Of a stretch of DNA of 64,000 nucleotides, positions 1-64,000 are shown one piece after another; positions within the stretch are counted from its first letter, which is position 1; every line of letters starts with the position of its first letter. Below the pieces are notes generated by a model. That model was not told the origin of the DNA. It saw only the letters and a program-made list of their open reading frames with translations, and searched no databases. The translations under genes and the position numbers were made by a program. This stretch comes from Pantoea sp. At-9b (GTDB taxonomy: Bacteria > Pseudomonadota > Gammaproteobacteria > Enterobacterales > Enterobacteriaceae), in assembly GCF_000175935.2 (NCBI RefSeq), contig NC_014839.1, positions 1 through 64,000 on the forward strand. The letters are read 5' to 3'.

Positions 1-64
1 TTATCCGTAACGACAGTCTGCCCTGAACCGGGCGGGCTGCGCCTGCGCGTTATCCGGAGTTTTT

Positions 65-2677
65 ATGAGTTTCACCCCGAAAAACCTCACGCAGGGCGGC
101 CAGATGACGGCCTACCGCCTGCGCATGTTTGGGCAGGTCAGCAACTGGATATTTCACTGGATACTGCTGCTGTTCATCGCTGCCGTGGCGGTGCTGTTCT
201 GGCTGACCACGCCCGACGACGTGCTGCGTAACGGCTTCTGGTACTGGGCGGCGTGGCCGTCTCATTCCCTGCTGAATCTCGCACCCGGCACCACCACGGC
301 CACCTGGGACATCCTGTGGCACTGCGGCGACGGGGCGCAGCTGTGCACCACGAAGATGACGCCGGCACAGCTGCTGGCAGATCCCTGGATGCGGTCGATG
401 GGCGACGCGTTTCTGGCCGGCCTGAAGTTTCTGGCAACGGTCTGCGGCATTACCGCCTTTGTCCTGTGGTGCCTGATTGCCTGGTACGTGGGGCGCATCG
501 GGAAGAAGGAGAGCGAGGACGAGTTTATTTCCGGCATGACGCTGACGGACAACCTGCAGGAGGTGAACCGCCAGCTGAAGAAGGCGGGAGAAAAATCCGA
601 CCTGCAGATTGGTGGCCTGCATATGGTGAAGAACGCCGAGGTCATGAACTATCTCATTCACGGCACCATCGGCGTGGGCAAATCGACGCCCATCCGCTGG
701 CTGCTGGACTACATCCGCCGGCGCGGTGACCGCGCGATCGTTTACGACTCAGGCGGCACCTTCATTGAGACGCACTATGACCCAAGCCGCGACAAGATCC
801 TGAACGCGCACGACCGCCGCTGTGAGAACTGGGTGCTGTGGCGCGAGGCGCGTGACGTGGTCGATTACGAGAACATGACGGCGGCGCTGATGCCGGTGGA
901 GGGCGACTCTGACCCGTTCTGGGTGTCCTCCTCGCGCACCATCTTCAGCGACACGGCCATGCAGTTTGCGTCCCGCCCGGACCGCAGTATCGAGACGTTC
1001 CTGAAGACCTGCCTCTCCATCGATCTGAAAAGTCTGCGTGAGTTTCTGAAGAACACCCCGTCGGCCAACCTGGTTGAGGAGAAAATTGAGAAGACGGCCA
1101 TCTCCATTCGCTCGGTGCTCACCAACTACGCCAAGTCGCTGCGGTATCTGCAGGGGCTGGATAAGGAGGGCAAGCCGGAGTTCAGCATCCGCGAGTGGAT
1201 GACAGACGCGCAGTACGACAGCAGCTGGCTGTTTATCGCCACCACGGCCCGCCACCGCAAGGCGGTCCGGCCGCTGATTTCCATGTGGCTGTCGCTGGCC
1301 ACGCTGCTGCTGCAGAGCATGGGCGAGAACAGCGATCGCCGCGTGTGGTTCATCGGCGATGAGATAGCGAGTCTGCAGAAGATACCGGAGCTCAACGAAA
1401 CGCTGGCCGAGGCGCGCAAGTTCGGCGGCTGCTTTGTGCTGGGTATCCAGAACATCCCGCAGCTGGTGCATATCTACGGCCGGGAGATGGCCAAGGCCAT
1501 CTTTGACCTGCTGAACACCCGCGCCTACGGCCGTTCTCCGAGCGCCGAGGTGGCGAAAATGGTGGAGGAGGAACTGGGTCACCAGCGGCGGCGTGAGGCG
1601 CGCGAGCAGAACAGCTACGGCCTGGATCAGGTCCGTGACGGTATCGCGATCAGCAAGGACAGGGTCAACGAACCCATCGTGGACTACGACCTGATCATGA
1701 AAATGCCCAACCTGCGTTTTTACATACGCCTGCCGGGTGAGTACCCGGTGGTGAAACTGAGCCTGAAGTACCGCCCGCAGAAGAAGCATCACCCGGCGCT
1801 GATTGAGCGCGACTTCCGTGATCGCCTGAGTCCGGAGCTCGAAGCCATCATTTCCGGCAACGAGCGGGCCGCCGTCGCTGCGGATATCCGCTTCCCGACC
1901 GGGGAGGAAATTCTGGAAGCCGGCAACGTGCAGTCAGTACAGAAAGTCCCTGAACCGGTGGCAGTCCCCGCCAGCCCCGTGACGGTCAGGAAGGTGACGG
2001 ATACCACGCCGGTGCCGGGCGGGACAGACATCGCGCGGGACACCCGGCCTGTCATTATGCCTTTTTTACCGGAGGCGTCACTGCCGCCTTCGGTACGGGA
2101 AACGTCAGCGGGCAGGGGAGATCTTCCGACAAACGTCAGACCGTTCCCGGCCCGTCAGGGCATTCCGGTCACTGCCCCAGATGTGACTGAGGCACTGCTC
2201 TCACAGGCGCGGTCCGCGGAAAGCCGCTCCGGGCATGACGCGACTGTCCCGTCACACACGCCGGCCCCTCTCCCGGAGGTGCGGCCGGCACCGAGTCCTG
2301 CAGCACCGGCACCTCCCGTTTCCCCGCAGTCACGCCCGGCACCGGCAGCCCTGAGCGCGCTGGACATGCTGGCCCGCCGGACAAAAAAGCCGGCGGCCGC
2401 AGAGAGTGACGCTGACGCGTCCTCCGGTGACGCGCAGGGGGAGGCCCCGGAACTGAACATGCAGGCGGAAAAGGATGAGGCCGGAAGGCTGACCGTGCGC
2501 AGCGCCGGGCACCGTAAGACCGACCCTGAGAGCCGGGAAGAAGCGTATGCCGCGCAGTACGGCAGGGCAAATCAGCAGATGGCGGATGAGGAGCTGAACA
2601 TCCTGCGCCATCGCGAAGATGACGAAGCGTATCAGGCCATGAGCCAGCACCATGAACCCGGAGGGCATGAGCGATGA
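65..2677 (+). CDS. traD: Type IV coupling protein TraD (F-type conjugation)
   Basis: Inner-membrane hexameric ATPase that links the relaxosome to the type IV secretion channel. Two hydrophobic segments (about residues 27-48 and 112-145) flank a periplasmic loop. A Walker A motif GTIGVGKS follows at 200-207, and a Walker B-like WFIGDE segment near residue 430 is followed by the AEARKFGGCF...GIQNIPQL stretch typical of F TraD. From about residue 620 the chain becomes a long Pro/Ala/Ser-rich tail. It ends in a charged segment, the region which in F TraD contacts TraM. At 870 residues it is longer than F TraD (about 717), and the extra length is mostly in the low-complexity tail. GGAG six bases before the ATG supports the start. 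The traI start overlaps the end by 4 bp. Bases 1-64 hold only this leader, and the upstream tra genes are outside the window. Confidence 0.95.
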   Translation: MSFTPKNLTQGGQMTAYRLRMFGQVSNWIFHWILLLFIAAVAVLFWLTTPDDVLRNGFWYWAAWPSHSLLNLAPGTTTATWDILWHCGDGAQLCTTKMTPAQLLADPWMRSMGDAFLAGLKFLATVCGITAFVLWCLIAWYVGRIGKKESEDEFISGMTLTDNLQEVNRQLKKAGEKSDLQIGGLHMVKNAEVMNYLIHGTIGVGKSTPIRWLLDYIRRRGDRAIVYDSGGTFIETHYDPSRDKILNAHDRRCENWVLWREARDVVDYENMTAALMPVEGDSDPFWVSSSRTIFSDTAMQFASRPDRSIETFLKTCLSIDLKSLREFLKNTPSANLVEEKIEKTAISIRSVLTNYAKSLRYLQGLDKEGKPEFSIREWMTDAQYDSSWLFIATTARHRKAVRPLISMWLSLATLLLQSMGENSDRRVWFIGDEIASLQKIPELNETLAEARKFGGCFVLGIQNIPQLVHIYGREMAKAIFDLLNTRAYGRSPSAEVAKMVEEELGHQRRREAREQNSYGLDQVRDGIAISKDRVNEPIVDYDLIMKMPNLRFYIRLPGEYPVVKLSLKYRPQKKHHPALIERDFRDRLSPELEAIISGNERAAVAADIRFPTGEEILEAGNVQSVQKVPEPVAVPASPVTVRKVTDTTPVPGGTDIARDTRPVIMPFLPEASLPPSVRETSAGRGDLPTNVRPFPARQGIPVTAPDVTEALLSQARSAESRSGHDATVPSHTPAPLPEVRPAPSPAAPAPPVSPQSRPAPAALSALDMLARRTKKPAAAESDADASSGDAQGEAPELNMQAEKDEAGRLTVRSAGHRKTDPESREEAYAAQYGRANQQMADEELNILRHREDDEAYQAMSQHHEPGGHER

Positions 2678-5600
2678 TGACCATTGCACCGGTGGCGTCC
2701 GCGGCGGACGCGGCCGGGTACTACAGCAGCCAGGATAACTACTATTTCCTTGACGATCTGCAGAGCCAGTGGCTGGGCGAGGGGGCCCGCGAGCTGGGCC
2801 TGGAAGGACCGGTGGACCTGGATACCTTAACCGCCGTACTGCACGGAAAGCTGCCAAACGGTGTGGAGCTGGGTAAAGACGTTCAGGGCAGTCACGTTCA
2901 CCGTCCCGGGCATGACCTGACGTTTTCGGCCCCGAAAAGCATCTCCATGCTCATTCTGGCCGGGGGGGATAAACGCCTGCTGGCCGCACATCATGAGGCG
3001 GTAAAGGAAACGCTGGCGCTGGTTGAGCAGATGGTCAGCGCCCGTGACACACGGGACGGGGTGACCCGCATCACGGCGACCGGAAAAATGGTGGCCGCCC
3101 TGTTCACGCACGACACCTCACGTAATCTTGACCCACAAATCCACACCCATGCGGTGCTGGCCAACGTGACAGAGCTGGACGGGAAGTGGAAGGCGCTGGC
3201 CACGGACACCATTCACGGTGCCGGGTTTATCGAAACCCTTTACCGCTATCAGGTGTCATTCGGAAAGCTGTACCGCACCGCGCTGAAAGGTAAAACCGAG
3301 GCGCTGGGGTATGAAACCGAACTCACCGGCGGAAAGCATGAGCTGTGGGAAGTGAAAGGTTTCACCGGTGACGTCCTGGAGGAATTTTCCTCCCGGCACC
3401 GTGAAATCAGCGCACGCGTGGGGGAGGAGGCCTCGCTGAAAAGCCGGGACGTGGCGGCACTTGACACCCGCCGCCCCAAACAGGATATCAGCCGGCTGGA
3501 TGACGGCCAGCCGGTCCCACAGGGTGAGCAGCCCGTGACTTCACCGGCAGGAGATAACCGGTCCCCGGATACCGTGCCGCCCGGACGGGCTGTTCCGCCG
3601 CAGACGCTCAGCCGTTCCGATGCACCTGAGCAGGGCAAGCCAGACGCGGCTGACGGTCGCGAGGTTGCCCGCACTGCTGAGCCGGAGAACACGCTGTCAG
3701 AGGCGCCAGGCACCGAACCGGAAGCCCCTCAGCCGGGAGAACATCCGCCCGGCCGCGACAGCATGAATGAACAGGCCGGGCCTGACCAGGAATCGCCCAT
3801 TGAGAAACCGGAGACGCCGGACGGTCGTGCCCGCCTGAAAGCGCGCTGGCAGCGTCAGATGGACAGCGTGGATTTTGACATTGAGGGGGTGATGCGTGAA
3901 GCGCGCGAGCGTGTGGCGACGCGCGAGGAGCCCGGAGCGGAGACGCCGCTGCCGGGTGACGTGCCGGAAGCGGTGCGCACCGCCATTTCGGTACTGAGCG
4001 ACAGCCGGACGCGCTTTACTTACGGCGACCTGCTGCTGACGGCCCACCAGGCCGGTGAACAGCAGCACAGTATCCCGGACCTGCGTCGCGCGCTGGACCG
4101 GGCCATCAGTGACAACCTGCTGGCCCCGCTGGACGGGGATAAAGGCGTGTTCACCTCCCACATTCACCTGCTGGATGAACTGTCCGTGCAGTCGCTGGCG
4201 GCCGATATCATAAAGGAGAACCGGGTGGTGAGCTTCCGTGGCTCCCCCGGCATGACGCCGGAACACCTGAAACAGGCGGCGCGTGCGCCGGTGGCCATCC
4301 TGAACGCCCCGGCGTCGGTGCAGCGCCTGCGCGATACGGTGGAGGAACTGGTGACAATGTCACGGGAAAACGGCCGGGAAGTCAGCGTCCTGGCCTCCGG
4401 CGCCGAACGCGCACTCACCCTCAGCAAATCGGCACTGCTGAAAGATACCCTGCTGCAGCGCAGCCGCGTCACTGAGAAAACCTTCAGTCTGGCACCCCAG
4501 AGCACGCTGATTATTGAGGGGGCAGAGAAGCTGGGGCTGAAGGAGATGCTGGTCCTGACCGGCGAGGCGCGGGAGAAGAACGCCCAGCTGCTGTTTCTCG
4601 ACAGCGCCGGCCGTCAGTCGAACACGAATGCCCTGTCGGTGCTGGCCTCTGCCGGCGTTGAACGCCTGAGCCTGACGGCACCCGCACCGGGGCTGGAGGC
4701 GCGCGTTTTCAGCATTCAGGACAAGCGTGACCGCTACCGTGCCCTGGCAGAACGCTTTACCGACCTGAGCGTCCCGGACAGTCCGGTCACGGCGGCCGTG
4801 ACCGGCGCGCGTGAACAGCAGCAGCTGACGGGGTACATCCGCGATGCGCTGCAGAATGCCGGGAAGCTCGGCCGGGACACTGTGGAGGTGGAGGCCCGCA
4901 CGCCGGTCTTTATCACGGCGAAAGAGCGGAAGCTGCCGGTATCATACCGGCCCGGTATGGTGCTGGAAGATCGCAGCGACCGGCAGGCCACCCGCCACTT
5001 TGTGATTGACCGGGTGCATGACGACACCCGCATGCTGTCGCTCATCGACGGCGACGGGGTGCTGAGCCGGGTAAAACTCAGCGCCCTCACCGCCGACTGG
5101 CGTCTGTTCACACGGGAACAGCTGAGTATCGCACAGGGGGAGCAGCTGTTCGCGCTCGCCGCAGACCGGTCTGCCGGGCTGAAGGCGCGCGACCGCCTGA
5201 CCGTCACGGCGCTGGAGGACGGGGCGCTGACGGTGATGCGGGAGGGGCAGCAGAAGGCGCTGCGCATCGCCACGGACCGTCCCCTGTACGTCACCCACGG
5301 TTACGTCAGCGCACCGGGCGCACGGGATAACGAACGGGGCACGGTGCTGGCAAGCCTGAGCAGCCGGGAGCTGTCAGCCAACATGATGAACGCCCTGGCG
5401 CAGTCCGGTTCAGAGGCCGAAATCTTTACCGGCGAGGCGCTGAACCGGGCGGAGGAGAAGCTGATGCGGCTGCGCACCGGCCGTTCCCCGGTGGCGCTGG
5501 TCAGACAGGCCAGCGGCCGGGAGGACGTCAACGACGCGCTGGAGACGCTGAATGCGAACCTGCTGACGGATGCGGAGAAGGCCGTATCCCGCGCCGTGGC

Positions 5601-8490
5601 GCAGATGCGGCATGTGTCCTTTTCCGAGGTAAAACTTCTGGAGGAAGCGGAGGATTTTCTGGAGAACGTGCCGGCGCTCAGGACCGAAATTGCCCGTCAG
5701 GTGAAAGCCGGCGGGCTCATGCCGGTGATGGTTGGCGGTGAATCGCGCTTTGTCTCCCGCGCAACGTGGGAAATGGAAAAGGCGATAGTCGGGGAGATTG
5801 CGGCCGGCAAGAATGCGGTCGAGCCGTTGATGGCCACCCTTGCCCCGTCCCTTCTCACCGGCCTCACCGCCGGACAGCAGGCCGCCACCACGCTCATTCT
5901 GCAGAGTCCCGACCGCTTTACGGCAGTACAGGGGTATGCCGGTACCGGTAAAACCACGCAGTTTAAGGCCGTCAGGGCGGCCATTGAGACCCTGCCGGAG
6001 GGCGCGCGACCGCTGATTATCGGGCTGGCCCCCACACACCGTGCGGTTAAAGAGATGCGCGATACCGGCATTGAGGCGCAGACGCTGAAATCGTTCGTGC
6101 TGGACTGGCAGCAGCGCACCGCCGCCGGTGAAGAGGTCCGCTACGGCAATACCCTGTTTCTCATCGATGAGTCCTCGATGCTGGGTAACCAGGACACGGC
6201 CGCGGCGTACCGTGCGATTGCGGCCGGTGACGGGCGCGCCGTGCAGGTCGGGGATGTGGCGCAGCTGGAGTCCCCGGAGAGTGGCGCCCCGTTCCGGCTG
6301 ATGCAGGAGCGCAGCCCGATTGATGTCGCCGTGATGAAAGAGATTGTGCGCCAGCGCGACGCAAACCTGAAATCTGCCGTCTACAGCGTGATTGAAAACA
6401 AGGCGGCCGCGGCCCTGGAGAAAATCAACCGGGTGTCACCGGGGACGGTGCCGCGGGAAGCCGGTGAGGTGGTCCCGTCGCGCTCGGTGACGGAGACGGG
6501 CTCACCGGTCAGAAACATCGTGGCGGATTACATCGGCCGCACGAAAGAAGCCCGGGAGCAGACGATGATCGTGGTGCAGCTTCATGAGGACCGTCGCGCC
6601 ATCAATGAGGCTATCCACATCAGGATGGTACAGCGAAAAGAACTGGGCGGGAATGCCGTCACGGTGCCGGTACTGGACCGCATCACCGGCGGTCGCCACG
6701 ACTTTAACCGCATCAGGGACTGGAAGGCCGGTCAGGTGGTGCTGGCGAATGAACGCTACCTGACCGTGACCGGGGTGGATGAGGGAACGGACCATGTGCT
6801 GCTGCGCGATGAAAGCGGGCGGATGCAGTATTACTCGCCGGCGGAGCTTAACGCCACCGAAATCGAGGTGTTTGAGCGGCGTGAAATCGAGCTGAGGGAG
6901 GGCGACAGCGTGCGCCTGAACAAGACGCAGAAGCAGGCCGGTCACGCCGCGCACGAGCAGTACCGTGTGGCGGCGCTGCGGGATAACGGTGAGATTGTGC
7001 TGCAGAACCGGGAGGGTGAAAAGGTCATCGACCCGAAGGCCGTCACGGCGGACCGGCATGTGGACTATGCCTGGGCGGTTACCGGCTACGGTGCCCAGGG
7101 GGCGAGTACGGACTACGTGATTGCGCTGGAAGGGACGGAGGGGGCCCGCGCGAACATGAGCGGGATGCGGGCCTTTTACATCAGCGCCTCACGTGCGAAG
7201 GCGCATGTGCAGATTTACACCGACGGTCTGAAAGACTGGATGGGCACCCTGCAGGGCAGGGAGAGCGGTCCGGCAACCGCGCACGATGCCCTGTCACCGG
7301 AGCCGGAGCGGGCACAGGCCCGGTCCATCTGGGCGATGGGGCAGCCGCTGTCGAAAACGGCGATCGGGCGCGCCTTCCTGCGCGGGCAGGGGCTGAAGGG
7401 GGCACCGCTCACCGCCCGGATTATCCCGCCGACGAAGAAATACCCGGACGCGCACCTGGCGCTGCCGGTGTATGACGGCAACGGCAAGACGGCGGGGCTG
7501 ACGCTGGTTCCGCTGACGGCGGAGGCCGGTCAGCCACAGCCGGGTGAGGTGCGTCAGCTTATCACCGGTGGGGCACAGGCTGCCATTGTGCAGAAAAGCC
7601 GGAACGGAGAGACGGTCATCGTCAGTGACCTGCAGCAGGCGCTGGCAGCCGCACGGGATAAGCCGCAGGCGGGCGTGCTGCTGCTGACCGGGCGTCATCC
7701 GCCGTCGGCCCAGTTACTGAAAGTGGCCGGTGGCCAGCCCGGACGGGGCTGGCGTCCTGATGCCACACTGCTGCGTCTGGTACAGGCTGAGCTTCAGGAG
7801 GGGCTGCGCGACCTGCCGCCGGATGCACCAGTGCCCGATGAGCGTGCCGCACTGCGTGCAGCCCTGGACGCACTGGAAAAAGGCCAGGAAGTCGGTCAGA
7901 ACGTTCCGTCCGCGCCAGGACGGGACAGTGCTCAGGAGAACAGCCGTGACTTGCGTGCCATTGGACAGCTGCTGACAGAGGGCGCGATAGCCAGCCTGAC
8001 CACCGTCCCGGTGGTGACGGAACGGGACAGGGCACAGCTGTCTGCGTTGCTGGCCATGCGGGTGGTGGAGGCCATGAGGCAGCAACTGCCGTTCCTGCCC
8101 GGCGAACCCGTACCTGACTATGCCGCCCTGGTCAGACAGGCTTCAGCTGCACTGGCGGCCGAAGCCGGCGGCCCGGACAGTGTAGCTGTCCGCGCCGTGC
8201 TGGACACACTGTCCGGGGTCACGCTGCCGCAGGAGCCGGGAATTTCTGCCACTGCTGGCCAGAGTGACAGCATACCGGCAGGGGTACTGAAGCAAGTACA
8301 GGAGGCGCTTGCACGCGATCGGGTACAGCCGGGGGCACCCCAACAGCAGGCGCTGTCAGAAAGTACACTTGCCGGCGTGGCCCGTGAGCTTGAACGGCGG
8401 CCGGAGCTGCCGTCAGACACACGGGGCCGGGAGCCGGAACGTGAAGAGCTGACACGCGAGAGCGTCCGGCATATCCAGAAAGAACGCTGA
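2674..8490 (+). CDS. traI: Conjugative relaxase-helicase TraI (MOBF)
   Basis: Nicks oriT, stays covalently bound to the transferred strand and unwinds the plasmid. The N-terminal TrwC-type relaxase domain has tyrosine pairs Y16/Y17 and Y23/Y24. Its metal-binding histidines H146, H157 and H159 sit at the same positions as in F TraI. The RecD-like helicase has Walker A GYAGTGKT near residue 1090 and LIDESS near 1165. It is followed by the helicase C-terminal part (YAWAVTGYGAQGAS near 1470) and a long C-terminal region. Length is 1938 residues against 1756 for F. Much of the excess is a Pro/Glu/Gly-rich stretch at about residues 270-388, just after the conserved DTRRPKQ segment. ATGA overlap with traD gives translational coupling. 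No traX or finO follows; an IS110 fragment begins 57 bp downstream. Confidence 0.96.
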   Translation: MMTIAPVASAADAAGYYSSQDNYYFLDDLQSQWLGEGARELGLEGPVDLDTLTAVLHGKLPNGVELGKDVQGSHVHRPGHDLTFSAPKSISMLILAGGDKRLLAAHHEAVKETLALVEQMVSARDTRDGVTRITATGKMVAALFTHDTSRNLDPQIHTHAVLANVTELDGKWKALATDTIHGAGFIETLYRYQVSFGKLYRTALKGKTEALGYETELTGGKHELWEVKGFTGDVLEEFSSRHREISARVGEEASLKSRDVAALDTRRPKQDISRLDDGQPVPQGEQPVTSPAGDNRSPDTVPPGRAVPPQTLSRSDAPEQGKPDAADGREVARTAEPENTLSEAPGTEPEAPQPGEHPPGRDSMNEQAGPDQESPIEKPETPDGRARLKARWQRQMDSVDFDIEGVMREARERVATREEPGAETPLPGDVPEAVRTAISVLSDSRTRFTYGDLLLTAHQAGEQQHSIPDLRRALDRAISDNLLAPLDGDKGVFTSHIHLLDELSVQSLAADIIKENRVVSFRGSPGMTPEHLKQAARAPVAILNAPASVQRLRDTVEELVTMSRENGREVSVLASGAERALTLSKSALLKDTLLQRSRVTEKTFSLAPQSTLIIEGAEKLGLKEMLVLTGEAREKNAQLLFLDSAGRQSNTNALSVLASAGVERLSLTAPAPGLEARVFSIQDKRDRYRALAERFTDLSVPDSPVTAAVTGAREQQQLTGYIRDALQNAGKLGRDTVEVEARTPVFITAKERKLPVSYRPGMVLEDRSDRQATRHFVIDRVHDDTRMLSLIDGDGVLSRVKLSALTADWRLFTREQLSIAQGEQLFALAADRSAGLKARDRLTVTALEDGALTVMREGQQKALRIATDRPLYVTHGYVSAPGARDNERGTVLASLSSRELSANMMNALAQSGSEAEIFTGEALNRAEEKLMRLRTGRSPVALVRQASGREDVNDALETLNANLLTDAEKAVSRAVAQMRHVSFSEVKLLEEAEDFLENVPALRTEIARQVKAGGLMPVMVGGESRFVSRATWEMEKAIVGEIAAGKNAVEPLMATLAPSLLTGLTAGQQAATTLILQSPDRFTAVQGYAGTGKTTQFKAVRAAIETLPEGARPLIIGLAPTHRAVKEMRDTGIEAQTLKSFVLDWQQRTAAGEEVRYGNTLFLIDESSMLGNQDTAAAYRAIAAGDGRAVQVGDVAQLESPESGAPFRLMQERSPIDVAVMKEIVRQRDANLKSAVYSVIENKAAAALEKINRVSPGTVPREAGEVVPSRSVTETGSPVRNIVADYIGRTKEAREQTMIVVQLHEDRRAINEAIHIRMVQRKELGGNAVTVPVLDRITGGRHDFNRIRDWKAGQVVLANERYLTVTGVDEGTDHVLLRDESGRMQYYSPAELNATEIEVFERREIELREGDSVRLNKTQKQAGHAAHEQYRVAALRDNGEIVLQNREGEKVIDPKAVTADRHVDYAWAVTGYGAQGASTDYVIALEGTEGARANMSGMRAFYISASRAKAHVQIYTDGLKDWMGTLQGRESGPATAHDALSPEPERAQARSIWAMGQPLSKTAIGRAFLRGQGLKGAPLTARIIPPTKKYPDAHLALPVYDGNGKTAGLTLVPLTAEAGQPQPGEVRQLITGGAQAAIVQKSRNGETVIVSDLQQALAAARDKPQAGVLLLTGRHPPSAQLLKVAGGQPGRGWRPDATLLRLVQAELQEGLRDLPPDAPVPDERAALRAALDALEKGQEVGQNVPSAPGRDSAQENSRDLRAIGQLLTEGAIASLTTVPVVTERDRAQLSALLAMRVVEAMRQQLPFLPGEPVPDYAALVRQASAALAAEAGGPDSVAVRAVLDTLSGVTLPQEPGISATAGQSDSIPAGVLKQVQEALARDRVQPGAPQQQALSESTLAGVARELERRPELPSDTRGREPEREELTRESVRHIQKER

Positions 8491-8547
8491 TTACTGCAGC
8501 CTGCCATCGAGGGGGCTGCTGCCCCTGAACTGAAGAAAGGCCCGGTC

Positions 8548-9201
8548 GTGTATGCTCTCCAGAAGTACCCATTTGTTACTGTCTTTCCTGTACACTCGTT
8601 ATCCTTGGCCCGCTATCGGCAGACCTTCTGGCCAAGTGGTGCGAAGGACGATCCGCAGGATGCTGAGTTAGCTTTAGAACTAATGCTACGTTATCCCCAA
8701 AAGATAAAAGCCATAGAACCCGACAATGCGGATATTCGGTTACTTCAGCAGTTAGTTGAGCAGCGTCGACTGCTGGTCGAAGATAAACGCCGCTTTGTGG
8801 ACAGGCTCATCAACACGCTTAAGCAATATTATCCTCAGCCGCTGGAGTGGTTCTCACACCGGGGCAGCTTGCTGCTGTGTGAACTGATTATACGGTGGCC
8901 CAGTCTGCAGCAACTGAAGTGCGCCAGGCGCGACACGGTCCGCAACTTTCTGAATGCCAAAGGTGGCCGCGCAATGGTCCTTACCGGGCAACGCGTTGCG
9001 AGTATTGATAACGCTATTCCATTGACTACAGATCAAAGTGTTATAGAGGCTAATACTCTGATGGCAACAGCACTGGCGACACAAATTAAAGTCGTGAGTG
9101 AAATCATCAAAACCTATGACGAACGAATCGAAACGCTGTTTGACACATTACCAGATGCGGTATGGGCGGGAAGAGCCCCTCTGACCGTAGAAACCCGCTG
9201 A
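8548..9201 (+). pseudogene. IS110-family transposase fragment
   Basis: The translated region contains the IS110 DEDD transposase pattern: FVTVFP, LARYRQTFWPSGAKDDPQDAELAL, then a coiled stretch VEQRRLLVEDKRRFVDRL and NTLKQYYPQPLEWF. The first roughly 60-90 residues, including the first catalytic acidic residues, are missing. The reading frame leaves the family after FDTLPDA and ends in unrelated residues, so the C-terminal transposase_20 part with the catalytic serine is also gone. It is therefore an internal fragment, not an active element. It lies 57 bp after the traI stop and probably marks the rearrangement that removed the normal genes after traI. Confidence 0.8.
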
Positions 9202-9272
9202 TGGCTGATAAATCGGAACTCTCAAAAAGTGCGTGGAACTAAAGCTGGGATACTTACAATAAAATGTGGACT

Positions 9273-9710
9273 TTATTGACTGTGCTCCATCAACTCAAGC
9301 GTCTGACCATCAGGACTTTGTAAATATATTACTCTTGTTCCCTGCATAGGTCCTAAGGAAACTGTCTGAGGTTTCCCTGGCGTCTTCCAGCCATAGTCCG
9401 ATACTTTGCTCAAGAGCGTATCAAGCTCCTCGACTATAAAAGCAAGGTGAGCGTAGCCCGGGATATAAGGTGCTGAAGGCTCTTCTGGCTGCTCAATGTT
9501 ATTGTATTGCAGTAATTCAATTTTAATACCAGCGAGTTCAAGCAAAGCCATTTGGACATCAGCTCCCCTTGCGCCTGTTACCTCATCAATTATAGGTCCA
9601 GACATTTTTCCTTCGCGTAATAATTCTCCGCCAAGAATATTTATCCAAAAAAACAATGAGTCTTCAATGTTTTGAACTGAAAAGCCGACGTGATTAGCAC
9701 TTAATATCAT
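9273..9710 (-). CDS. VOC-fold (glyoxalase/dioxygenase superfamily) protein
   Basis: A 145-residue single vicinal-oxygen-chelate module with the two beta-alpha-beta-beta-beta repeats. The first opens NHVGFSVQNIEDSLFFWINILGG and carries H7; the second contains YAHLAFIVEELDTLL. The C-terminus SPDGQTLELMEHSQ supplies the usual metal-ligand glutamate. Length and pattern fit lactoylglutathione-lyase or methylmalonyl-CoA-epimerase-like proteins, but the substrate cannot be told. The ATG at 9710 has GAAGGT about 7 bases upstream. It stands alone between two IS fragments, transcribed leftward, so it is probably cargo left behind by earlier transposition. The upstream gap (9711-9882) shows no promoter I would defend. 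Confidence 0.75.
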   Translation of the reverse strand: MILSANHVGFSVQNIEDSLFFWINILGGELLREGKMSGPIIDEVTGARGADVQMALLELAGIKIELLQYNNIEQPEEPSAPYIPGYAHLAFIVEELDTLLSKVSDYGWKTPGKPQTVSLGPMQGTRVIYLQSPDGQTLELMEHSQ

Positions 9711-9882
9711 GCGATTACCTTCTGGGTTTTGAAATTTAGCAGCCTACAATATGGAGTCCCTGCTTTTTTCTATACGATGAGTGCGATGAGATTTGTCCTT
9801 GACAAAGTACAATTAAGTGCGATTTGAATAATACATTTACGATTCATCCGACGCTAGAGCTGTCCAAGCAACCAGCTCTCCG

Positions 9883-10797
9883 TTGATAAACAGGCGACTG
9901 CGTTACAAGCCTGTATGTGTTGTAGAAAAGCTTCGAACGTCCGCTTCACGCCCTGAGGCATTCGACAAGCAAGGTGATTCCCTGCATGACATCGCCAGAA
10001 TGTTCGACAGATACCATTCTTCTATTATGCCCACAATCCATCAGCCTGGTGGATACCGTCCCCCTGTCCGAAAGCGGCATCGGTTAGCGCTTTCGCTTGA
10101 TGAAAGAGAGGAGATATCCAGAGGGCTGGTAGCAAAACGAAGCATCAGGGACATCGCTGACAAATTATCAAGATCCCCCTCAACGATTAGCCGCGAGATC
10201 AAGAGGCACGGAGGTGCAAAACAATACCGGGCAGCAAAAGCTGATACTGCTGCGTGGGAAAGTGCTCTGAGACCAAAACCTTGTCAGCTAATTGAAAGCC
10301 CCACGTTGTGTAAAATCATTGCAGAAAAGATGCATCAGGACTGGTCGGCGGAACAAATCGCCGGTTGGCTGAAACGCTGTTATCCGGATAATCAGGAAAT
10401 GCATGTGTCACACGAAACGATTTATAAAACGCTTTTTATACAAACCTGGGGCGCATTAAAAAAAGAACTGCAGCAATACCTCAGAAGCGGAAGAGCGGTG
10501 CGTAGACCCCGAACGTCATCACTCAAAGGGAAAGGATTAGGGACAATCCCGAATGCGATACCTCTCAGCGAAAGGCCACCGGAAGCCGCAGGCAAAGCCA
10601 TACCTGGTCACTGGGAAGGTGATCTGATCCAAGGCTCGAAAAACTCCTATATCGTTACCCTCGTTGAACGCCATTCCCGCTTTGTTATGCTGGCCAAAAT
10701 CAGGGACAACAAAACCATAACTGTTATATCTGCACTCATCAAGCAAGAGCGGGAGTTACCTGTTGAGCTTTATAAAACACTAACAGCTAAAGTCTGA
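9883..10797 (+). pseudogene. IS30-family transposase, 3'-truncated
   Basis: IS30-type features are present. A helix-turn-helix contains IADKLSRSPSTISREIKRHG, and a second conserved block reads WSAEQIAGWLKRCYP...VSHETIYKTLF. The first catalytic aspartate lies in GHWEGDLIQGSKNSYI, followed by TLVERHSRFVML. The protein stops after LPVELYKTLT, exactly where family members continue into the second catalytic aspartate (WDRG) and the final glutamate. Two of the three DDE residues are therefore missing and the copy cannot transpose. The N-terminal 30 residues also look atypical, so the 5' start may be altered. Confidence 0.82.
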
Positions 10798-11742
10798 GTT
10801 GATGCACTTCCATGCGAGTGTCAACACGGTCAATATGCGACAGCTTACTGCTGTCGCACGTGCAGCTAATAACAACAGTAGGCCTTAAAATTGAGCGTAA
10901 GGGCGATGTTGCTATCTTCCCCCGGGAAGAGTGGTCACGCCGGAGGCGTGCTGTTTTTTTATACACATTTATCCGCAATTAATATGCCTCTTTTACCCGT
11001 AAGGAGAGTCAGCACTACTTGCAGGATATTCCTGACTTACGTCAGAAGAAATCTCCATAAAGATAAATGTTTTTTCATGCAGACATTCTGCGTGGATAAA
11101 TAAGGCGTCCGCTTCGCTCAGAATATAAAAGCAGCGCCCGTTCACACGGGCAAAAGGGGGAGTACTTTTAGTTACAACACACATTAATTACCGTAATCAA
11201 CCCTTTCTGTAACTCTCTGCCCATCCAACAAGACCTACCTCGGAGCTAATGCCCTATGAGCACCGCTGAACAGCATCCGTCGCCCGGCCCAGAGGGCCGG
11301 AATTGCAGTAGCTGATTAATGAATGCTGTAACTACAAGGAATAGGGGCGCTTTCAGACCCAAGGCCGCGGTATCTTTCTTGCGTCTGTGACCATCAAACC
11401 AATAAGCGCTGAAAAGCTGCTGCTTAAACAACGTTTGCCAGAGATGGGTGGCTTGCGTCACCCTTAACCCTGTAACCGGCCTTGCGCCCGATGGCATCAT
11501 AAGTTTCGGCCGCCTCCATACCGCTGATGCAGAATACAACCCCCTGAAACGAACTTTTGTTGTCATGCCATTTCTTTATGCTGATTATTTATACATATTT
11601 CAGTGAACGATCAGCACTGATCTGCTGTCCCGTTCCGGGTCTGACTATCATTTCGGTTTCGATTAGTTTTGTGTCCGAGGATGACACTAAGATGGTTTAC
11701 CCTCATAATGACAACACAAACGACACCACAAGAGACAACATT
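10798..11742. other. 945-bp stretch without a recognised gene
   Basis: Between the IS30 fragment and the antitoxin start I find one clear site, a terminator at about 10936-10961. A minus-strand open frame of 106 codons (11246-11566) has no ribosome-binding site or recognisable domain, and I do not call it a gene. Short open stretches on the plus strand (for example around 11380-11450) look like broken coding sequence but match no family I know. The part just before the antitoxin presumably holds the toxin-antitoxin promoter and operator; no convincing palindrome stands out. Confidence 0.6.
10936..10961 (+). terminator. Rho-independent terminator
   Basis: Stem CACGCC/GGCGTG with loop GGA, followed three bases later by a run of eight T. 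It reads in the plus direction and would end transcription coming from the IS30 fragment side. Confidence 0.75.
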
Positions 11743-12030
11743 ATGAGCAGCACTATTCATTTTCGGATAGATGATGAAACGAAACGTTTGGCCATGCTTG
11801 CTGCTGAGCGCCAGCAGATGAGCCTTACTGAACTCATGCGACAGCGCGCAGAAGAGCTGGCAGCAGAAGAACTCCAATTTCAAAACAGTGATCATGAGCA
11901 CTGGCTGGAGCAACAGATAGCCCACGCGTTCAATCGCCATAACTCTGGTGAAGGCGAGTACCTTAACAATGATGAAGTGACAAAACACATGGATGATCTG
12001 CGACAGCGGGCTGCTCAGGGGAAATTGTGA
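11743..12030 (+). CDS. RelB/DinJ-type ribbon-helix-helix antitoxin
   Basis: A 95-residue protein whose N-terminus STIHFRIDDETKRLAMLAAERQQMSLTELMRQ is a ribbon-helix-helix DNA-binding domain (beta strand about residues 4-9, then two helices). The acidic C-terminal half (EELAAEEL...WLEQQI) is the toxin-binding part. Expected role is to neutralise the downstream toxin and to autoregulate the operon. I start at the ATG at 11743, not at an upstream in-frame codon, because the domain begins there and AAGAGA lies just before it. The stop overlaps the toxin start as GTGA, so the two genes are translationally coupled. Confidence 0.85.
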   Translation: MSSTIHFRIDDETKRLAMLAAERQQMSLTELMRQRAEELAAEELQFQNSDHEHWLEQQIAHAFNRHNSGEGEYLNNDEVTKHMDDLRQRAAQGKL

Positions 12031-12332
12031 CCACGAATATAGTCTGGGAAAGACGCGCGCTGGCTGACAGAGAAAACATTTTTCTCTACCTGAACAAAGA
12101 AGCAGGTGCTTTGGTCGCCATTGCTGCCGATGACAGGCTCGTAGCGATGGTGAGTATACTCAAGGAAAATCCTATGGCTGGAGTTCAGGCCGGGCGCACC
12201 GTCAAACACAGAAAGCTCGTAATACCACATTTTCCCTTCATAGTTGTGTATGTGGCTGACGAGACCAGAGTGAGCATCCTCCGTGTCCTTCATACATCCC
12301 GAAAAATAGCTGGACGATACAGCCATAGTTGA
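12027..12332 (+). CDS. RelE/ParE-superfamily toxin
   Basis: 101 residues with the compact RelE/ParE layout. It opens IVWERRALADRENIFLYLNKE, has a central helix ending in ILKENPMAGVQAG, then the strand pair HRKLVIPHFPFIVVYVADET and the C-terminal VSILRVLHTSRKI motif. RelE members cleave ribosome-bound mRNA and ParE members poison gyrase; the sequence alone does not separate the two with certainty. The GTG start overlaps the antitoxin stop by 4 bp. As a second gene of a plasmid addiction pair it fits a maintenance role for the replicon. Both genes are intact although neighbours on each side are mobile-element debris. Confidence 0.85.
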   Translation: MTTNIVWERRALADRENIFLYLNKEAGALVAIAADDRLVAMVSILKENPMAGVQAGRTVKHRKLVIPHFPFIVVYVADETRVSILRVLHTSRKIAGRYSHS

Positions 12333-12450
12333 GTCTTTTAGGTTTTTAAGATTCGAATAGTAAGAAGGGTACTACGGGTTTGGTTTGGCAGGAAGAAACG
12401 GATAGCTTATTTAACATAATTCACGTTATCTGCACTTTGTGTATAGAAGC

Positions 12451-13990
12451 AAAGCTGAGATTACCGTTTTAAGCTAAGCTTACCTGGCCGCTTCGGGCAA
12501 CCTGCTGAGGACCCTGAGATGACGGCTTCTGGTGCGGAGTTTTTCACGATGAACGAAGTTAACCGGCTTAAAGTGATTCAGGATGTTGTCGACCGGCGGC
12601 TGACAACACATCTCGCTGCGGAGCGTCTCGGTATTTCTGACAGACAGTGCCGCCGCCTGCTCCAGCGCTACCGTACTGATGGCCCGCTCGGCATGGCCGA
12701 CCGGCGGCGCGGCAAGCCCAGTAACTATCAACTGCCCGAAGGCCTTGCTGAACACGCCATTCAGATCATCCGCGAACGTTATGCTGACTTCGGCCCGACG
12801 CTGGCCTGCGAGAAGCTGGCCGAACTTCACGGCGTGGTGTTATCCAAGGAGACGGTACGTAAGCTGATGACGCGCGCCGGGCTCTGGATCCCGCGCAGGC
12901 AGCGCGCTCCGAAGATCCAGCAGCCACGCTGCCGCCGTGCCTGCGTCGGCGAACTGATACAAATCGACGGCTGCGACCACCGGTGGTTTGAAGACCGCGG
13001 TCCGGCCTGCACGCTGCTGGTTTACGTCGATGATGCGACCAGCCGCCTGATGCAGCTGCATTTTGTAAAATCAGAGTCCACGTTCACCTATTTTGAAGCC
13101 ACACGCGGCTATCTGGAGCAGCACGGCAAGCCGCTGGCGTTTTACAGCGACAAAGCCAGTGTGTTCCGCATCAACAATAAAAATGCGACCGGCGGCGACG
13201 GTCAGACGCAGTTCGGACGAGCAATGAACGAGCTGAACATCACCGGCATCTGCGCCAATACCAGCTCTGCCAAGGGCCGCGTGGAGCGTGCGCATCTCAC
13301 GTTGCAGGACCGGCTGGTCAAGGAGCTCAGGCTGCATGGCATCAGTACGCCTGACGCGGCCAACGCCTTTGCCGCTGAGTTTATGGCGGACTACAACCGC
13401 CGTTTTGCGAAGGCACCGAGGCACGATTTTGACGTTCACCGGCCGCTCGATGCGGACGACGACCTCAACCTGATATTTACCTGGCGTGAGCCGCGCAAGG
13501 TCTCAAAATCGCTGACGGTCCGCTACGATAAAATGCTGTTGCTGCTGGAAGATAACGATGACAGCCGCCGCGCGATGGGTAAGTATCTGGATGCGTGGCA
13601 GTACCCGGATGGACGGATTGAGCTCAGGAGTCACGGCACGGTACTTCCCTACTCTGCCTATGACCGGCTGTCTGAGGTTGACCAGGGTGCCATCATTGAT
13701 AATAAGCGGCTGGGCCACGCGCTGGCGGTGGCTAAGCTGATGCAGGACAAGCGTGATAACACGCGCTCTCAGGGACTTCCGGCTGGTAACGGACCAAGCC
13801 GCAGAAGCGCTAAAAAGGACCCGGCAAAAAAGCGGCAGCGGGCCATCAACGAAGACGATTTGCTGGAAGCCGTGAATGATTTGCAGACGCGCAGTGAAGA
13901 AATATTTGGCCGTTAGACCCTGCGTTTAACACAACAGACGGACAACTCAGCTTAGCCTGGACCCGGTCATCTCTGCTTAGCTTTAACATC
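12451..13990 (+). mobile_element. ISNCY-type insertion sequence, copy A (complete)
   Basis: Imperfect terminal inverted repeats bracket one transposase gene. The left end reads GAGATTACCG then AAGCTAAGCT (about 12457-12480). The right end, read inward on the other strand, gives GAGATGACCG then AGGCTAAGCT (about 13974-13948). Both ends also carry AAAGCT/AGCTAAGC subterminal repeats, probable transposase-binding sites. The exact outer borders are uncertain by several bases and I see no target duplication. It abuts copy B directly at about 13990-14001. Confidence 0.65.
12549..13916 (+). CDS. ISNCY (IS1202-like) transposase A
   Basis: About 455 residues. An N-terminal helix-turn-helix (RLGISDRQCRRLLQRYRTDG) is followed by a second DNA-binding segment ending in RKLMTRAGLW. 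The rve/DDE catalytic core comes next: first Asp in LIQIDGCDHRWFED, second in AFYSDKASVF, Glu in AKGRVERAHLTLQDRLVKEL. The C-terminal domain is long, as in this group. All three catalytic residues are present and the frame is uninterrupted, so it may be active. I prefer the ATG at 12549 (MNEVNRL) because it aligns with the start of transposase B; an in-frame ATG at 12519 with CTGAGGA upstream is an alternative. Confidence 0.88.
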   Translation: MNEVNRLKVIQDVVDRRLTTHLAAERLGISDRQCRRLLQRYRTDGPLGMADRRRGKPSNYQLPEGLAEHAIQIIRERYADFGPTLACEKLAELHGVVLSKETVRKLMTRAGLWIPRRQRAPKIQQPRCRRACVGELIQIDGCDHRWFEDRGPACTLLVYVDDATSRLMQLHFVKSESTFTYFEATRGYLEQHGKPLAFYSDKASVFRINNKNATGGDGQTQFGRAMNELNITGICANTSSAKGRVERAHLTLQDRLVKELRLHGISTPDAANAFAAEFMADYNRRFAKAPRHDFDVHRPLDADDDLNLIFTWREPRKVSKSLTVRYDKMLLLLEDNDDSRRAMGKYLDAWQYPDGRIELRSHGTVLPYSAYDRLSEVDQGAIIDNKRLGHALAVAKLMQDKRDNTRSQGLPAGNGPSRRSAKKDPAKKRQRAINEDDLLEAVNDLQTRSEEIFGR

Positions 13991-14000
13991 GATTGAGAGT

Positions 14001-15523
14001 CACATTTGATAATGTCACTTTTTAGCTGATTCATAATGTCACCCAGATAAGGCGCGTTTGCCACTTTTTCTGGGAGATCTCTGCTGATGCTGGTGACCAT
14101 GTCGAACAAAGAACTTCACCGCCTTCCCGTCATTCAGGCTGTAATCGAAAAACGTCTGCGTCGCCGTGATGCGGCCTCTCAGCTTAATCTTACCGAACGT
14201 CAGGTTCAGCGGCTGATGAACCGCTACCGCGAGTCTGGTGCCGCCGGCCTTATCAACGCACGACGTGGCAAGCCCGGCACGCGCCGTATTGATGACACAC
14301 TGCGACACCGCATCCTGACTCTGCTGCGTGAAAATTATGTCGGCTTCGGACCCACGCTCGCCGCAGAAAAGCTCCAGGAGCGCCACGGGATTAAGATCTC
14401 CGTTGAGACACTGCGATGCTGGATGACTGCTGACGGACTCTGGATCCCACACGCCCGCCGTCAGCCCCGGATTTATCAGCCACGCCAGCGGCGGGATTGC
14501 CTGGGCGAGCTGATCCAGATTGACGGTTCACACCATGACTGGTTCGAAGGCCGCGCACCAAAATGCTGCCTGCTGGTTTACGTTGATGACGCGACCGGTC
14601 GTCTGATGCACCTGCGTTTCTGCCAGAGTGAGTCGGCCTTCGATTACATGATGGCCACGCGCGATTACATTGATAAACACGGCAAGCCGGTGGCGTTTTA
14701 CAGTGATAAGCACGCGGTGTTTCACGTCAGCCAGGCCGAAACGCGACGTACCGGCATGACGCAGTTCGGACGCGCACTGCACGATCTGAACATCGACCTT
14801 ATCTGTGCCAACAGCTCACAGGCCAAGGGGCGCGTTGAACGCGCCAACCTGACGCTGCAGGATCGGCTGGTTAAGGAGATGCGGCTTGAGAACATCACCG
14901 GCATTGATGCCGCCAACGCCTGGCTTGAGACTTTTATCAGCGACTTCAATCGCCGTTTTGCAAGGCCGGCAAAATACCCGAAAAACCTGCACCGCGCCGT
15001 CTCAGAAAGCAACCCAGAGCTGGACGATATCTTTGCCTGGCAGACGCTGCGCACGCTCTCAAAATCACTGACATTTCAGTACGATAAGATTCTTTATCTG
15101 GTTGAATCCAGTGAAGGAAACTCACGCATTGCCGGGGAGAAAATCATGGCCTTTGATTACCCGGACGGCACGCTCGCATTCCGCCACGGAAGCAGAACCC
15201 TGGAGTATCAGATTTTCGACAAGCTGGACTGTATCAGCCAGGGCCGTATCGTGGACAACAAAAGGCTGGGCGCAGTGCTGAAGCTGGCGCAGGAAAAACA
15301 GGATGAACTTGAAGCCGCAGGAAAAAGAAAGCGCAGCCAGAGTATGCCCAAAAGGCGTGCGCAGGTTCAGGCACAACTCAGGGCAGTTAATCCGGTTCTG
15401 GATGAATCGTTGCTCTTCAGACCCGGCCTGAAGAAATAACCCCCCGCGGCCCTTTTCTCTTCATCAGAAAGCAGCAGAAAGTGACATTTTAAAACGGGAA
15501 ATCAGGGTGACATTATCAATGTG
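14001..15523 (+). mobile_element. ISNCY-type insertion sequence, copy B (complete)
   Basis: Terminal inverted repeats share TTGATAATGTCAC at both outer ends (left about 14006-14018, right about 15506-15519). A second copy of AATGTCAC lies further in on each side (14034-14042 and 15481-15488). The paired AATGTCAC motifs look like two transposase sites per end. The ends are unlike those of copy A, so these are two different elements, not a duplication. The 48 bp between this element and the IS3 element (15523-15570) match nothing I recognise. Confidence 0.7.
14099..15439 (+). CDS. ISNCY (IS1202-like) transposase B
   Basis: About 446 residues with the same plan as transposase A. The HTH is LNLTERQVQRLMNRYRESG. 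The first Asp is in LIQIDGSHHDWFEG, the second in AFYSDKHAVF, and Glu in AKGRVERANLTLQDRLVKEM, followed by the C-terminal domain. The proteins are similar throughout but clearly diverged, and their terminal repeats differ. No frame interruption is visible. The ATG at 14099 (MSNKELHRL) is chosen over the ATG at 14087 because it aligns with transposase A. Confidence 0.88.
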   Translation: MSNKELHRLPVIQAVIEKRLRRRDAASQLNLTERQVQRLMNRYRESGAAGLINARRGKPGTRRIDDTLRHRILTLLRENYVGFGPTLAAEKLQERHGIKISVETLRCWMTADGLWIPHARRQPRIYQPRQRRDCLGELIQIDGSHHDWFEGRAPKCCLLVYVDDATGRLMHLRFCQSESAFDYMMATRDYIDKHGKPVAFYSDKHAVFHVSQAETRRTGMTQFGRALHDLNIDLICANSSQAKGRVERANLTLQDRLVKEMRLENITGIDAANAWLETFISDFNRRFARPAKYPKNLHRAVSESNPELDDIFAWQTLRTLSKSLTFQYDKILYLVESSEGNSRIAGEKIMAFDYPDGTLAFRHGSRTLEYQIFDKLDCISQGRIVDNKRLGAVLKLAQEKQDELEAAGKRKRSQSMPKRRAQVQAQLRAVNPVLDESLLFRPGLKK

Positions 15524-15570
15524 GATAGACATTGTGTGTTACTCCAAAGCGCTAATGTCGTACGCGGAGA

Positions 15571-17159
15571 TGCGGATGTTTTCCTGGACTGCTATGTTGT
15601 GATCCCCAGATGCTCCCGGTACTTCACCGGACTCATTGCACCTAATGATATTTTGATTCGACTCTCGTTATACCAGCGTATGTACCTGTCCAGGAAGCAC
15701 ATAAAATCTTCCAGCGTTGTGCTCGCCCAGTTTCTGCCATAGTACATTTCATTTTTGACCCGTCCGATGAAGCCTTCGCACGCCGCATTATCCGACGAGC
15801 CACCCTTGCGCGACATGGACCTTATAAGACCCGATCCGTTGATACGATCCAGCCAGCCCGGCCACCGGTAATGGCTGCCCCGGTCGCTGTGTATCACCGG
15901 TCTTTCATTTTCGCTGAGCGTATCGATCGCATCATCCAGCATGGCATTTACCAGTTTTGCATCCGGACGTGTCCCTATGGCCCAGCTCACCACTTTGCCA
16001 TCAAAACAGTCGATGACTGGCGACAGGTAGACCTTGCCTGCCGGAAGGTGGAACTCGGTAATATCAGTCAGCCACTTCTCATTTGGCCTGCCGGAGCGAA
16101 AATTTCTGGCGAGGAGATTTTCGGGTGCCTGACCGATTTCTCCGCAGTAAGCGCTGTATCGCCGCCGCCCGGCACGCTTGACAATCAGCTGTTCTTCAGC
16201 CATCAGTCTGCGGACGACCTTTTCTGAGATATACGTGTTGTTTTCACGGAGCATCGCGTGGAGACGCCGGTAGCCATAGCAGCGATAATTTCCCTCAAAG
16301 ATCTTTGCCATGGTTACACGTATTTTCGCGTACTTGTCATGCAGACGCAGGCTTGCTTTGTGATAAAAATAGCAACTACGGGCAAGATGCAGAGCACTGA
16401 GCAGTTCAGCAACGGGATAGATTTCCTTAAGGGCATCAACGAGTCGGGTCTTCTCCCTGTTCTTCAGGGTCAGGACGCTGATGCCCATGTCTTTTTTTAT
16501 CAGTTCATTCGCTTTTGTCAGGATGTCACGCTCAAGCTGTAGCTGATGAACCTGCTGTTTAAGCTGCTTTATTTCATCGCGCAGTGCATCCTGCTGCTTA
16601 TCCTGAGAAGCTGGTTTACGTTTACGCATGGATTGATAAGCCTCATCGTCGATCAGGTCTTTCTTCCATTTGTACAGGACCGGGACGCTGATACCTATCT
16701 TTTGTGCCACTTTAAGGGCGGTTCCACGTCGGGTGCAAAGCTCGCGGACGGCTTGCGTTCTTTCCTCCGGGCTGAAGCATTTGTTTGTATTCGAACGAAT
16801 AATCAGCGGGCGTCGTCCCGGATAAATCTCTTCGATCCAGCTCTTCAGCACTTCGCTACTGGGATAGCCAATGGCGCGACGCGTGAAGGCCAGGCAACCA
16901 CCATGCGTAAGATAATGCTCAACCGCGGCGACTTTCTGTGCGTGTGAATAGCGTTTTCTTGGCTTTAATTCCCTGGGTAAGTCACCGGCCTCTTCATAAA
17001 TCCGAACCCACCGGGAAAGCTGTTTAACGGATGGATAGCCCAACTTTCGGACAACAACTGTCAGCCTTTTACCATATCGATAATAAAGCTCAACAGCCCG
17101 GATCCGGTCCTCATATGAGTGCATGAATTATCTCCTGAAGGTCCAGGAAATCGTCCGCC
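15571..17159 (-). mobile_element. IS3-family insertion sequence
   Basis: The ends match as inverted repeats over 19 bases with three mismatches: left 15571-15589, GCGGATGTTTTCCTGGAC; right read inward from 17159, GCGGACGATTTCCTGGAC. It carries one long transposase frame. The right end sits inside a short-chain dehydrogenase gene and the left end meets 48 bp of unknown sequence beside the ISNCY pair. The flanks show no matching target duplication, so a deletion or recombination has removed the other half of the target. Confidence 0.8.
15592..17124 (-). CDS. IS3-family transposase (single-frame)
   Basis: 510 residues in one continuous frame. Two N-terminal helix-turn-helix segments (about residues 1-60 and 62-110) are followed by a third with YKWKKDL, then a leucine-rich coiled coil (KQLKQQVHQLQLERDILTKANELIK). 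After the HTH_21 region (NYRCYGYRRLHAMLREN) comes the DDE core: WLTDITEF, VIHSDRGSHY, SDNAACEGFIGRVKNE. Many IS3 elements need a -1 ribosomal frameshift to join orfA to orfB; here they are fused, as in some subgroups. Catalytic residues are complete, so activity is possible. Confidence 0.9.
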   Translation of the reverse strand: MHSYEDRIRAVELYYRYGKRLTVVVRKLGYPSVKQLSRWVRIYEEAGDLPRELKPRKRYSHAQKVAAVEHYLTHGGCLAFTRRAIGYPSSEVLKSWIEEIYPGRRPLIIRSNTNKCFSPEERTQAVRELCTRRGTALKVAQKIGISVPVLYKWKKDLIDDEAYQSMRKRKPASQDKQQDALRDEIKQLKQQVHQLQLERDILTKANELIKKDMGISVLTLKNREKTRLVDALKEIYPVAELLSALHLARSCYFYHKASLRLHDKYAKIRVTMAKIFEGNYRCYGYRRLHAMLRENNTYISEKVVRRLMAEEQLIVKRAGRRRYSAYCGEIGQAPENLLARNFRSGRPNEKWLTDITEFHLPAGKVYLSPVIDCFDGKVVSWAIGTRPDAKLVNAMLDDAIDTLSENERPVIHSDRGSHYRWPGWLDRINGSGLIRSMSRKGGSSDNAACEGFIGRVKNEMYYGRNWASTTLEDFMCFLDRYIRWYNESRIKISLGAMSPVKYREHLGITT

Positions 17160-17223
17160 CCCCCGTCTGCCCCAGCCCTGCTGCAGTACCGGTAATTAAC
17201 AAGTTTTTTCCCTGATATCGCAT
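17160..17223 (-). pseudogene. Short-chain dehydrogenase 5' fragment cut by IS3
   Basis: Too short for automated gene calling. On the minus strand an ATG at 17223, preceded by GAGGAAAA, begins MRYQGKNLLITGTAAGLGQT. That is the first strand and TGxxxGxG cofactor loop of an SDR oxidoreductase. The frame runs straight into the right end of the IS3 element after about 21 codons, and the rest of the gene is not in the window. It follows the enolase-superfamily gene by about 11 bp, so the two were an operon, probably for sugar-acid catabolism (inference from the pairing). Confidence 0.7.
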
Positions 17224-17234
17224 GATGATTTTCC

Positions 17235-18025
17235 TCAATAAGAATACTGGGTAAGTATGTCGTCACGCAGTGGATTATGTTTGCGGTCAAATTCAATGAC
17301 CGGCTGATTGAGCAGCGGCACACCATTGGCGGTGAAAAAAAAGCCGGAATGCTGGCGACAGCATGCAGCGCAGCGGCAATGCCCGGGCCCCAGACATGCG
17401 GCTCCGACGCTACCCCCCAACTGTTCGCCAGCGCGAGAATATGGATGAAGGTGGTGAAACCGCCACAGACGGCCAAATCGGGTTGCACAATGTCAACGCA
17501 ACCGCTGGCGATGAAATCCCTAAATCCGTAACAGGTGAATTCACACTCTCCTCCGGCAACCGCCACCGGATTTTCCGCACGCACTTTGCGATAACCTTCA
17601 CGATCTTCTGGCACCACGGGTTCTTCAAAGAACAACACGCCTAACTCCTCCATCATGCGGCCCATACCTACAGCGGTCGTCGCGTTGTAGGCATGGTTCG
17701 CATCAACAAGTAAGCCGATTTTCGGGCCAACCGCGTCACGGATGGTGCGCAAACGGGCAATGTCATCTTCTAACGAGAGCATACCGATTTTGACTTTCAG
17801 CAACCCAAATCCCACATCAGCGTAACTCACGGCTTCGGCGTGCAGTGCTGTTAACAGCGAAGGGAGATTGCGGAAATCCTCCGGGTAATAACACCCCGTG
17901 GCATACGCGGTTATTTTGTCGCGGAAACGTCCGCCCATTAATTTCCAGACGGGTAATCCAGCGGCTTGTCCGGCAATATCCCACAATGCGATATCAATGG
18001 CAGATAACGCTTCGATATAAGAAGC
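17235..18025 (-). pseudogene. Enolase-superfamily (mandelate racemase/MLE-type) pseudogene
   Basis: Translation shows the C-terminal barrel of a mandelate-racemase-group enzyme. The segment ALSAIDIALWDIAGQ precedes a metal-ligand run: LLVDANHAYN, then FFEEPV, then GGECEFT, and later SEPHVWG. Two lesions make it non-functional. The roughly 100-residue N-terminal capping domain is absent, with the homology breaking at about 18025. The frame also shifts in a run of A near 17335: one frame reads SIPAFF and the natural continuation FTANGVPLLNQPVIEFDR is in the next frame, ending at 17235. The 160 bp to the right (18026-18184) carry no gene and contain the left breakpoint. Confidence 0.8.
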
Positions 18026-18184
18026 TCAGGTAGACCATGTCTGACTGCATTTTTTTACACCAAGTTTAGACCTATGCGGATCACCGCCTTTACATGCACT
18101 GAAAAGGACCACCATTTAAGTGCGCAAGCAATTTTTTAGTGCAATAAACTGATTAAGAGTTCATCACGCTTATTTTGAGAAGCC

Positions 18185-19084
18185 TTACTTACCAGACAGT
18201 GCTCTGAGAACGCCATTATGCAAAATATCACAAACTGAAATTACTGATTCATCTGCATGTTGCATTGGATCAACAACTATCGCCATACCCCAACGAAGAT
18301 CACTCTCCCTTATGGCTATTGAGCGTAAGTCCCCACACTCAATACCCTCATTAAAACCAAACGAAGGCATGATGGTCACATATCCACTTTTCCTCATTAA
18401 CTTTTCCATGGCTGGCAGACTGTCACAATCAATTATATCGAGAGAAAGCTGACGCTTCAGTAACTCACGATTAACCACTGTCCTGATTGGATGCGAACCA
18501 CTTGGAAGAACAAATTTTGAGGATTCTAACTCTTCAAAGCTCACTTTATCTTTGTTACTCAGCGAATGATCACTTGATACGATTAAACTCAGTGTCGGCT
18601 CATACTGCGTGAAGGACATTTCCTCAAGCATATCTGTAGGTTCGTACACAACAGCTATATCAACCAGGTTGTCTCTCAAAAGTTTGGGGATGTGACCAGG
18701 CATAGCCTCAACAATGTTTACAGAGTAAGATCCTTCACCTCTGGGCAATTGCTCATAAATGTACTCTGAAATAGCCTTAGTTATGGAAGTAGAACATGCA
18801 ACGCGAATCCGCCTGCAAGATTTCCTGTTATTAAGTTGAACAGAATCAATAGCACGATCAACATCAGCTAAGATGCGACGCGCATGAACTAAAAATTCAT
18901 GCCCTGCCCCTGTAAGCAAAACCCCGCGAGATTGGCGACTCAGAAGGGGGACACCAAGCTCATCCTCGAGTTTTGCAATTGATGCCGATAACGAGGGTTG
19001 AGAGATGTGTAATTCTAAAGCTGCCTTTGAGATATTTCCTAACTCTGCAATGCGGATAAAATAAGTCAACTGCGATAAATTCAT
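18185..19084 (-). CDS. LysR-family transcriptional regulator
   Basis: About 299 residues. The N-terminal winged HTH is YFIRIAELGNISKAALELHISQPSLSASIAKLEDELG, followed by FLVHARRIL and a periplasmic-binding-like effector domain from about residue 90. I start at the ATG at 19084 (MNLSQL), which has AAGAAAGG about 8 bases upstream; the open frame extends 11 codons further to a TTG. It is divergent from a second LysR gene (296 bp apart). Since LysR genes usually control a neighbouring operon, it may respond to an intermediate of the heterocycle pathway; the ligand is unknown. Confidence 0.85.
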   Translation of the reverse strand: MNLSQLTYFIRIAELGNISKAALELHISQPSLSASIAKLEDELGVPLLSRQSRGVLLTGAGHEFLVHARRILADVDRAIDSVQLNNRKSCRRIRVACSTSITKAISEYIYEQLPRGEGSYSVNIVEAMPGHIPKLLRDNLVDIAVVYEPTDMLEEMSFTQYEPTLSLIVSSDHSLSNKDKVSFEELESSKFVLPSGSHPIRTVVNRELLKRQLSLDIIDCDSLPAMEKLMRKSGYVTIMPSFGFNEGIECGDLRSIAIRESDLRWGMAIVVDPMQHADESVISVCDILHNGVLRALSGK

Positions 19085-19379
19085 TTTCAATACCTTTCTT
19101 GTCAACATTCCCAGCAATTACCTATAACCCTGCAATTTTTATGCCTACAGTAGATAATTGTTAAATTAAGTTACTGACAAAGAACTCTGCTTAAAAAAGC
19201 GATAATGGAATCATCATTACTTAATCTGCAAGATGATAATGAATGTCTAGTATTAAGTATTAAATGTCCAATAATGAGTATTGATAAAAGGTAGCAGATC
19301 ATAGATCTTGCTTAAAATGATGGAAAATTATTATCGTGAAAAGTCTTCCGAAAAATCCCATTTCAGTGAGTAAATCATA
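19085..19379. promoter_or_regulatory. Divergent LysR promoter region
   Basis: A 295-bp AT-rich gap between two divergent LysR genes, so it must hold both promoters. Near-repeats of AGTATT occur at about 19249-19285 (TAGTATTAAGTATTAAATG and AATGAGTATTGAT) and could be regulator sites. No single dyad is strong enough to assign. Confidence 0.4.
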
Positions 19380-20285
19380 ATGAAAACTCCCAGCCTTGAT
19401 TCTTCATCAATTCTCACATTGAAGGTATTTGTTATGGTTGCTGATGTCCAAAATTTCTCTATAGCTGCCCGAAAACTTAACCTTTCAGCATCTACTGTGA
19501 CAAGTCACATATCCAATCTTGAAAAAAATATTGGCAGTGCACTATTTAACAGAACCACAAGACAAGTGTCTATAACAGAAATAGGATCCTATTTCTATGA
19601 GAGATGTAAAATTATTTTGGGAGAGGTTGATCAATCTGTCTCATTTTTAATGCCTAAAGATTTTTTCACAGGCAGACTTAGAATATCAGCTACCCCATCA
19701 TTTTCAGCGTCGATTCTCGCAACTGTTATTACCAGATTTGTGAATGAAAACTCTGAAGTAAAAATAGAAGTACATGCTAGTTCCACCCCCCCTAATTTGG
19801 TAAATGAAAGAATAGATATAGCATTCATGGTCAACGAAAAACATAACACAAGTTATTCCAATGTTAATATTGGCAGAGCACCACGTGTCTTTTGCGCATC
19901 AAATGAATATCTGCAGAAACATGGTATACCTAAGAATATTGACGAGTTATATAGTCATAGGTGTCTGCTTAACGTAGTTGGAGGAATAACTGAGCCGTGG
20001 ATAGTAGAGGAGAGAGGAGAAAGGAGAGAGATTCAGTTACATGGACCTCTGAGTTCGGATAATGGGGATGTGCTCAAGGCATCTTGCCAAGGTGGTTTGG
20101 GGATAGGTAATTTCTACCGCTTTCATGTCATCCGAGAACTCGAAAATGGTGTTATGACAGAAATTTTAAGTGATCATCAGCCTGACAAGAATAATGTTTA
20201 TGCACTTACTCCACATAGAGATATAATAACTCCATTGGCATCACATTTTATTGATTCAATGAAAGAATATCTGAAAAATAATTAG
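19380..20285 (+). CDS. LysR-family transcriptional regulator
   Basis: 301 residues. The HTH is FVMVADVQNFSIAARKLNLSASTVTSHISNLEKNIG with NRTTRQVSITEIG after it, the arrangement of the DsdC/AaeR-like LysR branch. The effector domain starts near residue 95 (GRLRISATPSFS). It reads toward the reductase gene at the end of the large leftward operon; the two stops are 33 bp apart and share a strong hairpin. Codon use is markedly AT-rich, like the rest of the catabolic island. Which promoter it controls is not visible. Confidence 0.85.
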   Translation: MKTPSLDSSSILTLKVFVMVADVQNFSIAARKLNLSASTVTSHISNLEKNIGSALFNRTTRQVSITEIGSYFYERCKIILGEVDQSVSFLMPKDFFTGRLRISATPSFSASILATVITRFVNENSEVKIEVHASSTPPNLVNERIDIAFMVNEKHNTSYSNVNIGRAPRVFCASNEYLQKHGIPKNIDELYSHRCLLNVVGGITEPWIVEERGERREIQLHGPLSSDNGDVLKASCQGGLGIGNFYRFHVIRELENGVMTEILSDHQPDKNNVYALTPHRDIITPLASHFIDSMKEYLKNN

Positions 20286-20313
20286 TCACTACTTAATCCC
20301 TTAAGTAGTGACT
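20284..20313. terminator. Convergent bidirectional terminator
   Basis: A perfect 13-bp inverted repeat AGTCACTACTTAA with a 4-base loop, overlapping the last codon of the LysR gene. It ends just before the reductase stop. The minus-strand transcript has a T-rich tract after it (TAATTATTTTT). Confidence 0.8.
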
Positions 20314-20318
20314 GGTAG

Positions 20319-21281
20319 TCAAAAATCGAGCTTAATAAGGGGCGATTTTGAAGACGAGCAACAAATCATGATTTTGTTATTCAAAGCCCTTTCTTTTCCA
20401 GATAAGACCTCATCTTTATGATCTGGCACTCCCTCGAGGACAGTCAACTCGCATGCGCCGCATATGCCCTGCTGGCATGAATAGGGAGGGTCAAAACCAG
20501 CGTTGAGTAGCGCATCAAGAATTGTTTCGTCATGTCGTACCGGGATCCTTTTACCCGAGCGAGCCAACTCAACTTCAAAGCCATCGTGTTCTTCTACGAC
20601 TGCCGGCAGGAAGGATTCTAAATGGACGCATTCCTGATCAAGGTGCTGTGTTGCTTTGATAAAAGCATCAAGCATTCCTCCCGGCCCACAACAGTAAAAA
20701 TGAGTGCCTGGAGTAGATTTATGAACCATAGATTTAATATCTATTATTCCCTCCAATTCATCAATATGCAGATGAATTCGGTCATCATCAAGATCAAATC
20801 GATTAAGAAATGCTCCTGTACTTAAGGAACGTATGCAGTAATAAATTTCCCAACTGTCCTGAGTCTGCATCAATCTTTCTATCATTGAGAAGAAAGGTGT
20901 TATGCCTATTCCTCCGGCCAGGAAAACTGTATGTGTGGCACCTTCAGTCAGTGGAAAGAAATTTCGAGGAGGTGTTATCTCAATTATGTCTCCAACACGC
21001 AAACGCTCGTGTATGTATCGAGAACCGCCTCTCCCTCCATCAACATGCAGAACTCCTAATTCATAACCTGTACAATCTTCAGACAACCGAATTATTGAAT
21101 ATGCACGGCGCAAGCCTTGCGCTAAGTGCAGTTCAATGTGAGAACCAGGCGTAAAATCTCCTACGGCCGAACCATCTACCGTAGAAAGACGGAAAGAACG
21201 AATCTTTTCATTCTCCCACACAAATGAAACGACTCGCATTGGGACGGTAGTGATTTCAATTCCTTCAAATGCATTATCCAT
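20319..21281 (-). CDS. Phthalate-dioxygenase-reductase-type FMN/2Fe-2S reductase
   Basis: 320 residues in the order FNR-like flavin domain, NAD-binding domain, plant-type ferredoxin. Seen: RAYSIIRLSED (flavin contact), FLAGGIGITPFFSM (nucleotide binding), YCCGPGGM, and the C-terminal 2Fe-2S loop CQQGICGACELTV with the fourth cysteine about 30 residues later (MICCSS). This matches the electron-supplying partners of two-component Rieske oxygenases such as VanB, HpxE and phthalate dioxygenase reductase. The ATG at 21281 has AGGAGA 7 bases upstream. It is the last gene of the operon, 27 bp after a Rieske subunit, and is the only reductase for two oxygenases. Confidence 0.9.
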   Translation of the reverse strand: MDNAFEGIEITTVPMRVVSFVWENEKIRSFRLSTVDGSAVGDFTPGSHIELHLAQGLRRAYSIIRLSEDCTGYELGVLHVDGGRGGSRYIHERLRVGDIIEITPPRNFFPLTEGATHTVFLAGGIGITPFFSMIERLMQTQDSWEIYYCIRSLSTGAFLNRFDLDDDRIHLHIDELEGIIDIKSMVHKSTPGTHFYCCGPGGMLDAFIKATQHLDQECVHLESFLPAVVEEHDGFEVELARSGKRIPVRHDETILDALLNAGFDPPYSCQQGICGACELTVLEGVPDHKDEVLSGKERALNNKIMICCSSSKSPLIKLDF

Positions 21282-21307
21282 CAACGTTCTCCTGGAATAA
21301 TGTGTCG

Positions 21308-22363
21308 TTAAATCCAGTCGTTATCAATGGTGCCATAGGTGACGCCCATGTCCTTAAGCCACTTACGGTACTGAACACTCAACTTGTCTACCCGATGATG
21401 CATTTCAGCACGTAGGTCAACTGGTATACGTTCTGGCCTCTGAGTTTCTACAATTTCAATATCTTGCTCGAATATAAGTTCCTGACGAGCTCTGATCTGC
21501 TCATCCGAAAGCTCATTACCAAAGTTCATGGCCATTCCAACTCGCGCAATACAGTGTGTTTCATCAACAGGTTGTGCTGTGAAGAAGAGCCAGTAATCGT
21601 CTTCATGCTCTGAGACATTACCTTCAGGATCCACGACACGTATCTGCTTACGTAATGTTGCAACCAGTGGACGCAGACAAGAAAACGAGTAACTTGACTG
21701 CACAGGAACGCGACGCGGATCCCCTTGGGGCTGGAATACAGTCACAGGAGTGGTATAAAGGCTCCCGTTTTCTTCAAAGACCTGATAATCACCAATCGGG
21801 TCCGGTTCGGATTCGACACCATTCAGACCTCCATGTACAAATGGGAAGTGGGTAACATCACAAAAATTCTCCAATGCACGGTAGCCATTTGCATTAAAGT
21901 CATGTGGCCCGGTCAGAATATTACGGTAGCCTTCAGCACCCCACTCAGGGAATGAAGGCAGCTCCTGCTGAGGCTCACCGATTGACGCCCAAATAAACCC
22001 ATATTTTTCTTGGAGCTTATGTTCAAACGCTTTAACACGGGGAGGGACTGGCTGATCCGGAGTAGAGGGGATCAATGTACATTTACTTGTACCATCATAG
22101 CGCCACCCATGATAAGGGCAGACAACCTGGTCATCTTTGATATACCCTTTTGATAAGCGAGCCCCGCGGTGCATACATAGATCTTCCCAGATATGGGCTT
22201 CACCGCTCGCCTGGCGCCACATTACCAAATCGCGGCCAAGCAAACGAACTGGAATTAATTTTCCAGCCTCAAGTTCATGCGAAAAACCGACAACATGCCA
22301 GTCATTTAAAATAGCACCATCAATTGAAGAATCTTCTTTGAAAATTAAGTTACCCGGCTTCAC
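21308..22363 (-). CDS. Rieske non-heme iron oxygenase, alpha subunit (1)
   Basis: About 351 residues. The Rieske cluster ligands are in CMHRGA and CPYHGW. The mononuclear iron site is in the segment ENFCDVTHFPFVHGG, giving the Asp bridge and two histidines. The length and lack of a beta subunit fit the monocomponent-alpha group that includes VanA, HpxD (hypoxanthine) and the NdmA/NdmB N-demethylases, so O- or N-demethylation or hydroxylation of a heterocycle is plausible. I prefer the GTG at 22363 because GGAGG lies 5 bases before it; the frame is open to a TTG at 22399. The 247-bp gap upstream (22364-22610) is AT-rich and may hold an internal promoter. Confidence 0.88.
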   Translation of the reverse strand: MKPGNLIFKEDSSIDGAILNDWHVVGFSHELEAGKLIPVRLLGRDLVMWRQASGEAHIWEDLCMHRGARLSKGYIKDDQVVCPYHGWRYDGTSKCTLIPSTPDQPVPPRVKAFEHKLQEKYGFIWASIGEPQQELPSFPEWGAEGYRNILTGPHDFNANGYRALENFCDVTHFPFVHGGLNGVESEPDPIGDYQVFEENGSLYTTPVTVFQPQGDPRRVPVQSSYSFSCLRPLVATLRKQIRVVDPEGNVSEHEDDYWLFFTAQPVDETHCIARVGMAMNFGNELSDEQIRARQELIFEQDIEIVETQRPERIPVDLRAEMHHRVDKLSVQYRKWLKDMGVTYGTIDNDWI

Positions 22364-22610
22364 ACCTACCTCCACAAATTGCTCAAATGAATAACACAAT
22401 TAAATGAATCAATGCTAGATAAAATATAATTGCAAGCCTTAACGCAAACAAATACCTGATAACTATGCCGTCGATAGCCTGCAACTATACCTGGAATTTA
22501 TTTTAATTATGGTTACTCAACCACCTAAAAAATAATGAAAAAAACACCATACTTTAAAATAAAACAAAAACCATGAATAAATTACCATAGGTAAATCGTA
22601 TATTTGTTTA

Positions 22611-23702
22611 TTACATTCTAGGTGGGGTGCCAACCTTTAACGCAAGCCCAGTCGCCCTCATTAATTTACGATAATTAATTGCCACTAAATCAAAATCCAG
22701 ATGAAGTTCATCGGCCAAGTCAAAAGGAACAAATTCGGGCCTTTGACTTTCAACAATCGTTTGGTCTTGATCCAACACTATATCTGTAAATTCTTGAAGA
22801 ACTCTTGGATCCTGATCATGAGCATAGTTTCGTGCGGTTCTTAAAAATGCTCTGCTTTTATCCTTTCCAATAGGTTGGGATACGAATAAGTGGACCATTT
22901 TATCTGCTCCCCCCCAGTCCTGCCGAAGTACAATAGTGTAAGGTAAGTGAAGCTCGTAATATGAGTGCCTCACAGGAAGAACATCTTTCTTTTCACGCCC
23001 CCACACTGATGCTTTACCCGCTTGGGGTGCTTCAGGACGCATAAAATGATAGCGCATTACATGTTCATCAGTTTCGACTTGGTACTTGGGTACAATTACC
23101 CGCTCGGGATCACCAAGTAAGCCCGTATGAACCCATGGGAAATGTCCAAAATCTGTAAAGTTCTCTAGTTGACGAGACGCGTCAGATTGCCAGTCATAGG
23201 GTCCAGTTGAAATAACATGAAATTCTGGCTCATCGAATTCTGGGATATCAGGTATATTCCATAGCGGTGTATCAAGAGCAACCCATACGATGCCATATCG
23301 TTCCTGTGCTTGGTATGCAGTTACCCGGGCTTTATCAGGAATGTGACGGGGATTTTCTCGTTGTGGGATCATGGTACATGCTCCATCTCCACGAAAACGC
23401 CAACCGTGATATGGGCACATAATTTCACCATCTACAACTTTTCCAATAGACAAAGCAGTACCACGGTGTATGCAAAGATCAGCAACTGCTTGGATGCTGT
23501 TCTCTTTATTGCGCCACAATACTATTTGTTCATTAAGCAGTCTTGAGGAATAAGGCTGATCCTGAATTTCTTCTGAATAGGCAACCGGATGCCAACATTT
23601 TCGTAATGCATTAACATCAGGAATTGCTGATGGAGAATACAGAACCGTATCAGGTATACGAAAAACATTATCATTTTCTTTGATGTTGCGCCCTAAACTC
23701 AT
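22611..23702 (-). CDS. Rieske non-heme iron oxygenase, alpha subunit (2)
   Basis: 363 residues from the ATG at 23702, which has GGAGG 5-6 bases upstream (the open frame extends 9 codons further). Rieske ligands are in CIHRGT and CPYHGW. The catalytic iron site is in ENFTDFGHFPWVHTG. It shares fold and motif spacing with the neighbouring oxygenase but the two are clearly diverged, so they probably act on different positions or successive intermediates. The protein must take electrons from a separate reductase, and the only candidate here is the FMN/2Fe-2S protein two genes downstream. A 433-bp gap upstream holds a hexanucleotide repeat. Confidence 0.88.
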   Translation of the reverse strand: MSLGRNIKENDNVFRIPDTVLYSPSAIPDVNALRKCWHPVAYSEEIQDQPYSSRLLNEQIVLWRNKENSIQAVADLCIHRGTALSIGKVVDGEIMCPYHGWRFRGDGACTMIPQRENPRHIPDKARVTAYQAQERYGIVWVALDTPLWNIPDIPEFDEPEFHVISTGPYDWQSDASRQLENFTDFGHFPWVHTGLLGDPERVIVPKYQVETDEHVMRYHFMRPEAPQAGKASVWGREKKDVLPVRHSYYELHLPYTIVLRQDWGGADKMVHLFVSQPIGKDKSRAFLRTARNYAHDQDPRVLQEFTDIVLDQDQTIVESQRPEFVPFDLADELHLDFDLVAINYRKLMRATGLALKVGTPPRM

Positions 23703-24135
23703 ATTGACCTCCAGAATCACATTTAACATGAAAATAAAATTTATAAGTAATTATTGGCTCTAGAAAAAACAACAAACCACTAATTCAAAGCATGAACCAT
23801 AGATATTCACCTTCATTTACATTTACATTTACATTTACTTTACTGAAGTTGGATAAATGATGATTATCGAATTTGTTAAAGCACGCCAAAGCGTTTAGCG
23901 TTCTAAAACATGAACTGATTATAAAATAAATAAGCATTTATCAGACCCCATAAAAGGCATAACACCTTTCTCTAAATTAGAAACTGGAATTACCTTGAGA
24001 ATCCCAATGCCATGGCTATCATACATGATAAAAAATTCACTTCCTGGCCATTAGAATATACAGCTCACAACACCTTAATACAAATATCGGATAACTATAT
24101 GTCATATAGTGAATTGCTATGCGTTAAAGAAGTAG
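23703..24135. other. Intergenic region before Rieske oxygenase 2
   Basis: 433 bp, AT-rich, with no open frame I would call. It holds four tandem copies of ATTTAC at about 23815-23838, around 115 bp upstream of the start codon. It also has a weak 7-bp dyad ACTATAT/ATATAGT at 24094-24110 that could end transcription from the permease gene. It probably contains a promoter for the three oxygenase genes. I looked for a sigma-54 element and an NtrC dyad and found neither. Confidence 0.5.
23815..23838. repeat. Tandem hexanucleotide repeat (ATTTAC)4
   Basis: Four perfect tandem copies of ATTTAC upstream of the second Rieske oxygenase gene. Such short tandem repeats can change copy number by slippage; here it is outside any coding frame. 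Confidence 0.9.
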
Positions 24136-24885
24136 TTATCTTCTCCTCTCAGTTAACCATTGTAAAAAACCGATAAATGAGTCAAATACTAAAGTTAAAA
24201 GAATAACGAGAATAATCCCAGAATAAACCTTTGGGGTATCCATCATGGTTCGATTGTACGATATGTAGTAACCCAGACCAGATGATGAAGTAAGCATTTC
24301 GCCTACAATCACCCCGACAATGGCCAGAGCACCTCCAAGTCTTATGCCTCCAAGAATCGTAGGCAGAGCTGCAGGGACTAAAACATACCATGCAAGAGAA
24401 AGCCGAGATGCTCCCAAGCTCCTACCTGTCAATACATAGGCAGAAGGTATCGAATGTACTCCCGCAGCGACTGACAGAAATGCAGGAAAGAAACCATAAA
24501 ATCCGCCAAATATAATTTTTGACTCAGCACCAACCCCCAGCCATGCTGTTATTATGGGATAGAGAATGACGATTGGAATTGCATAGGCACTTGAAGCCAT
24601 AGGTAAGATAATCGGACGTGCAGTTACACTGATACCAACCAGTAGTCCGGCAACTACACCAGTCAAACATGATATGGAAAGTGCAAGCGCAACTTCACCG
24701 AGTGTTGTTGTAAGGTGGCCACTTAACTCAGCAAAATCCGTATATCCTGCAATAAGCGTAGCGGATAAACTAGGCAGAAAAATAGGAGGTACAAGTCCAG
24801 CACGAGGTAACAACTCCCAAATGCTGGCTAAAATAATTACCAATAATATTTGCACGAAACGTGCCGGAACTTTAAGCACCATCAT
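24136..24885 (-). CDS. ABC transporter permease (SsuC/TauC family)
   Basis: 249 residues with about six membrane segments. The EAA-type cytoplasmic loop lies around GRSLGASRLSLAWYVLVPAALPTILGGIRLGGALA. Family members carry sulfonates, nitrate, taurine, thiamine precursors or heterocyclic compounds. The ATG overlaps the ATPase stop by 4 bp. The operon encodes two permeases of this family, so the channel is probably a heterodimer. Import of the substrate for the catabolic enzymes in the same operon is the natural inference. Confidence 0.88.
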   Translation of the reverse strand: MMVLKVPARFVQILLVIILASIWELLPRAGLVPPIFLPSLSATLIAGYTDFAELSGHLTTTLGEVALALSISCLTGVVAGLLVGISVTARPIILPMASSAYAIPIVILYPIITAWLGVGAESKIIFGGFYGFFPAFLSVAAGVHSIPSAYVLTGRSLGASRLSLAWYVLVPAALPTILGGIRLGGALAIVGVIVGEMLTSSSGLGYYISYNRTMMDTPKVYSGIILVILLTLVFDSFIGFLQWLTERRR

Positions 24886-25658
24886 GATTTCCTGATTTTA
24901 GACCAAATATGATCACGTATTTCATTAAATAATGGCATCGACATGGTTTCAAACGTACGGGGGCGAGGCAGGTCAACCTTAATTTTTTCTACAATTCTTC
25001 CAGGTCTAGCAGCCATCACATAAATCTCATCTGCAAGATAAACCGCCTCGCTGAGACCGTGAGTGACAAACACGATTGTTTTCTTTGTTCTGCTCCAGAT
25101 ACGAAGTAATTCATCACCCATTTCTAAACGGGTCTGTTCATCCAGAGCCGCAAAAGGTTCATCCATCATGAGAACAGGAGGATCTTGAACCAATCCACGT
25201 GCAATGGAAACGCGCTGTCGCATACCACCCGAGAGTTCTCTGGGATAGCGTTTTTCGCTACCAGAGAGACCCACCAGTTCAAGCGCATTACGTGCTTTTT
25301 CAAGGCGCATATGTTTCGCCTCTTTTTTTAACATTAATGGAAACGCTACGTTGTCAATCGCTGTCATCCAAGGAAATAGGTTAGAATCCTGGAAAACAAC
25401 CCCTACTCTGTCCGGGTCAGCCCCATTCAACTCCCGATTATTGCAAATGATGCTTCCACTACTGGGCTCCTGTAATCCAGCCATCGTCATGAGCAATGAG
25501 GATTTCCCACATCCAGAGGGACCTACCAGGACGATAAATTTACCTTGTTCTATCGAAAAAGAGGTGTCCGAAAGCACGTTAACTTTTTCAGTCCCTTTCT
25601 GATAAGAGAGATTTAAACGGTCAATTTCGAAAGCTTTTTTTGCAATAACCTGATTCAT
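24882..25658 (-). CDS. ABC transporter ATPase (SsuB/TauB family)
   Basis: 258 residues. Walker A is GPSGCGKSS (about residues 43-51), the Q-loop VVFQDSNLFPW, the signature LSGGMRQRVSIARGL, Walker B VLMMDEPFAALD, and the switch His in FVTHGLSEAVYLAD. The chain ends with the short C-terminal segment usual in the nitrate/taurine group. It overlaps both flanking permease genes by 4 bp, so the three form one translational unit. It powers uptake through the two permeases. Confidence 0.92.
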   Translation of the reverse strand: MNQVIAKKAFEIDRLNLSYQKGTEKVNVLSDTSFSIEQGKFIVLVGPSGCGKSSLLMTMAGLQEPSSGSIICNNRELNGADPDRVGVVFQDSNLFPWMTAIDNVAFPLMLKKEAKHMRLEKARNALELVGLSGSEKRYPRELSGGMRQRVSIARGLVQDPPVLMMDEPFAALDEQTRLEMGDELLRIWSRTKKTIVFVTHGLSEAVYLADEIYVMAARPGRIVEKIKVDLPRPRTFETMSMPLFNEIRDHIWSKIRKS

Positions 25659-26404
25659 TCATATGCTCCCATTAACCGGCGTTCAAACCATATGAACGCT
25701 TCATTAATGCAAATTGAAAATAATGAAATTAATAAAATACCAGCAAGGAGGTTAGAAATTTGATAAGCCTCACCCCAGTTGTTAAGCAGTGTTCCGACAC
25801 CAGTTCTGGATGCGTACATCTCTGCAAGTATCACTCCAGTTTGTGTGAAAATCATCGTAAGGCGTAACCCTTCTAATATTGTTGGAAGCATGGCCGGAAG
25901 ATAAATGTATCGGCTTATCTGTCCCATACTTGCCCCATATGCTCTAGCAGTAAAAAGATGACTCGGTTGAACGGAAGAAATAGCCGTACCACAATTCATA
26001 ATAACAAGGAAAATGGCAGAAAATACGCCGAACGCAAATCTCTGTCCGAAACCAATACCAAAAACCAGTAAAAAAACAGGCAAAAATATTGATTTAGGAA
26101 TTCCCAAAGGAAACATGACAAATGGCATTAGTACCTTCTTCCAGTAACAGTTTGAGACTATCATTATTCCCACAGGAATGCCTATGACGACTGCTGTTAT
26201 AAACGAAGAAAACACCACTATCATAGTCGAAGCTAAATTAATCTGAACCTCTTCTGTTTGGATCAATTGATAAGCAGTTAACGTAACTTCACTCAGCGGA
26301 GGAAGTAGCTGGGAAGAAACCCAGCCGCTCTGACTCACGAGTTCCCAGATTAATGCCAGAACAACTAGGCACAAAATCCGCACAATGCCATTTCTGTAAG
26401 CCAT
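25655..26404 (-). CDS. ABC transporter permease (SsuC/TauC family), second
   Basis: 249 residues with about six membrane segments. The conserved loop is TARAYGASMGQISRYIYLPAMLPTILEGLRLTMIFTQTGVILAEM. It is only distantly similar to the other permease of the operon. It starts 31 bp after the binding-protein gene and overlaps the ATPase start by 4 bp. Having two non-identical permeases is less usual than the single SsuC/TauC subunit and suggests a heteromeric channel. Confidence 0.86.
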   Translation of the reverse strand: MAYRNGIVRILCLVVLALIWELVSQSGWVSSQLLPPLSEVTLTAYQLIQTEEVQINLASTMIVVFSSFITAVVIGIPVGIMIVSNCYWKKVLMPFVMFPLGIPKSIFLPVFLLVFGIGFGQRFAFGVFSAIFLVIMNCGTAISSVQPSHLFTARAYGASMGQISRYIYLPAMLPTILEGLRLTMIFTQTGVILAEMYASRTGVGTLLNNWGEAYQISNLLAGILLISLFSICINEAFIWFERRLMGAYE

Positions 26405-26435
26405 ACCAGATTTTCCATACCTTTAATTTAATTTT

Positions 26436-27389
26436 TTACTTAATCTGAAATGATGATGTATAGATACTTTCAACTGGCGCAACGCTATTCATTCCCCCTT
26501 TTTTCGCCATATCTAACCAACGCGTCATCTTTTCAATATCGATAGAGCCATCAGTGATCAAAGGTTTATAAATTTCATCAAACTCCTGCTTGGCGACCTC
26601 TTGGGAAACGCCATCATTACTTGCAATGATGCTCACGGCATTTTTGTCTGACTGAAACTCTTTAACTGATTTATAGATTGCGTTGATGGTGCTTTGTAAC
26701 TCCTTTGAGTTATTACTTATGTAACTATCTGGACTTACCCACAAATCTCCAAGTACAGGTGGTAGCATTTTACTGAAATCGATAATCGGTCGCACTTTAC
26801 CCGAAGAAATCATTTGATAGCTAATCGGTGCATAAAATAAAGCAGCGTCAACATTGCCACTTTCCAAATTTGGAACAAGTCCAGCCCCACCTAAGGGAAC
26901 TCGAGTAAATTTAATATGGTTATTCTCTCCCACCCATCTGCTCAGAATATCTGAACTTGATCCAGCTGATGTAATACCTACTTTTTTACCCTGTAAATCA
27001 GACACACTTTTAATCGTGGAATCTTTAGGTACAACAAGGAACCAACCGGCAATACCGGAACCCCCTCCACCTACCATCTTACTGTCTATCCCTTTATCAC
27101 GCCCCGTAGCGGTGCTTGCAGGTCCACCCATAATGATATCTGCGGCACCTGCAGCCATTGCCTGAAATGCATCGCCACCGCTGCGATAAACAGTAACTTC
27201 AGGATCGATTCCAGCATCAGAAAAAATTTTATTATCTATACCATAATTAACAATCACGGTAGGCCAATAAGTCTTAGTAATTACCCCCACCCGGACTTTT
27301 TCGGCAGCCGTCGTCACATTTGAATAAAATGACAGTAAAATTGCGGCGAAGGAAAAACGTAAGGCAGGTTTCAGCTTTACTTTTAACAT
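26436..27389 (-). CDS. Periplasmic substrate-binding protein (SsuA/TauA/NMT1-like)
   Basis: 317 residues. A signal peptide (hydrophobic core about 10-24, likely cleavage after TTAA near residue 29) precedes a two-lobed binding domain. It opens VRVGVITKTYWPTVIVNYGIDNKIFSDAG, the nitrate/sulfonate-binding family start. It also has MAAGAADIIMGGP and LESGNVDAALFYAPI, which line the cleft in this family. It probably captures the compound degraded by the operon's enzymes. A 125-bp gap to the preceding gene could contain a weak promoter, but none stands out. Confidence 0.88.
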   Translation of the reverse strand: MLKVKLKPALRFSFAAILLSFYSNVTTAAEKVRVGVITKTYWPTVIVNYGIDNKIFSDAGIDPEVTVYRSGGDAFQAMAAGAADIIMGGPASTATGRDKGIDSKMVGGGGSGIAGWFLVVPKDSTIKSVSDLQGKKVGITSAGSSSDILSRWVGENNHIKFTRVPLGGAGLVPNLESGNVDAALFYAPISYQMISSGKVRPIIDFSKMLPPVLGDLWVSPDSYISNNSKELQSTINAIYKSVKEFQSDKNAVSIIASNDGVSQEVAKQEFDEIYKPLITDGSIDIEKMTRWLDMAKKGGMNSVAPVESIYTSSFQIK

Positions 27390-27514
27390 GCGAAATACTC
27401 CAGTTGTGTATGGTCAAAAAAATCAACCCTCTGTGTTTATTAACTCAGAAGGACAAATCAGATGAGATTTATAAACAGATGTATTTCTAAATCAAAAACC
27501 AACCAGATTTAAAA

Positions 27515-28327
27515 TTAATCACCCCCATTCAAAAGCTGCATATATCGCCCAGCACTTTCTGAAATAATTTTTTTACCATTATTGAGAACATCTTGACCTT
27601 CGAATGCACCATATATTTTTTCAAAACAGTATGGCTGAATCCGTTCATTAAGATCTTTCACCTGCCTTATCGGCAGTGGAAGCATATTAGGATAACTCCA
27701 CATGAAAGACACATGATGAGCACCCGGTGTTATCTGTACAATGTCTCCAGCCAGTATGACACCTTTTTTGTCTCCGTCGTCTGACCATAACATGACTGTT
27801 CCACCGGCGAAGTGTCCACCAAGGCAGATGAGTTTACAACCTGGGAACAACTCCATTTCACGACCCTGCCATAAATGAAGCTTACTATCGGGTCTTACAA
27901 TCCACTCCTTATCACTTTCATGAAGGTAAACAGGGCAATCAAATTCCTTAGCCCAGTCCTGCATCGTGGTGTAGTAATGAGGATGAGAGATTGCTATCGC
28001 TTTCAGGCCTCCGAGTGAATGAATAATTTCACGCGTGCTGTTATCGAGAAGCGCTATACAATCCCAAAGAATATTGCCTGCAGGTGTTGTAATTAAAAAT
28101 GCTCGCTGATTAATAGCAAAAGCCGGAACAGTTTGGAGACAGAATAACCCGGGCTCCATCAGACGCCAGGCATTACGATGTCTTTTATTTAGCGAATTTT
28201 GTTCAGTCCAACTCTGGCCACTTGAAGGAACGTATTGGCGTTCATCATCACAAATTTTACATGCTTCTGGCGGATTATCCGAGTCAGGGTACGCCGTTCC
28301 ACATGCATTACACAGATAAGTTGTCAT
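27515..28327 (-). CDS. Metallo-beta-lactamase-fold protein with N-terminal zinc ribbon
   Basis: 270 residues. A CxxC...CxxC knuckle at the N-terminus (CNACGTAYPDSDNPPEACKIC) suggests a zinc- or rubredoxin-like site. The MBL fold follows: SHPHYYTTMQDW gives two histidines but lacks the usual HxHxDH aspartate, GGHFAGGTVML gives a third histidine, and LAGDIVQI gives the bridging aspartate. The expected last histidine is replaced (YGAFEGQ). The metal site is therefore reduced, perhaps mononuclear. Position between the cupins and the transporter argues for a hydrolytic pathway step such as lactone or cyclic-amide opening; this is inference. Confidence 0.78.
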   Translation of the reverse strand: MTTYLCNACGTAYPDSDNPPEACKICDDERQYVPSSGQSWTEQNSLNKRHRNAWRLMEPGLFCLQTVPAFAINQRAFLITTPAGNILWDCIALLDNSTREIIHSLGGLKAIAISHPHYYTTMQDWAKEFDCPVYLHESDKEWIVRPDSKLHLWQGREMELFPGCKLICLGGHFAGGTVMLWSDDGDKKGVILAGDIVQITPGAHHVSFMWSYPNMLPLPIRQVKDLNERIQPYCFEKIYGAFEGQDVLNNGKKIISESAGRYMQLLNGGD

Positions 28328-28358
28328 TTTTTAATTCCAGCCCAATAAGGTCATTGCA

Positions 28359-28760
28359 TTAGTCTTCCGGAATTTCAGCTTCCATAGAGATAACGCCTAT
28401 ATGCTTAAGCATTCCCAAATCAGCCGGTGATGGGCCGCCAATGTTGACCATTCGTCCGTCATGATTAGCCAGAATTGCATGCTCAATCCCTTGAGGAACA
28501 TTGACAGCACAGCCCGCGTAGACAGGTATATCAAGATTATTGGTGTAATCTCTAGCGATGCCTGTTCCCTCAAGCACAAAGATAGTGTCGTCAGAGAATG
28601 CATGCGTATGAGGAGCGTTCGCTTCACCGTTCTCGAGAACAACGTATCCCATCGTCGCTTTCCAGATATTCGTTCCCGGCCATGCAATAAAGCGTGCATC
28701 TTTCGAAATCAGCGGGACCTTCAAGGTGGGTTTATCACGGTGGAAGAGACGAATCGGCAT
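28359..28760 (-). CDS. Small cupin protein (downstream of pair)
   Basis: 133 residues, single double-stranded beta-helix. Cupin motif 1 is HTHAFSDDTIFVLEGTG and motif 2 runs VYAGCAVNVPQGIEHAI, giving three histidines and an acidic residue for a metal. It starts 2 bp after the preceding cupin gene, and the two are divergent in sequence. Small cupins in degradation operons serve as dioxygenases, isomerases or hydrolases; the exact reaction cannot be read. The ATG at 28760 is followed at once by MPIRLFHRD. Confidence 0.78.
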   Translation of the reverse strand: MPIRLFHRDKPTLKVPLISKDARFIAWPGTNIWKATMGYVVLENGEANAPHTHAFSDDTIFVLEGTGIARDYTNNLDIPVYAGCAVNVPQGIEHAILANHDGRMVNIGGPSPADLGMLKHIGVISMEAEIPED

Positions 28761-28761
28761 A

Positions 28762-29178
28762 TTAATGTTCCCCTTGAGATTTTATCTTTTCATACAACTT
28801 ATTATCGGGAGGACAAGGCCCCCCTACAAAATCTACCCCATCATTTCCGGCAGTAATTGTGTAACTTTCGTGTTTATCAATATGGATTATGCTGCCTTCA
28901 ACCAGACTTTGTTGTTCCCCGGTCAAACCGTCTTTGATGTTTCCAGTCCCCTTAAGGACGTAGTAAACACAATCAAAAGGATGCTGCAGGGGAAAAAGAC
29001 TGGCTCCATCTTGCAGCTGGTGATAGTGCATGCTGCGTTTCAGTGAACCATTCCCCGGCCAGAACAGTACCTTGACTGTTCCCTGACCATCCACAATGTG
29101 AAGCTCCGGACAGTCTGTAGCAGAGTCAACCACCTTGACCTGCAGTTCAGTAATGTGATCAGAATATTGCATATTCAT
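28762..29178 (-). CDS. Small cupin protein (upstream of pair)
   Basis: 138 residues. A beta-helix region contains MHYHQLQDGASLFPLQHPFDCVYYVLKGTG, a cupin motif 1 with histidines, then VEGSIIHIDKHESYTI as motif 2. Its end (GGPCPPDN) resembles the end of the next cupin (GGPSPADL), so the two may be an old duplication or act as a heteromer. It lies 15 bp downstream of the FAD monooxygenase gene. A ring-cleavage or tautomerase role after hydroxylation is possible but unproven. Confidence 0.75.
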   Translation of the reverse strand: MNMQYSDHITELQVKVVDSATDCPELHIVDGQGTVKVLFWPGNGSLKRSMHYHQLQDGASLFPLQHPFDCVYYVLKGTGNIKDGLTGEQQSLVEGSIIHIDKHESYTITAGNDGVDFVGGPCPPDNKLYEKIKSQGEH

Positions 29179-29193
29179 CTCCTATCTATACCA

Positions 29194-30408
29194 TTAACTG
29201 AAAAGAACGTTACTTATCTCACTCAACTCAATACCGGTGTACCTGACGACTTCTTCCGCCGAAACAGGTTTGCCATTGTCAGACTGTCTATCTCCTTCAC
29301 ATTGCAAGTATGTTCCAAGTTTTCTAGCCCAGTTGACGGCATTTTTACCGGCCATGACACGGTCTGATGAATATTTTTCCAGTGCTTCAGGAATGTCTTC
29401 ATGCGCCTCCAATGCTTCAAATAAAGCAACGGCATCAGCAGCTGCCTTACTAACACCTGCACCGCAATGAGGCCTGGCAACAAATGCGGCATCACCAACT
29501 AACGTAACTCTTCCAAAGTTGAGATTTTCATTTTCAAGATCGAAAATGGGCTGTACAAAGAGCGACTTCATTGCAGGAATAGTGCGCGCAAACAGAGGAG
29601 GTAATAAAAGAGCCGTTTTGCGTATGTTGTTAATAACGTCAGTACGTATCAAATGAGGCGGGATACCAGTGGGATAATGAACCCCGTCTGAACCGGTTAA
29701 GATGTCATACAGCTCATTTTTTGGTGCCGGGCGGTACCACATCATATTGAAGCGTCGCGTGCCAACTTCAATCGATCCCCCTGGACCCGCTACAGGATAA
29801 GCAACAGCTTCCTCGTTGTTTAAAAAACCAAAACTAAAACTGCTGAAGTCATCAATGGATAACTCAGACGGAAACTCATTTTCCTCCAGCATACCGCGCC
29901 ATGCTACGTACCCTGCATAGGTGGGCTTAATTTCAGGGGCTACGTTTTCACGAACGCTTGAGTGTATGCCATCAGCCCCAATCACCAAACTCGCCTGGTG
30001 CACCTCACCGGTGCTTAGACGGACTTTGGTGAAGTCAGGTTCGCTAATAACGCTTTCAACCATAGCGCCTTTGTGGAAGATGCCTGCGGGAAGTGCGGTC
30101 AGCAAACTTTCATAAAGTAGCCCCCAGGAGGTAGTTGTCTGAGCATATTCACAGCGCGCTACTACTGAGCCGTCCGGATAATAGCCAATCCTGTTGTTAA
30201 TACCGATGCCAAGTTCTTTGCTGACATCGACTCCTGAGAGTTCCAGTGCATGACGGAGTGTCCTTTGCATGGCAATACCAGCACCACGGGCCTCCAGCCC
30301 CTTAGAGGAACGCTCAAAGAGTTTCACATTCCAACCATGGCGAACAAGAATGTTCGCAGTAAGTAAACCGGCTATAGACCCGCCCACTACGATCGCGCTT
30401 CGCTTCAT
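29194..30408 (-). CDS. FAD-dependent aromatic/heterocycle hydroxylase (dihydroxypyridine-hydroxylase type)
   Basis: 404 residues, class A flavoprotein monooxygenase. The ADP-binding fold is VVGGSIAGLLTANIL. The second FAD motif is GDAAFVARPHCGAGVSKAAADA, the variant seen in 2,6-dihydroxypyridine 3-hydroxylases; most members instead have GDAAH...GQG. The substrate-domain stretch AGYVAWRGMLEENEFPSE and FNMMWYRPAP also fit that group. Expected reaction: NAD(P)H- and O2-dependent ring hydroxylation of an electron-rich N-heterocycle. The ATG has ACAGGAGT upstream. It lies 34 bp after the amidohydrolase gene, which parallels pyridine pathways where hydroxylation leads to an amide. HpxO-like urate hydroxylase is an alternative reading. 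Confidence 0.85.
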   Translation of the reverse strand: MKRSAIVVGGSIAGLLTANILVRHGWNVKLFERSSKGLEARGAGIAMQRTLRHALELSGVDVSKELGIGINNRIGYYPDGSVVARCEYAQTTTSWGLLYESLLTALPAGIFHKGAMVESVISEPDFTKVRLSTGEVHQASLVIGADGIHSSVRENVAPEIKPTYAGYVAWRGMLEENEFPSELSIDDFSSFSFGFLNNEEAVAYPVAGPGGSIEVGTRRFNMMWYRPAPKNELYDILTGSDGVHYPTGIPPHLIRTDVINNIRKTALLLPPLFARTIPAMKSLFVQPIFDLENENLNFGRVTLVGDAAFVARPHCGAGVSKAAADAVALFEALEAHEDIPEALEKYSSDRVMAGKNAVNWARKLGTYLQCEGDRQSDNGKPVSAEEVVRYTGIELSEISNVLFS

Positions 30409-30442
30409 AATGACTCCTGTTAAATTTGACTGATTAACTTAC

Positions 30443-31078
30443 CTATTGATGACGGTTTTCAATCTTGGCCATCGTTTCCAGGGACGTCAGAACATCACCG
30501 TATTTAAGGCTTATATCAATCAGACTCTGATGGTGAGAAGCTTCAACACGATCCATTACAGCATCACTTACAACCACTGGCCTGAAACCTGATTGACAGG
30601 CATCAACAGCTGTGGCTCTTACGCATCCGCTTGTGGTGCAGCCTGTAATGATCAACGTATCAATCTGTTTCGCGATCAGTCGGGACGTTAAATCAGTGCC
30701 AAAAAAGCAGCTTGCGAATTTTTTCACGATAACTGCATCCTCAGGACGGCGGTCAAGACGATAATCTACTTCACTACCTTTTAGATTGGATGCCAGAGTA
30801 GTGAGACCACCAATCTTGTTGATCCAAATTCCAGCATCCTCAAGCTCATGCCCGTCATACCGTATAGTTGAGAACAACACCGGCACATCATTCTTTCTGG
30901 CAAAACTGATAATGGAGTTGGTAATAATGATTTGCCGATCTGCTTTGCCTCCTAGAGGTGCGCTGGGGTCGGTAAAAGCATTCACAAAGTCGACGATTAA
31001 CAGAGCCGGACGTTTACCAAAGCCAATACTCTTTGCAAAACCTCTTTCCTGCAGAGAAATCTTTTCATTTTCGTTCAA
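30443..31078 (-). CDS. Isochorismatase-fold amidohydrolase (N-carbamoylsarcosinase/maleamate-amidase type)
   Basis: About 211 residues. Family signature IGFGKRPALLIVDFVNAFTDP carries the catalytic Asp, VKKFASCFFGTDL the Lys, and GCTTSGCVRATAVDA the nucleophilic Cys. The IGFGKRPALL start is typical of the N-carbamoylsarcosine amidohydrolase and maleamate amidohydrolase (NicF) branch and not of siderophore isochorismatases. Likely releases ammonia from an amide produced by ring cleavage. No ATG is in frame; I place the start at the TTG at 31078, preceded by GAAGGGG about 8 bases upstream (the frame is open to another TTG at 31129). First gene of the long leftward operon. Confidence 0.85.
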   Translation of the reverse strand: MNENEKISLQERGFAKSIGFGKRPALLIVDFVNAFTDPSAPLGGKADRQIIITNSIISFARKNDVPVLFSTIRYDGHELEDAGIWINKIGGLTTLASNLKGSEVDYRLDRRPEDAVIVKKFASCFFGTDLTSRLIAKQIDTLIITGCTTSGCVRATAVDACQSGFRPVVVSDAVMDRVEASHHQSLIDISLKYGDVLTSLETMAKIENRHQ

Positions 31079-31240
31079 AATATCCGCCCCTTCTAAATTA
31101 AATACTTTCCATCTCGTAGCTGGTAACAAAAATAATACAACTACAAATTAAAGTGACAAGGGACGAAAGCTAAAATTAACAATTCGAATTCATCGAATAA
31201 TTAAATAAATGTGATTTTGAATAAGATAAATCGATAGTTA

Positions 31241-31257
31241 AGCACCACATTGGAGTT
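31241..31257. promoter_or_regulatory. NtrC-like binding site 1
   Basis: AGCACCA CAT TGGAGTT, 10 of 14 informative positions match the NtrC consensus; the left half is nearly perfect. Confidence 0.45.
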
Positions 31258-31272
31258 CCATAATTGATCAGG

Positions 31273-31289
31273 TGCGACTTAATGGTGCA
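31273..31289. promoter_or_regulatory. NtrC-like binding site 2
   Basis: TGCGACT TAA TGGTGCA, 11 of 14 positions; the right half is perfect. It is 32 bp from site 1, about three helical turns, which places both on one face of the DNA. Confidence 0.55.
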
Positions 31290-31468
31290 ATATATGTCAT
31301 CAAAGCACACCCCCTCAAGAGATAACAATTCCATTTGCACATTCAATAAAATAAGGGTACTTGTAAGTCCTATTCAGCCTCATGAAGTAGAAACTTGTCA
31401 TGAATTGTCTTAAATAAACAACCAAGAGTCCTTAATAAGGTATACTCCAGTGATATTAGGAAACCATA

Positions 31469-31843
31469 ATGATTATGAATGACCCTAAAACAGTTAGAGA
31501 GATCACAGATATCGTAAAAGCCTATGATAAAGCTCTTATAGAAAATGATCTGGATGCCATCAACGCATTTTTCCTGAATTCAGAGGAAATCGTTCGCTAC
31601 GGACCTAATGAAAACTTATACGGTGCAAAAGCCATTGCGGCATTTAGGGCTGCTCGTCCAGCAGGACCTAAACCCAGAAGTGTGACAGCAATCCATGTCA
31701 TAGTGACAGGTAAAGATCATGCAATTGCACATACTGAATTTTTCACCCCTGACTCAGATAAATGTGGAAGACAGACGCAATGCTGGTCTCGATTCCCTGA
31801 TGGATGGAAAATAATTGGCGCTCATGTGTCATATATATCCTGA
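31469..31843 (+). CDS. AtzH/HpxZ-like (DUF3225) small protein
   Basis: 124 residues, SnoaL-like cone fold. The segments IVKAYDKALIENDLDAINAFF, then VRYGPNENLYGAKAIAAFRAARP and the ending QTQCWSRFPDGWKIIGAHVS are the AtzH/HpxZ pattern. In known systems these small proteins accompany amidases in cyanuric-acid (AtzH) or oxalurate (HpxZ) breakdown. It thus points to hydrolysis of a urea- or amide-containing intermediate. AGGA lies 10 bases before the ATG. It is transcribed away from the leftward operon and shares the NtrC-type regulatory gap with it. Confidence 0.8.
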   Translation: MIMNDPKTVREITDIVKAYDKALIENDLDAINAFFLNSEEIVRYGPNENLYGAKAIAAFRAARPAGPKPRSVTAIHVIVTGKDHAIAHTEFFTPDSDKCGRQTQCWSRFPDGWKIIGAHVSYIS

Positions 31844-31921
31844 CATACAAGTTTAATTGGCATCCCCTCTCATGAGGGGAGATAACTGTCCTGTATAAAA
31901 AAGGATTTTAAATGGAAGAAT

Positions 31922-31966
31922 AAACCCGAAGGTTGAGGATAACTAAAAAAGGTCCTTACGGGTTTT
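31922..31966 (+). terminator. Terminator after the AtzH-like gene
   Basis: Stem AACCCGAAGG / CCTTACGGGTT (one bulged base) with a 21-base loop, followed by TTTTT. A weaker hairpin CCCCT...AGGGG lies just upstream at 31864-31880. Confidence 0.6.
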
Positions 31967-31975
31967 TCATTAAGT

Positions 31976-32758
31976 TCACCGCTGTTTTAATCCATTTAGT
32001 CTATATTGTTCAGGGGTTTTTCCTGTAAATCTTTTAAACATAACAATAAAGGCTGAGGGTGTTGTATATCCTAATTCCAGAGCAATCCGCTGAACAGTCA
32101 GTCCCGCTTCGAGGGATTCAATTGCGTGCATAAACTTAAGTCTTGAACGCCACTCACCAAATGAGATACCCAGCTCTCGCTGGCAGCGTCTTTCAAGAGT
32201 TCGGGACGTCATATGTAGTTGCTCTGCAAAATCTTCAACAGACCGACGATCTCCCGGATTCAACTGCAGCTCCTTAATTACACTGTTAAGTTCATCTGAC
32301 ACCGCATAAGGGAGATAGGTTTCGTGGGGTTTTATATGCAGGATTTGATCCAGTGCCACCTGTGCCATTCTCAAGTCCTCCTCTGTCTCTGGTACCCTTA
32401 CGTCACGCAATGCAAAATCATCAAGGATGGCATGCAGCACGGGGCTGACATTTAGCGTGGTGGGTTTTGAGGGGAGTCGGTTCGAGAGCTTTAACGAGAT
32501 GTATACCGTTCGATAGACAAGGTCTCTGGAGGCAAAGGAGAAATGGTCAGCAAAAGGGGGGATCCATACAGCATACTGAGAAGGCGACAAGAATCGGATA
32601 CCGTCAATTTCGAGGTGCATTACACCATGCGAGACATAGTTTAGCTGACCCCAGGGGTGCGCATGCGTCTTCCATTCCATTGCTGGCAGGCGATCGTGCC
32701 TGAAATAGAGGTCACCAGGAAACTCCTGCAAATGGGGTATCTCACCTTCGATCATCAT
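31976..32758 (-). CDS. AraC-family regulator with cupin sensor domain
   Basis: 260 residues. The N-terminal cupin half is HAHPWGQLNYVSHGVMHLEIDG and the C-terminal double HTH contains FAEQLHMTSRTLERRCQRELG and IALELGYTTPSAFIVMFKRFTGKTPEQYR. The arrangement resembles the NimR (YeaM) type, which controls a divergent efflux gene. Here too a transporter gene (EamA) starts divergently 101 bp away. Control of that exporter is therefore the simplest inference. Confidence 0.87.
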   Translation of the reverse strand: MMIEGEIPHLQEFPGDLYFRHDRLPAMEWKTHAHPWGQLNYVSHGVMHLEIDGIRFLSPSQYAVWIPPFADHFSFASRDLVYRTVYISLKLSNRLPSKPTTLNVSPVLHAILDDFALRDVRVPETEEDLRMAQVALDQILHIKPHETYLPYAVSDELNSVIKELQLNPGDRRSVEDFAEQLHMTSRTLERRCQRELGISFGEWRSRLKFMHAIESLEAGLTVQRIALELGYTTPSAFIVMFKRFTGKTPEQYRLNGLKQR

Positions 32759-32859
32759 ATGTCTTCTCCTGTGTACACTTTGTCTATAAATGAGTATATC
32801 AACATTTATGGACGCCTGTTATGTTGTATACGTTATTTTGAATACAGGCAAGAAAGACC

Positions 32860-33792
32860 ATGGATTACATTTTTCCACTACTCGCTGCCATTCTATGGGG
32901 CGCGAACATTGTTATTACAAAAATGGCCTCAGGCCTAATTTCCCCCAATGAAATAAGTTTTCTTCGTTGGTTCCTTGCTACGATTGTACTGACTCCTTTT
33001 GTCATTCGACCTTTAATTACTCATGCATCAATATTACGCCAGAACCTTGGGAAGATCTTTATATTAGGTGTCTTAGGTGGTGTTATTTTCCAATGCCTCG
33101 CCTATTACGCTGCAGCCTACACATCAGCAATGAACATGGGCATCATTCAGGCTCTAATGCCATTAATGGCGATCATCCTGGCCAGCATGCTTTTCCGTAC
33201 CATGCCGGGAATGAATACAGTCGCAGGGGCGGTCATTTCTCTTGCAGGAGTGCTGATCGTAATTTCTGGTGGCCATATCAGCCAGCTGATAAGCCACGGT
33301 CTGAATTTGGGTGACGGGATGATGCTGCTCGGTGCCTTTGCTATGGCAGTGTATAATGTCTTGCTTAAACGTTGGCACATTGAAGTTCCGTTATCGGTGT
33401 CTTTATATCTTCAGGCTGTCGCTGCGTGTATTGTTTTACTGCCGGTCTATCTGCTTTCTGAAAAGCATGCACTGACAATGGCGACCTCCGGTATGGTGCT
33501 TTATTCTGCGATCGGCGCCTCTGTTCTGGCACCGCTTACATGGATGGCAGGTTCGCGTCGCCTGGGCCCATCACGTGTATCATTATTTTTCAATCTGATA
33601 CCCGTATTCACAGCAATCATGGCTGCTGTGTTTTTATCAGAAAAATTCACGTGGTCACTGATTTCAGGGGGTGTACTGGCGTTAGGCGGTGTTATTTACG
33701 TTGAGATAACAAGGAAATTCTCGACCGCTAATAAAGATCAAAGTGAAGTCATTGAAGATAAGGATAATAAAAAAGCGCACAAATTTTCATAA
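32860..33792 (+). CDS. EamA/DMT-superfamily transporter (1)
   Basis: 310 residues with about ten membrane helices in two EamA repeats. The first repeat starts LLAAILWGANIVITKMASG and the second around DGMMLLGAFAMAVYNVLLKRW, ending near GGVLALGGVIYVEI. Members export amino acids, purines or other metabolites across the inner membrane. The ATG follows AAGAAAG. Divergent from the AraC regulator, and its own terminator follows, so it is a single-gene unit. It may export a toxic intermediate. Confidence 0.88.
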   Translation: MDYIFPLLAAILWGANIVITKMASGLISPNEISFLRWFLATIVLTPFVIRPLITHASILRQNLGKIFILGVLGGVIFQCLAYYAAAYTSAMNMGIIQALMPLMAIILASMLFRTMPGMNTVAGAVISLAGVLIVISGGHISQLISHGLNLGDGMMLLGAFAMAVYNVLLKRWHIEVPLSVSLYLQAVAACIVLLPVYLLSEKHALTMATSGMVLYSAIGASVLAPLTWMAGSRRLGPSRVSLFFNLIPVFTAIMAAVFLSEKFTWSLISGGVLALGGVIYVEITRKFSTANKDQSEVIEDKDNKKAHKFS

Positions 33793-33828
33793 TCCTTTGT
33801 TGCGTTAATCTGTTGTGATGTATTTATG

Positions 33829-33852
33829 CCACCTGCCCGGGTGGATTTTTTA
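33829..33852 (+). terminator. Rho-independent terminator after EamA (1)
   Basis: Stem CCACC/GGTGG with loop TGCCCG and a run of T. Confidence 0.75.
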
Positions 33853-34213
33853 TTTTCTTTAAGCTTCAATTATTCAAATTTATATCGCACCATTACCGAT
33901 CGCCAACATAGTGCAAAAATATTAAAACGCACCATAATGGTGAGTTCGCCTTTCCAAATAACATCCTATCCATCTGATTTAATTGATAAAAAATAAAATT
34001 GGACATTCGATATTTTTGAGGTGACACCGAAAGATTATTATGATTATATTCATCATGCAGATGGCCAGAATTAATTTACATGACCTCATTTAAAATGTAG
34101 TCGTTATATTCTTGTCGGTTGTTAACGTTAGAATAAAATTGCTGCATACAGAACTATGATTTCTGAATGCTGTTTTCACCGTTGTTTATGAGTTTCGACT
34201 CCACAGAGGAAAG
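33853..34213. promoter_or_regulatory. Upstream region of the nitrilase gene
   Basis: About 360 AT-rich bases with no gene. It contains one NtrC-like dyad at 33928-33944 and a half-site CGCACCA at about 33885. I searched for a GG-N10-GC sigma-54 element and did not find one. The ribosome-binding site AGAGGAAAG precedes the ATG. Confidence 0.5.
33928..33944. promoter_or_regulatory. NtrC-like binding site 3
   Basis: CGCACCA TAA TGGTGAG, 11 of 14 positions match the NtrC consensus, with near-perfect symmetry in the inner bases. It lies about 280 bp upstream of the nitrilase start. Confidence 0.5.
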
Positions 34214-35164
34214 ATGATGACAAATTCTTCTCGTCAGGAATTTAAGAAAATACGCGTTGCCGGCGTGCAGGCTGCTCCTGTTTTTCTCGATCTGAATGGA
34301 ACGACAGAGAAAGCCTGTGAACTGATTCTCGAAGCTGGGCGTAAAGGAGCCGAACTTATCGCGTTTCCTGAAGCTTTTATACCCACATTTCCGAACTGGT
34401 ATGAAACGCTGGCAGAGTCACCAAAAGCACGTGAACTAGACAAGCGTCTTTTCCTCGAATCTGTGGAGATGGATGGCGAACATATGAAAGCCATCGCTGA
34501 GGCATGTGCCAAAGCGAATATCAATGCTGTAGTCGGTATTAATGAACGTAGTCCGATGACAAACGGCAGTATGCATAACACGCAGGTACACATCACCCGT
34601 GATGGTATCATTGCAGGAAAACATCAAAAGTACGTACCTACAACTGGAGAACGTCAGGTCCATACGCCAGGAAAAACTGGTCACTACAACACCTTCAGAA
34701 CAAATTTCGGTGTAGTGTCAGGCCTGATCTGTGGAGAAAACTCCAACATGCTGGGAATGTATGCAGCCGCAGTTAATTACCCGGTCGTACATGTTGGATC
34801 ATGGCCAATGTACTTCCATCCTTACTTCCATATGCAACACGCCATTTTAACCGCTACTGCGGGGCTTGCTTACTCACTGAAATGCTTCGTCGTGAATGCA
34901 GTGTCAAGAATCACCCCTGAATACATTGATGCTGTGGCTGAAACGGAAGAGCAACGCGTTTTCCTGGAAGAGCAACGCGCATATCTTCCCGGTGCCTCAA
35001 TTCTCGACCCTTCAGGAAATTTAATTATTGATGGTACAGGTATGGACGAAGAACTTCTCTTCGCGGATATTAACCTGGAAGACGTTATCATTCCTAAGCT
35101 CATCATTGATACCGCAGGTCATTATAATCGCCCGGAATTATTTGCACCTCTCTTCCAGAAATGA
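34214..35164 (+). CDS. Nitrilase (C-N hydrolase family)
   Basis: 316 residues. Catalytic triad visible as Glu53 in LIAFPEAFIP, Lys139 in KHQKYVPT and Cys173 in SGLICGENSN. The CGEN neighbourhood and the length match true nitrilases (aliphatic/arylaceto-type), which turn R-CN into the acid plus ammonia; amidases and carbamoylases of the superfamily look different there. The GSWPMYFHPYFH stretch also belongs to the nitrilase branch. Free-standing with its own terminator and an NtrC-like site far upstream, consistent with use of nitriles as nitrogen source. The exact substrate cannot be read. Confidence 0.9.
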   Translation: MMTNSSRQEFKKIRVAGVQAAPVFLDLNGTTEKACELILEAGRKGAELIAFPEAFIPTFPNWYETLAESPKARELDKRLFLESVEMDGEHMKAIAEACAKANINAVVGINERSPMTNGSMHNTQVHITRDGIIAGKHQKYVPTTGERQVHTPGKTGHYNTFRTNFGVVSGLICGENSNMLGMYAAAVNYPVVHVGSWPMYFHPYFHMQHAILTATAGLAYSLKCFVVNAVSRITPEYIDAVAETEEQRVFLEEQRAYLPGASILDPSGNLIIDGTGMDEELLFADINLEDVIIPKLIIDTAGHYNRPELFAPLFQK

Positions 35165-35170
35165 TTTCTT

Positions 35171-35194
35171 AAGGCACCCAAGGGTGCCTTTTTT
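35171..35194 (+). terminator. Strong terminator after nitrilase
   Basis: Stem AAGGCACCC/GGGTGCCTT with loop AA, running into six T. Classic rho-independent structure. Confidence 0.92.
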
Positions 35195-35351
35195 ATTCCC
35201 CTCGCGTCACACACCTTCAAGTAAAAATTTCTCAACAAAGTATTCAGGTTCATTTAACTGCGTTTTACGCTTTAATTTAGTGCTTGACCGCGCAATTTCA
35301 TCGCAAAAAATAAAGATAAAAAACATGTAGTTATTGTTTTCATAAAATTTT

Positions 35352-35368
35352 TGCACCAATTTAATGCA
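35352..35368. promoter_or_regulatory. NtrC-like enhancer site 4
   Basis: TGCACCA ATT TAATGCA, 12 of 14 positions match TGCACCA-N3-TGGTGCA. It sits about 130 bp upstream of the sigma-54 promoter. Confidence 0.7.
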
Positions 35369-35488
35369 CTCAAACACTCATCTTGAAAAATCACCATTGA
35401 CTTCATTGGTAACGACTATTTAAACGTCCTAAAAAAACATCAAACTGTCGCAATTTAAATATTATAAATCTCACTTTCTTTCAAAACT

Positions 35489-35504
35489 TGGCACAGGCAT
35501 TGCA
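35489..35504 (+). promoter_or_regulatory. Sigma-54 (RpoN) promoter
   Basis: TGGCACAGGCATTGCA: the -24 GG and -12 GC are exactly 10 bp apart and both flanking boxes match the consensus TGGCAC-N5-TTGCA. Transcription should start near 35515, about 105 bp before the EamA(2) ATG. Confidence 0.88.
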
Positions 35505-35619
35505 AAATAATCAATTCACTCTCTGCTAATGACATCAAAGGGCTTTCTATGATCTTGGTTAATTGGCGGAAAGTAAATTCAACGTTGTAACGAACTAACT
35601 TTAATACTGGGGTTTAGAT

Positions 35620-36531
35620 ATGAACGGAAAAAGATTACTTGCCTGTGCCGCTCTGGTTGGTTCAATTCTCTGTTTTAGTGGCAATTTTATGCTGGGTGGT
35701 GTCGCTGCTGCATCTATGCCCTTAATGAGTCTGATGTTTATTAAATGGGGCACTGCCGCGCTCCCAATGCTCATCCTTGCCAATTTCATCGAAAAACCAG
35801 ACTGGCGCGTGGTACTTAAAAGCTGGTTCAAAATCCTGCTTCTGAGCGCACTGGGAATTGCAGGTTACAGCTTCATGTTTTACGAGGCCCTAGGTAGTAC
35901 CACCCCGATCAACGCATCGTTGATTAATGCATTTAATCCAGCCCTGATCATTATTGCATCAGTGTTTTTCCTGAAGGAAAAATTAACCACGAAAAAAGTG
36001 GCCGGGATCGCCATTGCATTCTGTGGAGTGCTCTGGGTATTAACCGGAGGTAACCCTGCTGTTATTTTCTCACAAAAGCTCAACCCGGGTGATATCTGGA
36101 TGCTAGGTGTTATTTGTTGCTGGACCGGATATAACATCGTCGCGCACAAGGGCCCTTCACTACCGCCACTGACTAGTTGTGCTCTGCAGATGACATTCTT
36201 CACTCTGGCCATGGCTCCTTACATGCTTGTTCATGGCGTGACTTTTCCTTCAACCACCGCTGCCTCATGGTCCATGGCCTACATTGCCATCTTCCCTTCT
36301 GCCGTGGCTTATGCCCTGTGGAACTACGGATCAAAATATATTGAACCCGGTGTAGCGGGCCAGTCACTCAATCTGGTCGTGCCTTTTACAGCAATCATGA
36401 CTCTGTTGTCCGGTGGCAGTGTCAGTTCAGTTGACCTGGTTGGGGGCGTTCTTGTTCTGGGCGGTGTCTATCTCTCATTGCAGGCCACTAAACCTAAAAA
36501 TATTCCAGCAGCCTCGGCCGATCTGGCCTGA
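35620..36531 (+). CDS. EamA/DMT-superfamily transporter (2)
   Basis: 303 residues with about ten membrane helices and two EamA repeats. The start is LLACAALVGSILCFSGNFMLGGVAAASMPLMSLMFIKWG; the second repeat contains GDIWMLGVICCWTGYNIVAHK and SAVAYALWNYGSKYIEPG. It is the first gene of a two-gene unit driven by a sigma-54 promoter with an NtrC-type enhancer. It is followed after 15 bp by an isochorismatase-fold hydrolase, so it may move that enzyme's substrate or product. It is distinct in sequence from EamA(1). Confidence 0.88.
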   Translation: MNGKRLLACAALVGSILCFSGNFMLGGVAAASMPLMSLMFIKWGTAALPMLILANFIEKPDWRVVLKSWFKILLLSALGIAGYSFMFYEALGSTTPINASLINAFNPALIIIASVFFLKEKLTTKKVAGIAIAFCGVLWVLTGGNPAVIFSQKLNPGDIWMLGVICCWTGYNIVAHKGPSLPPLTSCALQMTFFTLAMAPYMLVHGVTFPSTTAASWSMAYIAIFPSAVAYALWNYGSKYIEPGVAGQSLNLVVPFTAIMTLLSGGSVSSVDLVGGVLVLGGVYLSLQATKPKNIPAASADLA

Positions 36532-36546
36532 CTAAGGAAATACTCG

Positions 36547-37242
36547 ATGACCCGCTATTATGTCTATGAAGAAGAAAAAACCATGCCGGATACGCCTGAA
36601 TTTATGGCATATCTGGACCGTAAAACCACAGCTATCGTTTCTATTGATATGCATGAAGGGCATCTGAGTGAAAAGGCGGATTGTCCTTGCCCCGCCCCCC
36701 GTGGGCGAAATGTTGTCAGTGCTATTGATGCTTTTCACGCGCAGGCACGAAATTTAGGCGTTCCCGTCATCCATGTTGTATCAACACTTCGTCCCTCTGG
36801 GATCGATGATTCGAAGGGTATTCCTGCCGCGTGGCGTTTAACAATGCCAGAATACTTTGGTCCTATCCCCGGAGCCCCTCTCCATGGGCTTGAGGGATCG
36901 GAATGGACCAAGTTGCGAACTCACTTCGACCCCCGCGACGAAATTGTTGATACCAAGAAGCGGCTCTCAGCCTTTTACCCCACCGATCTGGATTTCATGC
37001 TCAGGCAAATGAAGGTGGAGACGGTTGTGTTTACTGGAGTGAACAATGATTGCTGTATTTTGAACAGCGCATTTGATGCATCAAATCGAAATTACAGGGT
37101 CGTTGTGCTTAAGGACGCTACGGCGGGTACAAATGAACACCTCGAAGCGGCAGGCCGTACAATTGTATCGCTTTTCCTTGGTGTAGTAATGGACTCGGCA
37201 GAACTGCTGAGGGCCTGGGACACTGAACTGTACTGGAATTAA
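36547..37242 (+). CDS. Isochorismatase-family cysteine hydrolase
   Basis: 231 residues. Catalytic Asp34 in AIVSIDMHEGHLS, Lys137 in VDTKKRLSAF, and Cys170 in GVNNDCCILNSAFDA. The DMHEGHLS motif and the long N-terminal segment differ from the upstream-operon amidohydrolase, so the two are not duplicates. Probably cleaves an amide or carbamoyl group, releasing ammonia. It lies 15 bp downstream of EamA(2) with a good ribosome-binding site (AAGGAAAT), in the same nitrogen-regulated unit. A hairpin terminator follows. Confidence 0.87.
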   Translation: MTRYYVYEEEKTMPDTPEFMAYLDRKTTAIVSIDMHEGHLSEKADCPCPAPRGRNVVSAIDAFHAQARNLGVPVIHVVSTLRPSGIDDSKGIPAAWRLTMPEYFGPIPGAPLHGLEGSEWTKLRTHFDPRDEIVDTKKRLSAFYPTDLDFMLRQMKVETVVFTGVNNDCCILNSAFDASNRNYRVVVLKDATAGTNEHLEAAGRTIVSLFLGVVMDSAELLRAWDTELYWN

Positions 37243-37246
37243 CCTG

Positions 37247-37273
37247 AAGTGCTGAGAGTTATTCTCAGCACTT
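37247..37273. terminator. Terminator between isochorismatase and TetR genes
   Basis: An 11-bp stem AAGTGCTGAGA/TCTCAGCACTT with a short loop, between two convergent genes, so likely bidirectional. Confidence 0.8.
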
Positions 37274-37291
37274 TCTAACCCTCACCAGTTG

Positions 37292-37894
37292 CTAATCCCC
37301 TCTGCCTGCCCGGGCAATAAGTCGAATCGTTGAATTGAAATCGTCGTCACAGGCGAGATTTCCGGTCAACAACCTGTACCAGGACCATCCATACAGTAAA
37401 TCCAGTAATGCAGATATTTTGGTTTCAAGATCAATTTCACCCCGTATTTTGGCGCGCTCAAAGATCTTAGTCGATTCAATACGGCGTGGTATCAGAGCTT
37501 CTGTTCTGAACCGCTCGATTGCTTCAGGTGTTGATTGCATTTCAATGAGTAGACCGGTAAAGACCTTGCCGGCAGGAGTATCTCTCCACACATGAAATAG
37601 GTAGGTCATACGGTGAGTTAGTTCCTCCTCCAGTGAGGCTGCCCCTGAGAAATCCTGCCCCTTTATATACTCTCGTTCTAACAGTTCGAGCAGCAATTCC
37701 GTTCTGTCTGCCCACCATCTGTATACGGTGGGTTTCCTTACCCCAGCTTTTTTGGCTACAGCTTCCATTGCAAGCCCTGCCGACCCCCTTTCAATGAGCA
37801 GATCTTTTGCCGCATCGAGAATCGCTTCATGCGCATTTTTGTCTCTTTTATTTCCCGTGCTAACGTGAGTTCTTTTAACCGATGATGAGGCAGA
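37292..37894 (-). pseudogene. TetR-family regulator lacking a recognisable start
   Basis: The open frame encodes a TetR N-terminal HTH (NAHEAILDAAKDLLIERGSA, then MEAVAKKAGVRKPTVYRWWADRTELL) and a helical ligand domain (to IRLIARAGRGD). The only ATG, at 37768, falls inside the HTH and would drop helices 1 and 2. Reading back to the upstream stop at about 37895 I see no ATG, GTG or TTG in frame. The first codons were probably lost at a rearrangement point shared with the truncated gene to the right. If it is expressed at all it would need a rare start codon. Intact relatives would repress a neighbouring gene. Confidence 0.6.
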
Positions 37895-37961
37895 TCACAG
37901 ATATAAGACATTTGTATGATGTCGGTTTATAAGCAGTAAACCAGTAGGAATGTAAATAAGG

Positions 37962-40789
37962 GTGTACTTTATTACCAATCAGTATGCCAAGGCCGACCAG
38001 CGAACCAGCATAGAGGATACCCTGAGAGAAGAAACAGGGATGGATGTCCGGATCATGGATATCAGCTGGATACTGGATCAGATTTTCTCGCAAAACCTTC
38101 AACATCTGACCATAGACTCTCTTTCACTGCAGACGTCTTACAAAAGAGAGATAAATCTCGGCGCGAATGATTATAAAAAGACGCAAAGATACAACGAAAC
38201 AAAAAAACTCTGGAAGATGAAGTTAATCCTGAAAATATTTCTTATCAAGAGGTGGAGTTGTTTCTTGACCTGGCAATGTTAAGTGCCGAACTAGAGCACC
38301 CTTCATTTGAAACGGAAGGTCTTTTCTTAAGGTCAATCAGAGTTGCTAAAAAGTTTGTTTTAAATCAGCAAATTCTTGACTGTTATTATCAGTTTGCCTG
38401 GAAATCACATTTCTGGCTGGAGAACTTTAGTATTTTTGAAGAAAACCTTGAGCTTCTTTTTAAAGCTTTGGATTCATCCACCAATGCCAGCCAGTGGGAA
38501 GCGCTGATTAACCTGGTGACAGTGCATAAAACACATATACGACTGAATCGGGTAAAGTCGACAATTGATATTGATATGATTGAATGCGTGATGCTCCAAA
38601 AGTTGTCCGAAATATCCGCAGACTTAACACGTCAGAGTAATGCGCTGCTGGCAAAGACACAGCTGTTAATTTACAGTTTGCAGAAAACTGAAGGCGAAGA
38701 AAATATAAATAATATTTTTCATGAACTTCACTGCGTCATTAAAGAAAGCACCTGCCTCATAGGTTATCCATTTGAAAAAATGTTCAACTTAATCAATGAA
38801 ATGGATATCATTTTTAATGAATATCAAGCTTACGAGGAGCTGCTGGATTTTATCACTGAGCAATATTCGCTGCGTGATGGTCAAATACGAGGAGCGGAAA
38901 TGCTCCTGAAAAGAGGGATCAAGCGCCTGGACTCTGGTAAGCCTTACGAGGCGATACGGATTGTCGGAAAATCTCTTATCCCCCTGTATAAGAAAGAGTC
39001 CTCAGACCTGTTTATCCTTGCTTTAAATGTCTGTTCAACTACCTATGAGCGCGTCGGACTACTCTGGAGCGCCCGTGCCTGTATGCTTTTCGCTGCGTCT
39101 GTGCTGACAGATAAACTCTGGGACAAAGATGAATTAACGGTATACCAGTATAAGACTTATAATTATCTTTCGTGGCTTGAACTGAAGTTAGGTAGGTTGG
39201 GATATGCCTTAAAATGGCTGGAGTTGTCACTACTGTTCCAGCAACATTTTAAAGAGACGGATTCAGATAACGACGTTCGCCAGAACATGGATGCATTTAT
39301 AATCCAGATGGTGCTCAATACTGAGTTTTCAAAACTGAAATATCTGGATAAAACGTGCTTCTTACTTGATAAATTCGGGTTTTATGCATCATCTATTCAG
39401 CTAATGTACGTGCTGGGTTATGAAACTCAGATTAAAGATAAGTTTGATATTGATGTGGATGAAAGTTTTATAGATTACTCTTTAAAGCTCAGAGACTTTA
39501 ACTTTGGAACTAAAGTAACCGGGATTAATGATGGCTTTGAAAAAAGAGGAAGTCTCACCTCTAATATATCTGGATGTAATATCAAGCTTACGTTTCCGGC
39601 GAGATCGCCTTTTTTTGATTTTTCTGCATCATTGCTGGCTTCACTTGAGGGGGTTTTTGCCACCTGCATAATTGATAAGATTTATTCTAAAGAGTCGTCA
39701 TTTGATATTGAAGTTATTTCCGATGATGAAAATTCCTCTATTACACATGAGTTTGATACAGTCAATGAGAATCTAACAGCAAGAATAATTTGTAATGATT
39801 TTCGCAATGAGTCATTTAACTTTGAATGTCAGGACGTGTATCAGAAATGGAATAGAAAATTCGTACTGCAACTTTTATCTAAGGTTTTTTATTATTACGA
39901 TTTAAAAACGGTAGAGAAATCAATTTTTGCAGATGGCGCGCTGGAACGATCATCGATCCTGGCTTCAAGCATGTTTGCGTCAAGAAACATTCTGGGATTT
40001 TTAGCGGACGATGAGGTCAGGTCCTCGTTCTCAGATAAGAATTGCACCGAATCTTATCTGTTGATCAGAAAAGCACCTTGGGACGTTGCCTGTACAAGGC
40101 TGCCACAAAACGTCGCTATTTCTTCACTGACCAGTAAGGTAAGCCCTGCCCCAGAAGAACTGAGAGATTCCGAAGCGTTAAAACACGGTGACTACCATAT
40201 TCAGAATCTCCTCAAATCAAGAGCCTGGGATCTGGGAAAATGGAATGGAGTCATGTTTTTGCCCCCCCTGCATGGTATCCCGGTTCTGTGTCTTCAGTTC
40301 ACTAATGTAAAAGAAGGGGGCGACGTTTTTAGAGGTTTAGCTGAAAAAGTCGGCGATGTTGATGGCCTTGGCAGGCTTAAAGTGAGCATTATTAAAGGAA
40401 TTTCATCATCACATCCTACACACTATACCGTAATGGTTTCCGAAGACAGCGTACCTGAGCAACGTAAAGTAATGGGAATGGTCTTCAGACTTAACAGGAT
40501 GACTCCGGATTCTACCGTTAACATTGATCGCTTCGCAGAAATGTGTGCCCGGGCTGGTCAATGCTACTTTGGGTGCAATTCGATGCTGGAGGATTTGAAA
40601 TGTGCTGTGCCTGAACATTTCGGCATCCTGATCAAAAAGATAAGAATACTGTGGGCATGGCAGATTGAACTCAAGGACCCGGAGTTTGTAGCTTTAGATT
40701 TGAAAGAATTGCCCTTTATTCCTCCTGATGTGAAAAACCCACCTGTTCTGGCTACCCTTGAAGCGCTCAGGTCAATGAAACCAAACTAG
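37962..40789 (+). pseudogene. Large helical-repeat protein, 5'-truncated and frameshifted
   Basis: One coding region read in two frames. The first part (37962 to about 38205) has YFITNQYAKADQRTSIEDTL and MDVRIMDISWILDQIF, the pattern that ends the nuclease-like N-terminal domain of large repeat proteins. The second part (to 40789, 845-codon frame from 38252) is helix-rich with TPR-like segments. The two join if one A is added to the A-run near 38204: the sequence then reads NETKK-LEDEVNPENISYQEVELFLDL without break. A stop lies just upstream of 37962, so the nuclease part is missing. The C-terminal 300 residues match nothing I know. Large proteins of this build are often antiphage factors, but that is only a possibility here. 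Confidence 0.65.
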
Positions 40790-40798
40790 TTACCATTT

Positions 40799-40857
40799 TG
40801 AGCTGTTTGTCCCAGTATTACGGATATTAAAGGGATTAAGTGTGGACAAACAGCTCA
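40799..40857. repeat. Perfect 14-bp inverted repeat with 31-bp spacer
   Basis: TGAGCTGTTTGTCC at 40799-40812 and its exact reverse complement at 40844-40857. It begins 9 bp after the stop of the repeat-protein remnant. There is no T-run on either side, so it is not a normal terminator; it could be element ends, a recombination site or a protein-binding site. Confidence 0.85.
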
Positions 40858-41859
40858 CAAACATATGATGCAGCAGGACCTTTATTGAACTTCTTACATT
40901 CCCCGTGTTACACAGCTCGAATGATACTGACTTTATCATTCTGATAAAATTAAGATAATTTTATTACTTGCAGCGCTGACGCATCTACGCCAATTTTGAT
41001 GGAATGCGTGGTGCGAACTTTCGCAGAATTTAACTGGCAGCGTCAACAGCCCTGAAGTGGCCCGCTACTTTGAGTATGCTGCTGCCGTAAAGCTTCGGTA
41101 CGGTGATGCTTCGCTACCAGCTGGCTGCCTTACCGGATCAACGCAGCAGGCTGCTGATCTAGGCATTCTGCAACATCCGCAGGCGGCTCAATAGGTGCTG
41201 TGCTGCCGGTGATGGCATAGGATTTTGTGCCTGGAGGTCCGGACGGGCATGCCTTTGATGCGCCATTTGCGGTGCTGCATACCCTTGAAGCAACGGCATA
41301 CCTTAGCCATGCCCCCCGTGCCAGGCCGGCACGGGAGGAACGAGCTGCTGGGCGGGACGCGGCGGCCATTGACCAATCCGGTCTATGTGTAACGGCTGCG
41401 GGAGTAGCTCTCGACCGTCGGGCTGAAAAAGGACGAAAGTATCTGGATGGTGGACAGTCCGGACACGGTGCGCACTTGGATAAGGCAGGTTGTTTCTGTG
41501 TCGGAGCGTGACGGTGTCACCTTCACGGTGTGTCTTGTCCCCACAAAGACGTTTCTGGACAGTTTTGCGATGCAGCTGGTCCAGTACAGCGTCCAGAACT
41601 AGGTGAGCTAGGCGATGTGACGCGCTAGCTGGTCGTACGGTTCTCCATGCCGCTGGAAGATGCGAGGGCACTGCTGCTTCTTGGCCCGTAAAGCGGTAGT
41701 CGGCATGGCCAGATGATTGGTGCGAAAAAATAACACCTAATATGCGGGCAATGTTTTAAAAGCAGAGCAGATTTTCAGAGATAACTTTCCGGATAATCCT
41801 CGTACCGCACAATGTACAGGTTCCACAATGGCAGCCTGCATTTGTGCTAAGTGGTTTAA
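40858..41859. other. About 1 kb of decayed sequence
   Basis: No intact gene. GC content rises after about 41000. The best coding-like piece is 41407-41602 (plus): after a TAG it reads LSTVGLKKDESIWMVDSPDT and continues through VCLVPTKTFLDSFAMQLVQYSVQN to a stop, without a usable start. Another open stretch on the plus strand at 41227-41511 overlaps it in a different frame. I recognise neither. The region looks like the remains of one or more genes with several lesions. Confidence 0.55.
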
Positions 41860-42099
41860 ATGAATATCCAGCTGATGAAAACCGCCATTGTCGCCCTGTG
41901 CCTGGATGAACTGGAGAAGCGCGAGTTGCAGTTCGGTCCCAAACTCCGCCCGTGTTTTCCCTCATGGTTTCCTGCTGAATGGGACGATGGTGTGCAATAT
42001 GATGCACTGTGTGAACTCCTTGAGGAAGGAGTGATTAGCCTGGTACCCAGGGGCCAAGATTTCGCAGATGGATTTCTGATGAAGATAAGCCACCGGTAA
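41860..42099 (+). CDS. Small hypothetical protein
   Basis: 79 residues from an ATG at 41860 with no strong ribosome-binding site. The sequence is balanced, acidic in the second half, and has a plausible globular pattern (VALCLDELEKRELQFGPKL then YDALCELLEEGVISLVPRG). I do not recognise the family. It is the only uninterrupted short frame in the decayed region and lies about 195 bp upstream of a broken gene on the same strand. It may itself be a remnant. Confidence 0.4.
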   Translation: MNIQLMKTAIVALCLDELEKRELQFGPKLRPCFPSWFPAEWDDGVQYDALCELLEEGVISLVPRGQDFADGFLMKISHR

Positions 42100-42294
42100 T
42101 ACAGTGACGTGCTGCGGTGATACGCGCTTGTCACTTGTGTTCATCGTGGCGCGATTTATCTCCGGACGCCGGGCTGCCACCTTCCAGTAAAGGGTGCAGA
42201 CCGGTTTCCCGTGCCGGTATTATCAGGTAATCTTGGACCGGGTATTACTGAGGACGATGCTTCATATTTGTCAGAAAAAGGAAGACTGAAACTA

Positions 42295-43000
42295 TGATGA
42301 CCAGTTCCACCGTTATCACCTAAATGCAGGCCGACAGGTTGCTTGGTGTGCGTCTCGAGAAATCGCTGGGCGGTGTGAAAGACGCGGTGCTGGAGCAGGC
42401 GAACCGCGTACAGCTGGGTGCCAAACGGCTTGTGTATTATACTTCCTCTTTACCGACAACTACCAGGATGTATGTGCAAACCAGAAAAGTGAGGACGAGC
42501 GCTTTATGGAAGCTCTGGTTCAGCTGGTAAAACGGCATGACGTGATCGGGAGGATGTTTGAGATTTACGTGGATCACCTGTTGCGTAACAACACGACTGA
42601 TCGCCTGCAGCGTATCCAGAAAGCTCTGATAAAGAAAGGCGCGAATATCGCCACCTCTTCCCTCACGAATCAGGCGTTCAGTTCGGCCATCGTTGCAGCC
42701 ATCGGTTACAGCTTCGGGGCCACCATCGCGATGGATACGAAGCTCGCCAAAATTTCAGCAGCGTCAGCGACCATTGTCAGTTACTACGGGTATGTACAGG
42801 AAGCGGCAGATGCAGCCTGCCGGATCAGATTACAGCTCCCCGCCTTTACTCAGCACTCTATGCCGAGAAGCTGGAAATGCTCTATTTCATCATTGAGCCG
42901 GTCATCAGCAAAAATGCCCACCTTCATTCTTTCCCGTCGTCAGAAGATGAAAAGGCACCAGGAATGCAGTCAGTCAGCATAGTCATTCTTGTAGGTCACT
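42295..43000 (+). pseudogene. Hypothetical gene with stop and frameshifts
   Basis: Coding sense is spread over all three frames of the plus strand. ATGATG at 42295, preceded by GGAAGA, opens a frame that meets TAA after nine codons. It then continues in frame as MQADRLLGVRLEKSLGGVKDA until about 42440. Sense continues in a second frame (DVCANQKSEDERFMEALVQLV) to about 42835, passing a hydrophobic central stretch (SSAIVAAIGYSFGATIAM). It then moves to a third frame (LYSALYAEKLEMLYFIIEPVI) to about 42990. So at least one nonsense and two frameshift lesions are present. I do not recognise the family; the hydrophobic centre would fit a membrane-active protein, but that is speculation. Confidence 0.6.
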
Positions 43001-43153
43001 GGATTGTATTCTATTTCCAGATACAGCACGTATGTGTATTCGGCTATCATCAAATAACCTACCATACAGGTAAAGTGAAAGAATAAATTGATCAAGAAAA
43101 ATTAAAGATTAATAAAGTTTTTCTTAAACACCTTAAGTCCCCTTCGATAAGGT

Positions 43154-43184
43154 AAAAAAACAGAACTGCCAGTTTGCGGTTCTG
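43154..43184 (-). terminator. Terminator of the siderophore uptake/P450 operon
   Basis: On the minus strand, stem CAGAACCGC / GCAGTTCTG with loop AAACTG region, followed directly by seven T. It lies 40 bp after the P450 stop. Confidence 0.9.
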
Positions 43185-43223
43185 TAAGTAAGGACGAATG
43201 AGGTCTGATGGGGTATGGATCCA

Positions 43224-44501
43224 TTACCGTTTAACAAATCGCACCGGCATTTTTCGAATCCCGGTGTGTTTATTACTACGTACCCAATTAACCTCACCCT
43301 CCAGCATAAATCCATTCACCTGCTGCAACAGATGACGCAAAACAACACGCATTTCCAGCCTCGCTAATTGCGCGCCCAGGCAACTGTGTCCCCCGCCACC
43401 AAATGCCAGATGCAGATTTTTCTGGCGGCCAATATCAAACGCAAAAGGCTGCTCATAATACGCATCATCCCGGTTAGCCGATGCCCACCATAACGTCACT
43501 TTCTCTCCACGGCGAATCAGTCGGTCGCCGATAACCACATCGCGCGTTGCCGTACGACGGTTATAAGGCGTGGGTGAAGTCCAGCGCAGAATCTCGTCGA
43601 GTGCCGAATTCATCAAACTGCCGTCTTGTTGCAGGCGCTGCCACTGCTCTGGATGCTGAATAAACGCCAGAATGCCGCCCGCAATGGCGTTTCGCGTGGT
43701 TTCCAGCCCCGCCACCATAACCACGCTGAACACCATCAACTGTTCCAGCGCCGTCAGTTTCCCCAGCCCTTTAGGTAACTCGCCTGTCACAGCCAGCGAC
43801 ACAATATCGCCGCCTGGGTTCTGGCGTTTTTCTTCGACGAACTTATGCCCATAGGCCATAAAGTTCTTCATCCCTTGCTGGCTACTGACGCTGGTTTCAC
43901 CCAGCTGACGGTCTGAATAGTCCAGCACGGCGTTAATCCAGGCAAAAATCTGATGGCGATCGTCGTGTGGAATGCCGACCAGATTGGCGATCGCAAACAG
44001 GGGCAGCTCCGCCGCGATGGCAGAGACGAAATCGACGCTTTCCTGTTGGAGCGCGGCCTGTACGGCAGAACCGGCGGCGGCAGAGAGAACCTCCTCCATC
44101 GCCGCCACACGGGCATTGGTGATCGCCGGGCCAATCAATCGGCGTAGCGCTTTATGGCGTGGATCATCCATCATATTGATTACCGAACCCGGCCCCATTT
44201 CGCGTGGCAAATCCTCAATCATGGTTCCGCCGCCTTGCCGATCGCCACCACCGGCGGAGGAAAAGGTGTCGTTGTCTTTCGCGATGGCAGCAATATCGTG
44301 ATAGCGCGTGAACACCCAAAATCCTTCACCATCAGGAGTGAGCGCGGTCCGCGGATGGAACAACGCCCCATTGTGGCGACGCAGTTCGGTGAACACCTGA
44401 TGTGGAAACCCGTGGCTGAACAGGTCCAGATTGGTCAGATCCACCTCTGGCAACGGCCAAAACTGCGCACCCTGTTCACTGTTGATAATCGCTTCGGACA
44501 T
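43224..44501 (-). CDS. Cytochrome P450
   Basis: 425 residues, soluble bacterial class. Seen: oxygen-binding helix VMVAGLETTRNAI (AGxxTT), the ExxR pair in DEILRWTSPT with RR further on, and the heme loop FGGGGHSCLGAQLAR with proximal Cys374. It follows the last ABC gene by 15 bp and ends at the operon terminator, so it belongs to the siderophore locus. No ferredoxin or ferredoxin reductase is encoded nearby; it must use host partners. Yersiniabactin and pyochelin clusters have no P450. A plausible role is oxidation of the siderophore scaffold (for example thiazoline to thiazole, or a hydroxylation), which is inference. Confidence 0.93.
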   Translation of the reverse strand: MSEAIINSEQGAQFWPLPEVDLTNLDLFSHGFPHQVFTELRRHNGALFHPRTALTPDGEGFWVFTRYHDIAAIAKDNDTFSSAGGGDRQGGGTMIEDLPREMGPGSVINMMDDPRHKALRRLIGPAITNARVAAMEEVLSAAAGSAVQAALQQESVDFVSAIAAELPLFAIANLVGIPHDDRHQIFAWINAVLDYSDRQLGETSVSSQQGMKNFMAYGHKFVEEKRQNPGGDIVSLAVTGELPKGLGKLTALEQLMVFSVVMVAGLETTRNAIAGGILAFIQHPEQWQRLQQDGSLMNSALDEILRWTSPTPYNRRTATRDVVIGDRLIRRGEKVTLWWASANRDDAYYEQPFAFDIGRQKNLHLAFGGGGHSCLGAQLARLEMRVVLRHLLQQVNGFMLEGEVNWVRSNKHTGIRKMPVRFVKR

Positions 44502-44516
44502 CGTTACCTCCCCGGT

Positions 44517-46253
44517 TTATTGCAGACGCCAGCCTTCAGCGCGGTTGCGTGCCTGCCAAAAATCGGCATAGCGACCACCTGCGGCCAGTAATTGCTGATG
44601 AGTGCCCTGCTCGATGATGTGCTGCTGATCCAGCACCAGAATCTGGTCCGCGTTTTGGATGGTCGAAAGCTGATGGGCAATGACTAGCAACGTGCAGCGA
44701 TGGTGCAGCGACTGTAACCCGGCGGTGATCGCGGCCTGGTTCTCGGCATCGAGGGCACCCGTGGCTTCATCCAGCAGCAAAATCGGTGCGTTTTTCAGCA
44801 ATGCGCGGGCGATGGCGACGCGCTGGCGTTCACCGCCAGAAAGCAGGCCACCACCCTCGCCAACCTGACTTTGCCAGCCATCCGGCAGGCGTTGCAACAA
44901 TTCTTCCAGGCGCGCCAACCTGACCACCTGCGCAATCTCCTCTGCATCGGCCTGTGGCTTACCAATCAATATGTTTTCCCGCAGGGTGCCACTGAACAGA
45001 TAGTTGTCCTGAAATACTGGCGCGATCAGTGCCATATGTTCACGGCTGCTTAACTGCCGCAGATCGGTGCCCCCCAGCGTGATACTGCCGCTGTCGGGAT
45101 CAAAGAAACGCGCGATTAGACGCGTAAGGGTGGTTTTACCTGCGCCAGACAGGCCCACCAATGCCGTGGTGGTGTTGGCGGGGAGAGTAACCGACACATT
45201 TTTCAGGATGGGACGTTCAGGTTGATAGCCAAAGGTCACGTTATGCAGCTCAATGCTGGCTTCGCCGCTGTAAGGTTGCGGATCGTCTGTCTGCGGCAGA
45301 GGTTGTTCAGCTAGTACCCGTTCCACCGCATCCATCTGCGCAGAAGCCATACGTATGCCCGATCCATAGGCGGCCACTTCGGTCAGGGGATCAATCACCC
45401 GGTTAATCAGCACCAGCAACGCCAGCAAGGTGACCAACTGCTGCGGATCGTTATCAGTCAGCCCCAGCCAGGTCACACTGGCCATCAACGTGAGGAAACT
45501 GAGTTGCGCCAGCCAGGAGTTAGCCAGTAACGGCGGCAACACCAGCCATAGCTGGCGTTTACTGGCCCGATTTTGTGCCAGTAAAGCAGCATCAAAGTTG
45601 GCATGCCCCTGCTCGCCGCAACCGTGAGTTCGCAACACCATTTGGTTCTGCGCAAACTCCAGCATACGTTCGCTGGCCTCCGCCGTGGCATGGTGAACTG
45701 CTTCGTCTGCGGTGCGACCCAGCTTGCCTGCCCACCAGTAAACAAGTGCCACCAGGGGAAAAATCACCAGAGCAATCAGGGCAATACGCCAGTCGAAGTA
45801 AAAGGTGATCACCACCACCACCAACGGTGTCAGGGTAGCGCGCATTAACGGGCTTAATTGATGTGCGGGTAGCCCCAGAATTTCCATCACCCCCTGACTG
45901 AGCAGCACACCAAGCCGGCTGGTATTGGCGGGGTTGAACCAACCCAGCGGCAAGGTCACTACATGGTCACCGATGCGGTGACGTAAGGTATTCAGCAGTG
46001 CAATCGCAACCCTGAAGCCTCCCAACGAGGCTGCGTAGTTGAGATACCAGGTAAGCAAGGTACACAGTGTTAGCGGCAATAACCACCATGTAGCGCGCAC
46101 GATATCATTCTGCAGTAACGCCTGAATGATCGGTACGACCATCGCAAAAGCGATGCCCTGCACCAGACAGAACAGTACCATCAGGATCAAGTAACGTTGC
46201 AGAACCTTCGCGTTATCTTTGCCCAGTAGTGACGAGAGACGGGTCAGCAGCAT
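44517..46253 (-). CDS. ABC transporter, fused membrane-ATPase, YbtQ-like
   Basis: About 578 residues. An N-terminal six-helix type IV membrane domain is followed by an ATPase with Walker A GLSGAGKTT, signature LLSGGERQRVAIARALL, Walker B ILLLDEATGALD and switch His in LLVIAHQLST. The ATG at 46253 has AGGAGG 5 bases upstream (the open frame extends 12 codons more). It overlaps the stop of the preceding, related gene by 10 bp, so the two probably form a heterodimer. In yersiniabactin loci YbtP/YbtQ, despite exporter-like folds, are needed for iron use; in pyochelin loci PchH/PchI hold the same place. Confidence 0.88.
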   Translation of the reverse strand: MLLTRLSSLLGKDNAKVLQRYLILMVLFCLVQGIAFAMVVPIIQALLQNDIVRATWWLLPLTLCTLLTWYLNYAASLGGFRVAIALLNTLRHRIGDHVVTLPLGWFNPANTSRLGVLLSQGVMEILGLPAHQLSPLMRATLTPLVVVVITFYFDWRIALIALVIFPLVALVYWWAGKLGRTADEAVHHATAEASERMLEFAQNQMVLRTHGCGEQGHANFDAALLAQNRASKRQLWLVLPPLLANSWLAQLSFLTLMASVTWLGLTDNDPQQLVTLLALLVLINRVIDPLTEVAAYGSGIRMASAQMDAVERVLAEQPLPQTDDPQPYSGEASIELHNVTFGYQPERPILKNVSVTLPANTTTALVGLSGAGKTTLTRLIARFFDPDSGSITLGGTDLRQLSSREHMALIAPVFQDNYLFSGTLRENILIGKPQADAEEIAQVVRLARLEELLQRLPDGWQSQVGEGGGLLSGGERQRVAIARALLKNAPILLLDEATGALDAENQAAITAGLQSLHHRCTLLVIAHQLSTIQNADQILVLDQQHIIEQGTHQQLLAAGGRYADFWQARNRAEGWRLQ

Positions 46254-48007
46254 ATCGCCTCCTGAGAGGATGAGAACTGGGCCTGCCACAGACGCGCGTA
46301 TTCACCCTTGTTAGCCAGCAACTGGCTATGGGTGCCCTGTTCCGCGATACGCCCATGCGCCAGCACCACGATATTGTCGGCGTTCACCACCGTGGCGAGG
46401 CGGTGGGCCACCACCAGCAACGAACGGTTACCCTGTTGGGAAATGAGTTTAGAGAGCGTGTCCTGAATGGCTGCTTCTGATTCCGCATCGGCCTGCGCGG
46501 TCGCTTCATCCAACACCAGCAACGGCGGTTCCTTCAGTAGCGCTCTGGCGATACTCAATCGCTGCGCCTCCCCGCCCGACAGGCGTGCATCTTCGCCATA
46601 AACCGACTGATAACCACGCGGCAGTTGCACAATGCGTTGATGAATATTGGCCGCCTGTGCCGCTGCAATCACTTGCTGATCGGTGGCTTGAGGATGACCC
46701 AGCGCGATGTTGTCTCTGATACTCAGTCGCAGCAGTCGTACCTCCTGAAACACACAGCCAATCTGGTGATAGAGATGGTCGGTCGCTATGTGCGCCAGAT
46801 CGACACCCCCCAGCATAATCCGGCCAGTATCTGGCTCGGCAAAACGCAGCAATAGTTTCGCCAGCGTTGATTTTCCCGCGCCGGATGCTCCAACCAGCGC
46901 CGTTACCGTACCGGGTTCCAGCGTCAGGGATACATCACGCAAAATCTGGCGATCGGGTCCGTAGCTGAAGCTGACGCGATCAAAGCGCACCTGATTGCCC
47001 GCATTAAGCATCACCCGCTCCGGCTCTTGTTGTTGCGGAATCGCCAGTAGCCCGCTCAGGCGACTAAAAGCCCCCTTCGCCATCTGTAAGGACTGCGCAC
47101 TGCTGCTTAAGGTGCCAATGGGCACCGAGATCCCTAGCCCCAACACCGCAAACGGCAGCAACTGCCAGATATCCATCAAACCGAGATGAATAAAAGTGAC
47201 GCCCCCAACCAGCACCAACAGCAACAGGGTGATCGGTGCAATGATTACCCCTGAGAGACTTTCCGGTTTGATTAACGGGCGCACCCAGTCGAGAAAAAAA
47301 TCACGAAAGCTGTCCACCGCCCGGCGATATGCCTGATGGGCAACACCGTGTTGGCCGAAGGTTTTTACCACCGGTATCCCCTGGACAAACTCCACCACCG
47401 AGCGATTGACCTGCTCCAGTTCCTGGCCGTATTCCGCCATTTTTGCCTGGCTGGCGCGCATAATCTGGCGATAGAGCAGAAAAAAGAACGGCAACGGCAG
47501 CAGCGTGATCAGCGTCATCAGCCAATCGATGGAGAAGAGGTAACCATAAACGCACAGGATAGTGGCGGCTGCGTTAGCCAAGTTTGGATAGGCATGCGCC
47601 ACCAGATGATGAATCGCGGTTACGTCATCCTGCATACCCTGCTTAATTCTGCCGCTGCTGTTGGCGCTGAACCAACTGAGCGGCGCGTGCGCCATACGGC
47701 GCGCTAACTGGCGGCGAAGCCACAACGAGAACGCATTGTCAGCCAGATGGGTGGTGAGATCGGCCAAGCCACGCAATGCCAGTCCTCCTCCCAGGCAGAA
47801 CGCTGAAATTTTTACGATATGCCAGGCCGCAGCGGCACGATCTGCCTGCGCGCTCATCAGCACCCGCGCCAGTTCAGTCAGGCCAATCAGCGGGGCCAGC
47901 ACCAGTACTGATGAACCCAGCTGAAGTACCACCGCCAGTGCAATCCAGCCGCGTACCGGGCGTAGTAACCCGGCCTGCTGAGGTTCAGTTTCGCACGTTG
48001 AAGTCAT
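46244..48007 (-). CDS. ABC transporter, fused membrane-ATPase, YbtP-like
   Basis: About 587 residues. The membrane domain begins near GWIALAVVLQLGSSVLVLAPL. The ATPase has Walker A GASGAGKST, signature RLSGGEAQRLSIARALL, Walker B LLVLDEATAQAD and LLVVAHRLAT. I use the ATG at 48007 (MTSTCETEP) with AAGGAG upstream; the frame stays open 32 codons further inside the previous gene. It overlaps the fused double ATPase by 23 bp. First of the YbtP/YbtQ-like pair, matching the order ybtA-ybtP-ybtQ of the yersiniabactin island, except that a receptor and an importer are inserted between regulator and pair. Confidence 0.88.
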   Translation of the reverse strand: MTSTCETEPQQAGLLRPVRGWIALAVVLQLGSSVLVLAPLIGLTELARVLMSAQADRAAAAWHIVKISAFCLGGGLALRGLADLTTHLADNAFSLWLRRQLARRMAHAPLSWFSANSSGRIKQGMQDDVTAIHHLVAHAYPNLANAAATILCVYGYLFSIDWLMTLITLLPLPFFFLLYRQIMRASQAKMAEYGQELEQVNRSVVEFVQGIPVVKTFGQHGVAHQAYRRAVDSFRDFFLDWVRPLIKPESLSGVIIAPITLLLLVLVGGVTFIHLGLMDIWQLLPFAVLGLGISVPIGTLSSSAQSLQMAKGAFSRLSGLLAIPQQQEPERVMLNAGNQVRFDRVSFSYGPDRQILRDVSLTLEPGTVTALVGASGAGKSTLAKLLLRFAEPDTGRIMLGGVDLAHIATDHLYHQIGCVFQEVRLLRLSIRDNIALGHPQATDQQVIAAAQAANIHQRIVQLPRGYQSVYGEDARLSGGEAQRLSIARALLKEPPLLVLDEATAQADAESEAAIQDTLSKLISQQGNRSLLVVAHRLATVVNADNIVVLAHGRIAEQGTHSQLLANKGEYARLWQAQFSSSQEAICC

Positions 48008-49460
48008 TACCAATCTCCTTGTCAAACACCGCGCCGAAATCAGCCTCACCACCACTGAGATGCAGACTCGCGGTGCAAAGCTGTCTGGCTGCCGGTAAAT
48101 CATGAGTAATAAAAAGTACGGCCATGCCCTGCGCCAGTAACTGACTCAGCAGTTGCAAAATCGTGCGGGAGCTAAGCACATCCAGCGCCGACGTCACTTC
48201 GTCGCAGATAAGCAGCCTCGGCAGACCTGCCAGCGCACGTGCCAACGCCACGCGCTGTTGTTCACCGCCAGAGAGCTGCCGAGGCAAGCGGCGGGCGTAA
48301 TCGCCAGGCAATCCGACCTGATGTAGCAGCGCTGCCACGCTGGGCGGCTGGGGTAATAGATAACGATCAAGCGCCTGTTGCAGTTGCTGTCCGACACTGC
48401 GCAACGGGTGCAGGGAATGGGCTGGATCCTGTGGCACCAGCGCGATGGCGCGCTGCTGTTCGCGGGAGCGATGACGCACATCACCCGCCAACGGTTGACC
48501 GGCAAGGGTGATAGCGCCGTGGTGGGATGGATGTAAACCGGCCAGCGATCGTGCCAACGTGCTTTTGCCAATGCCAGATGGCCCGGTAACCGCAAGACAC
48601 TCTCCTGCCGACAGCTCGAAATCCAGCGCGGGCAATGACGTTGGTCGGGAATACCCCGGCTGCCAACGTGAAACCCGCAGTAATGGCGCTTCCTGATTAG
48701 CAACCGGGAGTGACAACGTCACAGGTGACAGCCACTCGCGTAACAACGGACTGTTAGGGGAGGCGAAAAGCTGCCGGGTCTCACCGTACTCCAGTTGCTG
48801 CCCGTTGTGCAGCACCAGCATCTGCTGCGCCAGCTCCGTCACGGCATTGAGTTCGTGGCTGATCAATAACAGGGCGAACCTATATTGCCGCTGTAACTGG
48901 CGCAGTTCCGCCATCATCTGTTCACGGTGCAGCCGGTCTAACCCGGCAAAGGGTTCATCAAGGATAAGTAACTGCGGCCGTTTCAATAACACCCGAGCCA
49001 ATGCGACCTGGCGGCGTTGCCCACCTGAAAGCTGGTGGGGGAAACGTTGCAGGAAGGCGTTATCCTGCGGCAATCCGAGCGAGGCCAGTATCTCGCTAAT
49101 TGCGTTAGCGTCACCGTGATAAAATTCATTGAGTTGACGCCGCACGGTCATGGTGGGGGTCAGTTCCTGTGCCGGCTCCTGACCAAGCCAGGCGGTATGT
49201 CTGAATCTGAGCTGTTGCAGCTGGTGAGGAGATGCCTGCCATACCTCGCATCCGCAACAGACAATTTGCCCGCTGACGTGACGCTGCCCGGTGGTCAGGT
49301 CACCCAGCAGCGCGCGACCAAGGGTGCTTTTCCCCGCTCCGCTGCTGCCAATGATTGCCAGAGTACCTCCCGCAGCCAGCGTGAAGTTTATCTTCTGCAA
49401 CACCGCATCACCCTGCGCGTTGCAAATCGTCAGGCCAGACACCTGCGCGACCCAGGTCAT
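47985..49460 (-). CDS. Dpp/Opp-type ABC importer, fused double ATPase
   Basis: 491 residues containing two complete ATPase domains. Domain 1 has IGSSGAGKST (about 37-46), LSGGQRRQVALARVLL and LLILDEPFAGLD. Domain 2 has TGPSGIGKST (about 292-301), LSGGEQQRVALARALA and LLICDEVTSALD. This corresponds to DppD plus DppF in one chain. It energises the two permeases encoded just upstream. The start overlaps the permease stop by one base (TAATG). In this locus the importer probably carries the ferri-siderophore, or another metal complex, across the inner membrane. Confidence 0.9.
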   Translation of the reverse strand: MTWVAQVSGLTICNAQGDAVLQKINFTLAAGGTLAIIGSSGAGKSTLGRALLGDLTTGQRHVSGQIVCCGCEVWQASPHQLQQLRFRHTAWLGQEPAQELTPTMTVRRQLNEFYHGDANAISEILASLGLPQDNAFLQRFPHQLSGGQRRQVALARVLLKRPQLLILDEPFAGLDRLHREQMMAELRQLQRQYRFALLLISHELNAVTELAQQMLVLHNGQQLEYGETRQLFASPNSPLLREWLSPVTLSLPVANQEAPLLRVSRWQPGYSRPTSLPALDFELSAGECLAVTGPSGIGKSTLARSLAGLHPSHHGAITLAGQPLAGDVRHRSREQQRAIALVPQDPAHSLHPLRSVGQQLQQALDRYLLPQPPSVAALLHQVGLPGDYARRLPRQLSGGEQQRVALARALAGLPRLLICDEVTSALDVLSSRTILQLLSQLLAQGMAVLFITHDLPAARQLCTASLHLSGGEADFGAVFDKEIGNDFNVRN

Positions 49461-50212
49461 TAGCTTTTGCTCCAGCGGTCAGTCTGCAAACTGATCACCA
49501 CCACCACCAGCGCGATACACAGCGCAGGTAATAACGCTGCCCAGGGATTAAGCATCAGTCCGGGTAATCCATCACGGACCATTGACGCCCAGTCGATCCC
49601 TCCAGGACTGGTGATGCCGAGAAAACTGGCCGAGGTGAGCAAGTAAATCGCCGCGACCAAACGGGTTGTCCCATCGGCAAGAATGCCGGGAACTATCACC
49701 GGCAGGACTTCGCGCCACAACAGTAACGGCAGCGCATCGCCCGCCGCACGCGCGACCTCGACATAACCAGTGTCGAGGATGGGGTCCGCCAGCGAACGCA
49801 CATAGCGCATGGTAAAAGGGATATTGAGTAGCGTAATTCCGACCAACAACGCGATCTGATCAGTGCCAAAGGCATAGATCACACCAATCAGTACCAGCAG
49901 GGGGGGCATGTACAGGAGCGGATCGAGTAACACCACCAGCTTTCTCCCGCGATCGGGTAAAGCAACCAGCAGCAGCGCCAACAAGCAGCCTAAAGATGAG
50001 GAGCAAAATGCACACAACAGTGGGAAAAACAGAATATTGCGGCCACCACTCAGCAGTCGGCTCAACACATCGCGTCCCAGACCATCACTCCCCAACCACA
50101 TATTTTCACCCGGCAGTTGCCAGGCCAGACCAAGGCTACGTTGTGGGTTAAACGGTGCCAGCCACGGGCTGCAGATGATCAGGACAATCATCACTAAAGC
50201 GGCGGTTCTCAC
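49460..50212 (-). CDS. Dpp/Opp-type ABC importer permease (DppC-like)
   Basis: About 250 residues with five to six membrane helices. WLGSDGLGRDVLSRLLSGGR is the DppC/OppC family signature just after the first helix, and ARAAGDALPLLLWREVLPVI is the cytoplasmic coupling loop. I start at the GTG at 50212, which has GGAGG 6 bases upstream and overlaps the previous stop as GTGA; the frame is open to an ATG at 50269 inside the upstream gene. Confidence 0.87.
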   Translation of the reverse strand: MRTAALVMIVLIICSPWLAPFNPQRSLGLAWQLPGENMWLGSDGLGRDVLSRLLSGGRNILFFPLLCAFCSSSLGCLLALLLVALPDRGRKLVVLLDPLLYMPPLLVLIGVIYAFGTDQIALLVGITLLNIPFTMRYVRSLADPILDTGYVEVARAAGDALPLLLWREVLPVIVPGILADGTTRLVAAIYLLTSASFLGITSPGGIDWASMVRDGLPGLMLNPWAALLPALCIALVVVVISLQTDRWSKS

Positions 50213-51156
50213 AAGCACCTCCGCCAGGGATCGAGCCAAATCGCCAGGATATCCGCCGCCAGCCAGCACAAGGCAGTAATCAGGGCCAGCAACATTGCCA
50301 CGCCCTGAAGCAAGATGACATCGCGAGTATTCAGCGCTGTCAGTAGCAACTCGCCAAGGCCGGGAAAGCCAAATACGCGTTCCACCACCACGGCACCGCC
50401 AATCAGATAGGGCAAACTGGCAGCAAACAATTGCGCCAACGGACCGACTGCTTGAGGCAGCAAATGGCGGCTCACCAGCGTCAACCCGCGCACGCCGTTA
50501 AGATGTGCGCTGAGGATATTCGGAGCGGCAGTCAACCTGATCAACGAAGCGCGCGTCATGCGCAGCAAATAACAACCGCTGATCAGCGCCAGGGTCAACG
50601 CAGGGAGAACCAGAATCGACCATTGGTCGCTGATGTGGCCGGAAGGAGGCAACAGGGAAACCGCAGGGAACCACCCCGCCCCAACCGCCAACAGCAGGAT
50701 CATCAGCGTAGCGACAATAAACTCGGGGGTGCTTAATCCGCTCATCGCAATGAATGACAGCAGCCGATCCTGCCATTGATCCCGATGCATCGCCGCCAGT
50801 ACCCCGCCCGTGCCGCCCAGCAACAACATCCCGCTGGCAGCCAACAATGCCAGCACCCCACTACGCTGTGCGGAAGGGATAATGATTTCGGCCACCGGTT
50901 GCTGGCTGATAAAGGAGACGCCGGGATCACCACGCCAAATACCGCTAAGCCACTGCCAGTACCTGGCGAAGACCGGTTGATCAAGGCCGTACTGATGACG
51001 CAGTGCCTGCAACGCCTGGGGCGTCGCGTGTTCACCCAAGGCCTGCACCGCCGCATCACCGGGTGCCAGCGCGAGAGTGAAGAAGATCAACATGCTCGCC
51101 AGCCACAGCAACAACAGAGTGCTGAGCAGACGCCAGAGTACAAATCGGCCCATCAT
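50209..51156 (-). CDS. Dpp/Opp-type ABC importer permease (DppB-like)
   Basis: 315 residues. FVLWRLLSTLLLLWLASMLIFFTLALAPGD opens the protein as in DppB/OppB, followed by LRHQYGLDQPVFARYWQWLSGIWRGDPGVSF, the conserved periplasmic start. The coupling loop lies near LNGVRGLTLVSRHLLPQAVGPL. The ATG overlaps the stop of the binding-protein gene. It pairs with the DppC-like protein to form the channel. Confidence 0.88.
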   Translation of the reverse strand: MMGRFVLWRLLSTLLLLWLASMLIFFTLALAPGDAAVQALGEHATPQALQALRHQYGLDQPVFARYWQWLSGIWRGDPGVSFISQQPVAEIIIPSAQRSGVLALLAASGMLLLGGTGGVLAAMHRDQWQDRLLSFIAMSGLSTPEFIVATLMILLLAVGAGWFPAVSLLPPSGHISDQWSILVLPALTLALISGCYLLRMTRASLIRLTAAPNILSAHLNGVRGLTLVSRHLLPQAVGPLAQLFAASLPYLIGGAVVVERVFGFPGLGELLLTALNTRDVILLQGVAMLLALITALCWLAADILAIWLDPWRRCL

Positions 51157-52640
51157 TGCCCGGTCACCATCCGGGCATTGCGGAACAAGGGAATGCCCTG
51201 GTTCAGTTCAACGCCCTGCAAAGGGGTTACCGCCGCCGAGAGCTGATCGCGATAACCCCAGAGCAGATACGGACCTTGTTGCCACAACTGTTGTTGTAAC
51301 TGGTTGAGTTGCTGCTGTTGACGCTGCGGATCGAGCGTTTTGCGCGCCTGCTCAACGCCAGCGGCAAAATCGTCCGGATACCACCCGCCATAGTTATAGG
51401 GGTTGTCATGACCAAACAGCATCGGAATCGCCGCCAGGAAGGGACGATTTAACGTGAACATCGACAACATCTGCGCCTGATGCAGACGTGGAATATCCCC
51501 CAGATAGTCGGCGGCGGCTACGGTTGCAACCCTAAGGATGATGCCCACATCAGCCAGTTGCTGACGTAGCAGTTCTGCCGCATCGTTCAGCCCTGGGGTC
51601 AGATCGGCGGTCAGCAAAGTCAGTTGCGTGATGTCTTTTTTCCGCAACAGCGCCTGGGCTGCGGCAACATCGGTCTGGCGTTGTGGGAGTTGATTGTCAA
51701 AACCACTTAGCCCCTGGCCGAACACATCGTTACCTCGATAGCCATAACCGCCGAGGACCACATCAAGCAGCTGCTGGCGATTCACCAGCGTTTTTATCGC
51801 CTGCCGAACTTCGACGTCATCAAACGGTTTCACCCGGGTGTTCATGGCGAAGTAATAACCGCTGGCATTCGCCACACCGCTGCGAATGATTTGCCATCCC
51901 TGACGTCCCGCCACGCTGCGAGCGCTGCTGACCGGAATGTCAAAGGCATAGTCCGCCGCACCACTCAGCAACGCGTTGACCCGTGCCGTGGCATCAGTCA
52001 GCGGACGGATCTCAATACGATCAAACCACGCCGCAGGATGCCAGGCATAAGGGTTGCGATTGAGCAACGCACCATTCTGCGCATTAAAGGACGTGACCTG
52101 ATAAGGGCCGCTGCACACCGGAATCGCCGCATCACCTCGGCCCTGTTTCCATACCATGCTGGCGGCAGTCAGCACCGTGGTCACCAGATCGGCGCGTGGG
52201 CGGGTAAGCACCAGCTCCAGTTCCTCTGCGTTAACAACGCGGCTGGCGGCTAAATCGACATCGCTGAAGAACCCGGCAAAACCGGGAGACGCAGCCAGAA
52301 AGCGCAGACTCGCCAGCACATCATCAGCCGTCAGTAGCGACCCATCTGAAAAGCGTACCCCGGAACGCAGTGACACAGTCCAGCGTGTAGCATCCGGGTT
52401 GGGAGTGATGGCACGGCTCAACTGATAGTCTGTTTTGCCCTGCCTATCCGCCACCAACACATCACAAACATTGCCGGTTACCACCCAGGGGTAATAGGTT
52501 TGCGCACGCCCATAATCGAGCGTTTCACTCTGGCTGCCCAACATCACTACCCGGAGAGTACGGTCAGTTGCAGCCTGCACGGTGGGCAGAGCAATTGTCA
52601 CAACCAGGAACAGCCACCCTGACAGGCGTAATTTCATCAT
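51153..52640 (-). CDS. Dpp/Opp-type periplasmic binding protein
   Basis: 495 residues, SBP_bac_5 family. The signal peptide is about residues 1-23 (ends TVQAA). The body contains LRVVMLGSQSETLDYGRAQ, then AITPNPDATRWTVSLRSGVRFSDGSLLTADDVLASLRF, the highly conserved entry of this family, and AAIPMLFGHDNPYNYGGW near the end. Relatives bind peptides, nickel complexes, opines or metallophores. It begins 59 bp after the TonB receptor gene. Together these four genes form a complete periplasm-to-cytoplasm import system for whatever the receptor brings in. Confidence 0.9.
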   Translation of the reverse strand: MMKLRLSGWLFLVVTIALPTVQAATDRTLRVVMLGSQSETLDYGRAQTYYPWVVTGNVCDVLVADRQGKTDYQLSRAITPNPDATRWTVSLRSGVRFSDGSLLTADDVLASLRFLAASPGFAGFFSDVDLAASRVVNAEELELVLTRPRADLVTTVLTAASMVWKQGRGDAAIPVCSGPYQVTSFNAQNGALLNRNPYAWHPAAWFDRIEIRPLTDATARVNALLSGAADYAFDIPVSSARSVAGRQGWQIIRSGVANASGYYFAMNTRVKPFDDVEVRQAIKTLVNRQQLLDVVLGGYGYRGNDVFGQGLSGFDNQLPQRQTDVAAAQALLRKKDITQLTLLTADLTPGLNDAAELLRQQLADVGIILRVATVAAADYLGDIPRLHQAQMLSMFTLNRPFLAAIPMLFGHDNPYNYGGWYPDDFAAGVEQARKTLDPQRQQQQLNQLQQQLWQQGPYLLWGYRDQLSAAVTPLQGVELNQGIPLFRNARMVTGQ

Positions 52641-52699
52641 TTTTACATCCGGGCTAACTAAATGACGCGTCCGGATAAAACACCGGACGCAGCGCGTAA

Positions 52700-54898
52700 T
52701 CAGAATCTGATTTGTGTACCAACACCCAGCACACGACCGTGCCCAACGGTGACCGCCTCGCTGCCGGGTCCGTAATACAAACCGATGTACTGTGGACGTT
52801 CATCCGTCAGGTTTTGACCAAATACGTAGACATCGAAGGAAGAGAATTCCAGCCCCACTTTGGCGTTGTAGAGCTGGTAGGCATCAAGTTTGAAGTGACT
52901 GCCGACATCCGCTTCACGACTGCCGACATATTGATGCTGTGCCAGGGCGAAGATATTGGCCTCCGGCAGCCCCAGCCAGGCGGCAGAATCGTAATATTGC
53001 AGCGTCAGGTTCGTGTTGAATTTCGGCACCGCTGGTACCCGGTTGCCATCGCGAGCACCGGATGAAGCCGCAACATCATCCGAGACATTGCGTAACTCCG
53101 TATGGGTGTACCCCGCTCCGCCACTGACCTTCCAGTGTTCTGCCAGTTGCAGAGAGCCTTCCAGTTCCACACCATAATTGCGGGTATCCATCGGCTTGGG
53201 CACGAAGGTGAATGACGCTGAATCCAGCGCGAACAGGTTTTCATCTTTGACCGTGTTGTAGAACAACGAGGCATTCAGTTGAGCGCGCCCGTCGAGGAAG
53301 CGATTTTTGCTGCCGATTTCGTAGCTCCACGATGAGGAGTCTTTATAAGGCTCATCCTTCAAGCCGCTGGGGGCGTTGTTGGTGAAGTTGGGGAATCCCC
53401 CGCTTTTCGCGCCGCGTGCCACGCTGGCATAGATCGTCGAATCATCCGTCAGGTCATAACTCAGCGCCGCACGGCCTGTCACCATGTCGTAATTCAGCAC
53501 CCCACTCTGATTGAAGGATGCCACCGTGCCGGGGAAACCGTTGGAACGATACAGCGATTCATAGGTTTTACGGTCATGGGTATAGCGGCCACCTAACGTC
53601 CCTTTCAGTTTTTCGGAACCAAACAACGGTACAGTCATCTCACCAAAGGCGGCATAGCTGTTGGTGGTGTAATCCCCGTTACGCGTACCGTTGGTGGAAG
53701 AGAAGAACGCTGAATCATATTTGGTGGTCAGCTTGTAGCTGTCATGCAGGTAGTTGATGCCGCCGACCCAGACAATATCTGCGTCATCGAGGCTACTCAG
53801 GCGCAGCTCCTGATAAAGGCTGTTCTGGCTTTCGTCGTAAGTGCTCCAGTCAGTGGCTGGAATAAATGCTGACGTCGGCATACCGAACACCTTGCTGAAC
53901 GTCAGCGCCTCGGAGTTATTGGTCAGGTTTTTAAAATCGTAATGGTTCACCGCAGAAACGGAGGTGAACTGCATCTGATCAAACTGACGATTGGCGGTTA
54001 AGGACAGACCGGAGATCTCACGATCGACCCAACCTTTAGGGTCCAGTTCTACCGTGGGAAAATTCGGCCCATTTTTCAGAATGAAGTTGGACGGCGTGTT
54101 GTTGTCCCGCTCGTAGTTGCCGGTCAGCACAAAGCGGGTGCGGTCATCAGGGGTGAAGACCAGCGAACCACGGAACACCCCGGTTTCCACCTTACCTAAC
54201 TTGCCGCCTGGTGCCTGGTTATCCACATCGGCACCCAGGTTGGAATAGGCGGCAGAGAAGCGCCCGCCAAGACGGTCCTCAATCAACGGCCCGGACACCG
54301 TTAACTGCCCGACGTTCTCGGATTCACTGTTCAGGCCCGCTTCCGCGCGCAGTGTGCCTTCGAAGGTATCGCCCGGCTGGCGCGTGGTGATGTTTATCGC
54401 CCCGGCCTGTGCATTGCGGCCAAAAACCGTACCTTGCGGGCCGCGCAACACTTCAATCCGTTCGACATCCAGGAAACGCAGATCCGAACCGAAGGCCGGT
54501 TGCGGCACGCCATCGATGTAGGTCACAACCGACGTATCATCAAAACCGAGCGGCTGTGCCATCGGCCCAACACCACGAATCGACATATAGGTCGAACGCA
54601 TATCCCCCAGCGAGCTGAAGCTGATGTTTGGCACGTCACGGATCAAGTGCTCGACATCATCAATACGGCGATCACTCAATGTCTGGCGATCAAACAACGT
54701 CATGCTGACCGGGACTTTCAGCGGATCTTCTTTTACTTTACGGGCGGTCACCACCAGGGTTTCTTCTTTTTTACTATCAGTGGTTTGTTCCGCAGTGAAA
54801 GCCGGGGCTGAAATCGCCAGACCGCACAGCAGGCAAAGAGGTTTGATGGTGGTAGTCAGATGTTGTTTTAAACGAAGCTGGTGTGAACTGGTGCGCAT
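52700..54898 (-). CDS. TonB-dependent outer-membrane siderophore receptor
   Basis: About 732 residues. Signal peptide (LCLLCGLAISAPAFTA) precedes a TonB box region EETLVVTARK. The plug domain carries the RIDDVEHLIRDVPNISFSS and IEVLRGPQGTVFGRNAQAGAINI motifs. The barrel ends in aromatic-terminated GTQIRF. The role is energy-dependent uptake of the ferric siderophore, functionally like FyuA/Psn, although it is about 60 residues longer than FyuA. I prefer the ATG at 54898 with GGGGA just upstream over ATGs at 54904 and 54910. First gene of the uptake operon and directly downstream of the ybtA-like regulator, as expected if the regulator activates it. Confidence 0.9.
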   Translation of the reverse strand: MRTSSHQLRLKQHLTTTIKPLCLLCGLAISAPAFTAEQTTDSKKEETLVVTARKVKEDPLKVPVSMTLFDRQTLSDRRIDDVEHLIRDVPNISFSSLGDMRSTYMSIRGVGPMAQPLGFDDTSVVTYIDGVPQPAFGSDLRFLDVERIEVLRGPQGTVFGRNAQAGAINITTRQPGDTFEGTLRAEAGLNSESENVGQLTVSGPLIEDRLGGRFSAAYSNLGADVDNQAPGGKLGKVETGVFRGSLVFTPDDRTRFVLTGNYERDNNTPSNFILKNGPNFPTVELDPKGWVDREISGLSLTANRQFDQMQFTSVSAVNHYDFKNLTNNSEALTFSKVFGMPTSAFIPATDWSTYDESQNSLYQELRLSSLDDADIVWVGGINYLHDSYKLTTKYDSAFFSSTNGTRNGDYTTNSYAAFGEMTVPLFGSEKLKGTLGGRYTHDRKTYESLYRSNGFPGTVASFNQSGVLNYDMVTGRAALSYDLTDDSTIYASVARGAKSGGFPNFTNNAPSGLKDEPYKDSSSWSYEIGSKNRFLDGRAQLNASLFYNTVKDENLFALDSASFTFVPKPMDTRNYGVELEGSLQLAEHWKVSGGAGYTHTELRNVSDDVAASSGARDGNRVPAVPKFNTNLTLQYYDSAAWLGLPEANIFALAQHQYVGSREADVGSHFKLDAYQLYNAKVGLEFSSFDVYVFGQNLTDERPQYIGLYYGPGSEAVTVGHGRVLGVGTQIRF

Positions 54899-54961
54899 GA
54901 CCATCCCCATGGTATTGAAACAGAGACAAAAAAAACGTTTTTATATCTGTCACAATTGTAT

Positions 54962-54974
54962 GGGGCGGTCATAC
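54962..54974 (-). promoter_or_regulatory. Candidate AraC (YbtA-like) operator, receptor promoter
   Basis: On the minus strand GTATGACCGCCCC, about 64 bp upstream of the receptor start, inside a GGGG...CCCC imperfect dyad. Eleven of 13 bases match a motif in the gap upstream of the regulator gene. Confidence 0.5.
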
Positions 54975-55030
54975 GACCCCCTAGTTAACTCAGCTATGAG
55001 CAAAGCCAAATGAGTTATGTTTTCAGCCAG

Positions 55031-55984
55031 TCAAAGGCTGAGAGAATCACGCGGAGGCATACCAAATTTGCGCCGATAGGCCGTAGAGAAGTTACTGGGA
55101 TGCTGATAACCAACATAATAGGCGGCCTGCTTTACCGTCCATCCTTCAGACTCTAATCCCTGACGGGCACGAGTCAGACGCTGGTCGCGCAGGAAGGCAA
55201 AAACTGACTGCCCCATTACTGCCTGGAACTTACTTTTCAGTGCACTGACACTGATGCCAACATCACGCGCCAGGTCGCACAGGCAATGGTTGCTGTCCAA
55301 TTCAGTGACCAGCTTATCCCGCACTTTCAGCATCCGCGCTACATCCCGATGAGGAGCCATCACACCGACCTGAGGCAAATCCTGGTCTGCTGCACGCAGT
55401 ACCTGCGCCATCAAATCCAGTACGCAACTATGGGTCTGTAACCGACCAATCACGCAGTTATCGCAAAAGCCAAACAGCTCATTGGCCCGGTCAATGGTGT
55501 ACTGCGGGACGATAAACCCGAAGACATGGTTACGTTGCAGAATTCGTTCGACCTGCTCCGCCAGCTCTTTATCGCTTATGCGCTCCGGGGCTGCCTGAAT
55601 CACCAGGCTACGGCAATGATGCCCACGTGGATTACGACACCACAGGCGCATACGATCTTTAGTGGCAATCACCTTCGCCATGCCCCTCTCTGCCGGCAAA
55701 GGACTGCCGTCATCGAGATGATAATTGGGTTCGTCACCGTCGAGCGTGAGTAAAATGGTCAGGCAATGCTGTAGCGTGCCGCTGCGATGATCATCACCGT
55801 TGGCGGTCAGCTCGTTGAGGCAGAGGTTTACACCATAGGGCAGCGTGACCGTTTTGATTGTCCCGTCGAACTCGCCAGACTGACGGACCGAGCAGTTGGC
55901 ATTTGCCAGCTCGTAGTCATAGCCCCATTTGTGCGCCATATCGGTTAACTGCTGCAGAGAATGTAACTGGTGAGTGGATTGCAT
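55031..55984 (-). CDS. ybtA: AraC-family siderophore regulator (YbtA/PchR-like)
   Basis: 317 residues from the ATG at 55984, which has AGAGGG upstream; this is essentially the length of YbtA (319), while the open frame runs 87 codons further without coding character. N-terminal ligand-sensing part, then two HTH segments: LCDLARDVGISVSALKSKFQAVMG and VKQAAYYVGYQHPSNFSTAYRRKFGMPPRD. YbtA and PchR activate receptor and biosynthesis genes when the ferric siderophore is present. A Fur box lies about 100 bp upstream, and the receptor gene follows downstream. The symbol reflects the family and context, not proven orthology. Confidence 0.85.
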   Translation of the reverse strand: MQSTHQLHSLQQLTDMAHKWGYDYELANANCSVRQSGEFDGTIKTVTLPYGVNLCLNELTANGDDHRSGTLQHCLTILLTLDGDEPNYHLDDGSPLPAERGMAKVIATKDRMRLWCRNPRGHHCRSLVIQAAPERISDKELAEQVERILQRNHVFGFIVPQYTIDRANELFGFCDNCVIGRLQTHSCVLDLMAQVLRAADQDLPQVGVMAPHRDVARMLKVRDKLVTELDSNHCLCDLARDVGISVSALKSKFQAVMGQSVFAFLRDQRLTRARQGLESEGWTVKQAAYYVGYQHPSNFSTAYRRKFGMPPRDSLSL

Positions 55985-56082
55985 AAAAACCCTCTTTTGT
56001 AAGTACCCGGCTGGCGAAGTGGTCAGGTGCTTAGTTCCCGAAACGAAACTCAGAGAGTCATCATACTGAGGCTTTCTAAAAT

Positions 56083-56101
56083 GTAAATAATAATCATTAT
56101 C
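56083..56101. promoter_or_regulatory. Fur box
   Basis: GTAAATAATAATCATTATC matches 16 of 19 positions of the classical Fur operator. It lies 99 bp upstream of the ybtA-like start, so the regulator gene should be repressed by iron. Confidence 0.85.
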
Positions 56102-56155
56102 AATTCTTGACGCTTTCCTGACAATATCACCGTGCAAAACAAAACCAGTTAGACG

Positions 56156-56168
56156 GTATGACAGCCTC
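56156..56168 (+). promoter_or_regulatory. Candidate AraC (YbtA-like) operator, regulator gap
   Basis: GTATGACAGCCTC, differing at two of 13 bases from the motif upstream of the receptor and in opposite orientation. It lies 55 bp beyond the Fur box, upstream of the regulator gene. Confidence 0.45.
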
Positions 56169-56179
56169 ATTATATAAAT

Positions 56180-56201
56180 GCCCTCTTCGAATGAAGAGGG
56201 C
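56180..56201 (-). terminator. Hairpin after the biosynthetic operon
   Basis: Perfect 9-bp stem GCCCTCTTC/GAAGAGGGC with a 4-base loop, 71 bp after the salicylate-synthase stop. The minus-strand transcript continues ATTTATAT, a modest U tract, so it is a probable terminator or attenuating hairpin. Confidence 0.65.
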
Positions 56202-56271
56202 ACAAATGCAAGATACTCATTAATCTGAAAATTCCAACGGGTCACCTGCCACTTTGGTCAGGCAACATCCG

Positions 56272-57597
56272 TCATTTCACTTGCTCAACCACCAAGTAAG
56301 GAGCCACACTGGAAAGCTTCTCACAGGTCTCCGTCAGTTCACGTAACGCATTCGACTGGGCAATCACCCCGGCTCCGGCCTGGATCCAGCTTCTGTGCGC
56401 ATCCTGAAATGCACTGCGCAGGACCAATGCTGCCTCAAACGATTGATCACCTTCGAGCATCAATATCGCACCGGAGTAAAGTTCACGCGGCACCGCTTCC
56501 AGTTTGAGGATGGCGGCCAATGCCGGGATCTTGGGAATACCCGAGGCCGTGATCGCCGGGAACAGCACATCAAAAGCATCCCAGGCATCGCGCCCTGACG
56601 CCAGTTCACCCCGCACCTGCGAACCCAGATGTTGCACGCTGCCCCTTTCACGGACCGACATCAGATTGGTGACCGCCACCGAATCATTTAGGCACAGCGT
56701 TTCCAGCTCCTCGATGGCTGCTTTAACCGAGATAACGTGTTCCACTATCTCTTTGCTATCGCTTTGCAGCTCAGCCCGATTGTAAGCATCTTCACCCGCA
56801 GAACCGGATAGCGCACGGGTACCCGCCAGCGGTTCACTGGTAACGATGCCCTGCTCAACCGTCACAACCATCTCTGGGCTGAAGCCAGTGGCGGCAAACG
56901 CCCCCTGTTGCAGTAAGAAACTACGTGCCGGGGTATTGGCCATTCTTCCGCGCCAGAGAGTCGCGGGCATGTCGATACGTTGTGACAGCGCCAGAGCACG
57001 GGACACAATCACCTTGGTGTATTCACCTGCGGCGATCTCTTCAAGCGCGTGTGTCACCCGCTGCTGATAATCTTTCCCCTGAGCGGTCAGGTCGGCCAGC
57101 AACGTAGCGCCAACCGGTGCCGGGGAGGTGTCCTGTAATTGCTGGGCGAGCCGCTGGCATTGGTCTGCAGTCTGCGCCAGGATCCTGACTTCCCCTGCGT
57201 CAAAAACCAGTTCATCACGCGGCACCAGCAACGACAGTAGTGGCCACTCACCGGCCGGGAAAGGTAGCCCGCGAATGCTGGCCGCGTAGTTAAATCCGGC
57301 CATGCCAAAAACACGTTGTCCTGCGCTGGCATGTTGCGCACTGAACTGGCGGGCGTAATGCGCCAGAGACGAGGTAACCGGTACCGTCTGGCAGCCCGCT
57401 TCGCTTTCGGTTGTTGCCTGGGTGCCATCGGGTGAAAGGGCTAAACTTGCGCGTTTACCCAGACCGACATACCAGCAGGGTGGCCGTTCATAAACGTAGT
57501 AATCCTCGGTCGGATTCTGCCGGATAAGGCTGACGATCGCGGCCAGCGTCTGATCTGCGGGCAAGTTGAGCCGAAGCTCGGTGCGTGTATCCGTCAT
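56272..57597 (-). CDS. ybtS: Salicylate synthase (YbtS/Irp9-like)
   Basis: 441 residues, against 434 for Irp9. Chorismate-binding enzyme fold. EYTKVIVSRAL carries the catalytic Lys (K195 here, K193 in Irp9). GSAGEDAYNRAELQSDSKEIVEHV carries metal-binding acidic residues, with ITASGIPKIPAL and YSGAILMLEGD after it. It converts chorismate to isochorismate and then to salicylate plus pyruvate, supplying the starter unit. Last gene of the leftward biosynthetic operon, 15 bp after the ligase. In the yersiniabactin island ybtS is at the other end of the cluster, so the order has changed. Confidence 0.93.
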   Translation of the reverse strand: MTDTRTELRLNLPADQTLAAIVSLIRQNPTEDYYVYERPPCWYVGLGKRASLALSPDGTQATTESEAGCQTVPVTSSLAHYARQFSAQHASAGQRVFGMAGFNYAASIRGLPFPAGEWPLLSLLVPRDELVFDAGEVRILAQTADQCQRLAQQLQDTSPAPVGATLLADLTAQGKDYQQRVTHALEEIAAGEYTKVIVSRALALSQRIDMPATLWRGRMANTPARSFLLQQGAFAATGFSPEMVVTVEQGIVTSEPLAGTRALSGSAGEDAYNRAELQSDSKEIVEHVISVKAAIEELETLCLNDSVAVTNLMSVRERGSVQHLGSQVRGELASGRDAWDAFDVLFPAITASGIPKIPALAAILKLEAVPRELYSGAILMLEGDQSFEAALVLRSAFQDAHRSWIQAGAGVIAQSNALRELTETCEKLSSVAPYLVVEQVK

Positions 57598-57612
57598 GTT
57601 GGCTCCTGAAAA

Positions 57613-59217
57613 TTAAACCGCCAGCCGGGTGGCCAGCACGTGTTTATTGATTTTGCCAATCGGTGTGAGCGGGAAAGCATCCACCAGTGTCAGTCGATCC
57701 GGCCATTTAAATGACGCGACTTGTTGCTGCTCAAGGAATGCCCGCAGTTCGGCCAGCGTGAAAGGGGTATGGGCGATGACCACCGCATGGATCGCTTCCT
57801 GTTGCTCTCCGTCTGCATCTGCCAGTACCGTCACGTCACGCACCAGCGGATGCGCCCGCAGACATTCCTCGATTTCATCGGCGGCGACCGATTCCCCGTG
57901 GCGGTTGATCATGTCGCGCGTGCGTCCCTCCACCAGCAGTTCACCGCCAGGCAACTGCCGCACCCGATCGCCGCTGCGGTAAAATCCCTCAGAGGCAAAC
58001 GCCTGCCGATTGTGTTCAGGCGCACGATAGTAACCACGGATGGTGTAAGGCCCGCGAACCAGCAATTCCCCCGCCTGCCCTGTGACCACGGCTTGGCCCT
58101 GCTCGTCCACCACCCGGATCTCATCGTCGTCACACAATGGTCGGCCCTGCGTGGTGGTTATCCGTTCGGGCGAATCATCCAGCCGCGTGTAGTTCAGTAA
58201 CCCTTCCGCCATGCCAAACACCTGTTGCAACTGGCATCCCCACTGGGCCAGCAACTGGCGAGCAGCATCGGCTCCCAACCTGGCACCACCCACCTGGACC
58301 AGCCTCAGCGAGCTGAGATCCGGTTGTTCCCATTCCGCCGCTTCCAGCCATAGCGTTGCCAGAGAAGGCACCAGCGCCGTCAGCGTCACGCGGTGCTGAC
58401 GAATCGCGTCAAACGCATCCTCCGCAGCCGCCGTGGCCGGGACTACCACACAACCACCACGGGAAAAGATGCCGAGGATGCCCGGACAGGCGAGGGGAAA
58501 GTTATGTGCCATCGAAAGCACCGCCATATAACAGTCATCCGGCAGCACATGGCAAAGCGCGGCGCTGGCGCGAAAGTTGTAGTGATAATCGGCGTGGGTG
58601 CGTGGGATCAGCTTGGGTAACCCGGTAGTGCCGCCTGAAAGCAGCAGCAAAGCGATATGTTGGGCCGCATCGCCGGGCGGCAACCCGTCAATCGCCGGAG
58701 CCTGGCTGGCGGCAAAACGCTCGCCTGCGATGGAAAACAGGCGATGACAATCAGGGGCGTTATTACGCAGAGTCTGAGCGTCGATGCCCGTCTGTTCGGC
58801 GTCACTCAGGAACCAGCGCGCCTGTGCCAGCTCCACCACGTGCAGGATTTCACGCTGGCGATGGGCGGGTAACATCAGCACGGGCACCGCTCCGTTAAGG
58901 ATCACCGCGAACAAGGCCACCACAAAATCGGCACCGTTAGGCAACTGGATAACCACCGTTTCTCCGCTGCGCATCCCTCGCTGCCTGAGGTCACTGGCGA
59001 AGCGACGAGCCTGAGTGATCAACTGTTGATAACTCCAGCTGCGGCCCGGTTCGATCAGAGCAGTACGTTCACCATACTGCCGCCATTGCAGAATCAGCTG
59101 TCCGAGGGTTTCCGGCTGCCAGTAGCCGCGTTGCGTATAACGTTCAGCCAGTGCAACCGGCCAGCGCATCTCCTGTGGCAGGATGCGATGATCGGGGTTC
59201 GCAATCGGTTCAGACAT
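57613..59217 (-). CDS. ybtE: Salicyl-AMP ligase (YbtE-like)
   Basis: 534 residues. AMP-binding motif LLSGGTTGLPKLIPRTH (about 192-208) and VFGMAEGLLNYTR. The aryl pocket reads HNFPLAC with Cys244, and Leu341 lies in GLLNYTR. Aligned to DhbE, these replace Ser240 and Val337 and give the salicylate code; 2,3-dihydroxybenzoate ligases have Ser and Val. The C-terminal catalytic lysine is in LTPIGKINKH. It activates salicylate and loads it on the aryl carrier domain of the synthetase. It overlaps the methyltransferase gene by 8 bp. Confidence 0.94.
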   Translation of the reverse strand: MSEPIANPDHRILPQEMRWPVALAERYTQRGYWQPETLGQLILQWRQYGERTALIEPGRSWSYQQLITQARRFASDLRQRGMRSGETVVIQLPNGADFVVALFAVILNGAVPVLMLPAHRQREILHVVELAQARWFLSDAEQTGIDAQTLRNNAPDCHRLFSIAGERFAASQAPAIDGLPPGDAAQHIALLLLSGGTTGLPKLIPRTHADYHYNFRASAALCHVLPDDCYMAVLSMAHNFPLACPGILGIFSRGGCVVVPATAAAEDAFDAIRQHRVTLTALVPSLATLWLEAAEWEQPDLSSLRLVQVGGARLGADAARQLLAQWGCQLQQVFGMAEGLLNYTRLDDSPERITTTQGRPLCDDDEIRVVDEQGQAVVTGQAGELLVRGPYTIRGYYRAPEHNRQAFASEGFYRSGDRVRQLPGGELLVEGRTRDMINRHGESVAADEIEECLRAHPLVRDVTVLADADGEQQEAIHAVVIAHTPFTLAELRAFLEQQQVASFKWPDRLTLVDAFPLTPIGKINKHVLATRLAV

Positions 59218-59914
59218 ACAACACCCCCGCCTGTGCAGTCAGACGTTCGGCGTGCAGCCCGGTTTCACGGGCCAGATCGTCCAGCCCAAAGGTATGCCAG
59301 ACACTCCGGTTACGGATCACCTGCGTGGCACTGGGGCCGCCGCTTACCGTCCAGCATGACGTCAGCAACATGGTATCGTTGGGTCCAGGCTCGCCTTCGA
59401 GGGTGGCGTGATAGTGACGCTGGCCGATAGTCTCACTGGCCAGAGTCATGGTCGGCAATACCGTCGGTTTCTCGACCGGCAGCAATTCCACGAACACCGG
59501 CGCGCCAGGCTCGAGTCGTGGCAGCAATATCGACCACAGCGCCTGGCGTTCTTCAGTCGTCAGGTGTCCCAGCACCCCAAAGGCCACAACCGCCCCCAGT
59601 CGCTCGGGTAGCTGCAACTTGTCCACCGTGTCCGGGATAATCGTGACGCGCCGCCGCAGCTCAGGCTGCTGTGCCACACAATGCGTCAGCACCGCGCGCA
59701 TCGCCGGAGATGGTTCCACCGCCAGAATATCCACCAGCGGGACGGTTTCGGCGATCGCCAGCACTGTTCGTCCGGTGCCCGCACCGATATCCAGCACCGG
59801 ATCATGAATATCGGTGAAAGCTGACAGCCGCTCACGCAGCGCGGTTTCACCCGCAGAATGCGCACGGCCAACCAGATCGTAAAACTCAGCGACCGGTGAG
59901 TAGAAGTCTTCCAT
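59210..59914 (-). CDS. Class I SAM-dependent methyltransferase
   Basis: 234 residues. Motif I is VLDIGAGTGRTVLAIAE (about residues 40-56), motif II DILAVEPSPAMRAVL, and AVVAFGVLGHLTTEER corresponds to motif IV. The C-terminal part (HYHATLEGEPGP) forms the substrate lid. It starts 3 bp after the thioesterase stop and overlaps the ligase start, so it is an integral gene of the operon. In yersiniabactin and pyochelin systems methylation is done by domains inside the synthetase, so a stand-alone enzyme suggests an extra or displaced methyl group (O-, N- or C-). The target is unknown. Confidence 0.88.
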   Translation of the reverse strand: MEDFYSPVAEFYDLVGRAHSAGETALRERLSAFTDIHDPVLDIGAGTGRTVLAIAETVPLVDILAVEPSPAMRAVLTHCVAQQPELRRRVTIIPDTVDKLQLPERLGAVVAFGVLGHLTTEERQALWSILLPRLEPGAPVFVELLPVEKPTVLPTMTLASETIGQRHYHATLEGEPGPNDTMLLTSCWTVSGGPSATQVIRNRSVWHTFGLDDLARETGLHAERLTAQAGVLYV

Positions 59915-59917
59915 AGC

Positions 59918-60682
59918 TTATCCTTCACTGAACAAGGGGGAGAACTGACGTAACGCCTGCCGTACACAAGCCACCACGGCGGCACGCTGGCTGGCAATAA
60001 AGAAGTGATCGCCCGGAAAACGATGCACGCGGCTTTCAGCTGAGGTACATGCCGCCCAAGCCTCAGCCTGCGACAGTGGCAATTCGCTGTCTTCTTCACC
60101 GCTCAACACCACGATCGGGCAGGCGAGCAACTGCGCTGGTTGTGGACGGTAATGTTCAATCAGCCGGTAATCATTGCGGATCACTGGTAACAACAACTCA
60201 GCCAGTTCCGGCTGTTCACGCAGGGCCTGGTTATCGCTGCTGAGTCGCAGCAGTTCTTCGAGAATTTGCTGATCGCTACCCAGATGGATGCAGCTATCCA
60301 GCGGATGAAAATCTGGCGGCTGGCGACCGGAGATAATCAGCAGTTCCGGTTGCAAGCTTTGGGCGGCCAGCATCTGCGCCAGTTCATGAGCGATGGCACC
60401 CCCCATACTGTGCCCGAGCAAAGCAAAACGGCGTCCTGCAAGCTGCGGCAGCAACTCATCCTGCAAGGCGCTCAGCAGTTCGGGCATATTGTCGATAAAG
60501 GGTTCAGCGAAGCGATCCTCCCGTCCCGGATATTGCACCACCGCCAGTTCAACCTCAGTGGCATCGAATAAGTAAGGCCACGGGCGAAACGTACTGGCCG
60601 CCCCACCGGCATGGGGTAAGCAAACCAGCAACAACGGGGCATTGGGTGCGGGCTGATAAAAGCGTAAAAAATGTTTGCTCAT
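59918..60682 (-). CDS. ybtT: Type II (editing) thioesterase (YbtT-like)
   Basis: 254 residues, alpha/beta hydrolase. The nucleophile Ser is in FALLGHSMGGAIAHELA and the catalytic His in FPGDHFFIASQ; the opening LLVCLPHAGGAASTFRPWPY is typical of the class. It removes misloaded acyl groups from carrier domains of the synthetase. It overlaps the ybtU-like gene by 4 bp, preserving the ybtU-ybtT order of the yersiniabactin operon. Confidence 0.9.
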   Translation of the reverse strand: MSKHFLRFYQPAPNAPLLLVCLPHAGGAASTFRPWPYLFDATEVELAVVQYPGREDRFAEPFIDNMPELLSALQDELLPQLAGRRFALLGHSMGGAIAHELAQMLAAQSLQPELLIISGRQPPDFHPLDSCIHLGSDQQILEELLRLSSDNQALREQPELAELLLPVIRNDYRLIEHYRPQPAQLLACPIVVLSGEEDSELPLSQAEAWAACTSAESRVHRFPGDHFFIASQRAAVVACVRQALRQFSPLFSEG

Positions 60683-61770
60683 CGCGTAGTCTCCGCAGCT
60701 AACCGATCCAGCAGCGGCAGCATGGCTGGCGTGTCGGGATAAATCAGTTCAGGCGGCCCCAGCACCGATGACACCCGATGCCAGAACCCGGTCACACCCA
60801 GCGCCCACTGCACCTGTTGCTGCGCCAGTGCGGTGTCGTTGATGGATCGCTGAAAGTCCGCCACCGCGTAGTTAATCGCCTGCGGCCAGACCTGCTCAAA
60901 AATCTCGCTGAAGCTGACGGCTGCGCTGTCCGGCAAAACAGTGCTGCTGAGTGCCGCTAAACGTTCTGTCCCTGGACCTTTCAGCACCAGCCGATGAGTT
61001 TCATCACGATGGGTGTGTAATCTGGGACTCCAGATCGCCGGACCGTGGGTATCCGCCAGGGCCAGTACGCCGCTTTCGGCGGTGATGGTCAGTCGGTGCA
61101 GCAATAGCGCGTGGTTGTCGGCGTCTGCCGGATGGATTTGGTTCTGGACACGCAGCGTCAGCGGTACACCGCCGATACTGCCGTGCAGGCAGGTATAAGG
61201 TCCCACCTGGCGGGGCTGCATCAGCTCCAGTTGCGCCGGGCGCAGTTTCCCCAGCGCGCGCGCAATCACATCCAGCAACGGGTAAAGAACCTGAGCTCCG
61301 CACACGCCTTCGATGTATTGCACCGGTTGGTGCTGACGCAGAATCTCGGCAGCATCGAGAAAGCGACGGATGGGGGCAACAAAGGGGTAGAAGGCATTGA
61401 TACCAAAACGGACGCGATGTTGATGTGCCATGCGCAGACAGTCGGCTAACTCGTCAGGGTGAAGCGGATGCTCCTGCAATACATGAATGCCCCGACTTAA
61501 CAACTGGCAGGCAATTTCCGCGCCTTTACCACCTGAGACGGCTGCTCTTACTACCACGCAGGCAAGATCGATGTCTGCTGGCAGACTTGCCACCGAGGTG
61601 TAGTGAGCAATATTCAGCTCACGCGCGTAACCCGCAGAAGCAGCAGAACCACTGGAGAGGATCCCGACCAGTTCAATCGCCGGATTATTTGCCAACGCGC
61701 GCAGATAAAAGCGGCCAAAACTGGTGCCACAAACAATCGCGCGGCAACGGGGTGTCGAAACAGAACTCAT
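60679..61770 (-). CDS. ybtU: Thiazolinyl imine reductase (YbtU/Irp3/PchG-like)
   Basis: 363 residues, Gfo/Idh-like. It opens RAIVCGTSFGRFYLRALANNP, then HVLQEHPLHPDEL, the hallmark of Irp3, and FGINAFYPFVAPIRRFLDA. It uses NADPH to reduce one carrier-bound thiazoline ring to thiazolidine. Its presence implies the siderophore contains at least one thiazolidine or reduced ring. Overlaps both neighbours by 4 bp. Confidence 0.92.
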   Translation of the reverse strand: MSSVSTPRCRAIVCGTSFGRFYLRALANNPAIELVGILSSGSAASAGYARELNIAHYTSVASLPADIDLACVVVRAAVSGGKGAEIACQLLSRGIHVLQEHPLHPDELADCLRMAHQHRVRFGINAFYPFVAPIRRFLDAAEILRQHQPVQYIEGVCGAQVLYPLLDVIARALGKLRPAQLELMQPRQVGPYTCLHGSIGGVPLTLRVQNQIHPADADNHALLLHRLTITAESGVLALADTHGPAIWSPRLHTHRDETHRLVLKGPGTERLAALSSTVLPDSAAVSFSEIFEQVWPQAINYAVADFQRSINDTALAQQQVQWALGVTGFWHRVSSVLGPPELIYPDTPAMLPLLDRLAAETTR

Positions 61771-62894
61771 ATCACCCCCTGCTCTGCTTGCATGTCTGGC
61801 TGATACTGGCTGATGTGGGTGCCCGTATGCAGTCGCGTGATATCCGCCAGCACAGTCGCCGGTATCAGCACGCGATCGGCAAAATGCACACCCGGATTAA
61901 TTTCGCCGCGCATCAGGCTCAACACCGTGCTGACGGCAGTAGCAGCGGTCAACGCCAGGCTGCTGTCCGTGCGGATCACCACGCGCCGACGCGGTTCCCC
62001 CTCCTGCTGCCAGTCAAACACCATCTGGTAATACGGGGCATAACCTGCCAGGTCAATTTCACTGGCCTTCTCCACCGCTGCACTGGCGAGCGCCAGACTC
62101 TGTGATGTGCCATCCACCTTGCCACGCAATCCGGTCAGGGTTTCCCGCAGGCATTGACCACTGAACACGTTGTACCAGCTCAGACTCGACAGGTTATGGC
62201 GCAGTGCCAGCCGCTCGGCGTCAGCACTCAACCACGGCAGCAGCGTGACATGGCCGGGGAAATGCGGCAGCGTGTCGGTCTGCTGGGTTGACAGGCTGTG
62301 GCGGCTACGACGTCCGAGTTGCCAGCTGGCACCGGCTTCCCCGTACCAGTAATCGCTGCCCTGCAAGGCGTTGCATTGTTCATTTAACGACAGCACCAGA
62401 TCCGCAGCGGCCGCGCCACTCACGCGCTCAATACCGCCGGTGTAGACCGTCAGATCGCCGCCAGCACGCTGACTTATCCAGCCTGGCACCAGGTTCGCCA
62501 GGCCGGGCAACATCCCGGCAGAGAGCACGGCGACCCAGTGCTGATCGCCAGCGGGTTGCTGCTGCAACAAATGCCATGCCGGACCATCACCTGAGACATC
62601 CACATAATTCACCTGCATCGAGGCAGCCGCTCGTGCTACCCGATCCAGCACCTGATAGGACGGCCCTGCGCAGTTCACCACCACGGTGCAGCCACGGCAA
62701 AACTCGCGCAGTTCCTTCTCCTGCCATAAGTCCACCGGATTAGCTTCCACACCCAGCTGTGTCGCCAGTTGCTGCAAGGGCTCGCGACGACGACCGCCGA
62801 GCCGCAATGCAAATCCTGCCTGCGCCAGCCAGCGGCTGACATCACGTCCTGCGCCACCGGTGGCACCGAGCACCGCAATGATGTTGTTGTTCAT
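61767..62894 (-). CDS. Saccharopine-dehydrogenase-like NAD(P)-binding protein
   Basis: 375 residues. The Rossmann start is IIAVLGATGGAGRDVSRWLAQAG (GxxGGAG), followed by RREPLQQLATQLG and VVNCAGPSYQVLDRVARAA, the pattern of saccharopine-dehydrogenase NADP-binding and related trans-acting reductases. It is inserted between the synthetase end and the ybtU-like gene with 4-bp and 1-bp overlaps, so it is co-translated. Yersiniabactin and pyochelin operons have nothing here. It may reduce an imine or thioester in place of, or in addition to, YbtU, or form a C-N bond as in opine-type metallophores; neither can be decided from sequence. Confidence 0.82.
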   Translation of the reverse strand: MNNNIIAVLGATGGAGRDVSRWLAQAGFALRLGGRRREPLQQLATQLGVEANPVDLWQEKELREFCRGCTVVVNCAGPSYQVLDRVARAAASMQVNYVDVSGDGPAWHLLQQQPAGDQHWVAVLSAGMLPGLANLVPGWISQRAGGDLTVYTGGIERVSGAAAADLVLSLNEQCNALQGSDYWYGEAGASWQLGRRSRHSLSTQQTDTLPHFPGHVTLLPWLSADAERLALRHNLSSLSWYNVFSGQCLRETLTGLRGKVDGTSQSLALASAAVEKASEIDLAGYAPYYQMVFDWQQEGEPRRRVVIRTDSSLALTAATAVSTVLSLMRGEINPGVHFADRVLIPATVLADITRLHTGTHISQYQPDMQAEQGVI

Positions 62895-64000
62895 CAGGCG
62901 GCTCCCGGATTGGTATGACGTGCAATCAACGCAGCCAGGGTTGGCGCATGGTGGCGAGACAGACAGCTAAAGTGATCGCCAGGCGTGTCTTCAACAATCA
63001 GTTCACCGAGGCACAGCTGGCTCCAGTAGTCGTGGACATCACCGGGCGTGCCGGGCAAGAGCGGATCGCTTTCGCTGTTACGCAACAAAATGGTTTTACC
63101 GAACCAGGGATCGGGGCGATATTGCCCCACCGAGGCCATGCTGTGCCCAAACAAGGCGTAACGACTGGCAAACAGCGGGCTGGCTTCATCCTCCTGATGA
63201 TAGGCTCCCTGCGCCATCCCGGCTGTCTGCAAGGCTTGCAGGCGAACGGCTTGTGGCTGCTGGATCCAGCGCGTCAGTGCCTGCGCGACCTGTGGATGGC
63301 TGTCGAGGCCATCAAATGCGTCTTCGGCGATACGCTGCGGGGTGCGTTGCAGGATAGTGCTGACGGCCGCCGCCAGGGCTGGCTCCTGCGGCAGACCCAG
63401 TTTCTCCAGATCGGCCCCGATCGCACGGGCAAAGACGTAATCCACCAGGCGTGCGTCATCCACCTGCGGCGGTTGATACGCACTGATGACTACCAGTTCG
63501 CGCACATTTTTGCCGCGCTCGCTGAGCTGACGGGCGATTTCCGCAGCCAGCAAGCCACCGAGGCAATATCCCAGCAGCGTGAAACTTTCGCCCTGCTCTG
63601 ACAACACATCGGCATAGTGACCGGCCAGCGTCACCAATGCCTCATGCGGGGCCAGTGCCATAAACGCCTGCTGGCTGGGCAATTCAAGGCCGACACCACG
63701 GGCAAATTGTGACTTATCCAGGTTCGCCAGCAGATGCTGATACGGCTGGAGATTGCCCGTCCCGGCGTGCAGCAGTACGCAGCAGTGGCTGTGATCATCC
63801 TGCTGCCCCCACAATGGAACCAGCACCGCACGCGCCTGCTGCTGTTGCTCACTCTGCTTCGTGCTGTTGCGTAGCAAGTCTGCCAGTCCCATCACCGTGG
63901 ATTCCCGCAGCAGATGGCGCAGCAGGGTTTCCCATTCAAAATGGGCCGCAGCTTCGACCTGGGCGCGCAAACGCCCGATCATGCGAGATAACAGCAGGGA
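62894..64000 (-). CDS. NRPS C-terminal end: carrier domain and thioesterase (partial)
   Basis: The coding frame enters from beyond position 64000. The last codon in the window is the Ser that starts SLLLSRMIGRLRAQ, the phosphopantetheine-bearing helix of a peptidyl carrier domain. The carrier ends at STVMGLADLLR. A thioesterase domain follows: CVLLHAGTGNLQPYQHL, nucleophile region FTLLGYCLGGLLAAEIA, and His in DTPGDHFSCLSRHH. The nucleophile position is Cys, not the usual Ser. It should release the finished siderophore. By position it corresponds to the end of HMWP1 (irp1) or PchF. The stop overlaps the next start by one base. Confidence 0.9.
   Translation of the reverse strand, partial: SLLLSRMIGRLRAQVEAAAHFEWETLLRHLLRESTVMGLADLLRNSTKQSEQQQQARAVLVPLWGQQDDHSHCCVLLHAGTGNLQPYQHLLANLDKSQFARGVGLELPSQQAFMALAPHEALVTLAGHYADVLSEQGESFTLLGYCLGGLLAAEIARQLSERGKNVRELVVISAYQPPQVDDARLVDYVFARAIGADLEKLGLPQEPALAAAVSTILQRTPQRIAEDAFDGLDSHPQVAQALTRWIQQPQAVRLQALQTAGMAQGAYHQEDEASPLFASRYALFGHSMASVGQYRPDPWFGKTILLRNSESDPLLPGTPGDVHDYWSQLCLGELIVEDTPGDHFSCLSRHHAPTLAALIARHTNPGAA

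Follow-up and report, generated by a model that had tools for sequence, protein, structure and literature searches.

A plasmid gene cluster of Pantoea sp. At-9b with two Rieske oxygenases, a flavin hydroxylase and a neighbouring nitrilase: a candidate route for catabolism of a methylated N-heteroaromatic

The window, a stretch of 64,000 nucleotides from a plasmid of Pantoea sp. At-9b (NC_014839.1), contains a leftward run of twelve genes (20319-31078) which, together with an adjacent nitrilase module, we propose to serve the breakdown of a methylated N-heteroaromatic, with a pyridone as the likeliest candidate; we give this general scheme an even chance. All 12 of the 12 ORFs are present and collinear on the minus strand, and Pfam/NCBIfam and PDB matches agree with the content named in an earlier, sequence-only reading, namely an importer, two Rieske oxygenases (RieA and RieB), a reductase, an FAD enzyme and an amidase (Table 1). 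Oxidative N-heterocycle catabolism, as proposed there, is still the best reading: the FAD enzyme is nearest to 2,6-dihydroxypyridine hydroxylase, and homologues of the cupins occur beside molybdenum hydroxylases and amidases. The view that the set corresponds to no known pathway also stands, as searches found no characterised cluster with such content and we could not match the combination to any pathway described in open-licence PMC papers; the cluster brings together oxygenase families that are each familiar from a different pathway, those for caffeine, nicotine and purines. As to the substrate, the broad class suggested earlier (a substituted pyridine, pyrimidine or purine) is supported, and clues to a nitrile and to demethylation point more narrowly to a methylated ring that probably carries a nitrile. 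The sequence itself shows which genes are present, their enzyme families, the integrity of the motifs and the linkage in Rhodococcus ruber; from these we infer substrates and the order of steps.

Table 1. Features of the locus, in window coordinates
Feature	Position	Strand	Basis
LysR regulator	19380..20285	+	HTH_1 + LysR_substrate; convergent with operon end
Rieske reductase, flavin/NAD + 2Fe-2S, PDR/VanB type	20319..21284	-	Fer2 50.5 bits, NAD/FAD-binding domains
RieA, Rieske oxygenase	21308..22399	-	Rieske + VanA_C
RieB, Rieske oxygenase	22611..23729	-	Rieske + VanA_C
ABC importer permease 1	24136..24885	-	BPD_transp_1
ABC importer ATPase	24882..25658	-	ABC_tran
ABC importer permease 2	25655..26404	-	BPD_transp_1
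Substrate-binding protein, NMT1/SsuA type	26436..27389	-	NMT1 56.7 bits
MBL-fold protein	27515..28327	-	plasmid homologues 55-57%, some annotated 'MBL fold metallo-hydrolase'
Cupin 2	28359..28760	-	Cupin_2; HxH...D...H retained
Cupin 1, non-canonical half	28762..29178	-	30% to cupin 2; homologues
FAD aromatic hydroxylase, dihydroxypyridine-hydroxylase type	29194..30408	-	PF22607 + PF01494 (FAD_binding_3)
Isochorismatase-family amidase	30443..31078	-	best PDB match N-carbamoylsarcosine amidohydrolase 26st
AtzH/HpxZ-like protein, divergent from operon	31469..31843	+	PF11533 139 bits
AraC-family regulator	31976..32758	-	HTH_18
EamA (DMT) transporter 1	32860..33792	+	EamA
Nitrilase, Nit6803/cyanide-dihydratase subfamily	34214..35164	+	TIGR04048 148.4 bits; PDB 8uxu 144.5 bits
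EamA (DMT) transporter 2	35620..36531	+	EamA
Second isochorismatase-family hydrolase	36547..37242	+	PF00857 104 bits

Based on their collinearity the twelve genes may form the single operon claimed earlier; internal promoters could be accommodated in two gaps, one of 211 bp between RieA and RieB and one of 406 bp between RieB and the permease. The amidase start at 31078 (TTG behind AAGGGGCGG) looks better than that of the longest ORF (31129). Beyond the 3' end of the last operon gene lies a terminator-like hairpin of 13 pairs (20313-20284), which is weak evidence as 16 such sites occur against 12.4 (sd 3.7) in shuffles, and the convergent LysR gene is a possible regulator of the operon. The earlier boundaries are too narrow: the low-GC composition (0.43 in the operon, 0.44 in the nitrilase module, 0.58 further out) and the conserved linkage in R. 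ruber suggest that the nitrilase module 3 kb upstream is probably part of the unit, which would then reach to 37.2 kb. The stretch of about 18-37 kb was probably acquired; E. coli genomes gave no match to 17.9-36.0 kb, and plasmids gave none to the flank at 40.0-63.9 kb.

A comparison of homologous neighbourhoods, one of the checks suggested with the sequence-only reading, indicates that the linkage of RieB, RieA, the nitrilase and both cupins is conserved in R. ruber. Among 72,556 plasmids searched, pmega_2 of R. ruber MSA14 was the top of 705 matching records for RieB and of 753 for RieA; for the nitrilase, with 729 matching records, it ranked first outside the enterobacteria. On this plasmid the nitrilase (TIGR04048, 175.5 bits) is situated between RieB-reductase and RieA-reductase-bicupin-CN hydrolase, and adjacent genes encode formate dehydrogenase, as would be expected if formaldehyde were released. 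Identities to the Pantoea proteins are 59% for RieB (WP_342661743), 49.7% for RieA (WP_342661749), 45.5% for the nitrilase, 36% and 34% for the two reductases, and 32% and 46% for the two cupins, which are fused in R. ruber. This cluster (L102) differs in having one reductase per oxygenase and in the addition of a CN-hydrolase amidase, a cyclase and formate dehydrogenase; no homologue of the FAD enzyme, isochorismatase, NMT1-type importer or MBL protein was found in it, nor did we find a described function for it. When 20 proteins were compared with 116 loci, with six promiscuous queries hidden and loci with at least two hits considered, L102 was the sole cluster-like locus outside the window's own. 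The remaining multi-hit loci were set aside: L105 carries a reductase and a Rieske protein (an HpxD-type pair), L031 and L045 an FAD enzyme with a short reductase-like stretch, and L037 an FAD enzyme with a weak second isochorismatase.

RieA and RieB display the NdmA/NdmB-type architecture with intact CxH/CxxH and D-x2-H-x4-H motifs, and the reductase, whose ferredoxin Cys motif is intact, is proposed to be the single partner of both. Two VanA-type oxygenases with a shared reductase recall the Ndm system (NdmA/NdmB/NdmD), in which the reductase is common to NdmA and NdmB. The best PDB match of RieB is NdmA (169.5 bits, then SxtT with 152 and NdmB with 146), and that of RieA is SxtT (196 bits; NdmA 133); we propose that RieB is a putative N-demethylase and RieA a putative O-demethylase. 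In a tree of eleven sequences, without NdmA and NdmB themselves, RieB grouped with a pair of Rieske proteins from a P. caffeinilytica plasmid at a support of only 74/73 and RieA lay outside; HpxD and its two relatives formed a separate clade (100/100). To this pair, which we take to be Ndm-like, RieB shows 34-35% and RieA 29-30% identity. The P. caffeinilytica region further encodes a glutathione S-transferase, an S-(hydroxymethyl)glutathione dehydrogenase and a nucleobase symporter, none of them recognised in the Pantoea locus, which for its part adds the FAD hydroxylase, cupins, amidase and nitrilase; a plain ndm operon was rejected. Elsewhere, the protein P0242 is a RieB at 80%. It and the FAD-cupin fusion P0005 are each listed with 2 contigs, the longest of 8,854 bases, and from this identical listing are probably encoded on one contig. 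A further match at 80%, P0002, comes from K. pneumoniae. Among 346 genomes of one phylum, that of G820 (identified through an Acidimicrobiales record), RieB was detected at E <= 1e-60 in 2, with identities of 55% and 36%. One orphan RieB relative lies near possible purine/hydantoin genes. A putative NCS1 permease near the RieB relative of G1029 has no Pfam hit. In Paraburkholderia 22B1P a RieA relative (50%) accompanies a reductase and a 30% AraC, with homologues of the FAD enzyme, cupins, MBL protein, amidase and nitrilase all absent; a Mycetohabitans protein 44% identical to RieA occurs in a different gene context.

The FAD enzyme, with GGSxxG/DG/GD motifs intact, scores 404.9 bits against NF005566 (PRK07236; cut-off 333), a model itself named 'hypothetical protein', and its closest solved relative is the 2,6-dihydroxypyridine hydroxylase (DHPH) of nicotine catabolism (PDB 2vou, 147 bits over residues 6-376; next match 64). 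By these matches it is dihydroxypyridine-hydroxylase-like, with a presumptive substrate; no other gene of the nicotine pathway was recognised, its partners here being Rieske oxygenases and cupins. The cluster might instead serve the catabolism of a purine, methylxanthine or hydantoin, with RieA and RieB hydroxylating or N-demethylating a purine-type ring, the flavoenzyme being HpxO-like, the bicupin resembling ureidoglycine aminohydrolase, and the amidase and HpxZ-like protein finishing ureido or oxalurate intermediates. Such a route, which we consider rather unlikely, would share with hpx (HpxD/E, HpxO, HpxZ) a VanA-type Rieske protein and reductase, an FAD hydroxylase and an HpxZ-like neighbour. 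However, the HpxD clade is separate, and the DHPH-type match above contrasts with 92.9 bits to the HpxO model, whose cut-off is 500, so that the enzyme fails as an HpxO-type urate hydroxylase and a plain hpx pathway was rejected. Moreover, the stretch has no recognised gene for a uricase, allantoinase, 5-hydroxyisourate hydrolase or nucleobase permease, and the nitrilase has no place in a purine route. In genome contigs the best identity to the FAD enzyme among the 80 of 105 loci kept is 43%; matches occur in 40 of 60 related genomes, the top foreign one at 36%. Relatives at 43-44% on one Cupriavidus and one Paraburkholderia plasmid belong to another pathway, with genes for a VOC protein and an acetate-symporter-type protein as neighbours.

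With respect to the two cupins recognised earlier, cupin 2 is supported by Pfam, whereas cupin 1 has a sub-threshold match to Ectoine_synth only (22.3 bits, cut-off 27) and is called a cupin from its identity to cupin 2 and the nature of its homologues. The latter include the C-terminal domain (50-58%) of the metagenomic FAD-cupin fusions P0003-P0005, a fusion implying that the cupin step probably follows directly on, or directly precedes, the flavin step. In two actinobacterial genomes cupin 1, an extra cupin, cupin 2 and a CN hydrolase form a row, with an isochorismatase and molybdenum hydroxylases nearby, and at locus L150 the cupin 1 homologue is fused to a third cupin. Cupin 2 is 45.8% identical to the C-terminal half of the R. 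ruber bicupin, and is proposed as the metal-binding half of a putative two-cupin ring-opening enzyme. The predicted model of that bicupin (pLDDT 88.6) gives nearly tied structural matches to oxalate decarboxylase, ureidoglycine aminohydrolase and quercetinase, favouring no function. The bicupin was detected at E <= 1e-3 in 47 of 346 genomes of the G820 phylum, strongly in only 2, on no other plasmid record of the 72,556 and in none of the viral contigs scanned. Cupin 1 was recovered from 10 of 398 genomes of the host's phylum, namely the source genome and 9 with weak partial matches, so that none of the 397 others has it full-length; in the host's family it was found in the source genome alone (1 of 392; none of 391 others).

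The amidase is probably of the carbamoylsarcosine type by its best solved match (217.6 bits to 26st over residues 24-224, against 121 bits to the isochorismatase 3ot4/3uao, presumably NicF). As homologues annotated N-carbamoylsarcosine amidohydrolase also occur in aromatic-dioxygenase clusters, that name is not a function. The neighbours of its plasmid relatives, viewed in five cases, are of little use as a substrate clue: in Arthrobacter 68b p2MP and Rhodococcus opacus they are ring-hydroxylating dioxygenases, in Salipiger TRAP transporters, in Peribacillus HpaB-type hydroxylases and in Arthrobacter J3.37 other aromatic genes. The nic/pic pyridine-carboxylate pathways, which constitute the maleamate route, likewise combine a flavin hydroxylase, ring opening and an isochorismatase-type amidase. 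However, 2,5-dihydroxypyridine dioxygenase, formylmaleamate deformylase and maleate isomerase were not recognised here, the operon has no molybdenum hydroxylase, and the amidase leans to carbamoylsarcosine amidase; with partner genes unrecognised, a plain nic/maleamate pathway was rejected. The divergent AtzH/HpxZ-like gene noted earlier is borne out by its Pfam match, and its product scores 128.7 bits against NCBIfam HpxZ, near but below the cut-off of 135.

The nitrilase falls in the nitrilase rather than the amidase branch: TIGR04048 outscores the amidase models (at most 26 bits), and nitrilase/cyanide-hydrolase chains in the PDB give 91-145 bits against about 29 for carbamoylases. Its score is below the TIGR04048 cut-off of 502.6, marking it as a relative and not an equivalog of Nit6803. 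The E, K and C columns, which we take to be the catalytic residues, are conserved in 8 of 8 aligned rows. On four other plasmids compared it adjoins homologues of the AraC regulator (68-99%), which probably regulates the cassette, and of EamA 1 (63-98%); EamA 2 adjoins it on 3 of these 4 and not in Pluralibacter, and the second isochorismatase hydrolase is 98% identical in K. pneumoniae pKp1050-1. Conceivably, the N-heterocycle operon functions without the nitrilase, whose cassette (AraC-EamA-nitrilase-EamA-isochorismatase) would then be an independent neighbour that detoxifies nitriles or scavenges nitrogen. The nitrilase indeed occurs on eight enterobacterial plasmids (4 K. pneumoniae, 1 Pluralibacter, 3 Enterobacter), none matching the operon DNA, and its own AraC and transporters accompany it on the 7 of 8 where neighbours were seen. 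Yet its best non-enterobacterial plasmid match is the R. ruber nitrilase, linked to RieA/RieB in another phylum, and we regard independence as unlikely. In Arthrobacter crystallopoietes a 41.7% nitrilase adjoins an NMT1 binding protein, without a Rieske pair.

In the pyridone scheme the substrate would be taken up by the NMT1-type importer and its ring nitrile converted to acid and ammonia by the neighbouring nitrilase. N- and O-methyl groups would be removed as formaldehyde through RieB (NdmA/NdmB-like) and RieA with the one reductase. The dihydroxypyridine product might then be hydroxylated by the DHPH-type flavoenzyme, possibly with loss of the carboxylate, the polyhydroxylated ring opened by the cupin 1/cupin 2 pair, and the resulting amide cleaved by the isochorismatase-type amidase. 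The leading single substrate, put forward at low confidence, is the castor-bean alkaloid ricinine, which all parts would fit. Ricinine is 1-methyl-3-cyano-4-methoxy-2-pyridone, and the locus could, tentatively, encode a complete aerobic route for this cyano-pyridone with flavin hydroxylation at the 2,4-dihydroxypyridine stage. The eight nitrilase plasmids devoid of operon DNA, the missing FAD enzyme in R. ruber and the orphan RieB relative were counted against it. We know of no sequence for the ricinine nitrilase of a soil Pseudomonas, and found no gene cluster for ricinine breakdown in open-licence PMC papers. As a passage of PMC3537687 recounts, ricinine hydrolysis by that soil bacterium in the 1960s was an early nitrilase discovery, so that a methylated cyano-pyridone is an established substrate of a nitrilase from bacteria. 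If ricinine were the substrate, the locus would offer sequence candidates for an activity known since the 1960s and, through the two-cupin protein proposed as ring opener, a new chemistry for the cleavage of trihydroxypyridine rings. A synthetic cyano- or methoxy-heteroaromatic (agrochemical, dye or drug) in place of a plant alkaloid would accord with the plasmid location, the low-GC stretch and the rarity of full-length cupin 1, but seems highly improbable, as the cross-phylum linkage of homologues suggests an old natural substrate and no xenobiotic-specific gene was recognised.

Among the remaining components, the importer ATPase is 45% identical to an ATPase at L150, and the substrate-binding protein scores 83 bits against SsuA_fam, below its cut-off of 163.5. 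The MBL fold earlier attributed to the 27515-28327 protein is retained from the annotation of some plasmid homologues, though it has no Pfam or NCBIfam hit; its N-terminus reads as a rubredoxin-like C-x2-C...C-x2-C.

ORF listing and domain searches recovered twelve ORFs, all on the minus strand, with the families that the sequence-only reading had assigned to this leftward set, which it had thus described correctly; all the enzyme motifs that we checked are intact. Eight of the eleven intergenic gaps lie between -4 and 34 bp, the remaining three being longer: 125 bp between the binding-protein and MBL-fold genes, 406 bp between RieB and the permease, and 211 bp between RieA and RieB, the two VanA-type Rieske oxygenases. 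The predicted operon combines known enzyme families in a new way. Among solved structures the FAD enzyme best matches 2,6-dihydroxypyridine hydroxylase (147 bits; next 64), RieB matches NdmA (169.5), SxtT (152) and NdmB (146), and RieA matches SxtT (196) and NdmA (133). The amidase best matches N-carbamoylsarcosine amidohydrolase (218 bits), then isochorismatase-family hydrolases (147 and 143) and, lower, 3ot4/3uao (121) and 1nba (119), while the nitrilase encoded upstream matches nitrilases and cyanide hydrolases at 91-145 bits and carbamoylases at about 29. The observation is confirmed, and its broad interpretation as oxidative N-heterocycle catabolism is sound. Chiefly added here are the link to the nitrilase and the fusion of flavin enzyme and cupin, which permit a specific and cheap test.

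Coordinates of features in the window and at one further locus
Feature	Location	Strand	Remarks
IS3-type transposase and enolase-superfamily gene	15592-17986
Operon	20319-31078	-	Gene order: amidase, FAD enzyme, cupin 1, cupin 2, MBL-fold protein, binding protein, permease, ATPase, permease, RieB, RieA, reductase
AraC-EamA-nitrilase(-EamA) cassette	31976-37242		Recurs on enterobacterial plasmids
Nitrilase	34214-35164	+	Nit6803-type
845-aa protein	38252-40789		No Pfam match
Siderophore-like biosynthesis, export and TonB-receptor genes	43224-63982		Read from ORFs; GC 0.58
Second nitrilase homologue, same plasmid	L156:10586-11491 (~C3:114.6-115.5 kb)		33% to the window's nitrilase

The window belongs to a 394,054-base contig of a 6.31 Mb genome. 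GC is 0.43 in the operon and 0.44 at 31.5-37.3 kb, versus 0.585 at 1-15.5 kb and 0.576 at 43.2-64 kb, and a 1-kb profile places the limits of the low-GC stretch at about 18 and 41 kb. One compositional stretch thus takes in both the operon and the AraC-EamA-nitrilase-EamA-isochorismatase block, GC alone being no proof of common arrival. Near this stretch, the IS3-type transposase (rve, HTH_Tnp_1) abuts an enolase-superfamily gene showing the MR_MLE_C domain only, and the pair is perhaps an insertion remnant. The plasmid search returned no match for 40.0-63.9 kb.

Protein searches of 72,556 plasmids gave Rhodococcus ruber MSA14 pmega_2 as the top match for both RieB (59%; next 38%) and RieA (49.7% over 94%; next 49.8% over 91%), and as the best non-enterobacterial match for the nitrilase (45.5%; next 41.7%, then 35.5%). 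The gene order there is RieB, reductase, GntR, LysR, nitrilase, MarR, RieA, reductase, fused cupin 1-cupin 2, CN-hydrolase and cyclase, and the active-site stretch CGENSN is common to the nitrilases of the window, three enterobacteria, R. ruber and Arthrobacter (CGENTN in Caballeronia). Together, these top matches, gene order and shared motif link the nitrilase with the Rieske pair in different phyla. Against this link, no homologue of the FAD enzyme, isochorismatase, importer or MBL protein was found within the 31 kb of R. ruber compared, and the nitrilase occurs at 66.7-99.7% on eight enterobacterial plasmids (four K. pneumoniae, one Pluralibacter, three Enterobacter), on none of which the operon was seen in a DNA search that a diverged copy would escape. 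EamA and AraC-type neighbours adjoin the nitrilase in all seven of these plasmids with neighbours listed or viewed, and megablast with 17.9-36.0 kb found five plasmids, all matching inside 31.97-36.0 kb only. We consider it improbable that the nitrilase is unrelated to the operon's pathway. On K. pneumoniae pKp1050-1 an IS1 separates the cassette from two adjoining formaldehyde genes, frmR and one for a class III alcohol dehydrogenase. Formate dehydrogenase genes flank the R. ruber cluster on its opposite side, adjoined by two AllG-like (oxamate carbamoyltransferase subunit) genes.

Three protein-database relatives of the FAD enzyme (P0003-P0005; 59, 57 and 59% in the search table) carry a cupin domain C-terminal to it in a single chain, the DHPH-type FAD hydroxylase and the cupin being naturally fused. 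This domain is 50-58% to cupin 1 and 25-31% to cupin 2, which share 30% identity with each other and are fused in R. ruber, whose bicupin has no other matching record among plasmids. P0005 and P0242, a RieB relative at 80%, are each recorded on two contigs (longest 8,854 bases), and from these identical records they probably lie on one contig. The AlphaFold model of the bicupin is a confident two-cupin fold (pLDDT 88.6) matched about equally by oxalate decarboxylase, DUF861/ureidoglycine aminohydrolase and quercetinase, so that structure does not pick its reaction. In its C-terminal half H176, H178, E182 and H219, invariant in 38 sequences, are the predicted metal ligands; the window's cupin 2 has D at E182.

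An 80% homologue recorded from K. pneumoniae (P0002) indicates that the FAD enzyme gene, at least, is not confined to the Pantoea genome. Searches of 397 other genomes from the host's phylum and of 391 other members of its family revealed no full-length cupin 1, with nine weak partial matches in the phylum set. Also against the link between nitrilase and Rieske pair, relatives of RieB at 54-59% occur commonly in the broader protein database, the named ones including actinobacterial names (120 of 3,713 matches listed). One such relative (55%, genome G1029) has no other operon homologue alongside; M20-family and polysaccharide-deacetylase-family genes lie nearby, and a candidate NCS1 permease was rejected, being an ORF without a Pfam match.

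In two genomes, G903 and G957, probably of Actinomycetota, a third cupin stands between cupin 1 and cupin 2, and a CN-hydrolase (46 and 43% to the R. ruber one) completes the row. G903 has cupin 1 and the third cupin fused, and cupin 2 as a separate gene; in G957 each of the three cupins has its own gene. Beside these three successive cupin domains lie an isochorismatase, an Amidohydro_2 protein and several molybdenum hydroxylases (large subunits tested: two in G903, three in G957); G903 additionally carries an NMT1 importer near the cupins. As N-heterocycle pathways commonly begin with molybdenum hydroxylases, the cupins and amidases appear to form a common lower pathway. These enzymes also act on purines and other compounds, so this context does not choose the ring; we regard purine or hydantoin chemistry as unlikely, if not negligibly so.

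Given these parts, the substrate should be a ring with two Rieske sites, a nitrile and a dihydroxypyridine-like core giving an amide once opened; for the general scheme, catabolism of a methylated, probably nitrile-bearing N-heteroaromatic, we judge the balance to be even. Ricinine is an N-methyl, 4-methoxy, 3-cyano 2-pyridone and, to our knowledge, the sole natural compound that would need each part once; within the general scheme it is a doubtful candidate. The product of a soil Pseudomonas nitrilase from ricinine is reportedly ricininic acid. On such a route, the nitrilase would yield ricininic acid, two demethylations would give 2,4-dihydroxynicotinate, and a decarboxylative or simple hydroxylation would lead to 2,3,4-trihydroxypyridine, whose C3/C4 cleavage would release N-oxalyl aminoacrylate, with an amide bond that would fit an isochorismatase-type amidase. 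The activity and purification of a ricinine nitrilase from a soil Pseudomonas are described in an earlier account (PMC3537687). N-oxalyl aminoacrylate as product might also explain the HpxZ-like neighbour of the operon.
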